Assembly: GCA_003290165.1 (NCBI GenBank)
Contig: QNQO01000223.1
Coordinates: forward strand, 310,001 to 374,000
Length of the DNA: 64,000 nt
Reading direction: 5' to 3'
From: Berberis thunbergii
Taxonomy: Eukaryota; Streptophyta; Magnoliopsida; Ranunculales; Berberidaceae
Shown: piece after piece, positions 1 through 64,000 of the stretch
Layout: every line of letters starts with the position of its first letter
Position numbering within the stretch: the first letter of the stretch is position 1
Translations under genes and position numbers: made by a program
Notes under the pieces: generated by a model
Database searches by the model: none
What the model saw: the letters and a program-made list of their open reading frames with translations, nothing else
What the model was told of the DNA's origin: nothing

Positions 1-1490
1 AACTACTGTATCATCATTGAATATGGTTTTGAGAACCAAACAGTGAATCTGAATCCCAGCCTCCAGGGCTGCTAAGTTTGCACAAGCACGAAGAACACTG
101 GAGTATGTAACTTGTGTTGGTTGTACTTGGGCATCAAGCATCTTAGAAAAGAGTCTCAACGCCTCTTCCCCATCACCTAACTGCACATACCCAACAATCA
201 TTGTATTCCATGTCACATCATTTATATTTGGGGACTCCAAAATAATCTTATCGAATCCTCTATCCTTCCACATTTAGCATAGACATCAATGAGAGCATTG
301 GTAACAAATACATTAGAATCAAGTCCATGTTTTACAACATGGCAATGGGTTTGCTCACCTAGTTCTATACCTTCCATGGTCGCACAAGCTTGTAGAACAC
401 TAGCAAATGTAAACTGATTTGGGACCACGCAAGCTTGTTTCATCTGAAAATATAGTTGCACAGCCTCCTTGCTCCTATCACTTTGAGCGCAACGTGCAAT
501 CATGAAACTCCAAAGAATAACATCATTTTTGGGCATTCCCTTAAAAACCGCCAGGGCAGCATCAACATCTCCAAACTTGGTATACAAATCAAGAAGAGCA
601 CCAACAACATAAAGGTCTGACTCATACCGAGTTTTTAGAGCACACCCATGAATACTCTTCCCCAAGTTCAAATCCCCCAAGCCAATGCAGGCCTTAAGCG
701 AACTAGCAAAAGTAAAATTGTTTGGCTTAAACCCAATCTCCCTCATCTTAGCGTATTGTTCCAAAGCCTCCTCAAAGCAATCATTCTCGGCATAGCAAGC
801 CATCATTCCTGTCCAAGAAACCAAATCCTTCTCAAGAATCCCATCGAACACTTCTCTTGCATCATTAACAAATCCACAAACAGAATACGCATCAACAAGT
901 GCCGTCCCAACAAACGCATTGGAATCATGACCAAGCTTATAAATGCAGGTATGAATGCGCCAACAAAGTTCCGCGTGCTCCATGTTCACAAATAACTTAA
1001 GAAAAGTCGTGAACACAAACGGATTGAGCTCGTGTCCTTCTCTATGAAGCCTAACAAACAACCCCATGGCTTTCAAAAACTCAAACATTTGTATGTATCC
1101 CTGAATCAATGTAACAAATGAAACAGTATTTCTGCCCGGCATTTCATCAAATACTTTCTGTGCATCAGGCATTAATTCCAATTTCACATACAAGTTAAGA
1201 AGAATGTTCCATGAAAACAAATCGAAGCAACCACCCCTCTTCATTGCATCACAGTGGACACTCTTTCCTTTGGAAATATCATAATTTGCAGTACAATTCT
1301 GTAAGAGCCGACCGTAGGCGTGTGCACTGAACTCTGGATAAATGGGGCTTTCGTAATTTTCGGGTTCTTTGGCGAGTTCGGCCGATTGGGATGAAAACGT
1401 ACATTGAGATAAGTGGATTGAAGAAATGGGTTTTCTTAAAAAGGTGGTGTTCATCCACGGGGTTGTTTTACATCGCCACAATCGGATCAT
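1..1490 (-). CDS. PPR protein (PLS class), predicted mitochondrial; 3' end cut by window edge, one frameshift
   Basis: Pentatricopeptide repeat proteins bind organelle RNA and act in RNA editing, splicing or stability. The protein starts at 1490 with a basic, Ser-rich leader ([10 protein letters not shown]...) that suits mitochondrial import. It then runs through repeated 31-36-residue units with PLS-type signatures such as [36 protein letters not shown] and [16 protein letters not shown]. The order resembles the Arabidopsis At5g13230 type (from memory, not searched). The main frame ends at 222. The next PPR units ([20 protein letters not shown], then [17 protein letters not shown]) continue in another frame from about 240 to position 1. 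A single base change in the TTTT run near 240 explains this. The E/DYW end would lie outside the window. Either the gene is a young pseudogene or the assembly has a homopolymer error. Confidence 0.85.
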
Positions 1491-2029
1491 AAGTTCTCAG
1501 TGTTTGTGAACAAAATGAAAAAAAAAAAAAACTGGGAAAAAAAGCTTATAAGATGTGAATTTTACGGTTTCTAAGTTTAGTAGAGTTTTCTGCAGTATGA
1601 ACAGAGTTACACTCGAAGAAGAAGAAGAAGCAGCAGCTTTAAGAGAGGATGGATGCTTGTTCAAATTTGCCGGGAAATTCATGAAGCCGTCGATATGGGC
1701 TTTAACTACGACAGCTGCAACTTGGGCGGGTTTGAACCCGTCTAACCCATGCCCATTCCAAGATTTGTGTTGAATGGGCAAAGCGGCAATGCCTATGTGG
1801 AGTTTGGGTTGATCCATAACATTAAGTAGAGTTGGGCACAGTGCGGGACGGGATGAGATTTTAATTTTTTTATGCATCCAAAAATCATTTTTTGTGAGTT
1901 TGACCTGCAAAACCACTGATAGACTGACAATGACCACTTTTTAGTGGTCGAAGGCAATCCGATGCTTAAGTCAGTAACTCTGTTGGAAGAAGTACATATG
2001 AACAAAACTCAGTTAAAGTTGCATATATT
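1491..2029. other. PPR upstream region, no gene recognised
   Basis: This is the presumed promoter and 5' UTR side of the PPR gene. It contains an A-rich run near 1515-1530 and a short GAA/GCA microsatellite near 1618-1640. Open frames here have no recognisable domain and are biased by these simple repeats. No convincing TATA box was identified. Confidence 0.5.
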
Positions 2030-2430
2030 TGTCGAATGTTTCCTTTACCTTTTTATAATGGTCGTATGTAACTCTGTGTGTGACTTAAGCATGTGAGACG
2101 CAATGGAATGAGATGTTTCTATTATAGTCTTCTCCTTAATGAAGATGCGTTCATGGAGGCGTATGTCCCTCAATGACTCTTTTCTTGGTGCAACATTCTT
2201 CTTCTTTATGGGAGAACGTGTATCAGGCCAAGATTTGGGCTTTGATTCATCTGGGCTTGGATTCGGATCCTGTTTATACTTCCTTGGATGTGGGCCTAGT
2301 CTAGGCCTTTATAATTGGTCTCAATCCTTCAGGCTTTATGAGCTGGCCCAATGGATCGGGCGTTGTATTCTCGTGATGAGACTTTATGCTACGTGTACGG
2401 CCGTGATGATCGGTCATTTTTTATGTATCA
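2030..2430 (-). repeat. Left (3') LTR of the Tat-like element
   Basis: It starts TGTCGAATG and ends near GTATCA on the plus strand. It aligns over its length to 8003-8415. Shared blocks include GTGACTTAAGCATGTG, CTCCTTAATG, GGCTTTATGAGCTGG and GTGATGAGACTTTATGC. Many substitutions and small indels separate the two copies, so the insertion is old. Confidence 0.75.
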
Positions 2431-2552
2431 TTAGCTACTCCCCCTTAATTAGTGGGTATGTTTGCATATCCACTAACTGTGTGGTGATTGGTATTTCGAT
2501 TGTGTTTTTGCAATAAACTTGATGCCTAATAACTTTTAATTTTCAGACCATT

Positions 2553-5052
2553 TTGGTTACTTCATTGTCTGTTCGTTTTCACGCATATTTCAATGCGCCA
2601 TTATATCCCGTATGTCGCTCCGTGAGCGGTCTTTTCATTTCTCAGTTGCTTAAAAGGCACGATGGCTACTCTCCTTTTTTTACGCCATCTTTATTGTTAT
2701 TTCATTTCTTTTACCGTCTCTTTTTTTCCTCATTTGTTCTTCCCTATTTGCGATGTCTGCTGGCGACATGTTGGTGGGTGATCAGCTTTTCACTTGTGTC
2801 CGTTCAAACTATTCTTTGACTGGGGATCTTGAAATCATTCTTCCTCGCAAAACTGGCAGTCCTTGTTGCCCGAGGAAATGATAAATCGCCTTTTTATCCT
2901 CGCATGTTCTATGCCAATTTTCGGTTCTCTGTTTCGGAGTTGTTCTGGTCGTATCTAGACTTATTGGGTATTCCTCTTGTTCAAATGGGGCTGAATGGCT
3001 GGAGGGTTATGGTTGCCACGTATGCTAGGGCTATTCTTTCTGGTATCTTTTTAACCCCTCGAATCTTGCATTCCACTGGGGATTCAGCGTGAGGCCCAAT
3101 CATACCTGTTTTATGTATTCTTCTGCACATTTCAGTAATCTTAACGACGACATCAAGGGTTGGTCGCGGGATTGGTTTTATGTGTATGTTGGTTCTGGCC
3201 ACTTCAATTTGTGCGGTCTTCCAATAGTAAGGTATTTTCAAGTTCCTCTTAAACATCAAAATTTGAAACTGACTGCTAAGGAGCAGATTATCAGTGAGGC
3301 CTTTTAGAGCTTTCGGTGGTCCCATTGGAGTCCTATCTTATTGATGATATGGTGAGGCACAATGGTTTATACATCATGAATGGGATCGAAATGGCTTTGT
3401 TGATCGAGAGGCAGGTTGCGGAGATCGCTACCTGTGTTGTTGCCGATGAAGCGGTCAATATCGAAAAATGAACCCTGATGTTACGGATCTCAATGCTCGA
3501 TCTATCTGCATTGCTACTAGTCCCTCTAGAAAGAGGAAGGTAGTGAGACATGTTAGTCCATCGAAGTGGTTGTTTCCGTCTTCCAATCGTGTACCGAAGA
3601 AAAAATGACTTGTTGATTCTATATGTTGCACGACTCTTTATTCGGATTTTGTGGTTAGAGATCCTTCGAAGGAGGATCGCTGCTCTCTGCAGGAGGCGGA
3701 TGAGATGAAACTGGTGCTGGAGGGGAGTGAGAAGGATATTGTTTGTCCCTTAGACTATGGTGAAAAGAAGCTTCTCTCTGCTTATGGAGGCCTTGACATT
3801 GTCGAGTGTTCCAATGAGGATCCTCGGTCCTTAGATGATAAGATGCTCCAGTTGGTTGTTGTTCAGTCTGAAGAACTTGGCAGTCGAGGTTTGGCCCCTG
3901 AGTTATAGTCTCGTCCTCGTCCTTCCCTTCTTGCTGATGGAGATATGGAGGTTCCTTCTTCCGCAGCTTATTTGCGTTCGTTTGCTATTGCCCATTCCGT
4001 TTTCGCTGAACAACGAGAGGGTGATGGAGGTTCTCCTATTGTTTCTTCATCTTTCCCGGTCGTGGGTGGTGGTGGTTCCTCCATACTACTTAATCCTCGT
4101 GTTCTTCATTTCGGGTCAGTTGGAAGGAACCTTATTCTGAGGAGATCCAGGTTAAATCGGATGGGAAGTTTTGTTGGTTTGCTTGTCTTGTGCTGGACGG
4201 TGCATGCAAGTTGATAAATGAATGGCACAGGCGGTCGGTGGAAGGGCCCTTGATGTCTGTGTTGAATCTAAGCCTTCATCTTGAGGATGGTGTTAGGCTT
4301 GTATGGAGGGGATGACTCATCTTGCCTATGCAAGAGTGATGGGCTTGAGTCATCAGGTCAATCACAGTTTCGTGGTTTTTTTGGAGAGGAAGCTTTCTGT
4401 GCCGCTGTTGGTGTTATCCCATGTTCTTTACCAGTATGAAGCGTTAAAAGCTCGATGCTCTGAATGAATCAAGGCCACTGAGGTTGCTTGGGCATCGTTG
4501 GCTGAGGTGGAGGGTGCACGTGATTGATCTGTGATCGCACTCGAATATCTGAAAGCTGACCTAAAGGGCATCCTCACCCATTTGCTCGACATGGAGAAAG
4601 AACTTTCTTCTAAGAGAGCGTCTCATGATGAAGCCGCACAGGCCATAATAGAGCATTCTAACAATTGCGATATTGCTGAGAAATGGGTGGAGCAATTGCT
4701 GTCTTCGATTAGTGAGGTCAAAACTGATTCCTATTGTCGAGGGCCAACTTATTGCTGCAAGAAGTAAGCTTGCTTTTGTTAAGGATAGACTCTGTGTCAT
4801 GGAGGTGGCAGACTGGCAACACGTTGTTGATGGTCGGACTGAACTTTTGGACTATATTAAGGGTCATGGTGTTAGTTTGTCCAGTATCATCATCTGGTTT
4901 ATGAGACTTTCAAGGACGTGGAAGGTGTCGCTGAAGATCCTCCGGGTGTCCTAATGGTTGAAGAACCGCTTCCTCCTCCTGAAGGGAGAATTCCTGTTGG
5001 CGATCCGGCTCCTGCAGGTGGTGTTGAGGACGTTATAGATATTTCCCCTTAG
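2553..5052 (+). pseudogene. Antisense ORF of the Tat-like element, broken; gypsy-type transposon protein
   Basis: Pieces of one protein appear in successive plus-strand frames separated by stops and frameshifts. The 2829-3092 piece (FYPRMFYANF, then LLGIPLVQMGLNGWRVMVA) resembles the 'putative gypsy type transposon' domain family (Pfam Transposase_28, from memory). The 3089-3307 piece has DWFYVYVGSGHFNLCG and RYFQVPLKHQNL. The 4531-4767 piece (LLDMEKELSSKRASHDEAAQ) looks like coiled coil. Proteins of this plan are usually annotated as uncharacterised plant transposon proteins, and their function is unknown. The reading direction is opposite to gag of the same element. Confidence 0.5.
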
Positions 5053-5394
5053 TCTTCCACTGCTATTGATAAATGTAATCGAATAGATTTTGAATGATAG
5101 AAATCAGCTTCTTTATTTTCCCTTGTATCGACTTTGTTCGTCTATCTTTGTCTTGATAATTTGTATTTGATGTTCCATAGATATGTTTGTAGCAATTTTT
5201 TGGTGCTTTGAATTTCGCCATGTTTTAGTACGCATGTCTTGATTTTGTGTTTGTTGTCTCTGAATTTTTGTGGAAAGCCGTTTTGTTCGCTTTTCTACTT
5301 TGTTGAATTGTTCGTTCGATATCGTCATGACACGAAGTTGTTTTTGCTCCATTGATTCGTTCGCTCGAATTTTTTTGTTTGTGTGATGCTCCAG

Positions 5395-6135
5395 TCATCT
5401 TTGAGTTATTTTACCTATTAACTTTCACTTCGTCAACTCGACGTCTCGGTTGATCCGAAGTTTAAGTTTTTGGTTTTACTCGGGTGCCAATATTTGCTTT
5501 GTTTTGTGTGACATTCTAGTCGACTTGTAGTAATTTTATTTAGTAGACTCGTTCATCCAACTTTTACTTCACTAACTCGACACCTCGGTCGATTTGAAGT
5601 TTCCGTTTTAGTTTGACTCGGGTGTCCAACATTTGCTTCGTTTTGTGCGACATTTTTATTTAGTCGACTCGCTCGTCCAACTTTTACTTTGCTAACTCGA
5701 CACCTGGTCGATTCAAAGTTTTTGTTTTAGTTTGACTCGGGTGTCCAACATTTGTTTTGTTTTGTGCCACATTCTAGTCGATTCGAAGTCATTTTATTTA
5801 GTTGTCTCATTCGTCCAACTTTTACTCGCTAACTCAATACCTCTGTCGATTCGAAGTTTCTGTTTTAGTTTGACTCGGGTATCCAACATTTGCTTCGTTT
5901 TGTGCGACATTCTAGTCGACTCAAAGTTATTTTATTTAGTTGACTTGTTCATCAAACTTTTACTTCGCTAACTCGACACCTCGGTCAATTTGAAGTTTCT
6001 GTTTTAGCTTGACTTGGTGTCCAACTTTTGTTTTGTTTTGTTTTGTTTGTTTTGTTTTGTTTTGTGAGACATTCTAGTCGACTCGAAGTCTTTTTATTTA
6101 GTCGACTCGTTCGTCCAACTTTTACTTCTTTGGTT
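5395..6135. repeat. Tandem repeat, unit about 140 bp, about six copies
   Basis: Units share CGTCCAACTTTTACT, CTAACTCGACACCTCGGTCG, TTTAGTTTGACTCGGGTGTC and CATTCTAGTCGACTCGAAGT. Copies of the CCAACTTTTACT block lie near 5415 (diverged), 5555, 5675, 5812, 5950 and 6112. That gives spacings of about 140, 120, 138, 138 and 162 bp. The last spacing is lengthened by a TTTTG microsatellite at about 6025-6065. It lies between gag and the antisense ORF, where Tat-type elements often carry tandem repeats. Confidence 0.85.
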
Positions 6136-6649
6136 AATCAGACTAGAAGTTCATTGTGAATATCTGACTTGCGTCCTGATTCCTTTTAAGCTTCTTGCGC
6201 CAATTATTTTTCATAGTTGTGCTATGAAACTGTTTTGTTTTTGTGAGATGTCGATTCCGAAAATGAAACTTTATTGATTCTTCGACCATTTTAGCAGTCG
6301 TTCCCTTGGAATGGCTCCATTACATTGTAAAGTGTTTATTATTTTATTCCTATGTAGCTAGTGTCTTCGTGCCTTTGCTACTTCTTATAATTTACGACCT
6401 CATTAGCTTGGGTCATTATCGCTTTCCATTTGGCATTGCTTGTTAAGGCCTGATGGAGTTTGTTAGTTCCTTTGTAAGTGATTTTGGTCAAATATGTCTC
6501 TGCTGCTAAAATCTTTGAAACGTTGATCTTTTGTCGTCAATATAGGTCTGCTCGGGTGGGAGGTGATTCCTTCCTAGAGTCGATGCAGTGTAGAGCATAT
6601 ATCAATTCCCTTTTTGATCCTGTGGCTATTGTGTCCGTATTTTCTTTGC

Positions 6650-7500
6650 CTTTGAACTATTTGTTTGATATGCCAACAAATTTGTCCAGTCGTCCCCTCT
6701 AGATCCAATGCTCAATTTCTTATTTTAACTTGTAGCAGTACTCGGTATCATGTCTGTGATCCTTGTGGAATGAACAATATTTGTTCTTGTCTCGTCCCTT
6801 TAGGTCTCCTTTCATCCTGGTTGGCCAGTTGTCGTTCTCTCGGTTTGATATGCACTTTAAGATATCGGTCCGACTTGCTTTTAGGGTTATGTATGGTTTA
6901 TACTCTTTTCTCATTACACTAGTTATTTGCTCATGATTGGGTTGTGCCGATTGCGATTTCTTGGATTCCTGCTGGTTGGGCTATGTTTGTTCATCATTTC
7001 AATGTTTTTTTAAATGATTGTTGTCCTCCCGTGATCAGTTATTTCGTCTTCTTTCACTTTTCTTTCTCGCTTTCTTGAATGGTCCTCCCTCTTCTGGTCA
7101 TTCTTTCTCCTCACAACTTTCATTTCTTCGAGCGAGATATGTTTCTGTGCTATTTTTAGCAGGACCGCCATGCCTTTGGAGGTTCCAAGTTGAGGGCTTC
7201 AAAGAAAGTGTCTCTCTTTAATTCGACAATGAAAGTTGCAGCGGCCGTGGCGTTGCTGCATCCATCAACCATTGTTAGCTCGTTGGTGAAGTGAGTAACA
7301 TATTCTCATCGTATTGTTTCTTCTGGCTTTTGTTGGATGTGCAGAAGGTAGTGGGGTAATTTTCTCATCCGTTGACTCTAGATGAATCTGGTGATGAAAG
7401 CAGTGGCTAAAGCCTGAAAAAAATCTATTGACCTCGGTGGCAGGCTCTTGAACTAGTTCATTGATGTGGAAGAGAGGCTGGTTGGGAACGTTCTGCACAA
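6650..7500 (-). pseudogene. gag remnant of the Tat-like element (capsid and zinc knuckle)
   Basis: Reading the minus strand from 7500 to 6650, fragments of a Ty3-gypsy gag appear across several frames. They include MVDGCSNATAAATFIVELKR, then a FFEALNLEPPK block, then IAQKHISLEEMKVVRRKN, and last YCSFHKDHRHDTEYC, a CCHC-like knuckle of the form typical for Tat/Ogre elements. The capsid would package element RNA. Stops and frameshifts lie between the blocks, so no full protein can be made. The protease and pol region that should follow is missing, and the tandem repeat begins about 500 bp further on. Confidence 0.75.
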
Positions 7501-8002
7501 GATTGACTCTGTAGTTTCTTTTAGAGCCATTATGACGTGGAAATGTCTTAGGTGATCAGTCGGGTCAGTGATACCATTTTACACTTCGAACTTTGGCGGA
7601 ATGAATTTCTTCGACATTTCCATTATGTCGTGGAAATTTCTTCGGCGTAATGAGTTTGTCAGAGAATGGTGATCTCGATCGTAAACATGATCTCATCAAC
7701 CGTTCCGCCACATTGTGGAGTTTTTGTCTTGGTTGAGTTTGCAGCTCTCGACATTTCCCTATTGGGGTTCTGCTAAGGCTTCGTCTCTTCCTTGCATGAG
7801 TTTGGATAATGGAGTTTTGTTGAGACGGTGATGAAGTAGGGTCAGTTGGCTGAATGCGTTTCTGGGTGATTAACGTATTTCATCTAGGCCACGAGCAAGT
7901 CTACCTGAGGGTTCGTGGCTGCGCCGAAGGCTGTCTGAGTTTTATCACGTGTGTTTGTTTTAGAAAAGGAAACTTGTTGTTTGCCACGAGCAAGTTTACC
8001 TT

Positions 8003-8415
8003 TGTCGAATTTTCCCTTTACCTTTTACAATGGTCGTAGTTAACTTTCCGCGTGACTTAAGCATGTGTGGCGCAACACAAGAGTTTTTTTAACAATCGTC
8101 TCCTTAATGGAAATGCGTTCGTGGAGGTGTAGGTCCCTCCACGGCTCTTTCTTGTGTAACATTATTCTTCTGTATGAGAGAATGTATATCGGGCCTGGAT
8201 TTGAGATTTGATTCGTCTGGGCCTGGATTCAGATTTTGTTTATACCTCCTTGGTGGGCCTAGTATGGGCCTCTATAATTGACCTCAATCCTTTAGGGCTT
8301 TATGAGCTGGGCTAATGAATCGGGCGCTGTATTATCGTGATGAGACTTTATGCCACGTGTACAACTGTGATGATCGGTTTTTTTTTTTTTTTTTTTTTTA
8401 TTATATATTTCATCA
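8003..8415 (-). repeat. Right (5') LTR of the Tat-like element
   Basis: This is the partner of the left LTR. It carries a 20+ base poly-T tract near 8378-8399 that is absent from the other copy. No clear primer-binding site is seen in the bases left of 8003. Confidence 0.7.
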
Positions 8416-8984
8416 TTTTTGAAGGGTCATTTGCATATTGCCCCCTATAATTAATGGTTTTTTAAGGTTTATCCCCAATAACAAATCACATTTCCCCCAA
8501 GACAACCGTCAACGTGCCTTGACTGTCTGTTTTCAAAGTAGATTATCAAAATACCCTTGAGAAATCAAAAGCTGAGATTGAATCTTTTGTATCTCAAACA
8601 TCTCATCTCGAGGAAAATCCTAAGACCCAATTGAAATCATAATCGTATCTCGGGAAAAATCCAAGAGTTGATTTTTAAAAAAAATGCATCTTAAATAGCT
8701 CATCTCGAGGAAAATCTAACTGTTCAAATTTAATTATGTGCATCTCGAGGTGAATCTAATGATCCACAAATACCATTGTCCTAAGACCACCTGAAATATC
8801 ATGGAGCAAGTGAGGGCCCACCTTGGGAGCGATGCAAGTCGGTTGGTAGGCTGGCTAGCACCCATTGTCTAAGACCACCCGAAATACTGGTATTTAAACA
8901 CCCACAAATACCATTTATTAAAATATTTGATGGCATATACCTAAATACTTATCTTGAGGAACGATGTCGAAATGGCCATAAACT
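8416..8984. other. Terminal fragment related to the Mutator-like element at 10231-13581
   Basis: From about 8424 (GGGTCATTTGCATATTGCCC) the text follows the same plan as the ends of the 3.35-kb Mutator-like element. That plan is a pyrimidine-rich CCCCC block, a CGTGCCTTGACTG block, AAAATACCCTT and then AAGCTGAGATT. No partner inverted repeat is present on the right, so this is half an element. Two short near-repeats with ACAAATACCATT lie at 8762 and 8899. No coding signal is seen. Confidence 0.4.
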
Positions 8985-10230
8985 TTGCACATTTTTTCTA
9001 ATGTTCGTACATAGTTTTCTTGAAAATTTCAGCTCATATGGAGCTCAAACGTATTAAAAATATATTTAACTTAATAGGGTCCTTAATTTACCATGAAATC
9101 TAAGGGGGTCATCCTGGTTTAGTAAAAATCATTTTTTGTCCCTATACTCCCTATGCCCTTTTTAAATAAAGGCATTATTTTAGGGTTAACTTGGGTCATA
9201 TCTTGGCCCAACCATCGGATGCCATTGCATTTGAAAATGCACGATGAGATATAAAGAAGGGGAAAACAACCTCAGCAGGGCTAATCGGGTACTAATTCAG
9301 CTGGTAGACTTGTGGTGGATAATATCACAAGTCAAGAATTCGAGTCTGCTAGCCGCATTTGGAGTAGAAGGGTTTAAGGGAAAAACCCTCGGTAGGACAA
9401 AATTAAGAATTGAGACGAAAAGGAAGTAAAGACTTAAAACTCAACAACAACAACGACGACAAGAAAGAAAACCCAAAGGGATCAAATAATGAACAATTAT
9501 AACAAAAAAGAAAGAAAAAAAGAAAGAGAGGGAGTAGTGGCTCTGTTATTGTGGACGAAAAGATCAGCTGGTTCCCACCACGCTTGCAACTGCTTCTTGT
9601 TTTCTCTCTATCTCAATTGACGCCTTGACCACCACTGACTCCCCACTTTTCTAGTCAACACTATTAATTTCTCCTCGGATTACGAATTTGTCTCAATGTT
9701 TTAAGATCTCATTGAGATATTTTTAAATAAAAAATTATGGACCTTTAATCTCATCAAGGGAAATATTGTCACATTATAAACCTTTCACAATCAATTGGAT
9801 TGACTAAGCCATTTTGAGTACGCCAGACTAAAATAGTTTTTAAAGTGGACCCACAATCAAAATTACCTTAATTTTTTTCCAACATTTCTTCTCAAAACCC
9901 CACACACCCAAATTGATAAATAAACCTATCTGAAATCCACAATCCTTTAAAAAAAATCTACCTTGAAAGAACCCAAAAAATGTCTATGCTCTCAACATTA
10001 CAGACTTAACTCTGATAAATGAAAACTATGTTTTCAAGAAGACCTAGAACAACTTTGTCACACTTGAAATTCTTGGTTGAACAATGTGGCGAAGTTTGTT
10101 GTTATGGTCAACTTTGTGGAGAGTTGGGTTTATTTATTTATTTTGGTGAAGTTGTATGTATATATAGTGGGGATTACTGCAATGTTCGATCAATTTGTAG
10201 AGATCTTGGAGTTTCTTTGATTTAAATAAA
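8985..10230. repeat. Segmental duplication block X, left copy, first part
   Basis: The sequence aligns to about 53450-54286, for example AAATCTAAGGGGGTCATCC, TTAGGGTTAACTTGGGTCAT and CAAGAAGACCTAGAACAAC. This copy carries about 460 extra bases at 9270-9735 relative to the right copy, including a tRNA-like SINE. No protein-coding gene is recognised in either copy. Confidence 0.8.
9270..9440 (+). mobile_element. tRNA-derived SINE-like sequence
   Basis: It has an A-box-like AATTCAGCTGGTAGACTTG and a B-box-like AATTCGAGTCTG about 40 bases later, followed by an A-rich tail with CAACAACAACAA. These are the two internal RNA polymerase III promoter blocks expected of a tRNA-derived SINE. It lies in a stretch missing from the paralogous segment at about 53718, consistent with insertion. 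No clear flanking duplication was found. Confidence 0.45.
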
Positions 10231-10434
10231 GGGTTAATTGCACAAATATATAGCGAATTCAACTTTCCTCTAATTAACATTCATATTGCACTTTCCCCCT
10301 TAGACTATCAGTCAGCATGTCTTGACTGCCAAATACCTCACGTGCCACCATTCTTCATATTTTGCATGACGAAAATGCCATTCACGTGCTTATCACGCCT
10401 GATGTGATAGCATGTCAATCCCAACCATTTGTTA

Positions 10435-10939
10435 TAGGGGTGGGCACGGGATGGGATGGGACGATATGGACCCATCCCGTTCATTCGGGATCGGGACGGA
10501 ATCAGACGGGATGAGATGAACACGTACTAAATAGTCCTCCAATAAAAATAACAAAAAAGTTTTATCTCATATTACTCGCACACCAATAATGTCAAATTTA
10601 TATACATATAACTTACATCATAAATAATAATAGATATTAAATAAATATTAAACTTTTTTGAAAGGCAAATAAATATTAAATTTCATTTAGACTTAATGAT
10701 TCAATTAATTTAGATTTCATATAGAATTTCATCTTACATTGATTTAATTTCAACACATCATAAACTTTCATTTAGAAAAGTATTTTGATTAAAATTAATA
10801 TTAATAATTATTAAATAAAAAAATTAGGGACGGAACAGGATTGAAAATCTTCATCCCGATCCCATCCCACTCTAGATCGGGACGAGACGGGATCGGGATG
10901 AGTTTGATCAATCCCAAAAGGACCAAAAAAAATCGGTTA
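10435..10939. mobile_element. hAT-like MITE remnant inside the Mutator-like element
   Basis: The left end TAGGGGTGGGCACGGG is typical of plant hAT MITEs and matches the end of the MITE at 29619. Sub-terminal GGGATCGGGACGG-type repeats at 10485-10520 recur in inverted form near 10850-10900. An 8-bp flank ATTTGTTA (10427-10434) has a 7/8 match GTTTGTTA at 10940-10947. The expected right TIR is not preserved. Confidence 0.45.
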
Positions 10940-11560
10940 GTTTGTTATCTAAACTAGGCACATGGACGGCTAGGAATTACTCCCTCCATTTTCATTCTCT
11001 CTATTCGTTTTTCCTCTCTTTTTGCGTTTTCACTCTATCTGGGTTTAGATTTAGGCGCAGAGGACATAGTGAGGGGTTGAAAGGAGCGCCACTGCCTTAT
11101 GAAGGAAGCAGTCTACATGTCACCACTTCCCCGCCGCTCACTCCGACTACCTCTGCTCATATCAATTTTGCCTCCGGCGAACCCCTCTCCATCTCTGACC
11201 AAACCCCCGCTATTCTTCTTTGTAATCCCTCCTCTCTTTCCAGCCCCTCCTCCTATAGAGCCACTACTCCACTCCCATCACAACCACCGGCAGCTTGTAC
11301 CACTTCGTCGATTGCTTCCACTCCTCCGCCTCCGCCGCAGCAGTGCCTGAAATATCACCACACCAACCGCCTAAGAGATCCAAGCTTCGATCTTCAGTTT
11401 CATCATCCTCATCATCTGTTTCACCTCCATCCATGAAACTCCCAATACCCCTTTGCCCAAATTGAGTGAATCGGGGGCTTGAGATCTCCATCATGCTCAA
11501 AATTCAGCTCAAATTGATGAACCCCATTGAATATTTCTGGGTTTTGTTAATGGAGGATGA
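10940..11560. other. GC-rich segment inside the Mutator-like element, possible captured gene fragment
   Basis: The base composition changes here to GC-rich with codon-like runs. On the minus strand (11264-11500) a frame reads ISSPRFTQFGQRGIGSFMDG and then an acidic stretch DDEDDETEDRSLDLL. The plus-strand frame is Pro/Ser-rich and low complexity. The minus-strand piece looks like part of a host gene picked up by a Pack-MULE, but I do not recognise the parent. Confidence 0.3.
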
Positions 11561-11904
11561 AAGGATAAGAGAGAGGGAGAGAGAATACCTGAGAGTAACT
11601 GGTGACTCGTCTGGAGGCTAGAAGACGAGACAGTTCGATGAGTTTGGACGGAGATGAAGAAAAAAAGCTTTTGGGGGAGATTTGGTTCGAATGGAGAATC
11701 GAGTGAAGGAAGAGAGAGATGTTGAAGTTGTCATTGAAGGCTGGTTTTATAGTTTGGTTTCACAAACCCATCCCTCCCTCGGGTTATTTTATGTTATATA
11801 CCCACCTGCAAATTTGTGAAGAGAGAAGTGAGGGGTGTGGGTTTTCCATGGGTCCAGAGGTTGGTCTCATTTTTTTGGGTTCTATTTACTCATTTTTACT
11901 TGTT

Positions 11905-12625
11905 TTTTTCAGCCATGGAAGTGTAAGTGTGTGTATCATAAATAATTTGTCAAGTAGTGGTGTTTTTCTGTAAATGTAAGTATCATGTGTATGAATGGAT
12001 GATCTGCAAGTGTCATTTGGAAGTGTAAGTGTGTGTATTTGGTCATGTGTATCATGTGTATGAATTGATGACCTGCAACTTGTTTTTCTATGAATTTGGT
12101 CAAGTGTAAGTGTGTGTATCATAAAGAATTTTTGGAAGTGAATGTTGAATGATGACCTGCAACTATCATTTGGAAGTGAATGTGAATGGATGTTGTGTTT
12201 GTGTCTATTCAGGTATGGTATGGTATTGAATGCTTGTTGGGATGGTACACTTCAGGTTGTTAGGTACTGAATGCTTGTAAATTGTTGCTTGTAAATTCAA
12301 GTTATTGAAAGTGCTATGTCAGATTGCTTATTGATGCTTGAAAGTACTATGTCAAGTTGCATATTGATGCTTGGAAGTGCTAGCTATGTCAGGTTTTCAA
12401 TTGCAAGGTTGTTTATTGATGCTTGAAAGTGCTATGTCAGGTATTGAATTGCAATGATGTTGTGTCAATTGAATTGCATTATGTCATATCAGATTTTTGC
12501 AATGATGTTAAGGCATTTGATTACAATGTCTATTAACATCCAATGAACATCAAATGAATTTACATTGTTGAAAGAACATTAAACTTTGTTTCAAGAACAT
12601 CCAATGAACATCAAATGAATTTACA
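11905..12625. repeat. Degenerate short tandem repeats
   Basis: GTGTAAGTGTGTGTAT and ATCATGTGTATGAAT recur at about 11930-12115. GCTATGTCAGGTT and TTGATGCTTGAAAG units recur at about 12310-12440. A block containing CATCCAATGAACATCAAATG is duplicated about 62 bp apart (12536 and 12598). No coding signal is seen. Confidence 0.6.
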
Positions 12626-12633
12626 TTGTGCTT

Positions 12634-12950
12634 GCTGTTAGTAGGGATGCGGCTTGGTTATTTATGCGTGATTGCGATGTTGTGGGTTATTGAGGTTTTG
12701 TTTTGTCGGATGTATTGGGTGTGCTTGGGTTTCTACTCATTTCCTGGCTGGTCAGCATGTCTTTTGTACCTTTCTTTCCAGGAATGTTGCTTTAGAAAAT
12801 TTTTGGTATAAAATTTGCTGTTAGAATTACGCGGGTAAAGTCGTCATGTACCCCCGCAATGGATTTGTAATCTTTTTGGTTATTTAATAAAGGTCTGGCA
12901 TTCCAGAGTTGCCCCTCCCCACTGGAGGTTAATTTTAAAAAAAAAAAAAA
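12634..12950 (+). mobile_element. Retroposed insertion with poly(A) tail and 13-bp TSD (5'-truncated LINE-like)
   Basis: The 317-bp insert ends in a run of A (12937-12950) preceded by AATAAAGG, a poly(A)-signal-like context. It is flanked by a perfect 13-bp duplication TTACATTGTGCTT (12621-12633 and 12951-12963). A long variable duplication plus a poly(A) tail is the signature of target-primed reverse transcription by LINE machinery. The body is either a truncated LINE 3' end or a retroposed transcript. I cannot assign the source. Confidence 0.8.
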
Positions 12951-13581
12951 TTACATTGTGCTTTAACATCCAATGTACATGTACTCCTTACAAAACTTGT
13001 AAACTTCAAACCTCCTATTCACTTGTTTAATTGTGCTTGTGATACCATGAGATCTGCAAGAAAATCAATTAAGTGTGATTAATTAGTTGTAACTTAACCC
13101 TTAAAAAATATTACTAGTAGGAACTTAACCCTTAAAATAAATTTAAATGTAACTTTGCCCCTTGCAACAGAACTGACCTAACAAATGATGAAGATGAACT
13201 GCAACTCAAATTTGCCATCAAAACTTGGCAAACTTTTCCACTTATTGATGCTTGAATATTTAATCTACAGTGAAATAACATGAAGAGTAGTAGAAGCAGA
13301 GGTGAGAGTTATGGGTGGTGAAGGATGCTTTGGCGGATTATCCCAACGTCTTAGTAGAAGTTTGAATCTTAGCCCTCGATTTTAATTGCATCAATTTTGA
13401 ATCTCAGCCTTAAGATCATTAAAGGGTATTTTGGGCAATAAAATATGACATTTTTTAATCGAGCATGTGCCTTGACGGTCAAGGCACGCTGACTGTTAGT
13501 CTGAGGGGGAAATTGCAATATGAATGTTAATTGGGGGAAAAACTGAATTGGCTATATATTTTAGGGGGGGGGAAAGTGCAA

Positions 13582-13955
13582 TTAAATAAAATACAATCCT
13601 TTTTGGTTTCCTTATGGTGGTGATGTATAGTAAAAACTTAGAATGCATTTTCAGTGGTGAAAGTGCAAAGGGATATACATAGCAAGAATTTAGGCCACAA
13701 GTTAAACAACACATAATGTTCTCAACGTCAAGCAGCCATTGTGAAAAGGTTGTGGAGGGGAGTGGAGAAAGGGTTGGAGTGAAGATATTTGTAGAGGGTA
13801 AATGAAAAAGAGTGGCGGTTCAATGAGGTTAACCTTATGGGACTCGGTGATCAACACTTTCACTACTTTTAGAAAAATGGGAAATCAAATTTAAATGGAG
13901 AGATTTTAGGGGTTGTTAAAAGCACAACAATAAAATAAGGAAGTAAATCTTTTAC
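13582..13955. repeat. Segmental duplication block X, left copy, second part
   Basis: It continues the alignment to the right copy (54278-54685): TTTGGTTTCCTTATGGTGGT, GGATATACATAGCAAGAATT, GAAAAAGAGTGGCGGTTCAA and AACAATAAAATAAGGAA. The homology stops near 13955, where copia-like sequence begins. Confidence 0.8.
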
Positions 13956-15170
13956 CAATTTTAGGAAGTAAAACTCTTAATGAGATCTATACTGTATGTG
14001 GAGTGGAGAACTTAGTTACAAGAGTACTCTTAATAGACTCACCTAAGTGATTGTGAAAGTATGGCCGCTTCCTATGGAATTTGTGGGCAAAATTTCTAGA
14101 GCCTTCACTATACTGGGATATACATGCATGGCCTTAAAGCACATGCATTTTAGACTTAATTTACCAGTAAGGTTGTGCGTGTAGTGTTGTTAGAGATAGA
14201 GTTCAAAACTACGAGTTACTCTAGTATAATTAATCTAAATCATGAATACTACACAAGAGTTCAAGTTGAAAGACACTTTTGTGTATGCACAATCTTATAT
14301 TGTTGTATATTTTGCTCGATAAAGAAATGTTTTTTTTTTTACATTCAAGTGGGAGATTGTTGAAATATTGGTTTGAATTTCAAAAATAAAGGGAAATGGT
14401 TTTTTAACTTTCAAATCTCTCTCTAAATTGTTTAGTCACATGTCCTCTATGTAACTCACTTTGGAGGAGTTAATAAAGATAGTTTTTGGCTTGGGTTTGG
14501 ACTCCAAGGTACTCACTTTTGTGAAGGAGGGAGGAGATAGACCAATGTTAATCCACGTGCGCGCCGCCCGCTCGACCGAGTCGAGTCGAGTTAGGTCGGA
14601 TTAAGATGAGACCTATTCTTTTTGTTGAAATTTTATTTTGAAAAATAAAATATTAAATATCTTTTTATTTGCTTTAGAGAACAAGACTGAGTCAGAGGAT
14701 ACCCAGTCTGCTCTCCACATTTTCCATGGATCTTCTATCGGCCTATAAATAGTTGTTCTATCTCTCAGATAAAAACATCAAAAGTAAACACAATTTTATT
14801 AGAAAAAGAAGTTTTTCGTTTCATAGAGTTTATTTGTAAACGTTAACAATTTCTAATATTTTAGAGAGTTTTCATAACTCTGTTTCATCAACAGAGTTCG
14901 AGTTTTGTTTTTCGAAATACTTTGCTTATCTACTGTAATTGGTTTTCACGATTCCGAGCAAAAGAAACTGGGTGAATAGATTTCCGTTCTTCAACAAGTG
15001 CATGTGACTGAACGAGACAGAAAAGGTATCTTGGGGCTTACAAACTGCTTGCACAATCTTGGGCAGAGCCGCAAAATGACTTAAAGAGAGCGACCTAGTC
15101 CACGACTCAACCCAAGAAAAATTCGGTAACTTCGTTCCTATTTTAATTTGCAGCAATTGTATTTCCAACA
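13956..15170 (+). mobile_element. Ty1-copia remnant: 3' untranslated part and 3' LTR
   Basis: A polypurine tract AAGTGGGAGA (14348-14357) is followed by an LTR-like block, TGTTGAAATATTGG to ATTTCCAACA (14358-15170, about 813 bp). The LTR contains a TATA-like CCTATAAATAG near 14742. The 5' LTR and coding interior are not in the window; the left boundary joins block X directly. The right boundary joins the F-box pseudogene at 15171. Confidence 0.65.
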
Positions 15171-15478
15171 ATGTGAGGTTGTATGAGTTTCCATTTCTAC
15201 GGTTTTGTGGATTTGGTGATGATCCTTTGAAGGATGAATACAAAGTTGTGCATGTTTATTATTATAATACTTACAAGTGCATCATTTACACTTTGGAGAC
15301 TACTTCTTGGAGGGATATTACATTCGCGTGCGGCTTTCCTGAATGGAGCTATTTATTGGTTACACTATAATCATAATGATGAGATTTTTAGGTTCGATGT
15401 CCATCATGAGAAGTTTCAAATTATTTCAGTTCCCATCAGTTACACTGGTTGTTGTGGTTTGTTAATTTTGTCACTCAT
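15171..15478 (+). pseudogene. F-box-associated domain protein, fragment 1 of 3
   Basis: F-box proteins of this class are substrate adaptors of SCF ubiquitin ligases, and the C-terminal F-box-associated (FBA) region contacts the target. This piece reads FCGFGDDPLKDEYKVVHVYY, then CIIYTLETTSWRDI, then after a frameshift near 15340 AFLNGAIYWLHYN and IFRFDVHHEKFQIISVP. These are standard FBA signatures. The N-terminal F-box itself is not found; a copia LTR abuts the left side. The reading is broken at 15479 by an Athila insertion and resumes at 31045. CTCAT (15474-15478) is duplicated at 31045-31049. Confidence 0.75.
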
Positions 15479-16342
15479 TGATGCGGGTTTAACCAACCTA
15501 AATTAATAGGTTAATTCAGCCCACTTGTAATAACCGCAAGTGCACGGTGCCTAACTGGTAGACAACGACAAGTACGGGTCGATCCCACGAAGAAGGTGGA
15601 TGCAATTGAAATTTAGAAATTATCTAAACTAATTTGTAGGAAATGGGGTTACAACATTTTTAAAGCTAAACTAAAAATAAATTAAAAATACGAAAAAATA
15701 AAATAAAAGATAGATGATGATTTTGTGGGCTTGGACTCACCAATGAGTTAGCAAAATTATTTAATCTAAATTGCTAAATTTAAAAACGAGAAGCTTTAGG
15801 GATGAGAATCCCTTGCTTACACCGAATATGTGATCGTTAAAATCCAATTAAACTTATATCATGTTTCTATCAAACATTAACAAATCATTTCAAGCAAATA
15901 CGCTCTTACCAAGTATTAAGTGTCTTTTTAGGGCACACTTAATCAAAGTTTAAGCTTAATATTTTTAGCACATGCTTTGAATATTGATAAAGGGTAATTC
16001 TAACTACCAAACATATCAAGATTAATTTCCCGAAAATGAAGGGTGAAAGCAATGTATCAAAAATTCAGAAATAAACTGTAATTAACAATTAAGCACACAA
16101 TTCAGTAAAATAAATCAGAATAACTTATACAACCCATTTAGTTTGTCACAAACTCGATGTGGTGGTACTCAGCAAATCAGCAGGTGGTCCGAATATGAAT
16201 CCCGAGACAAAGGGTCCCAAAACACTCTGTGGTGGTACAGAGCAGAACCAGGGGTGTGAATAGCCAAATAACTGAATTTGACATGTTCCCACCTCTGCTA
16301 CAATACCCGCTAGCTCTGCCTTCTTCTCCAGCGCGACAACGG
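15479..16342 (-). repeat. 3' LTR of the minus-strand Athila, distal part
   Basis: It contains the Athila-type LTR-end block CGGGTCGATCCCACGAAG near 15575, whose complement matches CGTGGGATCGACACC near the end of the plus-strand LTR (18008). It is separated from the rest of the LTR (26926-27699) by the nested plus-strand element. Confidence 0.6.
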
Positions 16343-18066
16343 TGATATACACGTAATTATTACAAATTATAACCCTTAATTTATATATGTTAGTGCTTCA
16401 ATTAATATATTTTATTCTAATTATTTCAATTTTTATGTTTTTGTAGGAATCTGCGCGCGTGAACAATAAAATCGCATTAAGGCGACAAATTTGCGAAAAT
16501 GATTAATTTGTTGATTCTAGTGATGGTACAAAAGAGTGGTTCACACATCTAAGCCTAACCCGAATAAACATGGTCCACTTACTTTAACCAAGCCCAAGCC
16601 CAAGCCCAGAAAGCTAGAATCCTAAGCCCAGCCTAACAAGAAAATAGGGGAACCCTATTTAGGTTTCTCTCTTGCCTTCTCTTTAGAGAGCTCTCTCCCA
16701 CGTTTTCTGACTTTCCTCTCTTTTCCAGCCACCATCACCATCTCCACCAAGGCAGAGCCCTGTGTCTCTCGCCACTAACCAGCCACCGTCTTCGCCACTA
16801 ACCAGCCACCGTCCTCGCCCCTGTTTCACGCTACAAACCTCACCTCGCCACCGTTATCTCTGTCCATAACACAGCCACCACCACCATCTCCCTCCATCTT
16901 TCTCACCGCCACCATCACTCGAACACCATCGCCACCACCGTGCGCACTGTACTGCCGCGAAACAGGGAGCACCTCCCTGTTTCTCTCCCTCGCAGCTGCC
17001 GTCCTTCCTCTTTCTCTCTTCTCCACGGTCTCTCCCTCCTCCAGGCCTCTCTCTTTTAGAGCCACCACCACCGCGACAGACTCGCTACCACCGCGAAACA
17101 GGGAGAGCACCTCCCTATTTCTCATCCTCCTTCGCGGTTTTGTTATTATCCCTGTTCCCTCACCCTCTCTCTTTGTTCTCGCAGGTACAGGAGCCGATCA
17201 AAGTTGTTTTGTTTTGAAAAACCGTTTTGGCTATTGACACCCCGAGGATATGTAAGAGCCACCACAGAGCATATTTAGCTTTTTTTCGGGATTCGTGCGC
17301 GTACAGGAAGTGATGGATTCCTCCTCCAGTGATGCTGTGACCACCACCACCATGAGTCACTAAACCCCACGCAAGGTGAAGAGGTGAACTCCTAGATGTA
17401 ACGCACTAAATTAGCATTTGATTCGCTTTAAGTTTTCACGATGAATAATGATGTTTAATGATTATCACTTTTATTTAATATAGAAATTTATGTTATTTTA
17501 GTGATAAGGATATCATAGATTTCTTCGTAGATTTTTATTATTCCGGTGATTATCTTTTCTTCTCCATAGCTTAGTCACGCTTTTCATATGTGTGGAATGT
17601 TTAAGAATTAATTGATTCCGGTAGGTTAGTTATATGTGATCGTCATTTATTACGGTATTGTCTCCGGATATATCGTAAGTTTAAGATATCACATATGACA
17701 AACCTTTGTGTTTTCTTAGAAGAAGTGAAATCTAAAATTCATTTACATTAGGGTATATTAATGATTAAAAGATTATTTTTCCGATTACATCGTTTGGGAT
17801 GTGAAACACGTAGTTGAGTCATCATAGCGAATCAATACTAGTTGGCGCGTGAAGTCTAGGAGGGATTCTTGGAACCTTGTGATTTTTCCAAACTTAATTT
17901 TAATTAAATTAAATTCAATTTCGTATTTTAAATTTGTTAGAATTTATTAAATTTAGTTTCGCATAGTTTGTTTTCCTTAACCTTATTTTGTAGATTGTTT
18001 TTCCTCGTGGGATCGACACCCCATTCTTTACTGCAATTGACCGCGTGTACTGTTTGGGCGTAATCA
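16343..18066 (+). repeat. 5' LTR of the plus-strand Athila
   Basis: It starts TGATATACACG and ends GGGCGTAATCA. It contains a GC-rich region of CCACCACC-type repeats (16720-17100). Relative to the 3' LTR it lacks about 90 bp at 17200, between GAGCCGATC and AAAGTTGTT. Confidence 0.85.
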
Positions 18067-18071
18067 AATTT

Positions 18072-18089
18072 TGGCGCCGTTGCCGGGGA
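18072..18089 (+). other. Primer-binding site (Athila type)
   Basis: TGGCGCCGTTGCCGGGGA begins five bases after the LTR end. This is the site typical of Athila elements, complementary to the 3' end of a tRNA (usually given as tRNA-Asp). Confidence 0.8.
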
Positions 18090-18267
18090 ACAAGCGTCAT
18101 TCTACAAGGAAGGTTTCGGGTATTATCTTTCTTGCTCATTTTTCATTTTATTTTATTTTATTCTATATTTTTGGTTTTAGGTCCAGTTTAATTTTTTTAA
18201 TCTTTATCTTTATTTTTATTTTATTTTATTTCTTAAAAAAATTAATTAAAAAAAAAACATTGGGGGC

Positions 18268-19696
18268 ATGAGTTGGAATAGAGACCACTTAGGGAGACTA
18301 GTTAGGGTCCCAAATTTAGAACACCCACAAATTCACATTGAGACCGAATTAAGTCCTACTTCTAACACCATGAGTAATCACGAAGATGATCATGTTCGGT
18401 CGCTAAAGGACTATCTCCACCCCACGCGCACTGCTACTCCATCATGTATATATCATGTTTGCACCAAGTACACCAAAGCTAGATTTTAAGCCGGGTATGA
18501 TACAATTATTACCTACTTTTCATGGCCTAGAGAGTGAAAATCTCAATGTTCACATTAGGGAATTCGAGGAAGTTGTGGCCACCTTTCACAACAAAGTTGA
18601 GGCTGTAGACTCGGTTAGACTAAGGTTCTTTCCTTTTTCCCTTAAGGAAAAAGCGAAGAGTTGGCTATACTCTTTGCGACCAAGGTCTATAGGTTCGTGG
18701 GAGGAGATGACCCAAGCATTTTTTAATAAATACTTTCCTCACCACAAAACCAACGGTCTAAAGAGACAGATTTCTACCTTCACCCAAAAGAATAGTGAGA
18801 CACTATATCAAGTATGGGAAAGGTTCAAGGATCTCTTGAATACATGCGCTCACCATGGGTATGAGAGTTGGCGCTTAGTCAGTTATTTTTATGAGGGGCT
18901 CACCAGTAGAGAACGTAAGTTCGTTGAGATGATGTGTAATGAAGAGTTTTTGCAAAAGGACCCTGACGAGGCCATTGAGTACCTGAATGACTTAGCTGAA
19001 AAGGCCCATACTTGGACTGGTCCAAGTGTTACTGAGAGCACAGATAGAACACGCCCAGCTGGAGTTTGCCAACTTAGGGAAGAGGATAGCCTTAGAGCCC
19101 AACTTGATAGAGTAACTAGGGAGTTAGAAGCACTTAAGACCAAGGATGGTAAGCCCGCACATACTGTTGCCAGAGTTGACCTACATGACGCCTGTTTTAT
19201 ATGCGGGGGAGTTGAACACTTCGCACAGGATTGCCCAACCTTGACTGAGATGAGAGGGGTTTATGAAGAACAATGTAACGCCTTAGGGATGTACAAGAAG
19301 CCTTATTCACCATTCTCTAACACTTACAATTCTGGCTGGAGAGATCACCCTAACTTTAGTTGGAGGTCCGAGGCCGACCAACCTACACACTCACAGGCAC
19401 AACCACCTAGATCATACCCTACACCTGCATACAATGCACAATCTAACAGAAGTTCCTTATCAGACACATTGCATGCATTTATAGAGGCACAAGGTAAAAC
19501 TAATCAAAAATTTGAGGTTGCATTGACACAGTTGGCAGAGGAGAACAAGGAGATAAAAAGCCAAATAACCAAGCTGACAAGTTCATTAACAGTACAAGCT
19601 CGGGGCCAATTTCTGTCACAGCCTCAAGCAAATCCGAAAGGGACAACTTATGGCACAAACCTCTACTTCAGACTCTCAGAATGTCAAAGAGGTTAA
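18268..19696 (+). pseudogene. Athila gag, one frameshift
   Basis: Gag forms the virus-like particle. The N-terminal part (MSWNRDHLGRLVRVPN, then DDHVRSLKDYLHP) is in one frame up to about 18480. The main body (18455-19696) is in the next frame. It has the capsid core PTFHGLESENLNVHIREFEE, LKEKAKSWLYSL, YFPHHKT and LYQVWERFKDLL. A CCHC knuckle CFICGGVEHFAQDC follows, and a C-terminal tail probably forms coiled coil (FIEAQGKTNQKFEVALTQLA). A frameshift near 18460 separates the first 60 or so residues, so an intact Gag is not encoded. The protease frame overlaps from 19650. Confidence 0.85.
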
Positions 19697-22600
19697 TGCC
19701 ATCACTACTCGGAGTGGTAAGATCTTAGATGGGTCAAGCTCGTCCACGACTATAGGCACCTCCCCAAGTGCAAAGGAAAGCATCCCTGAGGATGAGCCCA
19801 ACAAGAACATTCTAGTTTCAGTTCCTTTTCCTCAAGCACTATGACCTACTGGAAAGAAATCGAAAATGCATGGTGAGATTCTAGAACATTTGAAACAGGT
19901 TAAAATTAACTTACCTTTGCTGCATGTGATTAAACAGGTACCAACTTATGCGAGGATCATCAAGGACTTATGCACTATCAAAAGGAAACATCATGTCAAG
20001 AAGACTGCCTTCTTGACAGAAAAGGTAAGTGCGGTGATTGAGCAGAGGACACCACCCAAGTACAAAGATCTAGGGTGTCCTACAGTCACCTGCCAGATTG
20101 GGACTCATGAGTTCGGTCAAGCCTTGTTGGATTTAGGGGCAAGTGTAAATCTGATGCCATATTCTATTTACTTGCAACTGGGTCTAGGAGAGATTAAACC
20201 CACATCCGTGGTTCTGCAATTGGCCGATATATCAGTTAAGACGCCAAGAGGAATAGTCGAGGATGTCTTGCTTCAGATTGATAAGTTTTACTATCTCGTC
20301 GACTTTCTTATTTTAGATACCCATTCTGTGGTTAATATGGAGTCTACAGTTCCGATTATTTTAGGTAGAAATTTTCTTGCAACAGCTAACGCTCTTATCA
20401 ATTGCAGGAACGGTCTAATATGAAGCTGTCTTTTGGGAACATGACTCTGGAGGTCAACATATTCAATATTAGCAAGCAACCACGTGATGATGATGAGTGT
20501 CATCATACCTACATGATAGACACGCTGATATCAGAGGACGCGCTCCTGAGCGCAGATTCTGAAACCTTAGAGTACCTCCTTTCTATTTCTGATTTTGAGA
20601 ATTCACTTTATCCTGATAATGCTTTTGATATTGCTGTTGTTTCAGGGTTAAAGGATAAAGGAGGGCGACAATGGCAACCATGCTTTGAGGAGTTGCCAAG
20701 GGAAAGACAGAAACCACAACCATCCACAGTGGAAACTCCGAAAGTTGACCTAGCTCCACTGCCCGAGGGACTTAAACATGCATTCCTTGGACCAGGTGAT
20801 ACCTTTCCTGTTATTATTTCTTCCGTGCTTGATAGCTCACAAGAAGAAGAATTGATTAATATGTTACGTGAGCACAAATCTGCACTAGGTTGGACTATAG
20901 CTGACATTAAAGGTATTAGCCCCTTAATATGTTCCCATAGGATCCATTTAGAAGAAGGAGCTAACCCCCGTAGAGATCCTCAAAGACGACTCAACCCTAC
21001 TATGAAAGAGGTGGTGAAAAAGGAAGTTTTAAAATTGTTAGATGCAGGCATCATTTATCCCATCTCTGATAGCAAGTGGGTTAGTCCAACTCAAGTAGTT
21101 CCCAAGAAATCGGGCATAACTGTGGTGACTAATGATGAGGGGGTGAATGTTCCTACTAAGGTAGTTACAGGGTGGCGCATGTGCATTGATTATAGGAAAC
21201 TTAATTCTGCCACCCACAAGGATCACTTCCCACTTCCATTCATAGACCAAATCTTAGAGCGAGTAGCTGGTCATTCTTTTTATTGCTTTCTAGATGGGTA
21301 TTCAGGATATTATTAGATTGAGATTGCATTAGAGGATCAGGATAAGACTACTTTCACATGTCCTTTTGGTACTTATGCTTTTCGGCGTATGCCATTTGGT
21401 TTGTGTAATGCACCGACTACTTTTCAGCGATGCATGATGAGTATTTTTAGTGACATGGTTGAAAAATGTATGGAAGTTTTCATGGATGGTTTGACTGTGT
21501 TTGGTAATTCCTTTGATTCATGTTTACTTCACTTGAAGGCTGTTTTAAGTAGATGTGAAGAGAAGGGTCTGGTGCTTAATTGGGAAAAATGTCATTTCAT
21601 GGTTTCCTATGGAATAGTTCTGGGACACATAGTTTCTAATAAAGGGATCGAGGTAGATAAAGCTAAAATTGAATTGATTTCTAAACTACCTACACCTAAA
21701 AGTGTCAAGGATGTGAGATCCTTTCTAGGGCACGCGGGTTTTTATAGGAGGTTCATACAGAATTTTTCTGCCATCTCTAGACCATTAAGCAACCTCCTGG
21801 TCAAAGATGTCGTGTTCCAATGGACACAAGAGTGTGAGGACGCCTTCCGAACACTCATTGATAGGCTCACCTCTGCCCCCATCATGCAGCCACCAGATTG
21901 GACTTTACCATTTGAGATAATGTGTGATGCAAGCAATTATGCTGTGGGGGCAGTCTTGGGACAACGAAGGGAAGGGAAGCCATTTGTTGTTTACTATGCT
22001 AGTTGAACACTTAATGATGCTCAAAAGAATTATTCGACTACTGAAAAAGAGTTCCTAGCTGTAGTTTTTGCTTTAGATAAATTCCGTGCTTATTTGATTG
22101 GTACACCTATTACTGTTTTTACTGACCATGCAGCTCTTAAGTTCCTTCTTTCTAAAAAGGATGCTAAGGCAAGATTGATTAGGTGGATTTTACTTTTGCA
22201 GGAATTTGATCTAACTATAAAGGATAAGAAGGGGGTCGAGAATGTTGTGGCGGATTACTTGTCTCGTTTGGAGTTCAGTGACTCTGCCAATGGCCCACCC
22301 ATCCGTGATGACTTCCCTGATGAACACTTATTCGCCGTCACTCAGGTACCATGGTATGCACACATTGTTAATTACTTGGTTTCCGGCGAAGTTCCATCAT
22401 CATGGAGTGCTCAAGATAAGCGCAAATTTTTGGTCGAGGTAAGAAATTTTTATTGGGATGATCCTTATTTATATAAGTATTGCCCCGACCAAATCATGAG
22501 GCGTTGTATCCCTGAAGGTGAGATTGACAGTGTTTTACATTTTTGTCATAGTGCAGCTTGTGGAGGCCATTTTTCTATGAAAAAGACCGCTACAAAAATT

Positions 22601-23644
22601 TTACAGTCTGGATTATATTGACCTACTTTGTTTAAGGACACTAACAATTATTGTCGTTCTTGTGATAGATGCCAGAAGTTGGGTGCACTGTCCCGGAGAC
22701 ACATGATGCCCCTTAACCCCATCCTAGTCATTGAGATATTTGATTGTTGGGGGATTGATTTTATGGGACCTTTTCCACCTTCCTTTGGATATTTGTATAT
22801 TTTGCTTGCAGTGGACTATGTGTCCAAATGGGTTGAGGCTGCGGTGTGCCGACACAATGACAACAATATTATTGTCAAGTTTATCAAAGAACACATTCTA
22901 TCCCGTTTCGGTACACCACGAGCCATTATTAGTGATCAGGGGACTCATTTCTGTAATCGCTCTTTTGAAGCTTTGATGCGCAGGTATGGAGTTCATCACA
23001 AGGTTGCCAATGCCTATCATCCGCAGACAAATGGCCAAGCTGAGTTGGCCAATCGAGAAGTAAAACAAATCTTGGAGAAGATGGTGAATCCTGATAGGAA
23101 GGATTGGTCCTTGCGCCTTCCTGATGCACTTTGGGCCTACCATACCGCTTATAAGACAATTCTCGGTATGTCTCCATATCAACTTATATATGGAAAAGCA
23201 TGTCATTTACCTGTTGAGTTAGAACATCGCGCTTATTGGGCCGTAAAAAACACTAACTTTGATCTCAATGATGCAGGTATTCAGCGAAAACTTCAGTTAG
23301 CTGAAATTGAGGAGTTGCGGAATGATGCCTATGACAATTCCCGAATATACAAGGCGAAGATGAAAACAGCTCATGATAAGCAAATTCTGAGGAAACATTT
23401 CGAGCCCAACCAACGAGTACTCTATCTCTATGACTCACGCCTTCATCTTCATCCTGGCAAGCTAAAATCGAGATGGACGGGCCCATTCATGGTAAAACAA
23501 GTTTTTCCCTATGGATCCATAGAAATTGAAGATCTAACAGATGGGAGAGTATTTAGAGTCAATGGGCAACGTTTGAAGCATTATGTGGAGCGAGTAGAGG
23601 TGCCAGAAGAGATCTCTCTGGTTGCCCCTGTCTACTTGATTTGA
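19650..23644 (+). pseudogene. Athila pol: protease, RT, RNase H, integrase; interrupted
   Basis: Domains run in the order expected for Ty3-gypsy. Protease (19866-20423) has the active-site motif LDLGASVNLMP. RT (from about 20402) has MCIDYRKLNSAT and RRMPFGLCNAPTTFQRCM, but the catalytic box reads EVFMDGLTVFG, so one of the two usual aspartates is glycine. RNase H has FEIMCDASNYAVGAVLG and [20 protein letters not shown]. Integrase has a zinc-binding region ending CRSCDRCQK, then catalytic D, D and E in [18 protein letters not shown] and GQAELANRE, with a C-terminal PVYLI. In-frame stops lie at 19842, 21314, 22004 and 22619, and frameshifts near 19660 and 20415. The element cannot move on its own product. 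Confidence 0.88.
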
Positions 23645-25859
23645 TGTTCTCTACCCTATCTTTAGTTTAGGTTTTTCTTTTTCTTTTTCTTTTTCTTTTT
23701 CTTTTTATTTTTCATTTATTATTATTATTTTAGTTTAGTTTAGGTTGTTGCTTTTATGTTTTTCTTTTAGTGTTTCAGGTTATTTTAGGTGTTGCTATTG
23801 GAGTCACTTGGAGCTCTTCATCTCATATGTTCCTTTCTCCCGTCGGTATGAATTTCTTATATTTTGGTGACTGTGAGGACATTGTCTATTTGAAATTGGT
23901 AAAGCTTCACCATGGTAATATCACTCTAACCCTCCTCTTTTCTTTTGCCTTAATTTGTCATGATTATTATTTTATACATTGAGGACAATGTTTGATTTAG
24001 GTTTGGGGGTGTGGTTTATCAGATTTTTTTTATGCAATTTTCAAAAATCTTTGAGTTTAAAACGTATTTTACAATTAAACCGAGCCATTTTTGTGTTCTA
24101 CTCAATCTCTATTGAACACTTAGATGATTATGGTAATTGTGTAAAATCTTCTTGAAAATGCATTTGAAATCCGAACTCTTGGTGAATTAAAAAAAAAAAA
24201 AAGAGGTTTTGAGTTTTTAGAGAATATTTTTGTTGCCTTTAATTTTGAGAAAACACATACTAGCACGTGTCACATAGTTATATTAGTGGAAAACATGATA
24301 TTTGATATTATCCTTATGTTAGATGTATTTCGTGAGACTTTTCAACTCGACTATTCATGCACTATAAGCCAAGTCAACATGATTTGAAGTTGATTAGTGA
24401 GGTATTGAACTAGAAAACCTTAGAATAATAGTAGAGACTTAACCCTTGTGAGTTTTGAGCCATTCTTTATTTCTTGAGGGTTATTAATTACACTCTGATT
24501 TTTCTTGAGTCCGCATTATTTCGTTGATGATCTCATTATTCTTGATTTTCTTATTGATTGCTTTAAAAATGACATAAAAATTGAATCTTTACACTAGAAC
24601 TTTTTGCTTTATTTAGTTGAGATGTCCTAGTACTAACTAGAACTTATGAAGTGATATAGGCATTTCTGTCTTTAAACCATTTTTAGCCTTTTAGCCTACC
24701 CAATAATAAATATCCATTTGCAGCCCTTTGAGCCTTTAGATAGCTTTTTCATTGTTATCCCCATTCCCAATACCCACTCCAATCAAGGAGTAATACCTCT
24801 ATTATTTTATCCTTACCCAATTTTCTGAGAATGTATCCGGTGAGATATATTTATGGAATGGGCAAATAAAAAAAAAAGATATTTCATGCGCCCTCGAAGT
24901 AAAAGTGTTGGATTGTATCAATGGGGAAAAGCATGTCAAAAAAAAATGTGATTGAAGAAGAAAATAATGAAGAAAAAGTTAATGGTGTACAACATTGATT
25001 TGCTCTTCAATGCCCTATGTTTTATTCAAGGGTGTATCCATTCTCAGAAAATCTTTGTATCCTTTTTGTCCATTATTGTTTGCCATAATCCAAGCCCCAA
25101 TACAACCTAGTAAAGACCTGATTGATCTTAAGTGAAAGTTAGCTTAATAGATGTGGAGATTGAATAGGCAAGAACTATGGTGTTTGGTTCAACATTCTCA
25201 AAAGTAATCAATATTTCGGTCCATGAGATCATATTCATTTCACTCTTTGAAAATTTCATTTTTCATGATAATTATATGTGAGACGTTTGCATTTTCCATA
25301 GTATATTCTTTTCCTCACATATAAACTGAGTGCCTAATCTATGAGCGTTTCATTTCCGAGCGACATGAGAGAATTGTAGTCGAAACGTCTTTTTTAAAGG
25401 TTTTCTTGTCACATCTTTACTATGAGATGAAGAGTTATGTTGATAAGGCTCCTCACACACACACTTCGAGTTGAGAATGATTATGAAATCCATTTAACCT
25501 TTAGATACTATTAAATTATTGTACTCTATTAATATACTTTTGTGACAGTTTAGTTTGTTGTTTTTCTCGAATGCTAAGCAATTAGAAAATTACTCTAAGG
25601 AAAATAAAGAAGAATGCTCACGTTTTTGCATTATGTTTTTAGAAAATAGATTTTGTTTTATTGAGTCAGTAATGTTTGGGGGTAGCATTTCTGGAAACCC
25701 TCACGAGACTATAACTCGTCCTCTAGAAGTAATCTAGAGGTTTAAAGCCTTGTTGCACGTTAAGGTAAGTGCAACCGTGATTCCTACGAAAGTGAGTTAG
25801 GATTTTATTCTTTATTTTGTTTTGCTCGAGGACTAGCAAAATATAGGTTTGGGGGTATT
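23645..25859 (+). other. Athila 3' non-coding interior, no env-like gene
   Basis: The 2.2 kb between integrase and the purine tract has only short frames and AT-rich text, with a (CTTTTT)n run near 23680. Some Athila elements carry an env-like ORF here; none is visible. The same region in opposite orientation is found at 27700-29280. Confidence 0.7.
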
Positions 25860-26925
25860 TGATATATACGTAATTATTACAAATTATAACCCTTAATTTA
25901 TATATGTTAGTGCTTCAATTAATATATTTTATTCTAATTATTTCAATTTTTATGTTTTTGTAGGAATCTGCACGCGTGAACGATAAAATCGCATTAAGGC
26001 GACAAATTTGAGAAAATGATTAATTTGTTGATTCTAGTGGTGGTACAAAAGAGTGGTTCACACATCTAAGCCTAACCCGAATAAGCATGGTCCACTTACT
26101 TTAACCAAGCCCAAGCCCAAGCCCAGAAAGCTAGAATCCTAAGCCCAGCCTAACAAGGAAATAGGGGAACCCTATTTAGGTTTCTCTCTTGCCTTCTCTT
26201 TAGAGAGCTCTCTCCCACGTTTTCTGACTTTCCTCTCTTTTCCAGCCACCATCACCATCCCACCAAGGCAGAGCCCTGTGTCTCTCGCCACTGACCAGCC
26301 ACCGTCTTCGCCACTAACCAGCCACCGTCCTCGCCCCTGTTTCACGCTACAAACCTCACCTCGCCACCGTTATCTCTGTCCATAACACAGCCACCACCAC
26401 CATCTCCCTCCATCTTTCTCACCGCCACCATCACTCGAACACCATCGTCACCACCGTGCGCACTGTACTGCCGCGAAACAGGGAGCACCTCCCTGTTTCT
26501 CTCCCTCGCAGCCGCCCTCCTTTCTCTTTCTCTCTTCTCCACGGTCTCTCCCTCCTCCAGGTCTCTCTCTTTTAGAGCCACCACCACCGCGACAGACTCG
26601 CTACCACCGCGAAACAGGGAGAGCACCTCCCTGTTTCTCATCCTCTTTCGCGATTTTGTTATTATCCCTGTTCCCTCACCCTCTCTCTTTGTTCTCGCAG
26701 GTACAGGAGCCGATCGGGAGGAGAGGAGAACAACGGCGAAGTTGGTCGCGTCGCGCTGGAGAAGAAGAAGGAGCTGCAGAGCAGCGAATTCGCGTGGGAA
26801 AAAAAAGTTGTTCTTGTTTTGAAAAACCGTTTTGGCTATTGACACCCTGAGGATATGTAAGAGCCACCACATAGCCTATTTAGCTTTTTTTTGGGATTCG
26901 TGCGCGTACAGGAAGTGATGGATTC
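25860..26925 (+). repeat. 3' LTR of the plus-strand Athila, truncated
   Basis: It is near-identical to 16343-17310 apart from a ~90-bp block (about 26716-26805, CGGGAGGAGAGGAGAAC...) that the 5' LTR lacks. Alignment ends at GATGGATTC (26925). Long frames in this stretch are products of its CCACC/GGTGG composition, not genes. Confidence 0.85.
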
Positions 26926-27699
26926 GTGCCGTGGTGAGCTCTGTTTCGCGAGGTGATTCTCGGGTGATGGTGCTCGGTCTGTGACGGTGGTCAGTGCGGA
27001 GGTGGTGGCGGTTGTGTGGACAGGGGAGAGGAGCAGAGACGGTGATGGTGGAAAGTTGACGTGAAACAGGGTTGTCACACCCCTGTTTCATGGTGGTGGC
27101 GGTGGCGGTTGTGCTGTCTGGAGGTGGTGGTGGTGCTCGGGTGATGGTGGTGGCGAGGTGGTGATTGCTGAGTGAGTGGTGATGGTGGATAGGTGGTGAT
27201 GGTCACCTTGTGAATCACCTTTGAGAGAGGAGCTCCTTTGAGGAAATCTCCATTGAGGAAGAGGTTTTGATTGTTTTCTATTCTCTTCTTTTCCCTTCTC
27301 TTCCTCCCCTCTCTTCCTCCCTATTATCTTCTATTTATAGCAAATTATCAAGATGAATAGAGATGAAATGAGGGAATGATTTATCAATGAGGGTAGGAGA
27401 AGGATTGGGCTTGGCATTGGGTTTGAGTTTAGGTTATAGATTGGGCTTAGGTTATGAATTAGGTTTTGGGTTTAGGTTATGAATGATTAGGTTTCGGGTT
27501 TAGGTTTGTGACTGCTTTATACCACCGTTGGAATCGACTAATTGTCGTTCCTTAATTTGTCGCCTTGATATGATTTCATCGTTTACGCTCAAATTCCTAC
27601 AAAGACATTAAAACGAAATAATTACTATAAAATATAATAATTGAAACACTAACATATATAAATTGAGGGATATATTATGTAATAGTTATGTGAATATCA
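26926..27699 (-). repeat. 3' LTR of the minus-strand Athila, proximal part
   Basis: It ends at ATATCA (27699), followed by the complement of the purine tract (TACCCCCAAACC, 27702-27713). It contains GGTGGTGGCGGTGGCGG repeats and the inverted repeat TGAAACAGGG / CCCCTGTTTCA near 27061-27090, which could form a hairpin. Confidence 0.7.
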
Positions 27700-29280
27700 A
27701 ATACCCCCAAACCTATATTTTGCTAGTCCTCGAGCAAAACAATAAAAAGAAATCCTAACTCACTTTCGCAGAAATCATCGGTTGCACTTACCTTAATCGT
27801 GCAACAAGACTTTAAACCCCTAGATTACCTCTAGTGGACGAGTTATAGTCTCGTGAGGGTTTCCAGAAATGTTACCCACAAACATTACTGACTCAATGAA
27901 AACTTGGTCAAACAGTGTTCATTTTAAAACTTCAAGAAATGCAAGAAACCAACAGTGTCATTTTAGTGTATCAACAAATCTCCAAATAATTTAATATTCT
28001 CCAAAGGTTAGAAAAAATTCATAATCATCCTCAACTCAATGTGTGTGTGTGGATAGCACTATCAACATAACTTTTCATTTCAGAGTAAAACAATGACTAA
28101 ATCTCCTGTAGAAAGTTTGTTTTGACTTCAAACCTCTCATGTCACTCACAATAAAGCACTCAGAGATTTGGTATTTCACTCAGTTTATATGTGAGGAAAA
28201 GAGTAAATAATGGAAAACAATCATCTCACATATAGTAATATGAAGAACGGACTTTTCAAGAATGGAATGAACATGATCTCATGGACAGGAATATCAATTA
28301 CTTTTGGAAATGTTGAATCAAACACCATAGGTCTTGGTTATTAAATTTCCACGTCTACAGAACCAACCTTTACCTAAGATCAACTAGGACTTTGTTGGGT
28401 TGTAATGGGGCTTGGGTAATGGTTAATAAGGAATGTCAAAGGATTCTAACAAAAATTTCTAGGAATGTATACACCCATTATACAAACAATTAGGATTGTC
28501 AAGAATAAACCAATGTTGCGCACCATCAATTTTTCTTCATTCTCACATCTTTATCCTCATTGAAGAATCGTTTTTTTTTTTCTATTTTTCTTTTCTTCAA
28601 CCTTTTTTTTTCATAGAGGATTTATGAAATATCTCATATTTTGCTCTTCATGCCCCTTTTGACACCAAGTATATCCATCCATACACATTCCCAGAAAAGT
28701 TGGGTAGAGGTTAATGGGTTAACAAATAAAAGTTAATCTAAGGCTCAAAAGGCTACAAAAAAGGTTAATGTTATGGGTAAGTAAAAAGGCTAGTTAATGG
28801 TCTAAAGAAAAAAAATGCCTAGATCATTTCCTAAGTTCGAGTCTATATTATGACATCTCAATTGAATAAGCCAAGAAGTTCTAGTGTAATAATTCAATTT
28901 TTATGTCATTCCCAAAGCAATTGATCAAAAGAATGAAAATAATGAGATCACCAACGAGATAATGTAGACTCAAGAAAAATCACAGTTTATGTATAACTCT
29001 CAGAAAAATAAAAAGGCTCAAAGCTTTCAGGGTTAAGTCTCCACTATTATTCTAAGGTTTTCTAGTATATATTTCACTCATCAACTTCAAGTTATGCTAA
29101 TATGGCTCATGGTGCAAAGATAATCGAGTTGAAAATTCTTATGAACTAGATCTAGCTTAAGGATCAAAATAAACTTTCAGTCTTTATCAATATACCAATA
29201 TGTCAAGTTGGCTTGCATTTTCTTGAGCATAAAACATTCATTTTCATACTCGTAAAAGACCAAGTTTTCTTGACAGAAAA
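27700..29280 (-). other. 3' non-coding interior of the minus-strand Athila
   Basis: The reverse complement matches 23700-25859, for example the GCTCGAGGACTAGCAAAATA block before the purine tract and GTTTCCAGAAATG versus its counterpart. No coding sequence is seen. At 29281 it joins LTR sequence directly, so gag, pol and part of the LTR have been deleted. Confidence 0.65.
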
Positions 29281-31044
29281 GCAAATTATCAAGATGAATA
29301 GAGATGAAACGAGAGAATGATTTATCAATGATGGTAGGAGAAGGATTGGGCTTGGCATTGGGTTTGGGTTTAGGTTATGGATTGGGCTTAGGTTATGAAT
29401 TAGGTTTTGGGTTTAGGTTATGAATTATTAGGTTTCAGGTTTAGGTTTGTGACTGCTTTATACCACCGTTGGAATTGACTAATTGTCGTTCCTTAATTTG
29501 TCGCCTTGATATGATTTCATCGTTTACGCTCAAATTCCTACAAAGACATTAAAACGAAATAATTACTATAAAATATAATAATTGAAACACTAACATATAT
29601 AAATTGAGGGATATATTATAGGGGTGGGCAAAAATCGATTTAAATTCGGTTAACCGAACGAACCGATTTTCAAATTCGGTTCGGTAACCAAACCGAAATA
29701 TGAGTAGAGAGAAAATAATTTAAACCGAACCGAACCGATTATAAACGGTTCAAAATCGGTTTGCGGTTTTGAACCAACCGATTTATAACCGAACCGACCG
29801 ATTAATTAAATATATATAAATAACTAAATAAAAAGTAGGTGTCAATACTTGATTAGTGCAACAAATGCATTGTAATACACCCTGTTGCACTAAATCATCC
29901 CATTCTCTCAAAGTTTTCAATTTTGGGCTAAAAATTGAGTCTATAAAAAAGTTGGACCTGTAAAAAAATTGGACATGTTTTAATGAAAGTCTTTCAAATG
30001 CTTGAGCCTGAAATTTCGGTCCAACCGAACCGAACCGATCCGAAATTCGGTTCAACCGAATTCATCGGTTTACAAATATAAAATTCGGTTTCGGTTTGGG
30101 TTTTGGACAAACCGAATTAAACCGGTTCGAAATCGGTTTGGGGCTCAAAACCGAACCAAACCGACATTGCCCACCCCTAATATATTATGTAATAATTACC
30201 TGTGGTGGTTTTCCGGTGGCGGAGAGATGGTAAGGGGCCTGAACGAAGAGAGGACAGAGAGGAGAGGAGGACGCAGGGTCTGGTTCTATCGCGAAGCGGA
30301 ACAGAGTCGCGGTGAGCTCTGTTTCGCTAGGTGATTCTCATGCTGGTTCTCGGTCTGTGACGGTGGTCAGTGCGGAGGTGGTGGCGAAGGTGATGGATGA
30401 TGGACAGGGAGAGGGACATGGACCGTGGTAGAGTGAAGGTTTGACGTGAAACAGGGTTGTCAAGCCCCTGTTTCACGGTGGTGGCGGTGGCGGTTGTGCT
30501 GTGTGGAGGTGGAGGTGGTGCTAGGGTGATGGTGGTGGCGAGGTGGTGATTGCTGAGTGAGTGAGAGATGGATAGGTGGTGGTGGTGATTGTGAATCAAT
30601 TTGAGAGAAAGAGGTTTTGATTTTTGTCTAATTCTCTTCTTTTCCCTTATCTTTTTCTCCTCTCTTCCTCCCTATTATCTTCTATTTATAGCAAATTATC
30701 AAGATGAATAGAGATGAAATGAGGGAATGATTTATCAATGAGGGTAGGAGAAGGATTGGGCTTGGCATTGGGTTTGGGTTTAGGTTATGGATTGGGCTTA
30801 GGTTATGAATTAGGTTTTGGGTTTAGGTTATGAATGATTAGGTTTCGGGTTTAGGTTTGTGACTGCTTTATACCATCGTTGGAATCGACTAATTATCGTT
30901 CCTTAATTTGTCGCCTTGATATGATTTCATCGTTTAAATTCCTACAAAGACATTAAAACGAAATAATTACTATAAAATATAATAATTGAAACACTAACAT
31001 ATATAAATTGAGGGATATATTATGTAATAATTATGTGAATATCA
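29281..31044 (-). repeat. Rearranged 5' LTR of the minus-strand Athila (two partial copies)
   Basis: The block GCAAATTATCAAGATGAATA ... ATATATTATGTAATAATTA occurs at 29281-30196 (split by a MITE) and again at 30693-31036, and also at 27340-27685. The second copy is preceded by a GGTGG-rich part (30197-30620) with GTGAAACAGGGTTGTCAAGC. The right edge ATATCA (31044) abuts the CTCAT target duplication. A partial LTR duplication or unequal recombination fits best. Confidence 0.6.
29619..30179. mobile_element. hAT-type MITE with perfect 8-bp TSD
   Basis: The 561-bp element has terminal inverted repeats TAGGGGTGGGCAA and TTGCCCACCCCTA. It is flanked by ATATATTA on both sides (29611-29618 and 30180-30187). 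The uninterrupted LTR copies read GGGATATATTATGTAAT, which is the empty site. Eight-bp duplications are the hAT signature. Both arms are made of AACCGAACCGA-type short repeats in inverted orientation. No transposase is present. Confidence 0.9.
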
Positions 31045-31259
31045 CTCATCCTGTCGTAGTCTGCTTGAGATGGAAGGATGCTTGTGCCTGACTCACTTTA
31101 GTTATACACTAACCAGTGAGGTTGGGATGGCTTTGTACATGTTGAAGGACGATAATTCTTGGGTAATGAAGGAGGAAACTTTTATTCTCTCTTATTCAGA
31201 TGGCACATATCCATTTGGATAGCTTGACCTCCTCACGAACCGACAACATATTTTATTTC
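31045..31259 (+). pseudogene. F-box-associated domain protein, fragment 2 of 3
   Basis: It resumes after the Athila nest with SLLEMEGCLCLTHFSYT and MLKDDNSWVMKEETFIL, which are characteristic FBA blocks (ggcLcl and W-V-MKEY-like). A stop (TAG near 31220) follows SYSDGTYPFG. It ends at the ATTTC duplication (31255-31259) of the TRIM-like insertion and continues in the same frame at 32731. Confidence 0.75.
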
Positions 31260-32730
31260 TGTTGGGATGAAGTTGGCTTGAATAGTCCCACATCAAGTAA
31301 GGCGGAGTTGTCACTAAGATTTATAAGAGAATGGTCCACTCCCTAATAGTAACGAGGCATTTTAAGGTAAAACCCCACACCACCTAGCCCCAGATGGAAG
31401 GCCCGACCCGATAGGTGGTGTTTAAGTTGGGGACAATATCGTTGCTATGTATAGTGGACCAAGGGGTGCATGACGCCCCGACAATTGGTATCAGAGCCGA
31501 TGGTTCGGCTGGGACTTGGTCGGCGAGGTGAAGGTGCAGGCAGCACATTATTCAGGAGATAGGCGTAGGCACAGGTGCGCGGTCCGCCAAATGAATGATT
31601 CAGATCCTTACCGAGATGGTGTCCGAGAATATCCTACAAGTCTGGACGAGGTGGAGTTAGTGCAGTGGTTGCGACTAGGTGGAGCCAACAATGCCGGAAA
31701 TAGTCGAGCCTGGACAAGGTGGAGTTAAGTGCGGAGGTTGAGACTAGGTGGAGCCAAAAACGCCGGAAATAGTCGAGCACTCGAGCCCGTACACCGAGTG
31801 CTACCCACAGGATCGTGGTTGCACGGTTGCACTTGAGACTCGAGGAGAAGGTGTACTTCGAGATGTTGCAGACCGGTGGATGGATTGTAGGATGTGTGAC
31901 GATTTGCGCCAAAGTGGAGATTGTTGGGATGAAGTTGGCTGGAATAGTCCCACATCAAGTAAGGCGGAGTTGTCACTAAGGTTTATAAGATAATGATCCA
32001 CTCCCTAATAGTAACAAGGCCTTTTAAGGGAAAATCCCACACCACCTAGGCCCAGATGGAAGGCTCGACCCGATAGGTGGTGTTTAAGTTAGGGACAATA
32101 TCGTTGCTATGTTCGGGGCGGTTTCGTGAGGTGACAAAGCTATGATGGAGGGTTGATCAGCTTATTCTCATGCTTTGTTTCGGCTCATTTTTTCCTTATA
32201 AAAAAAAATTTGCCGAGGTGGAGAATTGTGAAACAGGAATAGGAAACATAATTGTTTTGTGAAACAAGAAACGTGTTTGAAACTGGAAAGTGTTTGGACT
32301 CTTGTTTGAAACAGGAAACTGTTTGGACTTCTGGAAATTGTTTTTTGAACAGGAAACAAATCCTAGGAAATAGGAAATTGTTCTTCCTATATATACTAGG
32401 AATTGTAGGTGTTTTTTTTAGATGATTGCATGTAAAAAAACTGTGAAGCACGGGAAATAGAGAAAGACAATTGCTGAAATTGTTTCATCTCTTGTTGAAA
32501 GATTGTGTGAGAATTGTCATCTTCTTGTACTTTGTTCTTGAATATAGTGGAATCACCTCACCGTCGACGTAGGCAATTTGCTGAACCACGTAAACCTTGT
32601 GTCTCTTGTGGTATGTTCTTAACTTTCTCTAATTTCTTTCATTGCTAGTTGCTCTATTTAATTGATTGGATCATTGTGGTACTTGTGTGCAATTGTTGGT
32701 GTCTACCCGCTTCCACAATAAGGCGCAACA
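31260..32730 (+). mobile_element. TRIM-like LTR element with 5-bp TSD, carrying an extra LTR-like insert
   Basis: The 5' LTR is 31260-31483 (TGTTGGGATGAAG to CCCCGACA). A primer-binding site TGGTATCAGAGC (31486-31497, initiator-Met type) follows. The second LTR copy starts at 31922 after a purine tract and matches up to about 32112. The short interior has no gag or pol and holds a ~69-bp tandem duplication (31640-31780, GGAAATAGTCGAGC units). The flanks are ATTTC at 31255-31259 and 32731-32735. Between 32113 and about 32718 lies unrelated text that looks like a copia LTR (CCGTCGACGTAGGCAATTTG, CTTGTGTCTCTTGTGG); its own duplication was not found. Confidence 0.75.
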
Positions 32731-32974
32731 ATTTCATTATGTGATGGACTACAAAAGCCTTGGATTTTATGATTCACACACTAGGGAGTTGAAGAAATTG
32801 GAATTGCAGCGTAAGAATAAGTCGCTTCCGCATTCACATAATGTTATTAATCATGTAGAGAATTTACAGTCTCTGAAGTCAATGGTGCCACTCAATGGAA
32901 AAGAAGAATATTTCATGTACTTGACTTCAAGAAGCAATGGTATGTCTCGTTTAAGACCTAGTTTGCCAATATGA
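32731..32974 (+). pseudogene. F-box-associated domain protein, fragment 3 of 3 (C-terminus)
   Basis: Across the TRIM-like element the frame joins as NRQHILFHYVMDYKSLGF, then YDSHTRELKKLELQ and HNVINHVENLQSLKSM, the usual end of FBA proteins (Y-D, K, then H-x-Y-V-E-S-L). The frame closes at 32974. Only the last ~60 bp of this piece recur in the right-hand duplicated copy near 54697. Confidence 0.75.
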
Positions 32975-35900
32975 TACAGTAAGTCAATCCTAATGCTCCT
33001 TTAGCATTTTTTCTTGGTAGTTAAAAAAAATAGGCACCACTATGTGCTTATACAGTGAAAAATCTAGTACTGTTTAAACCTTGGTTGTATTTTTGCTGTG
33101 CTCATTTTGTTGCATTCGTGATAGTTTTAGGTAAATGGAAAGAGGTAATCAGTCTATTGAGTTAAAATGAAGCTCTGAATTCAATTATTTCATTCTATTT
33201 CTTCTCTTATAACTTCTTAAGATAACAGATGATAGCATTTGGAGAACTGTGGAATCGCACCAAAAAGTTATTCTGTTATTTTTTTGGGTAAGCAAGACAA
33301 GCATATTTTTTTGGGAGAAAAAGCTGCAAAGAGCATGGAGCTCTCCTTTAATACAAATCATGTTTGGTTTGCTTGATTCTTGGACCTTGATTTGCTTGAT
33401 TGTAGAATATCTCCAATGATTGCATCCCGTATGTGTTTGACTGAAAACATCTATAATATAGCATTCACAACTTCCATATTTGCATAATAGAGAGCATCCA
33501 TCTTCCATATGTTTGTTTTATTTCATACAATCCATAACTTCCTCATTGTTCTTCGATTTCCCCCTTAAATGTAGTTCATTAATCTAGTACGCCATACTAC
33601 ACTTGTGAGGATACACATGATTTAGTAGCCAGCTAACCTCTATTCTGGAAGATGCCTTTTTGTGTTGGCACGGAAGTGCTAGCTTGTCATTCATATTTTC
33701 ATGTAAGATCCCCATTTCATTGTTATTCATTGTTGGTCTTCGTGTATAGCTCTTAGGAAAGAAAAGAAAAAGAAAGCCTTGCATGAGGAATAAGAGATGG
33801 TCAGATTAGCCAAGGACACTGCCTAGTGATCTCATCGGGGACACAATAAAGGCCATAAGGGAGAGTGTGACCCTTTTGCAGAACGTAGGCAAGTCATCCT
33901 TGGCTACCAAACCCGACTCTTCATCGTCATGTGTAAGACCTTCATTTCATCTTCATGTGTAAGACCTTCATTTCATCTTCATGTATTATTGATCCTGTAT
34001 GTATGTGGCTTTAGAAATTAAAGAAAAGACAGTCTTGCATGATGATTAAGAGACAGTCAGGTTAGCCAAGGAGGCTGCCTATGAGCCACATTAGGGACAT
34101 AAGTCCATAAATGGGGACACCCTTTTGAGGATATTAAGCAAGTCATCCTTGGCTACCCAACATGACTCTACGTCTTCATGTAAGACCCCCATTTCCTCTT
34201 TCTCTCATCACATATTGCTTTACTACTCTACACCAGTTCGTCAATGCAAGAGCCTGTATTTATAGATCCGTGTTTTGAAAGATAAGATTTTTATCTTGAT
34301 TAAGTTTCCTTATAATTTTACCTTAATTGGGTTTCTTATCTCGGCAAACACACTTTTATTCGGTCATTTGGATGCCAAGATAGGGAATATATTCTTGTGA
34401 TACATATCCATTGACCGATACTTGATAAAGCTCTGTCCACGTCTTTATGCATGACTGGGTAATCAAAGATGGAATTCTGATGAGAACAAAGGAAATTAAC
34501 CACAAAGAGATGGGTTCCTGACCAACGTTGTGTCATGTGAACGTATTGATTCTAAAATTTATGACCCATAACTCCCATACTGTTGGACATGGTGCCTTGC
34601 AAAAATACTTTTTCTCATGGTTCAAGAGTCATGTGGTAATCAGTATAAGGATCCTTGTAAATATAAATTAGGTTAATTTCTTTGGTCTGTCTTACTGATG
34701 CAGGGTTGAACTGTATATACACATTTTTTTTCGACCCATTTAAATTTGGTCTTTCATATCGACAAACAAAAGCAGGGTTCTTGAAACCAATCCATAAAGA
34801 TGTGCAAATCTCTGTATGTTGACATGAAACTTTTTATGTAAGGATATAGCCTTTAAGATGTTAAAAGGTCAACTGAAGTTATTCAAAACTCAAGTTGTCA
34901 ACTGAGCATTGCATGTGAATGGTTATTGGGAATATTAGAAAGCTTTAGGGGAACTTTTGCTTTCTGTTCATTGACATTCTTACATATCTTCTTCAAATTA
35001 TCAAGCTCCACTCGCAACATCAAGAGGAAGATGAACATCTCTGTATAAGCTGACTTTGTGTCATACAAATCACATCACAAGAACATATTCTTTGTCATGG
35101 ACACCTAAATGTCATGGGGTGGATGGAGAGATCGATAATTCGAGATGTACTAGAAAGTAGGTTTGGTGTATGTGATAGAGCAATATGTGTCCAAGGAAAG
35201 AGAGGTCTTACATGGAGATAAAAGGGATGTTTTATCCTTGGTGGTATCCCATGGTCTTAAATCATCACATTTGAGTAAGGGATTTTTTTTTATCCTTTTT
35301 AGTCTCTAAAACCACAATTCAGCAATTCTGGTTTGGCACTCTGAGGCAAGATATGAGTGATGGATTAAGTTCTGAAGTCTCCAAGTAGTAATTTATAATA
35401 CTTGTATACCTTTTGGAACTTATAGTACGATCTAATCACCAATATGCAGGTGCTTGAGATGGTCCTAACCTAGTTTCTGGCGATTAAACAATGGTCCGTA
35501 ATGATGCTAATGTTCCTTAGCATTTTTGTCTTGGTCGTTAAATAGAGTTGGGCACCACGATGTGCTAACGTGTTGTGAAAAATCTAGTACTGTTCAAACC
35601 TTGGTTGCATTTTTGCTGTGATCATTTTATTGCACTCCTGATGGTATTAGGTGAATGGAAAGAGGTAAAATCAGTTATTGAGTTAAAAGGACGCACTAAT
35701 TGAACTCAGTTATTTCATCTAACATGACTAATCGAAAATGCACATTCACTACAAGTTAGTTTTTCTAATACAAGTTAGTTACTAGTATTACATGCCATAA
35801 TTTTCCCCATTTAAAGCATGAGCCCAGATGCAGATAAAGGTTTAAGTAGCTTGGATCCTTAGTGGCTTGGGATTGTAAATCATTTGCGATAAATGTAGGA

Positions 35901-36134
35901 GAAACTTGGATCCTAGAAACAGATGAAGAATGTCCAGCCCATCTGATGTTGGAGTCTGACATAGTCTGTATTCACTCTTGTCCTTTGTTAGTCTAGTATT
36001 TGTCTCTGTTTTCAAACAATATTGACCGTATTTGACTTATAGTACTTATCTCTTAGAAAGGACAGTATTTTTCCTACATGCATATGATTGCTAATCATAT
36101 ATACATACAAATATTTTTTGTTTTCCATGCATTT
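32975..36134. repeat. Duplicated flank Y, non-coding, with internal near-repeats
   Basis: A block with CTAATGCTCCTTTAGCATTT and AACCTTGGTTGTATTTTTG occurs at 32980-33190, again (diverged) at 35490-35760, and at 54740-54960. Another block (GAGGATACACATGATTTAG, ACCTCTATTCTGGAAG) occurs at 33470-33700 and 60690-60860. A third (GGTTAGCCAAGGA, CAAGTCATCCTTGGCTACC) occurs at 33780-33950 and 34035-34200, and in part near 61050. I see no gene that I can support. The AT-rich 3' end may include the TIFY gene 3' UTR. Confidence 0.65.
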
Positions 36135-39100
36135 TTAATATGCGCCATCATCATTCTTGGGCTTCTTCACTTGTGAAGTTCCAACTTCATCATTCTTTTG
36201 TCCTACAACTTGCTGGCCCTTTGATCTCGGAACATCGCCATCTTTGCACCTACAACAATGGCATTGTCAGGTTTTTCTCGTTTCCTTTTAGTTACTGAAC
36301 TAGGCTGGCACTCAATGTAATCATAATCCTGTACATCATCGCCTGTGCTAAATTATCTAACTTGTAAGAATTAGTACTACGGGTTGATGCACCATGACTT
36401 GAGATTGAGAGAAATGGAATTTTTTTTTGTTTTTTTGTTTTGCTCATTTGGTCATAATTATTCGATAGGAATTATGACTCACATAATTTATTTTTACCGA
36501 AACACAAACTAATAGTTTGACAATTTCTGAGTCTCACATTGTAACCTAAGCACACATGTACTATGCTACCACACAGAGCATACTATCTTCTTCTAGCATG
36601 CAGAATATATGAAATCAAGAAAAAATAAACACCAAAATCAATTTACCTCCTTGCGTTGCGCTGCTCGATGAACCGAATAATTGAGTTCCGGCGAGCAAGC
36701 TCGACTCTACTAACTCCTGCAGCTGTAATCAACCGAGCACAAAAATGAGATTGAGAGGGGTTTTGTCAAATTCAACTAGTTATACAAATAACATGGTTAT
36801 ACATAGAAGAAATAACCTTTGACAGCTTGGTTGAGTCCGTTAAGCCCTATTGGATTTTCATTTGGAGGTTGTATAAAATCAGAGGGCTCTGGCACAGGTT
36901 CAGGGACTTTGCAGTCCGCTGTTTTGCAGAACATCATCAGCAACTCCGCCTATACCAAAACCACCCCAAAAACATAAACTGAAAATAATATAGTAAAATA
37001 ATATTAAACCTTTGTAACGCATCAGTCAATAGACAATACCTTTTCAGGAGGGAGATTGAAGGATGAAACAGATCCCCTGTAGAAAACTGTTACAGGCATC
37101 GGAGGTGGTGGTGGAGGCACAGCCATTGCCCTGCAAGGTACAAATAATTCCAAAGATCATCATAAATCACACAAATGTTGTAAAAACTAAGCAAAAATGG
37201 TTATTTAGTTATCTTGATTACATCCATGGTCGTCGCTGGACAGGCCTCCTAGGGGCTGCTGGTAGGGCTGTCGAAGGAGGAGAATCTATTTGTCGCTTCA
37301 TTCCTGTAATGTAAAAACTTCATTTTCTAGGTAAAATATTTAAAAGAGAAAAAAAAAGTGAACAAAAGATAGCAAATTAATTACGACTATTTCCATGATT
37401 GTAGTAGGTCTGATAGCTAGCTTTGGAACCTGATGAACAAGCTTCAACCCGTTCAGATTTGGGTTTCGGGGCTGGTGGTGGAGGCACAGTCATTGCCCTG
37501 CAAGGTACAAATAATTTCAAATCATCATAAATCATACAAATGTTGTAAAACTAAGCAAAAATGGTTATTTAGTTATTTGGATTACATCCACGGACGGCGC
37601 TGGACAGGATGCCTAGGGGCTGCTGGTAGCTGGACAGGGCGCCTAGGGGCTGCTGGTAGGGCTGGCGCAGGAGTCCTATCTATTTGACGCTTCATACCTG
37701 TAATGGCAAAACTTCATTTTTTTATTTTTATTTTTTTTTTTTTTTTAAACCTTCATTTTCTAGGTAAAATAATTAACAGTGAAAAAAAAGTGAACATAAG
37801 ATAGCAAATCAATTAAGACAATTTCCAGGATTGTAGCTCGGATAGTTAGCTTTGGAACCTGATGAACAAGCACCAACCCGTTCAGATTCGGGTTTCGGCA
37901 TTGAAGGTGGTGGTGGAGGCACAGCCATTGCCCTGCAAGGTACAAATAATTCCAAAGATCATCATAAATCGTACAAATGTTGTAAAAACTAAGCAAAAAT
38001 GATGATTTTAGTTATCTTGACTACATCCATGGACGTCGCTGGACCGGCTGCCTGGGGGCTGGTAGGGCTGTCGGAGGAGGCGAATCTTTTTGTCGCTTCA
38101 TTCCTGTAATGGAAAAACTTCATTTTCTAGGTAAAATAATTAAAAGAGGAAAAAAAAAGTGAACAAAAGGTAGCAAATTAATTAAGACTATTTCAATGAT
38201 TGTAGTAAGTCTAAGAGCTAGCTTTGGAACCTGATGAACAAGCTTCAACCCGTTCAGATTTGGGTTTCGGCATTGGGGCTGGTGGTGGAGGCACAGTCAT
38301 TGCCCTGCAAGGTACAAATAATTTCAAAGATCATCATAAATCATACAAAATGTTGTAAAAACTAAGCAAAAATGGTTATTTAGTTATCTGGATTACATCC
38401 ACGGACGGCGCTGAACAGGATGCCTAGGGGCTGCTGGTCGCTGGACAGGGCGCCTAGGGGCTTCTGGTAGGGCTGGCGCAGGAGTCGTATCTATTTGACG
38501 CTTCATACCTGTAATGGAAAAACTTCATTTTTTTTTATTTTATTTTTTTAAACCTTCATTTTCTAGGTAAAATAATTAACAGTGAAAAAAAAAGTGAACA
38601 TAAGATAGCAAATCAATTAAGACTATTTCCAGGATTGTAGCTCGGATAACTAGCTTTGGAACCTGATGAACAAGCACCAACCCGTTCAGATTCGGGTTTT
38701 GGCATCGAAGGTGGTGGTGGAGGCACAGCCATTGCCCTGCAAGGTACAAATAATTCCAAAGATCATCATAAATCGTACAAATGTTGTAAAAACTAAGCAA
38801 AAATGATGATTTTAGTTATCTTGATTACATCCATGGACGTCGCTGGACCGGCTGCCTGGGGGCTGGTAGGGCTGTCGGAGGAGGCGAATCTATTTGTAGC
38901 TTCATTCCTGTAATGGAAAAACTTCATTTTCTAGGTAAAATAATTAAAAGATAAAAAAAAATGTGAACAAAAGATAGCAAATTAATTAAGACTATTTCCA
39001 TGATTGTAGTAGGTCTGATAGCTAGCTTTGGAACCTGATGAACAAGCTTCAACCCGTTCAGATTTGGGTTTCAGCGTGGGGGCTAGTGGTGGAGGCACAG

Positions 39101-39524
39101 TCGTCATTGCCCTGCGAGGTACAAATAATTTCAAAGATCATCATAAATCATACAAAATGTTGTAAAAACTAAGCAAAAATGGTTATTTAGTTATCTGTAT
39201 TACATCCACGGACGTCGCTGGACAGGGTGCCTAGGGGCTGCTGGTAAGGCTGGCGGAGGAGGCATGTCTATTTGACGCTTCATCCCTGTAATGGAAGAAC
39301 TTCATTTTCTAGGTAAAATAATTAAAAGTGAAAAAACAGTGAACAAAAGATAGCAAATTAATTAAGGCTATTTCCATGATTATAGATAAAGAAAGCTAGC
39401 TAGCTTTGGAACCTGATGAACAAGATTCAGGTTGAGGCTTGGGTTTCGTCATCTGCGTCGGCATTGGGGCTGGAGGAGGAAGATCGCTCTCAACCTTGAT
39501 TTCCTTTCCTCTCGAATTCTTCAT
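36135..39524 (-). CDS. TIFY/JAZ-like protein, gene 1, with amplified proline-rich exon pair
   Basis: TIFY/JAZ proteins are nuclear repressors in jasmonate signalling. The ZIM domain recruits NINJA/TOPLESS, and the Jas motif binds MYC factors and COI1. Exon 1 (39413-39524) starts MKNSRGKEIKVESDLPPPAP. Eleven alternating small exons follow: six A exons (such as GMKRQIDMPPPPALPAAPRH ending PVQRRPWM) and five B exons (AMTVPPPPAPMPKPKSERVE, then ACSSG). The TIFY exon (37040-37130) reads PVTVFYRGSVSSFNLPPEK, a variant of TIFYxG. The ZIM end (36817-36949) has AELLMMFCKTADCKVPEP. The Jas-like exon (36647-36722) has VELARRNSIIRFIEQRNARR. The last exon ends at 36135. Introns obey GT-AG and phases join throughout. 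The Jas motif is divergent and no PY follows, so COI1 binding is doubtful. Confidence 0.75.
37220..39290 (-). repeat. Tandem amplification of a two-exon cassette in TIFY gene 1
   Basis: A exons start near 37307, 37697, 38106, 38511, 38910 and 39285, so unit length alternates near 360-380 and 430-440 bp. The higher-order unit is about 800-810 bp. Introns are duplicated too (shared TTCATTTTCTAGGTAAAATA and GTACAAATAATTCCAAAGAT). Each A exon begins in phase 1 and ends in phase 2. Each B exon begins in phase 2 and ends in phase 1. Any number of A+B pairs therefore keeps the frame. Two A exons (near 37590 and 38400) carry an internal duplication of AAPRRPVQ-type units. Confidence 0.9.
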
Positions 39525-39582
39525 TTTTTCACTCTCTCAGAAGCTCAACACAAGCACTACAACAAAAATGTGACAGAGACTG

Positions 39583-39673
39583 TTTTATAGAGAGAGAACA
39601 CGAGAGAAAGATGAGCGCTTGTTAAAGAGAGAAGAGCACAGAAGCTTCAATGCACGTCTTTTATGTCCACGTG
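39583..39673 (-). promoter_or_regulatory. TIFY gene 1 promoter: TATA box and G-box
   Basis: On the minus strand TATAAAA (39583-39589) lies 59 bases before the ATG at 39524. CACGTG (39668-39673), the G-box bound by MYC2-type bHLH factors, lies about 80 bases further upstream. Both are in the same place in gene 3. Jasmonate control is an inference from the gene family and the motif. Confidence 0.6.
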
Positions 39674-40815
39674 GTTAATATATTTGAACAAACTCCATGG
39701 CAGGTTGCTTTGAATTACAATAACACCCTCTAGTTTTTGTCACCACGTTGGATTGCTATTGTGCTCCACCACAACAATCCATCCCATGCCTTAAATTAAA
39801 ATAGGTCCAATTTCCACCGCATTTTATTGGGGAGGTCAGGATTTTTTGAAATGAATTTGACCATTGTCTACTACATTGGTTTAGGGTAAGAAATTCTTAC
39901 TTCTTTAAGAATTTTTTTTTGAGACACAACCTACATTTTTTAGGGCAATAGCTACAATAATCAATAATCATGTCGTGTTTAATTTATTATAGAACGGATA
40001 TCTAGCACAATTGGTAAGACTTGCAACGGGATGTATCACAAGTCCAAGATTTGAATCCTAATGCATTGAGATGTATCATGCCCAAAATGTCTTTGTAAGT
40101 ACCTTCGAGCTAGATCCTTGTTAAGGGCCAATCAAGAAATGAGTTTTAAGTAATTTGACAATATGAATCTCAAAGACATAGTCCGAACTATAAATCATAA
40201 CGGTCTCGTAGTTTGACTCGTGTTATCTTGAGATCATTTGATAATTAACGAATTTGTTAACAAAATTCGTTAAAGTCCTTATTTTACTCTACACGTGAAT
40301 ACCCGAGAAGTTAGGAATCCAATAGGTTAAACACGACAAAATTAATGTGCTTGGCGACAAAAGCAACTTTTAGATGTAAAAGTTAAGTGTCGTTGCATTT
40401 AGTTGGACCTGATGATTCCAAGAATGTAATAATCGAATGATATAATAAATTGTTAGGAAGTTTAATATTATTATTTACGGATAAAATAAAACACCAAACA
40501 TTTATATTAATTAAATAAGAGATAATTTGCATTTGGGTCTTATAGCACTTTTGAATTTTGGTCTCAATTTTGAGTCCGCCTCAAAGACCATTTGACCCCT
40601 ATGTCTGTCAATTGGTATAAATTGTCAGACCTAAAGTCTTAAGTTTATCTATGTCAAAGTCAATATTATTTCAAAATACTAAAAATTCATTTAGTTACTG
40701 GGGCAGAGAGTTGCACATGGTCAACATGATCTTTGGATTTAGACTTCAAATTGGATAAACTTGAAATCCAAACTCAAAATTGATAATCATGAGATACAAA
40801 TACAAACTCAATGGT
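39674..40815. other. Intergenic region between TIFY genes 1 and 2
   Basis: It repeats the sequence upstream of gene 2 (about 48680-50700), including GGTTAAACACGAC-type text and a tRNA-like element. From about 40512 to 40800 it holds a diverged copy of the MITE seen at 49498-49843 (start GATAATTTGCATTTGGGTC). No gene is seen. Confidence 0.6.
39996..40135 (+). mobile_element. tRNA-derived SINE-like sequence
   Basis: A-box-like TAGCACAATTGGTAAGACTT and B-box-like GATTTGAATCC (about 40051-40061) resemble a tRNA gene body but lack a foldable tRNA. A close copy lies at 48959-49120 in the duplicated segment, so it predates the TIFY duplication. Confidence 0.5.
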
Positions 40816-41591
40816 TCAAGCTTTCTTCCTCACACATGAAGTACCCACTTCATCACGCCTTTGTTTTTTATTCTGGCCCTTGCACCTACAACAATGACAT
40901 TGTCTATAAATAAATATTTTGATCTAGTTAATTTTAATCCTGCGAACTTTACAGATTAGTTCTAAGGGCCTCCTCAAAGCACAAATACTATGGAGAAGGT
41001 GTTTGGTGTTCCTTTAATTTTGAAAAGAATATTTTACTTAGTTGACTTTTTTTTTTTTTTTTTTTTCTATTCTTCTTTCTTTTTTAAAATTTTACTTAGT
41101 TGACTCAGTGTTGTAAAAATCATTATTAATTTTGTTTTATAGGTCAAAGTAGAAGTGAATGTTGCCTTTTGCCTCAAGTTGGTGAGAGGATAGAAAAACA
41201 CTGGTGACAATGAGACGTTATCTTTACATGATTTTTCAGTTTTTCTGGGCTCTCATCACTTTCTATTAGATAGACCAACGCACCCTCCAGGTGCTTTTCC
41301 TTTTGCTTTCACTTACTGAATACAAGCTGGTTCTCAATGTAGTCATAACTCTTTACGTCATCGCCTATGTTAAGTAAGTTATCTAATTTACAATCTTGTC
41401 CTTGTAAAAATTAGACATGGAGGAAATTTTGCTCCTTAGGTCATTGTTCAAAAGCAATTATGGTGCACATACTAAATTTGTCGACTGACCCAAGGAAATC
41501 GGTAGGTATTTTCATTTGATTTTGCTGAACCAAAAACTAGTGGTTGACATTTTTTTCGAGTCACACTATGACTTAAGCAACATATACTTGT

Positions 41592-44500
41592 TGGACGGTG
41601 AGTATTTGGGTAAGAAAGATTTCTAAAAGGAGTGAGTAAAGTAGAGGAGAGGAGAGGCTCTTGAACTCAATTTACTTGGCTTGACTTGGAGCAAATGACT
41701 TTATATCAACCTTATTTATAGGGATCTTGGATGACTCTAGAATCTAATAAAATGTTCTACATATCTTAGATATTTCTAGAGAACAACCTACCTAAGATAA
41801 ATCTAGACTTCAAAGAGAATTCTAGATAATGATTTTTCTATAACCTCTCTAGAAAAATTTACCTCTAGAGTATTCTACTTCTTGGATTCTCTAACCTATT
41901 GAGCTCAGCCCAAACCAACATACAACAAAAATAATGAAGCCCAACATCTTGGGCCAAATCAAGTTTACACATCAACACTCCCCCTTAAACTTGATTTTTT
42001 AACTCCCAGTAAACTTCTCATCTTGTAGGGGATTGGTGAATATGTCTGCAACTTGATCATGAGTTTTCACTTAATTCAATTGCACATCCTTCTTTGCTAT
42101 GCAATCTCTGATGCAGTGATATCGTGTCTCAATGTGTTTGCTTTTATCATAAAATACCAGATTATTTCCCAAGGCAATCACAGACTTGTTGTCGACATAT
42201 ATCTTCGTCGCTCCTTGATGTATTTTGAGTTCCTTCATCAAATTTCTAAGCCAGATTGTGTGACACACGCATGATGCCGCCACAACATATTCGGCTTCAC
42301 ATGTAGAAAGTGCAACAATCGGTTACTTTTTTGAGCTCCAGGTGAATGATGTGTCTCCCTTGAAAAACGCAAATCTACTGGTACTCTTTCAATCATCCAC
42401 ATCACCAGCCCAGTCACTATCACTATATCCAACTAACTCAAAGTTGTTAGATGGTGAATAACATAATCCATAATCCAACGTACCTTTGATATAGCGAAGG
42501 ATTCTTCTGGCGGTCTTCAAGTGAGTGGTGGTTGGAGCTTCCATGTAGCGACTTACCTGTCCGACTCCAAAGAGTATGTCCGGCCTTGTACATGTTAGGT
42601 ACCGCAGGCTTCCTACTAAGCTATTAAAATATGTAGGATCAACCTTTTTTTTTTTTTTTTTTCTTTCCCTTTTTCATGTTTTGATAATTTTATTCCACAT
42701 TCCACGGGAGTGCTTATGGGCTTGCAAGTGTCCATCCTAAATTTCTAAAGTACTTGTCTAGCATACTCTTCTTGGGAAATTAAAATTCCTCCTTTCTGTC
42801 TGTTTTACCTCTATGCTAAGTTAGTAGGACATGAGCCCGACATTCGTCATTTCAAATTCGTTGGCCATTGCTTTTTTGAAATCATCAAGCAAGCCTTGGT
42901 TGCTCCTGGTAAAAATCAAGTCATCCACGTAAAGGCACACGATCGAAATATCTTCTCCTTTGATCTTTATATAGAGGGCATGCTCGTAGGGACACTTTGT
43001 GAAGCCATTGTCTTGGAAGTACTTGTCGATCTGACTGTTCCATGCCCTTGGTGCTTGTTTTAACCCGTACAAAGCTTTCTTCAGCTTCAAGACTTTCTCT
43101 TCATGTCCCTTCACTTCAAAACCTGAAGGTTGCTTGATGTAGACTTCTTCTTCGAGTACCCCATATAGGAATGCAGACTTTACATCCATTTGGTGTATTT
43201 TCTACTTATTATGAGTTGCCATAGAAATAATTAGTCTAATAGTTTCTAATCGGGCTACTAGAGCAAATACTTCATCAAAGTCAATTCTAGCCTTTTGACT
43301 GTAGCCTTTCGTGACTAGTCTTGCCTTGTATCTTTCAATTTCTCCATTAGCATTCTTCTTTGCCTTGTACACCCATTTGATGCCTATCGCCTTTTGTCAT
43401 TTGGGAAGTGAGACGAGTTCCCATGTGTCGTTCTTCTCGATGGCCTTGATTTCTTCGTCCATCGCACCTCTCCACTTCTTATCATGTACAACTTCTTGAA
43501 AACTGTCTGGTTCACAATAAGCAAAGAGACAAAATAGAGTAAGATTATCTTGTCGGTAAGTTACCTCATATAGATCTTGAAGACTTCGTGTACGTGACAC
43601 ATCTATTTCACTTTGACTTCCACTTGAAACTGACAAGGGTGATGCGTCTCCATGAGTTGTTGATGTTGGCGAGGTAGATGGAGTCATGGGTTGTTGTTGA
43701 TTTCTTGGTCAATCCAGTAGCGTCTTCTCATTTTCTAACTCCGGAAAGAAATTGAAGTCTTCTGGATGGGATTTAAATTAAATCCCATTGCCCTTGTTCT
43801 TCGAATACCACGTCTCGGCTAATCACAATCCTCTTAGGATTGTACAACTTGTAACCTTTTGAGTTGGAGTCATAGCTGACAAAGATGAAACTCTTACTTT
43901 TGTCATCAAGTTTGGTTCTTCTCTCATCTGGTACATGAACATGGGCTATGCTTCCGAAGACCCTTATGTGGGAGATACCAGGCTTTCTTCCACTCCATGC
44001 TTCTTGTGGAGTCTTTCCCCACACACTTCTTGTTGGCGAATGGTTGGACAGGTAAATTGCGCAAGCCATTGCTTCTGCCCAGAACTCCTTGGGTAATTTC
44101 TTGCTTTTTAGCATGCTTCGTGCCATATCAAGGATGGTTCTATTCTTTCTTTCTGCAACACCGTTTGTTGGGGAGATCTTGGAACGATTAGAGGACACCG
44201 AATACCGTTTGCTTCACAGAACTCCAGGAATTCCTTAGATGTGTATTCTCCTCCTTGGTCAGATCTCAAGGCTTTAATCTCCCGTCCACTTTCTTTCTCT
44301 AATGTGGCTTTGAACTTCTTGAAGGCTTCAAAGACTTCTGTTTCAAAAAATACACACAGGTTTTTCTTGAAAAATCATCAATAAAGAGAAGGAAGTAATT
44401 TCTTTTACCAAGGGAACTTGGCTTGATTGGTCCACGAACATCTGTATGTATCAACTCCAGTGGTTTCTTGGCTCTCGAATTTGACTCTTTTGGAAAGCTC

Positions 44501-45263
44501 TTTCTGAATTGCTTCCCGAGTAAACATCCTTCACATAATTGTTCAGGGTGATTGATGCATGGTAAGCCCCTCACCATCTTCTTCTTGGATAGTAGCTCCA
44601 ATCCTCCAAAGTTGAGGTTCCCAAATCAAAGATTCCATAGCCATGACGCATCTTTGTAGCAAGCTTTCAGACATTTCGCGACATCATTTTGTATGTTGAT
44701 CAAGAACATTCTATTATTTGACATTGGCACTTTAGAAATTAAGTTATTCTTATCATCTCTTATTGAAAGGTTATAATCCTTCATACGTATGTCATAACCT
44801 TTCTCTAAGAGTTGTCCTAAGCTCAAGATATTACTTTTCATATTGGGAACATAGTAGACATTAGAAGTAAATTGATGTGTACCAACTTTCAAACGGATAA
44901 GGATGTTACCTCTTCCTTTCACTGCTGCTTTGGAATCATCTCCAAACGAGACATTTCCGCTCACCGATTCGTCTAGTTCGACGAACATATCTCTCCTTCC
45001 ACACATGTGATTGCTTGCATCAGTGTCAAGATGCCAAGAATTCGCTTGGCCACCATCATTCTTTTTCCCAACTAGAAGAAGTGTTTCTTTCGCATCGGTC
45101 TTCTCCTCCATGTAATTTGTCTTCTCTTTGACTCCGTTCTTGGGAGCTCTACATTCAGATGCATAATGCACCGACAATGGAGGAGAATATATGTCAGATG
45201 AGTTCTCTCAATTTTGTATAGAACATAGAATTCAATGACAAATAACATGTCTGGATACTCCAC
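41592..45263 (-). mobile_element. Ty1-copia element, 5'-truncated, multiply interrupted (minus strand)
   Basis: From right to left: a gag zinc-knuckle tail (HYASECRAP near 45175), protease (WHLDTDASNHMCG), GAG-pre-integrase, integrase with ELIHTDVRGP and NGVAERKNRTILDMARSML, RT with MDVKSAFLYGVLEEEVYIKQ and IVCLYVDDLIFT, and RNase H tail (YVDNKSVIALGNN). A purine tract (complement CTCCCCCTTAA, 41971-41985) precedes the 3' LTR (about 41592-41974). The 5' LTR and most of gag are gone. The open frame is broken many times. It sits in TIFY gene 2. Confidence 0.8.
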
Positions 45264-45419
45264 AGTAGAATGATGTTTTTAGGCGAAAGTTGGGACATCT
45301 CTCGGCGATGTTCTTGTCATGGCTGCACAAAAAGAACCTTCCAAGGGAGCTGTGGTCAGGTACAATGGAGGAGAATGATGTGCTTGTCATGTCATGTAAT
45401 TAATCGGTTGCCATCATGG

Positions 45420-47815
45420 TCAGGTACAATTTGGTTCACTTTGCTATGTTCATGTTTCTAAAAGTAGCCGAACTAAACTAGACCCAAAAACAAAAAAATG
45501 TGTTTTTGTTGGCTATGACTCGCATAGGAAGGGATGGAGATGTATGGATCTAGCAACAGAAAAATTTGTGGTCTCCCGCAATGTGATTTTTGATGAAGTG
45601 TTGACATATTACACTGTTAGCGATTGGGGAAATGATACAAATGACTTTGAGGCTTTTCCAAATTTCGAAAAAGGGGGATGACAGATTTTTTGCCTGCAGC
45701 AAATATTTAGCAAGATGAGTTCATGGTTTGTTGGTCATCAAGGCAAAGACGACAATCTGATTATTTAATTGACTGTGATTTAGTTGAATAACTGCACCAT
45801 AACATCTTGTTTTTTCATGGGCATCTCCTATTAAAATGAACCTAATCTTATTTCTTCATGGGTATCTTCTATGAAAATGAACCTAAGTGTTAAAACGAAG
45901 CTCAAGGAATTGTTGAATGGGAAGGGGCAATGCGTGAAGAAATCGATGCCTTGTACATGAACATTACTTGGGTACTTGTACCAAAACCCAAGGACACTGA
46001 CTTAGTTTCTTGCAAATGGGTGTACAAGTTGAAGAAGAAGTTTGATGGCATTGTTGAAAGGTATATAGCTTAGCTTGTGGCTTGCGGTTTCTCACAACAA
46101 TATGGGTTAGACTACGAGGAGACTTCCAGCCCGGTTGCAAAAATGGTTACAATTCAGACAATGATTTCTTTGGCTGCATACAAAGGATGAAACTTGTGGC
46201 ATCTTGACATAAAAAATGCTTTTTTTTACAGCGACTCGGATCGTGATATTTTTATGGAACAACCCCAATGATTTGTTTCTAAAGATTTTCGAATTATGTG
46301 TGTAGACTCAAAAAGGCGCTATGGTCTCAAGCAAGCTCCACGCGCTTGGTTGGTAGGTTGCACAAAATCTTGCATTTTGCGGTTATAAACCTTTGCATTC
46401 CGATCCAAGCTTATTTGTGAAAATAAAGTCCCAAATATTCATGATGCTTCTTCTTTATGTGGATGACATGATTATTACCGGAGATGATGTGGTTGAAATT
46501 CGACGTCTTCAAGATGACTTGTCTATCCGATTTGACATGAAGAATTTGGGGGAAGTTGCTTGTTTTCTAGGCTTTGAAGTTGAAAAATCAAACGGTTATT
46601 TTGTGTCTCAAAGGTGGTATGCAGCAAGTTTGTTGGAAATTTATGGCATGGACGAGCAAAAGCTATGTCCACTCCTATGGAACCATGTTTCAGGCTACAA
46701 AAAGTTGAAGGGGAGTGCTAAAAGATGCAACAAAATTTCGCCAACTCGTGGGTAGTTTATTCTATTTGATTATCACGAGACCAGATCTTGCATACTCTGC
46801 AAGAGTGGTGTCCCAATTCATGAGCAGCCCATGTGTTGGTCATTTGAATGTAGTGAAACGTATTCTACGCTATGTGAAAGACACCTTGGACTTCGAGATG
46901 ATGTATTGGAAGAGTTAACAATTCACATTACATTGGTTTGTTGATTTAGATTGGGCTGGAGATATTAATGACATGCGATCCATCACAGGCTATTGTTTTA
47001 ATACAGGTTCAGCTGTTGTTTCATGGTGTAGTAAAAGGCAAAGTGTTATTGCTCTTTCAAGCACATAAGTAGAATATGTGGCAGCTTATGGCAACACAAG
47101 AGTGTATATAGTTAAAGAAGTTGTTTCAAGACATAGATATTGCCTTAGATCATGAGATTCTTATTAAACGTGACAATCAAAGTGCTATCAGACTTGCTGC
47201 AAAACCTTGTGTTTTATGCTCGCACTAAACACATTGAGGTTCATCATCATTTTGTTCGAGAGAAGGTACTAAATGGGGAGATTGAGTTGCAAAACATTCG
47301 CACCAACAATCAAGTCACAGACATCTTCACTAAAGCTCTTGCCAAAGTTGTATTGAGAAGTTTAGAGATGTTCTATGCACTAAGGGGGAGTGTAAAAAAT
47401 TAGTGCATTGCTATGTGCACATGAACTATTGTCCTCTATATTTTGTCATCCAAAAATTTAGAAACATGCATGTGTTTGATGAAGTCTTCATATGAGTTTA
47501 CTTAGAAGTAAATTGAGGGATTTCTAGTACTGATGCACCCAAATGATTGTACCTCAATGCAGTAGCAGTGAATTATATTAGTTGAGTAATTTATGCTAGG
47601 ATTGAGTCAATTTAGCTAAGAAGATTTAGGAGTGAGTATAGCAGCTGTAGGACAGGTCTAGTACAAATAAATGAGTCTGTAATGCTAGCAGATCATCCCA
47701 TTTTAGTTTAGTATTTTCATTGAGTAATAAATTCAACTTTAGTTCAGCTGATATATTCTTTGTTAATTCAAGTTAAATCGATATCTTTGAGTTAATTGAA
47801 GCAAATATTTTTGTA
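45420..47815 (+). mobile_element. Ty1-copia element, 5'-truncated, with 3' LTR (plus strand)
   Basis: It begins in the integrase C-terminal part (KKCVFVGYDSHRKGWRCMDL, then VVSRNVIFDEV). It continues through RT ([38 protein letters not shown]) and RNase H (LVGSLFYLIITRPDLAY, IEVHHHFVREKVLNGEIELQ), ending LRGSVKN at 47403. A purine tract AGGGGGAGTG (47383-47392) leads into an LTR that runs to about 47815. Several stops interrupt the RT. Its family differs from that of the neighbouring minus-strand element, so these are two independent insertions facing away from each other's 5' ends. Confidence 0.78.
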
Positions 47816-48294
47816 AGTAGAGACACATGCATTGCCCTGCAACGTACAAATAATTACAAAGATCATCATAAATCTTATAAATCCTACAAATTTAGTTATC
47901 TTAATTATTACATCCATGGACGTCGCTGGACAGGCTGCCTAGGGGCTGCTGGTACGGCTGGCAGAAGAGGCATATCTATTTGACGTTTCATTCCTGTAAT
48001 GGAAAAACTTCATTTTCTAGGTAAAATAATTAAAAGTGAAAAAAGTGAACATAAGATAGCAAATCAATTAAGACTATTTCCATGTTTATAGGTCCGAAAG
48101 AAAGATAGATTTGTAACCTGATGAACAAGATTAAGGTTGAGGCTTAGGTTTCAACATTATCGGCATTGGGGTTGGAGAAAGAAGATTGTTCTCAACCTCG
48201 ATTTCCTTTCCTCTTGAATTCTTCATTTTTTCACTCTCTCAGAAGACTCAACACAAGCACTTCAACAAAAATGTGAGAGAGATTGTTTTATAGA

Positions 48295-48593
48295 CACTAC
48301 ACCAAATTGGCATATTTGTAATAACTCGAAAAACAATAACACTTTTGAGCTATAACAATCCACCAAACAATTTCAAGTCAAAACTAAATTTAGTAAAAAA
48401 AAAATAGTTAAAAAAATTGATACAATAAATTGGATCAACATGAATAACATCACTTGTAGGACCATACTCTTCATGGTGATATAATTATTGTATCATTTTG
48501 TTTGTGTAAATGTGTAAAATTGTTTTGTAGATTGTTATAGTTAAAAAATGTTACTAATTTGGGTTGTTATAAAAATGTCAATTTGGTGAAGTC
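48295..48593. mobile_element. CACTA-type MITE inserted beside the TATA box of TIFY gene 2
   Basis: The 299-bp element has ends CACTACACCAAATTGGCAT and, inverted, GACTTCACCAAATTGACAT. It is flanked by a 3-bp duplication AGA (48292-48294 and 48594-48596). The TATA-like TTTTATA of gene 2 is at 48286-48292, so the MITE lies immediately upstream of it on the minus strand. Genes 1 and 3 lack it at the matching site. Confidence 0.85.
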
Positions 48594-48958
48594 AGAGAAA
48601 GAACACGAGAAAATGATGAGCGTTTCATAAAGCGAGAAGAACACAAGAACTTCAATGCATGTCTTTTATGTCCACGCGGTTATAATATATTTGAACAAAC
48701 TTCATGGAAGGTTGCATTGAATTACGATAGTACCCTCTAGGTTTTGTCACCATGTTGGATTGCTATTGTGCTCCACCACAATTCCATTGTGTGTGAAGAC
48801 ATTCCTTAAATGAAATGAAAATAGTCCAATTTCCACCGCATTTCATTGGGGACGTTGGATTTTATTTTTTTATTTTTTTGAGTTAATTTGACCATTGTCT
48901 ACTCCATGACTTAGGGTAAGAAATTTTTACTTCTAGAGACATTTAATTAAATATAGAC

Positions 48959-49120
48959 CGGATATCTAGCTCAATCGGTAAGACTTGTGTCGGAAAAGTA
49001 TCACAAGTCCAAGATTTGAATCCTAATGCATTGAGATGTATCATGCCCAAAATGTCCTTGTAAGTACCAACCATGCATGGATGTAACTCGAGTTAGATCC
49101 TTGCTAAGGGCCAAAATCAA
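48959..49120 (+). mobile_element. tRNA-derived SINE-like sequence, second copy
   Basis: TAGCTCAATCGGTAAGACTT (A-box-like) and GATTTGAATCC (B-box-like) are closer to a tRNA than the copy at 39996. It is shared by duplication with that copy. Confidence 0.5.
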
Positions 49121-49497
49121 GAAATGAATTTTAAGTAAGTTGACAATATGAATCTCAAAGATATTGTCCGAAGTGTAAGTCATAACGGTCTTGTAGTTTG
49201 ACTCATATTATCTTGAGGTCATTTGATAATTAACGAATTTGTTAACAAAAATCGTTATTTTACTCTACACGTGAATACCCGAGAACTTAGGAATCCAATA
49301 GGTTAAACATGAAAAAAATTAATGCGCTTGGCGACAAGAAAACCCTTTAGATATAAAAGTTAAATGTCGTTGCATTGTAGCAGGAGTTGATAAATCCATG
49401 CAATGTAATGATCGAATGATATAATAAATTGTTAGGAAGTTTATATTATTATTTACGGATAAAATGAAATACCATACACTCATATTAATTAAAGAAT

Positions 49498-49843
49498 GGA
49501 TAATTTGCATTTGGGTCCTACAGTTTTTAGCAGTTTTGAATTTGGGTCCCAATTTTATTCAACTTTGAGTCTGGGCCCCAAGACACATTGACCTCATGTC
49601 TGTCAACTCTTCATTACAAATATATGATCTGAATGCAAAACTGGTATAAATTGTCAGATCTAAAGTTTAAATTTATCTATATCAAAGTTAATATCATTTC
49701 AAAAAATTTTAATTCATTTAATTACTAGACGGAGTGTTATGCACGGTCAATTTGGTCTTCAGACCCTGACTCAAAGTTGGACAAACTTGAGACCCAAACT
49801 CAAAGTTGATATAAATAATGGGAATCCAAATACAAATTAACCC
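49498..49843. mobile_element. Mutator-type MITE with 9-10-bp TSD
   Basis: The inverted ends are GGATAATTTGCATTTGGGTC and, as complement of the right end, GGGTTAATTTGTATTTGGAT. The flanks are ATTAAAGAAT (49488-49497) and ATTAAGGAAT (49844-49853), one mismatch in ten. A diverged copy exists in the paralogous place near 40512-40800. Confidence 0.65.
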
Positions 49844-50715
49844 ATTAAGGAATCTGATTTGGCTATTCAAGTTACAATTCCCTCTTCAGTTTAGCAAGAT
49901 ATGAAACATTACCATGTCGTGGGTTTTTTTTTATATTATGTATTTCAAATCTTAGATATACAAAAACGGAAAAATATTGAAGCAAAGAGCTCCACACTAG
50001 AATTACATGGTTCCCTTCAAAGAGGGAGGTAATACATGGTCGTTGACTTCCTTTACATGATTACATTTACAATGTCCGCTCTCTTACCCTCCAAGCTTTT
50101 TCTTAGAATCTTCACCATTTTCTCCTCCTTTTACAACCAATATCCCTTCCCTTTTAGGAAACCTTATATCAACTTTAAATCACTACCTCACATGTAATGC
50201 ATCACCATGTGAAGTATATCTGATTCAATTTCAGCAAGAAAGAACAAATAAATCATATTCAAGTTCACTAAAGTCGAAGTCAATCTAAGGTCAATAATTC
50301 AAAGCAAAGTCAACTGAGCAGGAGTTTAATCGCATCGAATTATATGTTTTGTGATTCTTTCCAAATTTTTGCGATTGTAATTTTCAGACCTTGTACAAAT
50401 TTAATTTTTTCAATTTACCTCTAAAGATTGTTCTTTCCGTTAAATATCAAACATCAAGAGCAAACGTAAAGGGGGGACAAAATACCGCGATTTTTGTTCA
50501 ATTTCAGTACGTAAATACGTAAAGATCTTAGAGTCTGATGGACAACTTAAAACAAAGTAAGAAGAAGATGGAAGATAAAGACTGAGGTAAACAAAGATAT
50601 GGTAAACTAAATAGAGCGAAATTTTCTGACGAAACCCAGGATTGCTTTTTCTGCCTGATCAATTGATTCAAGCTTTCTTCCTCACACATGAAGTACCAAC
50701 TTCATCACGTCTTTG

Positions 50716-52373
50716 TCATTGATTCTGGCCCTTACACCTACAACAACGACATTGTCTGTAAGTAAATATTTCATCTAGTTAGTTTAAATCCTGCCAAATG
50801 CATATTAATTCTTAGGGCCTCCACAAAGCCCAAATATTGTGGAGAAAGTGCTTGGCGTTCCTTTAATTTTGTAAAGAATATTTTACTTAGTTTACTCATT
50901 GTATTACAAATCATTAATTGGTTTTATATAGGTCCAAGTAGAAGCGAATGTTGTCTTCTGCCTCGAGTCAGTGAGAGGATAGAAAAACACTCGCGACAAT
51001 TAGACGTTCTCATTGTTTCCTTTTTCCGGCTCTCACTTTCTATTAGATAGACCAACATACCCTCCAGGTGTTTTTCCTTCTTCTTTCAGTTACTGAACTA
51101 CTGGCTGGCTCTCAATCTAGTCATAACCACATACATCATCACTAATGCTAAATAAGTTATCTAATTCGCAATCTTGTCCTTGTAAAAATTATACATGGAA
51201 GATTTTTCTTCCTTGGGTCATTGTTCAGTAACAATTATGATGCACATACTAAATTTGTCGGCTTGACCGACCCAAGGAAATCTGTGGGTATTTTCATTTG
51301 ATTTTGTCGAACCAAAAACTAGGGGTTAACATTTTTCAGAGACCTGAGCAAACATGTACTATGCTACCACATGTATATAATATCAGGATTCTACCTCTAG
51401 CATGCAAAATACATGAAAAGAAAAACCAGGTGAACACCAACATCAATTTACCTTCTCTCCCTGCGTTGCTCAATAAACCTAAAAATTGACCTCCTCCGCG
51501 CAAGCTCCACTGAACTAGCTTCTGCAGCAGTAATATACCGAGAGCACACATATGAGATTGAGAGGGGTTTTGTCAAATTCAACTATATTTATACATCTAA
51601 CATGGTTATATATGAAGAAATAACTACCTTCAACAACTCCGTTGAGTCCATGAAACACCATTGGAGTTTCATTAGGAAGTTCTCTAAAATCAGACAGTTC
51701 AGGCAACGGTTCAGGGACTTTGCAGTTCGCAGTCTGGCAAAACATCATCATTATCTCCGCCTATACAAAACCACCCCAAAAACAATCAACAACAACATAA
51801 ACTGAAAATATAGTAAAATAATTTTAAACTTTTGTAACAGATCAAATGGACAGTACTTTTTCAGGAAGTAGATTGAAGGATGAAACAGTTCCCCTGTAGA
51901 AAAACTGTTACAGGCACCGGACTTGGTGGTGGAGGCACAGTCACTACCCTGCAAGGTACAAATAATTCCAAAATATCAGATATCATACAATTGTTGTAAG
52001 ACCTAAGCAAAAATGGTGATTCAATTTGTTAGTATTACCATTACCTGCGTGCCTGTCGGACAGGGAGCTTTTGACGATGCCTAGGGGCTGGTGGTGGAGG
52101 CACAGTCAAGCGGCCGGACGAAGGACTTACAGTAGTAGCAATAGTCCTCCTTTCAATGCCTGTATTGAAAAAACATCAATTTCCAGGTAAAATAAGTAAA
52201 AGAGAAAAATAAAGGTGAACAAAAGAGAACACAATGAAAATTTTTCCATGAATGCAGTTCTGAAAGCCAAGTTTGGAACCTGATACAAATGAAGGTTCTG
52301 GTTTGGTTTTCATCATCGGGGCTGGAGGAGGGAGATCGATCTCAACCTTCTCCTTTCCTCTCCAAACCTTCAT
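50716..52373 (-). pseudogene. TIFY/JAZ-like gene 3, six exons, frameshift in the TIFY motif
   Basis: Exon 1 (52280-52373) starts MKVWRGKEKVEIDLPPPAPM. A single proline-rich exon (52045-52159, RLTVPPPPAPRHRQKLPVRQ) replaces the amplified A/B series. The TIFY exon (about 51855-51952) has one extra A in an A-run near 51900 (T on the coding strand) compared with gene 1, which shifts the frame in the TVFY motif and gives a stop. The ZIM end (51628-51760, AEIMMMFCQTANCKVPEP) and Jas-like exon (51452-51527, VELARRRSIFRFIEQRRERR) are intact and closer to a canonical Jas motif than in gene 1. The last exon stops after CKGQNQ (50716), earlier than in gene 2. It could be functional only if the homopolymer is a sequencing error. 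Confidence 0.75.
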
Positions 52374-52441
52374 TTTTTCACTCTCACAAAATTCAAAACA
52401 ATCACTACAACCTGTGAGAGAGAAACTAGAATGTGAGATTG

Positions 52442-52529
52442 TTTTATACAGAGAGCACGGAAAAAAGATTAGTGTTTGTTAAAGAGAGAAGAGCACAGAA
52501 GCTCAACGCATGTCTTTCATGTCCACGTG
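52442..52529 (-). promoter_or_regulatory. TIFY gene 3 promoter: TATA box and G-box
   Basis: TATAAAA on the minus strand (52442-52448) lies about 69 bases before the ATG. CACGTG (52524-52529) lies about 76 bases further up, at nearly the same spacing as in gene 1. Confidence 0.6.
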
Positions 52530-52769
52530 GTTAATATATTTTGTCACCATGTTGGATTGTTCCACCACAAGTCCATTATGTGTGACGTCCCATGCCTTAA
52601 ATGAAAATAGTTCCAATTTCCACCGCATTTCATTGGGGAGTTTGATATTTTTAATTGAATTTGACCATTGTCTACTCCATGGCTAGGGTAGAAATCCTTA
52701 TTGAGAAATTACTTGCAACTTTAATTTTGGGGAAGAACTATATTAAATATGTAGTGTTGAGATCGAAGA

Positions 52770-53341
52770 TGTCAAGACAGAGTACTATATTGTTCACTTT
52801 GAGTTACGGCTTTAAAATACGTAGTACTTTGTAGATCCAAACTCGTACATGTATAACACACCCCCTTCCCTCACCTAGGCGATGTAGGATTATAATCTCC
52901 CCTTAGTAGTTCGCCCAACCCCTCTTGGAATCCATGGGCCTATTGGGCTTTGCCATCACGGGCCTCTCCCACACCCTCCCCCTCAAGTTCGTCCACACAA
53001 GGGTATCACAGTCCACCCCCTAAGGAAGCCCAACGTCCTCGTTGGCACACTTCCGGCTAAGTCCGCCTCTGATACCATTCATTCACGACCCAATCAACAA
53101 AAGTACTATATTGTCCTCTTTGGGCCCAACGCCCGCACAACTTTAAAACGAGTAGTACTTTGTAGATCCAAACTCGTACATATATAACACATCTCATTCC
53201 CTCACCTAAGCAATGTAGAACTATAATCTCTCCTTGATAGCTCGCCTAACCCCTTTAGGGATCCATGGGCCTATTGGGTTTCGCCATCACGGGCATCTCC
53301 TGCACCCTCCCCCTTAGGTCCGCCCACACAAGGGTATCACA
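52770..53341 (-). mobile_element. TRIM element (572 bp)
   Basis: Two direct repeats of about 235-260 bp share AGTACTATATTGT, TAGTACTTTGTAGATCCAAA, GATCCATGGGCCTATTGGG (variant in one) and CCACACAAGGGTATCACA. Between them a Met-type primer-binding site appears as its complement GCCTCTGATACCA (53065-53077), so the element reads on the minus strand. The flanks are GAAGA (52765-52769) and AAAGA (53342-53346). The interior is under 100 bp and has no coding capacity. Confidence 0.8.
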
Positions 53342-53449
53342 AAAGATCTCACCACAATGAAGACGATATAGTGCCAATATTTGATAGCTTATTTGAAAAA
53401 GACTTGTGACGGAATGTTATCACAAGTCGAAGATTTGAATTGGACTTGA

Positions 53450-54685
53450 AGCATAATTTTCCTAACAATTTTAGCTCATGGAGCTCAAATGTATTAAAAA
53501 ATATTTTTTAAAAACTTAATATGATCCTTGTTTTACCATGAAATCTAAGGGGGTCATCCTGGTTTAGTAAAAATCATTTTTTGTCTCTAAACTCCGGATG
53601 CCCCCTTTAAATAAAGACATTATTTTAGGGTTAACTTGGGTCATATCTTGGCCAAACCACCGGATGCCAATCCATTTGAAAACGCATGATGACATATAAA
53701 GAAGGGGAAAGCAACCTTATAAACCTTTAATCTTATCATTGGAAATATTGTCACATTATAAACCTTTCATAATCAATTGGGTTGATTAAGCCATTTTGAC
53801 TGTCAGACTAAAATAGTTTTTAAAATGGACCCCAATCAAAATTACCTTAAATTTTTTTCCAACCTTTCTTTTCAAAACCCCACACACCCAAATTGATATA
53901 TAAACCTATCTAAAATCCACAAACCTTTAAAAAAAAATCTACCTTGAAAGAACCCAAAAAATGTCTATGCTCTCAACACAAATTCCATCAACATTACAAA
54001 CTTAACTTATGATAAATGAAAACTATGTTTTCAAGAAGACCTAGAACAACTTTGTCACACTTGAAATTCTTGGTGGAACACATGGTTCATGTAAAAGAAG
54101 AATCATACGTTGTTGTTGTTTGTTTGGTTTTTATTTATTTATTTATTTTTTATTTTATAATTTTGTGATGAACAATGTGGCGAAGTTCGTTGTTATGGTC
54201 AACTTTGTGGAGAGTTGGATTTATTTATTTACTTATTTTGGTGAAGATGTATGTATATATAGTGGGGTTTCTCTGATTTAAATAAAATACAATCATTTTT
54301 GGTTTCCTTATGGTGGTGACATATAGTAAAAAATTAGAATGCATTTTCAATGGTGAGAGTGCAAACGGATATACATAGCAAGAATTTAGGCCACAAGTTA
54401 AACAACACATAATGCTCTCAACGTCAAGAACCCATTGTGAAAAGGGAGTGGAGGGGAGTAGAGAAAGGGTTGGAGTGAGGATATTTGTAGAGGGTAAATG
54501 AAAAAGAGTGGCGGTTCAATGAGGTTAACCTCATGGGACTCGGTGATGGTGCTAGTGGTTAGGCCGACTTCATTGATCAACATTTTCACTACTTTTAGAA
54601 AAATGGGAAATCAAATTAAAATGGAAAGACTTTAGGGATTGTTAAAAACACAACAATAAAATAAGGAAATGAATCTTTTATTTTA
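53450..54685. repeat. Segmental duplication block X, right copy
   Basis: Homologous to 8985-13955 but without the SINE-like insert and without the 3.35-kb Mutator-like element. It holds the empty target site TTAAATAAA at 54278-54286. Extra text here includes a (TTTA)n run near 54130-54160. No gene is recognised. Confidence 0.85.
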
Positions 54686-55026
54686 ATTTTCTCTACTCGA
54701 CTTCAAGAAGCAATGGCATGTCGATTTGCCAATATGATACAGTAAGTCAATCCTAATGCTCCTTTAGCATTTTTTCTGGCTAGTTGAAAAAATAGGCACC
54801 ACGATGTGCTTATACAGTGTGAAAATTTTAGTATTGTTTAAACCTTGGTTGTATTTTTTGTTGTGATCATTTTGCTGCATTCCTGATAGTTTTTAGGTAA
54901 ATGGAGAGAAGTAAAATCAGTCTATGAGTTAAAAGGATGCATTGAATTCAATTATTTCATTCAACATAATTAATAGAACATTCACTACAAGTTAGTTTTT
55001 CTTAATAGAAGCAAAGCATGTGAACG

Positions 55027-55291
55027 TGTTAGAAAACTAAGAGAATGTATAATATTTCTGTATTCTCATTATATTCTGTAAGTGTACATTGATCATACTT
55101 ATATAGACAGTTTTAACTCTTGTAACAAAACCAACAGCATCAGTAACAAACTAACAATATTGCTGACTACCTATCCATGCTTAACAAACTAACAACATTA
55201 CTCAGTTATCCATCACCAAGCATTAACAAACTAACAACATTGACTACCTATCCATCACCCAGCATTGCTAGCTATCTATTTACATTTAACA
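55027..55291 (-). repeat. 3' LTR of the 5.0-kb copia element
   Basis: It runs TGTTAGAAAACTAAG to TTTAACA. It contains internal near-repeats of AACAAACTAACAACATT and GACTACCTATCCAT, which recur three to four times. Confidence 0.9.
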
Positions 55292-57200
55292 TTCCCCCTC
55301 AAACTAAGTGTAGATCCATCAAGGACACTCAGTTTTTCTCTCAGTAATAGAAATCTAGAAGTACCAAGGGCCTTAGTAAGGATGTCAGCCACTTGATCAA
55401 CTGCTGAAATGTGATGAACATTAAGAAGCTTGCAAGCAACCTTCTCACGAACAAAGTAAATATCCAATTCAATGTGCTTGGTTCTGGAATGAAGAACAAG
55501 ATTAGCACTTAACAAGACCGTGCTCTTGTTATCACACCATACAGTAGGAGGAGCACAAACAAGCTTAAGTTCATAAAAGAGATATTGTAGCCATGTGAGT
55601 TCAGCTATAACTGATGCTAGACTCCAGTATTCTGCCTCAGTACTACTGCGAGAGACAACACTTTGCTTCTTGGATGACCATGAAATGAGATTGGAATCAT
55701 GAAATGAGTTGGAACCCAAAATATACACAATAGCCTAAAGTAGAACGTCTGTCATTCGGATCAGATGCCCAATCAACATCAGAGAAGCCAGTCAAACGAA
55801 AATGAGGAGCAGGTGCTAACTGAAGTCCAAACATAGTAGTAGCCTTAAGATACCTTAGAATCCTTTTTACTACTCGCCAATGAGATTCAAGTGGATTCTG
55901 CATGAATTGACAAACTCAATTGACTGAGTGTGCAATTTCTGGTCTAGTAATGGTGACATACTACAAAGCACCAACTATACTGCGATATAAGTGGACATTT
56001 TGGACAGGATCACTCCCGTAGTAAACATTTTCGCACCACCACTCATAGGAGTAGGTAGACCTTTAGCAAATTGCATCTTGGCACGACAAAGAAGATCATG
56101 AATATACTTGGACTGAGATAGGAACAATCCATTGGCAAGATGTTGTACCTGAATGCCAAGGAAGTAGTGAACAAGACCCAAGTCTTTCAAATAAAATTGG
56201 GAATTTAGTTGCTAAATCAACTGAGAGACATCAAAAGAGTGTGCACTAGTGACCAGAATGTCATCCACATAGACAAGAAGAAAAATTGGAGGAGAGTGCC
56301 GAATGAAAAGTGATGAATTTGACTTAGATGAAGTAAAGCCAAACTTGAGAAGAGTCTGTCTCAGTTTGTCAAACCAAGCTCTAGGAGCCTGTTTTAACCC
56401 ATATAACGCCTTTGAGAGCTTTCAAACATCATTGAGACATGAAGGATCAAAAAATCCAGGGGGTTGCATCATGTAAACTTCTTCCATTAGATCACCATTT
56501 AAAAACGCATTGTTGACATCTAACTGAAAGACTGACCATCCAAACGTAACAGCCACTGAGAGCACAACTTTGATTGTAGTGGGTTTAACAACTGGACTAA
56601 AAGTTTCTTCATAATCAAAACTAGCAATCTGTTGAAATCCCCTAGCCACCAGACGAGGTTTGTATTTATGAATTGTGCCATCTAAATTTTCTTTGGTCTT
56701 GAAGATCCATCTACAACCAACAATGGACTTATTTTGGGGAAGATTCACTAGTGACCAAGTATTGTTCCTGATTAATGCCATGTATTCCTCTTGCATAACA
56801 GCAAACCAATGAGGAGTATCTAAGGCCTCCTTCAAACTAGCTGGTTCAGCTTGGGCTATGTACACCTTGGGCTTGCAGACACCTACCTTGGATATGGTTA
56901 CCATTGGATGTCCTGGAACAGGAATAGGCTCAGTATTAGCTCCAATAGTAGTACCAGGAGAGGCACCAGTAGATGCACCAGTTGTAGTACTAGGAGTAGG
57001 ACTTGCAGTAGTACTTGTAGGAATAACATCAGTTGCAGGAATAGCATTAGGAATACTAGAGTCAGTAGGAGCAACAGTAGGATGAGCAAGAAAATTTCTA
57101 TCTTGAACAGACAAACAAGGTAGGGATGAACTAGGAGAATTGGACCACTGGTCTAGAAGGAGAACCAGTGACTGAACCAGCATTGCTAGCTGGTTCATTG
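55276..57200 (-). pseudogene. copia reverse transcriptase and RNase H, frameshifted
   Basis: Reading leftwards: [45 protein letters not shown] and [15 protein letters not shown] of RT; then about 56400-56200 [10 protein letters not shown] and the catalytic [12 protein letters not shown]; then YFLGIQVQHLANGLFLSQSK. RNase H has YLKATTMFGLQL, SDVDWASDPNDRRSTLGY, SWSSKKQSVVSRSSTEAEYW and WCDNKSTVLLSANLVLHSRT. Frames change near 56420, 56200, 55900 and 55700, so the polyprotein is not continuous although catalytic residues are kept. Confidence 0.85.
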
Positions 57201-58648
57201 CTGATATTCGGAGACATTGATGAATTTGAACATAATTTTGAATGTGGAAAACATGATTCATTAAAAAGAACATCTCTTGAGATATAAATCCGACCATTAG
57301 GAGATAAGCATTTGTACCCTTTATATTGCAAACTATAACCAAGAAAAGTACATTCAACAGACCTGAATTGTAGTTTGTGAGAGTTGTATGGTCTTGTATT
57401 TGGAAAGCAAGAACAACCAAACACTTTGAGAATTTGATAATCAGGAACCTGGTGATATAGTAGCTCAAAAGGAGAGAGGCCATGTAGAGCAAAAGAAGGA
57501 ACTCGATTAAGCAAATAGACTGATGTTCTGACTGCCTCATCCCAGAACTTCATGGGAAGAAAAGCATGAGCAAGAAGGGTTAATGCGGATTCAATTATAT
57601 GTTTGTGTTTCCTCTCAGCAACCCCATTTTGCTGATGGGTAGTAGGACAAGCCAACCGATGTCTAATACCATGTTGAGCTAAAAACTTTGAAAAAAACCT
57701 ATATTCTCCTCCCCAGTCAGATTGAATACACTTGATAGAAAGCCCAAATTCTAATTCAACCTGTGTTTTAAACTTAATGAAAGTAGGATAAGCATCAGAC
57801 TTGTTCTGTAACAGATACACCCAAGTGAACTTGCTATATGCATCAATAAAATGGATATAATACTTATATCCAGAAGAAGAAATAGTGGAAGAAGGTCCCC
57901 AATGATCTGTATGAATTAGCTCTAATGGCTTATTGTACATATAGTAGAAGATCTAGAAAAGGGAAATTTATGTATTTTTCCTGAACAACATGAAGAACAC
58001 AAACCAACATTATTCTTGTTTGAAATAGAAATATTAATCTGGTAAGGATCTTGGTCACAAGTGGGAATGAAGGGTGTCCTAGTCGAGCATGCCAAAAATG
58101 CAGAGAAGAAGAGGAATCAGAAGTGGTTGTATGAACTGACACAGTTTTATTGAAACAGGAAGAACTTGTATTACTAAAAAGCTTTGATTACAAATGGAAG
58201 ATAATGGCTCTTGTGAAGAAGAAGACTCTGATTCTCGGCCAGCAAGAGACATGGATGGGAAGACATAAAGCCCCTTGTTAAGCTTCCCTTCCAAGAGAAT
58301 TTGATTGGTGACCTGATCCTTGACAAAACACAAGTCAGGATGAAATTCAAATAAAACTCCATTATCCCTTGCAAATGTAGAAACACTTAACAATTTTTTA
58401 GTAAGTTTAGGGACTTGAAGTATGTTCGTAAGAAGCGGTTTTCTTGAAGAATTTGAAGAGTTTAAGAAAGACTGAGCGATATTCTGAATTGGTAATGCAG
58501 TACCATCTCCAACAAGAAGTTGGTCATTGCCATGATAAGGTACTGAGGATGACAAATTCTGAGCATATGGAGTGCAATGATCAGTTGCACCAGAGTCAGG
58601 ATACCACCTTCGATCAGCTGATGTGGAAGAAGCAACACCAGATTGCAT
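57131..58648 (-). pseudogene. copia protease and integrase, frameshifted
   Basis: Protease has WYPDSGATDHCT. The GAG-pre-integrase block has LHFWHARLGHPSFPLVTKI. Integrase catalytic residues appear in ELIHTDHWGP, IKCIQSDWGGEYRFF and NGVAERKHKHIIES, followed by [18 protein letters not shown] and [11 protein letters not shown]. The integrase stretch 57131-57940 is one long frame. Protease, pre-integrase and integrase lie in three different frames with short overlaps. Confidence 0.88.
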
Positions 58649-58662
58649 TGAAGACTAAGACT

Positions 58663-59711
58663 CTACTCCCCAGTGGGATGAATATACTGACTAGAGAAAG
58701 CAGAATAAGCATGCCTAGGTACTAGATTTCCTGTCGGAGGAGTTGTGCCTGAAGAAGAGGTCTGTGAATTGAAGTTCCATGGATTTGACACACTATTGTC
58801 AAACCGATTATAGCATTTGAATGCAAGATGGCCAAGTTTGCCACAAATTTGACACTGAGGTCTACTAGACTGATAGCCAGATGACCTATACCCCCTCCCA
58901 AATCCAGGTCTTGCTCCTCTTGGTGAGTAAGTCTGTGAATGGAATGGGTACCTTGCACCTCTAGGTGAGTTAGACACAAAAGATCTTGGTGATGGTTTGT
59001 ATGATGTGTGAGCTACATTGACAGAACTAGAAACATTAAGATCTTTCAAATGTCGTTCAATTCTTGTTTCTTGGGCAAGCAACAGAGACTCGACCTCTGC
59101 TACACTATAAGCATCAGATCTAGAGCTTACTGAGACTACAAAAGTGTCATATGACTGTGGTAATCCATCAAAGATTGCATTAATATGATTTTTGAAGAAA
59201 GTGGATGCCCAACTGATGCTAATTGATCAATGATAGACTTCAACTTCAGTAGATAATCATTAATGGAAAGGTCTCCTTTTTTGAAGTTTTGTAATTGATT
59301 TTTGAATTGAGAGATTTTGGCTACGGTTTGAGAATTGAAGTAGGTTTCAAGAACATTCCAAATATGTTCTGATGTTTCACAACCTACTAACCTTGTGAGC
59401 AATGGCCGAGCCATAGAGGAAAGAAGCCATGAAAAGAGGAGTTGATCTTGCTGCTCCCAGCAAAGGAACTCTGGATTAACAATATTGTTTGCTTGATCTG
59501 CAGCTGATAAAAATTGTGCTGGAGATGAACCTTTTTCAATAAACTTCTGAAGTTTATGACCTCTGATTGTTGCCAACACTTGTTGTTTCCACAACAAGTA
59601 GTTGTGTTCATCAAGTTTTACAGACAAAACATGAGTGAACATCACTGGTTTGGATTCTGTCATGACAAAATTGGTGAGAGATGCAGCATTCAAAGAGGTT
59701 GAATCAGCCAT
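58663..59711 (-). pseudogene. copia gag, two frames
   Basis: The start at 59711 (MADSTSLNAASLTNFVMTES) lies 86 bases inside the 5' LTR edge. The gag core has LDEHNYLLWKQQVLATIRGH, EFLCWEQQDQLLFSWLLSSM and LSINDYLLKLKSIIDQL. After a shift near 59136 the second frame has a CCHC knuckle CQICGKLGHLAFKC (about 58850). It forms the particle shell and binds RNA. Confidence 0.85.
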
Positions 59712-59796
59712 TGATACTACTAAGAAAGCTTGAAATAAAGAAGAAGATTGAAAAGAACAAGAGAAGAAAACGGGAAAAGAGATTGCTCTGATACCA

Positions 59797-60065
59797 TGTT
59801 AGAAAACTAAGAGAATGTATAATAGTTCTGTATTCTCATTATATTCTATAAGTGTACATTGATCATACTTATATAGACAGTTCTAACTCTTGTAACAAAA
59901 CCAACAGCATCAGTAACAAACTAACAATATTGTTGACTACCTATCCATGCTTAACAAACTAACAACATTGACTACCCAGTTATCCATCACCCAACATTAA
60001 CAAACTAACAGCATTGACTACCTATCCATCACCCAGCATTGCTAGCTATATATTTACATTTAACA
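59797..60065 (-). repeat. 5' LTR of the 5.0-kb copia element
   Basis: It is the partner of 55027-55291, with four extra bases in the internal repeat region. The complement of the Met-type primer-binding site lies immediately to its left (about 59784-59795). Confidence 0.9.
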
Positions 60066-61094
60066 GAACGACACGATGTTTACTGCTTGTATGAAAGTTA
60101 AATACTAAAGTGATGTCCTAGTGAAGAGTAACACTGGTGGTTGGGGTTGTATATCATTTAGAATGTCCAAAACATCTGATATTTGACTCTAACATTGTAT
60201 ATATTCATTCTTGTTATATATTTTTTGTTTACATTTTGTTTATTTTACAATGAAGTTATTCTTTGTTTTCAAATATAAATAACTGCATTAGTTTTATTAG
60301 TACTTATATGAAAGGATAGATACATATGATTGTAAACCAATTAATATATGAAAATGTTTTGCTATGCGAACTTTTATAAGAAAGATTTTAGTAAACTGAG
60401 TTTTCTTTGGATGAACATTATTTGGTACACAACTTGTGTTTTATTTTCGTTTTCTGTTTGCAGAGTCTTCTTCTCCCAAATAGGGTCATTGCATATAGTT
60501 TTTTTTCTTGCATAAACTATAGGTGAAACTAAGCAGCCAATTTTCTTTCTTGGTCTACTTTGACTATCAGGTTTGTCGTGGTTATTTCCCCTTGCTTTTT
60601 GTGTAATTCTCTTGCAACTATGCATTATATCTACATGCTTTAAATTACAGCTTGAATAGGTTGGAATATCAGTACATATTTGCATCATAGAGAGCATCCA
60701 TCTTCCAAATTTTGTTTTATTTCATAGCATCCATAACTTCCTTATTGTTATTCGATTATTCCATACTACGCTTGTGAGGATACACATGATTTAGTAGCCA
60801 CCTAACCTCTATTCTGGAAGGTGGCTTTTTGTGTCGGCACGGGTGTGCTAGCTTGTCATGCATAAAATGTGGCTGGATCCAGGTTGGATCCCCTAATCTC
60901 TACACTGCAACATGAATAATTAACTCCTAACTATTTGGAATGTTATTTATGATGTGCATAATTCTCAAACCTTTTTTAGAAGTTCCATACATTCTCCTGT
61001 ACATAGCTTTGAGAAACAAGGATCAAGCATGAGAGAAAAGAGTCAGCCAGGTTAGCCAAGGAGATCCTGCCAATGAACCACATTAGGGTCAGGG

Positions 61095-61346
61095 TGTTAG
61101 AGATTAATCTAGACTAGTTCTAGAAGAGATGTGTCTTTTGGTGTTCCAGTGTGTCTTTTAGTATCACTAAGTGTCTTTTGGTAATGGTCATGTGAGTCCT
61201 ATTTAAACCCATGTATTATTTGGTTTCAAGCAATGTGAATAAAGTGAGTTCTCTACACATCAGAGTTCTAGTTTTATAAAGAGATTACACACTATCTTGT
61301 TTTCCTTATCTTTTTTTTCATTCACATAGTTGGTTAAATCCCAACA
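61095..61346 (+). repeat. 5' LTR of the right-edge copia element
   Basis: 252 bp, bounded TG...CA. It contains short GTGTCTTTTGGT/GTGTCTTTTAGT near-repeats at about 61130-61180 and a TATA-like CTATTTAAACCC near 61199. Confidence 0.85.
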
Positions 61347-61376
61347 AATTGGTATCAGAGCCTAGTCGAGAGAACC

Positions 61377-62549
61377 ATGGCGTTCAACAACAACAATTTC
61401 GTCCAACCTCCACTTCCTTTTCTTACCAGTAAGAACTACAATCATTAGAGAATGAAGATGATGGCCCTATTTGGTTCACAAGACCTATTGGAGATCGTAG
61501 AGATTGGTTTCCAAGAGCCCGAAGATGAAACAAATGCACAAGACTTGGTCGAGTTGAAGTCTAACTGCAAGAAAGACTACAAAGCCAAGTATTTCATTAT
61601 GCAAACAATAGATGAAGCTATTCTGGACAGAATTTCAGTAGCCACAACGGCTAAATAAGCTTGGGATATTCTTTATTCTTCATACAAAGGAGATGACAAA
61701 GTCAAGATGGTGCGTCTACAAACTCTTCGAGGGGAGTTTGATACACTAAGAATGAAGGAGTCCGATATGCTTGAAGAATACTTCAATCGGGTTATCTCAA
61801 CTGTCAACCAATTGAGATTGAATGGTGAGAATCTAGAAGACCAAAGAATTGTCGAAAAGATCCTTCGGAGTTTGACTCAAAATTTTGAGTCTAGTGTTGT
61901 TGCTATTGAAGAATCCAAGGATTTATCTTCTTTGTCGGTGGAGAGTTTATTGGGATCACTACAATCCCATGAACTACGAATGAAGCAATATGATTCTAGT
62001 TCTATTGAACAAGCCTTTCAAACGCAAGTCTCCTTTAGAGATTCATCTAAAGATGGCTTGAGAGGAAGAGGTTGTGGAAGAGCCACTTCTCGTGGTAGAG
62101 GAAGAGGCTATGGTGGACAAGGGAAATCTCATGATGGTGAGTCTTCATCTTATCGTGGAAGAGGGAGATCTTCCTTATCAAATATTCAATGCCATCGTTG
62201 TCATATGTATGGCCATGTCAAGAGATATTGTAGAAAGAGGATGGAGGAAGACAACAAAGACTCCAATTTTATGCATGAGGAGGAAGAAGACAATCTTTTC
62301 CTTACATGCAATGCTCATGGAGCTTCCTTAGAAGATGTGTGGTTTGTGGATAGTGGTTGTAGCAACCACATGACCGGGAACAAGAAGGCCTTTGTGGAGA
62401 TAAATAAGACATTTCAAAGTGAAGTTAGAACCGGTGATGACAACAAACTTCAAGTCAAAGGAAGGGGTGATATTCTTGTTCAAACCAAGCAAGGAGTAAA
62501 GCGGCTCTCAAATATATTTTATGTTCCAGGCCTTAAGCACAATCTCTGA
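61377..62549 (+). pseudogene. copia gag and protease with in-frame stops
   Basis: Start ATG at 61377 (MAFNNNNFVQPPLPFLTSKN). The gag core includes EDETNAQDLVELKSNCKKDY, TLRGEFDTLRMKESDMLEEY and LSSLSVESLLGSLQSHELRM. A long Gly/Arg stretch (RGRGCGRATSRGRGRGYGGQ) and a CCHC knuckle CHRCHMYGHVKRYC follow. Protease has VWFVDSGCSNHMTG. Stops fall at 61447, 61656 and 62547, each where the conserved copia text would read through. Apart from these the frame is continuous from 61707. Confidence 0.85.
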
Positions 62550-62569
62550 AGTGTTGGGCAACTTTTTTT

Positions 62570-64000
62570 TGAAGGGGTATGAAGTAAATTTCAAGGGATT
62601 TTTGTGTGAGATCAAAGATAATAATGATGTTATTATTGGAAAGGTGGGAATGACCAAAAGCAAAATGTTTCCTTTATCTTTCCAAAGTAACATTAATTCT
62701 TGTTTCTATTCTATTCAAGACAAGTCTTGGCTATGGCATTATCGATATGGTCACTTGAGTTTTAAAACTCTATCTCTTATGGGCAAAAAGAATCTTGTGG
62801 AGGACTTGCCTACATTTCAACTTCAAGATAAAGTATGTGAAGGATGTGTCTTGGGGAAGCATAGTAGGAATTTGTTTCCTAGTGGAAAGGCAAGGAGAGC
62901 ATCAAAGCCACTTGAGCTTGTGCACACCGATCTTTGTGGGGCAATGCATACTACTTCAATTGGTGGTAACCGTTATTTTGTTACCTTCATTGATGACTAT
63001 AGTAGGAAGACTTGGATATACTTTCTAAAACAAAAATCAGAAGTATATGGTTGTTTAAAAAATTTCAAGGCTTTTGTTGAAAAGCAAAGTGGTTTCCTAT
63101 TGAAAACTCTTCGCTCGGATCAAGGGGGAGAATATATTGATCATGGGCTTCGAGATTTCTTAAAAGATCATGGTATTCGACATCAATTTTCAGTCTGTGG
63201 TACCCCACAACAAAATGGAGTCGCCGAAAGAAAAAATCACACAATTATGGAGTTGGCTAGGAGTATGTTGAAGGCCAAGGGATTGCCAAATTCCTTTTGG
63301 GCGGAAGCAGTAGCATGTGTTGTTTATCTGTTGAATCGTTCCTCTTCTAAAAGTGTGCAAGAAAAGACGCCACAAGAAACTTGGAGTGGACACAAACCAA
63401 GTGTTGATCACTTGAGAATTTTCGAAAGCATTGCCTATTCACATGTACCGGATGAAAGAAGAAATAAGCTAGATGACAAGTCTGAGAAATGCATTTTTGT
63501 TGGATATAGTGAATGTTCCAAGGCATACAAGTTGTACAATCCCATCACCAAGAAACTCGTTATAAGCCATGATGTGAAGTTCAATGAAGGAGAATCTTGG
63601 AATTGGATAGAAAATGCAACCAAAGAAAATTCAAGTTGCATAGAAATCGAAGAAGAAATTGAAGCTCCAATTGAAGAAAACGAAGAGGTTGGTGTTCCAC
63701 CTTCTTCTCCTAATTCTACTTCATCACCCTCTTCATCTTCAAGTTCAAGTTCGACTTTAAGTTCCTCTTCGAAAAAGACAAGGAGTATCCAAGATCTTCA
63801 TGAACAAACAAGTAGCAATTTGGATGATGATTTGGTTAATTTTGCTTTGTTTGTTGATGTCGATCCAATTAAGTTTGAAGAGGCTTCTAAAGATGAGAAG
63901 TGGAAGTGTGCAATGGATAATGAAATTGATGCTATTAAAAGAAACAAGACTTGGGAACTTGTTGATCTCCCAAATGACAAGAAACCTCTTGATGTGAAGT
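62570..64000 (+). CDS. copia integrase and RT start, long open frame to window edge
   Basis: The frame is open from about 62570 to the edge without a stop. The pre-integrase block has WLWHYRYGHLSFKTLSLMGK and VCEGCVLGKHSRNLFP. Integrase catalytic residues are in ELVHTDLCG, LRSDQGGEYI and NGVAERKNHTIMELARSML. Next come FVGYSECSKAYKLYNP, a Ser-rich linker, then the start of RT (WKCAMDNEIDAIKRNKTWEL). It is preceded by a frameshift in a run of eight T at about 62563-62570 that separates it from gag-protease. The product acts in element integration. Confidence 0.85.

Follow-up and report, generated by a model that had tools for sequence, protein, structure and literature searches.

A 64,000-nucleotide stretch of the Berberis thunbergii genome (the window) carries what is probably a divergent JAZ-like gene that was expanded in frame, one exon pair after another, by unequal crossing-over, and that would encode a JAZ-type repressor with a long arm. 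JAZ proteins are brakes on the hormone jasmonate. The gene was modelled on the minus strand from position 39524 to 36203 as 16 predicted exons, with GT/AG at every splice site and a frame open for 489 amino acids. We infer its splicing, expression and protein function from sequence.

Anatomy of the predicted gene

Exon 1 (39413..39524; this and all other exons lie on the minus strand) contains the start codon and ends with CSSG in phase 1. Between it and the TIFY-like exon (37040..37130) we found the 11 small cassette exons claimed by the original prediction, six of type A and five of type B, in the order A1 (39204..39285), B1 (39035..39111), A2 (38829..38907), B2 (38663..38736), A3 (38397..38508), B3 (38231..38304), A4 (38025..38103), B4 (37859..37932), A5 (37586..37697), B5 (37430..37497) and A6 (37222..37303). 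From A1 to A6 the A exons measure 82, 79, 112, 79, 112 and 82 nt, and from B1 to B5 the B exons measure 77, 74, 74, 74 and 68 nt. The phases proposed for them hold throughout the model: A copies all begin in phase 1 and end in phase 2, B copies all begin in phase 2 and end in phase 1, and A+B is a symmetric 1-1 phase module. The cassettes sum to 913 nt, and the predicted arm of 303 residues bears out the expected linker of more than 300; it is 26% proline (78 P, 50 K+R and 17 D+E). AT content is 72–75% in the cassette introns versus 38–46% in the cassette exons. The TIFY-like exon is followed by a further exon (AELLMMFCKTADCK..., 36817..36949), a Jas-like exon (VELARRNSIIRFIEQRNAR, 36647..36722) and a predicted last exon (36203..36347) that is uncertain and unlike those of the paralogues.

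The absence of stops is weak proof of coding because other frames of the proline-rich exons are partly open too, and for this reason we used frame-keeping indels and splice sites as coding evidence. In pairwise comparisons all 20 gap runs in A and B exons, which represent about four independent exon events, were multiples of three, compared with 10 of the 48 found in cassette introns. For the window haplotype, the rough probability of zero stops, frameshifts and splice losses across the unit tree without constraint was 0.0002–0.004.

Upstream of the start codon, TATAAA is found at -65 (39584..39589, minus strand) and the G-box CCACGTGG (39667..39674, plus strand) has its core at -149. The G-box sequence occurs twice in the window (0.28 expected), the second copy being upstream of paralogue p3. 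CACGTG is over-represented window-wide (12 versus 4.8 expected), which makes the G-box a weaker sign of function.

Amplification of the array and origin of exon B

Seven direct-repeat families of 33–300 nt recur at spacings of 367–435 and 800–811 bases, and a tandem array at 38550-39429 scored 1288; the cassette repeats are far beyond chance. Introns were copied along with the exons, as had been proposed, and this was confirmed by both the repeats and sequence comparison. Divergence between units reaches 12.5%, and the units sort, in alternating order, into two lineages, alpha (U1, U3 and U5) and beta (U2, U4 and U6). A1, A3 and A5 are alpha, with a 30-bp in-frame duplication in A3 and A5; A2, A4 and A6 are beta, with a 3-bp deletion in A2 and A4. 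Support in the unit tree was 0.98 for U3+U5 and 0.91 for beta, and alpha was supported at 0.90 in the intron tree. Alpha and beta alternate three times, and a dimer of ~800 bp was therefore probably amplified, which supports the four-exon unit of the original prediction. Tandem copies with introns, a frame-neutral unit, higher-order periodicity and intermediates, all features of exon-pair expansion by unequal crossing-over, are present, and from these products we infer that mechanism.

Sequence comparison demonstrated both the anatomy of the predicted gene and the home-made origin of exon B. B is a chimaera in which the beginning of the TIFY exon and the intron ahead of it are joined to the last part of exon 1 and the intron behind it. 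In all five B copies and in the B of paralogue p4, the TIFY-exon match begins already in the intron before that exon, and the exon-1 match begins 13–29 nt into B and continues through the following intron, the junction lying inside a proline-codon tract. The printed exon alignments, which cover B3 and the B of p4 only, have a close TIFY match across the first ~36 nt, the portion of the TIFY-like exon that is parent to the 5' part of B. We ruled out that the cassette came from foreign or mobile DNA, since the gene itself supplied the two introns and each half of B. Among 76 scored candidates at E up to 0.001, the A part had matches only on C223 and C6814, which carry this gene cluster. A piece of the cassette intron, without an A exon, is also carried by C1542.

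Paralogues within the same genome preserve intermediate states: one A and no B in q1 and p3, A-B-A in p4 and 6A/5B in the studied gene. On each of the three contigs that carry q1, exon 1, A and the TIFY-exon start are all single-copy. p3 (50677..52373, minus strand) consists of exon 1, one diverged A-like exon recognized by eye, the TIFY exon and Jas; in its window copy the TIFY exon is shifted out of frame by 1 bp. p4 (L011/L015) reads exon 1-A-B-A before a break; it has the same chimeric B, and its first A shares the 30-bp duplication and its second the 3-bp deletion. p2 (47834..48226, minus strand) retains exon 1, with a stop inside, and one A, and runs into unrelated sequence ~20 nt into the next exon; its likely 3' remnants lie at 41365-40825. 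The original prediction stated that pair number can change freely: it differs between paralogues only, and both presumed haplotype contigs have 6A/5B.

The ancestral layout would have been exon 1, A, TIFY exon, a further exon and the Jas exon. Misaligned copies may then have recombined in the proline-codon tract (PPPxPMP) common to exon 1 and the TIFY exon, giving the chimeric exon B and a second A; this outcome would be in frame because the two tracts share codon register. An alpha-B-beta-B dimer of ~800 bp would next have been amplified to three dimers (6A/5B), with later exchange of sequence between units. Tandem exon duplication, or modular 1-1 exon expansion, multiplies a phase-1-flanked, frame-neutral unit by unequal crossing-over. 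The studied gene resembles it in multiplying a frame-neutral unit between phase-1 introns; it differs in that the unit is an exon pair, one member of which was fused from halves of two flanking exons within a coding proline tract.

Relation to TIFY and JAZ proteins

The Pfam tify model (PF06200) matched the whole protein at 20.6 bits (E 2.8e-4) and the core at 23.5 bits (E 3.4e-5), short of its 27-bit cut-off, and matched four of five family members (best E 2.6e-5); the match is sub-threshold yet consistent. The core reads TVFYRG, one conservative change (I to V) from the TIFY core motif TIF[F/Y]xG (PMC8469637, excerpt), and listed variants of the core include TMFYAG and SIFYGG (PMC5453414, excerpt). 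Four of the six fixed positions of the Jas consensus S-L-x2-F-x2-K-R-x2-R, taken from an excerpt of PMC8469637, are present in SIIRFIEQRNAR. JAZ degron peptides matched weakly (E 0.77–1.1), and PF09425 (Jas) gave no report at E up to 10, a search in which HMMER filters may drop weak matches. PY, LxLxL and DLNxxP, and with PY the X5PY signature, were absent from the predicted protein, whose last exon is uncertain. Arabidopsis JAZ1 (TIFY10A; PDB 8t2i chain J) has the same succession of TIFY-like and Jas-like parts and aligned colinearly through both (E 0.023 for the gene by itself, E 0.0022 for the family profile). The TIFY/JAZ identity is weaker than the original prediction took it to be, given the sub-threshold Pfam score, the missing PF09425 report and the lack of PY; JAZ likeness is backed by the JAZ1 match and by the position of an intron.

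This intron lies at the Jas-intron position, two bases past the codon that pairs with the final R of IARRASLHRFLEKRKDR in the alignment. Most JAZ genes have one where the 20-residue Jas motif ends, according to the excerpted PMC7450174; the same excerpt gives JAZ1 itself, JAZ7 and JAZ8 as lacking it. Its retention in the studied gene would give RR and an immediate in-frame stop, like the Jas-intron retention described for JAZ genes in part of PMC5453414. Unlike JAZ proteins, the studied gene has TVFYRG, no PY and, before TIFY, an arm built from repeated exons. It resembles JAZ8 and JAZ13 in its non-canonical degron, with VELARR where JAZ1 has LPIARR, a sequence whose role in the JAZ1 degron is treated in an excerpt of PMC12647438; it departs from them in its long N-terminal arm and lack of LxLxL, JAZ8 itself carrying an EAR motif by the title of Shyu et al. 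(2012), a reference of the excerpted PMC12647438. Tomato SlJAZ12 (Solyc01g009740) is likewise an unusually long TIFY protein, of 636 aa and 23 exons, but its C-terminal ZIM is divergent and a Jas motif is missing, as far as the excerpted PMC5453414 describes it; cassette amplification is not among the features given there, and the likeness is drawn from that description. The original prediction knew of no such linker in described TIFY/JAZ proteins; among the papers searched, TIFY genes with an unusually high number of exons have been published.

No relative passed in the protein database when the 7991 top word-sharing candidates (a ranking that proline words may swamp), then 28 and 198, were scored; the database may hold few plants. 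Matches taken as chance were PF02425 (GBP_PSP peptide; E 7.8e-4, 19.5 bits, cut-off 25, over 12 repeat residues) and PF11360 and PF01893 (E 0.07–0.08, under cut-off).

Constraint, alternative readings and meaning

The TIFY-Jas core has a dN/dS of 0.28 against q1 and 0.51 against p8; the p3 rows are void, as the window copy is frameshifted, and a further alignment used the p3 copy on the other contig (L010). Divergence is faster in the cassette exons than in the introns that belong to them, with alpha-beta K of 0.185 for A, 0.131 for B, 0.109 for intron 1 and 0.066 for intron 2. Across six alpha-beta pairs dN/dS of B was 0.54–1.37 and, because of this and the faster divergence of the exons, there is no sign of conserved arm residues. 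For A, dN/dS was 0.23–0.54 in nine alpha-beta pairs and 1.11 for A3-A5; we set this aside as proof of constraint because synonymous divergence of A exceeds intron divergence.

Cassette exons without amino-acid constraint relative to their introns would suit a decaying or dead copy in a JAZ-like pseudogene cluster, in which amplification was a chance, neutral event and the long protein is not made. Five of the eight cluster copies seen (p2, p4, p6, p7 and p8) are interrupted by a stop codon, an insertion or unrelated sequence, and the studied gene may follow them. A second, separately numbered contig, likely the other haplotype, has an array (L009) whose frame is broken by two 1-bp exon deletions, in exon 1 (39519) and A5 (37646-37649), which are either real or assembly errors. 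However, the contigs show 11 differences of 1 bp in 6 kb, including one in the PPR frame, and the two deletions fit that background; the window haplotype is intact across 16 exons, at the low probability without constraint given above. The core dN/dS against q1 also speaks against decay, which is rather unlikely.

More doubtful still is a gene that is expressed with most or all A+B pairs skipped, the cassettes serving as alternative exons of a JAZ protein of normal size. Joining any exon-1 or B donor to any A acceptor, or any A donor to any B or TIFY acceptor, would keep the frame, and repeated short exons and introns favour skipping. Yet the cassette splice sites are GT/AG, exon and intron composition resembles that of the gene's other exons, and frame-keeping indels suggest at least partial inclusion.

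Of the 17 substitutions between the two contigs, 16 fall inside the array, six of eight coding substitutions are nonsynonymous, and six of ten variant states match another unit by a strict count; a looser reading of 12 of 16 differences as inter-unit exchange was dropped, the match being trivial where the state of the window copy is private. Cross-mapped polishing could also yield this pattern, and base-level errors look common in the assembly, but an artefactual array of wrong or collapsed repeat number is very improbable, given the identical 6A/5B exon count and order on both contigs, the 12.5% divergence in ordered lineages and the A-B-A state carried independently by p4.

The gene would produce a basic, proline-rich and presumably disordered arm ahead of a TIFY-like part for adaptor or dimer contacts and a Jas-like part for transcription-factor or COI1 contacts. 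The predicted protein is most likely a JAZ-type repressor whose arm would act as an extended spacer or offer multivalent docking. More tentatively, it may be a hormone-signalling repressor with a self-made, expandable arm, in which a coding proline repeat acted as recombination site and joined two exons into a new one, the exon pair so formed multiplies in frame with its introns, and the arm, perhaps with binding valency or stability, is tunable by pair number and skipping of pairs.

The gene is a clear case of in-frame self-lengthening. Most proteins with long repeat arms no longer show the steps of their gain, but in this genome the series survives together with a readable breakpoint. If expressed, the gene would offer a natural series for asking how a disordered N-terminal arm affects a JAZ-type repressor and in what way proline-codon tracts seed new exons; if not, it would still be a record of in-frame exon fusion through recombination.

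Gene model and cassette array

The predicted gene lies on the minus strand, its start codon at 39524 and its stop at 36203, and comprises 16 exons. Exon 1 is followed by eleven small cassette exons in the order A B A B A B A B A B A. After these come a TIFY-like exon, a second core exon and a Jas-like exon; the last exon differs from that of the paralogues and is uncertain. GT/AG is present at every internal splice site, and the open frame of the model holds 489 residues. The phases are 1 on entry and 2 on exit for A exons, and 2 on entry and 1 on exit for B exons; the eleven exons and phases of the original prediction thus hold, as six A and five B exons in an open model. Together the cassette exons amount to 913 nt and encode a predicted proline-rich arm of 303 residues (78 P, 50 K+R and 17 D+E), in line with the linker of over 300 residues anticipated earlier. 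Cassette introns measure 126–161 nt before A and 88–92 nt after A and have an AT content of 72–75%, as against 38–46% for the cassette exons. Repeat finders recovered the copies at spacings of 367–435 and 800–811 bases, with a tandem array score of 1288, and A3 and A5 each contain a 30-bp in-frame duplication.

Upstream of the start codon, TATAAA lies at −65 and the core of CCACGTGG at −149. The window has two copies of this octamer against an expectation of 0.28, and the other one is upstream of the paralogue p3. CACGTG lies within 400–600 bases upstream of p1, p3 and p8, was absent from that interval in p2, p4, p7 and the paralogue q1, and is over-represented across the whole window (12 versus 4.8 expected). 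G-boxes are targets of MYC factors.

The gene belongs to a cluster (window 36203–52373; C223:346206–480615, about 134 kb) in which at least eight copies of JAZ-like genes, or fragments of them, lie on one strand; five are visibly interrupted, either by a stop or by sequence that is inserted or unrelated. In both p2 (48226–47800) and p7 (L018:1970–1500), the TIFY/B exon gives way after about 20 nt to unrelated sequence of the same kind, so this break may be older than their duplication. In p6 (L017:1785–1799 and L013:1938–1952; about 459.8k on C223 and 273.9k on C6814), the TIFY exon breaks off after about 16 nt, where sequence begins that matches the repeats at 16343–17080 and 25859–26925; these flank reading frames at 18407–23644 that we take to be a retroelement-like polyprotein. 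On contig C1542 (L019:1454–1813, L020:1281–1640), a piece of the second core exon with its flanks (98% to 36718–36974) is joined, with 12 bases between, to a piece of cassette intron (95.7% to 37758–37850). This fusion is present in two copies within stretches of about 5 kb that are 98.7% alike, and its pieces appear to be gene fragments that were captured, or used as filler, at another place in the genome.

Relationship to TIFY and JAZ genes

Pfam tify (PF06200) matched residues 350–378 of the predicted protein at 20.6 bits, below the cut-off of 27, and the core alone at 23.5 bits; four of five family members match (best E 2.6e-5). The expected TIFY domain was therefore recovered at sub-threshold strength, and HMMER, whose filters drop weak matches, gave no hit to its expected Jas partner, PF09425, at E values up to 10. 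With this gene as sole query, JAZ1 (TIFY10A, 8t2i_J) scored E 0.023; a profile built from the five family members lowered this to E 0.0022, in a match colinear across TIFY and Jas; the same profile gave weak matches of JAZ degron peptides to the Jas part (E 0.77–1.1). An intron follows the Jas-like core at the same place as the Jas intron of described JAZ genes (PMC7450174), and reading on into it gives RR-stop, similar to the outcome reported for retained Jas introns (PMC5453414). No PY was found in the predicted protein, the last exon of which is uncertain. On these grounds we regard the gene as JAZ-like without assigning it to JAZ.

Many-exon TIFY genes are known: SlJAZ12 has 23 exons (PMC5453414), AcZML1 has 21 (PMC8897921), SlJAZ3 up to 15 (PMC8469637) and cassava TIFY genes 1–10 (PMC9581314), and FtJAZ11 exceeds its relatives by five exons or more, with exon duplication among several possibilities offered (PMC10341436). 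The text passages on these genes describe no repeated exon cassette, and the titles and abstract openings listed in searches of open-licence papers gave no report of a repeated TIFY exon cassette.

Origin of exon B and order of the units

We searched the same genome (2.24 Gb), in which the window corresponds to 310001–374000 of contig C223, and fetched loci from the matches. In each of the five B copies, and likewise in that of p4, local alignment to the TIFY exon begins in the preceding intron, and alignment to exon 1 begins 13–29 nt into B and continues through the following intron. The TIFY match is close over the first ~36 nt in B3 and the B of p4, the two exon alignments shown; some TIFY alignments extend beyond this stretch with low similarity. 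The two matches overlap in a proline-codon tract, PPPxPMP, common to both parent exons. Exon B is a fusion of the TIFY-exon start and the exon-1 end. Misaligned crossing-over between PPPxPMP tracts would be the simplest origin, giving exon 1-A-B-A-TIFY in frame.

Simpler, intermediate states exist. Each of the three q1 loci, on other contigs (L021, L022, L023), shows a single copy of the exon-1 start, the A core and the TIFY-exon start; L022 contains a stop and L023 a break of frame in the exon that follows. By eye, p3 (52373–50677) has a single diverged A-like exon. In p4 (L011, L015), exon 1-A-B-A is cut by other sequence within the next intron, and the second A has a 1-bp deletion in L015 that is absent from L011.

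Paralogue p4 has the 30-bp duplication of A3/A5 in its first A and the 3-bp deletion of A2/A4 in its second. The unit p4U1 is closest to the alpha units U1, U3 and U5 (90.5–91.2% identity versus 87.8–88.9% to beta), and p4U2 to the beta units U2, U4 and U6 (90.8–92.4% versus 88.2–89.5% to alpha). A unit tree supported U3+U5 (0.98) and the beta group (0.91), and an intron-only tree supported U1+U3+U5 (0.90) and U3+U5 (0.92). In the unit tree, p3 and q1, though distant, group with the beta units (nodes 0.60 and 0.92) and do not take the root position that outgroups should have; support at other deep nodes is low (0.54–0.81). We therefore rest the order of events on the discrete markers and the alpha-beta-alpha-beta-alpha-beta alternation. 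Both support the dimer earlier proposed from an 800-bp periodicity.

Constraint, probable exchange between units and proposed function

In favour of maintenance, pairwise gap runs are multiples of three in 20/20 cases in A and B, reflecting about four independent exon events, versus 10/48 in cassette introns. From the intron tree length (0.29), a rough neutral expectation for the window haplotype that ignores gene conversion, we would expect about 1.6 stops, 2.4 splice-site hits and 1.6–4.7 frameshifts; with the same limits, the probability of no such damage is 0.0002–0.004. For the core, dN/dS comes to 0.28 with q1 and 0.51 with p8. Against maintenance, cassette exons (37222–39285) diverge more between alpha and beta than their own introns (K of 0.185 for A and 0.131 for B, versus 0.109 and 0.066), and the cassette residues therefore do not look conserved. 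Synonymous change is high in the A exons.

The array copy on contig C6814 (L009), likely the other haplotype, has the same six A and five B exons. Also against maintenance, it lacks 1 bp in each of exon 1 and A5 and shows six nonsynonymous and two synonymous coding changes. In a control of 6 kb around a neighbouring frame that we label PPR-type (222–1496, minus strand), the same contigs differ by 11 one-base indels, one inside the frame, which makes base-level assembly error a fair, if not proven, explanation of the exon deletions. The indel inside the frame, at 239, alters its 3′ end and would reflect either faulty assembly or a haplotype-specific frameshift. Over 35695–40300, 16 of the 17 substitutions between C223 and C6814 fall in 37401–38668, and 6 of the 10 sites at which C6814 has an unusual state match another unit (6.5% expected, P 1.3e-5). 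The pattern fits gene conversion or shifted pairing, although polishing with cross-mapped reads could mimic it.

In JAZ proteins, the ZIM/TIFY part recruits NINJA and forms dimers, and Jas is the partner of MYC-type factors and COI1 (PMC12647438); by analogy, the TIFY and Jas parts of the predicted protein may do likewise. As VELARR stands where JAZ1 has LPIARR in the alignment, JA-triggered turnover may be weak, a feature described for JAZ8 and JAZ13. The arm, rich in P and R, is presumably disordered and could hold the core apart from partners or present repeated short motifs. Since each A acceptor fits in phase with each exon-1 or B donor, and each B or TIFY acceptor with each A donor, whole pairs could be lost through splicing or recombination without a frameshift.
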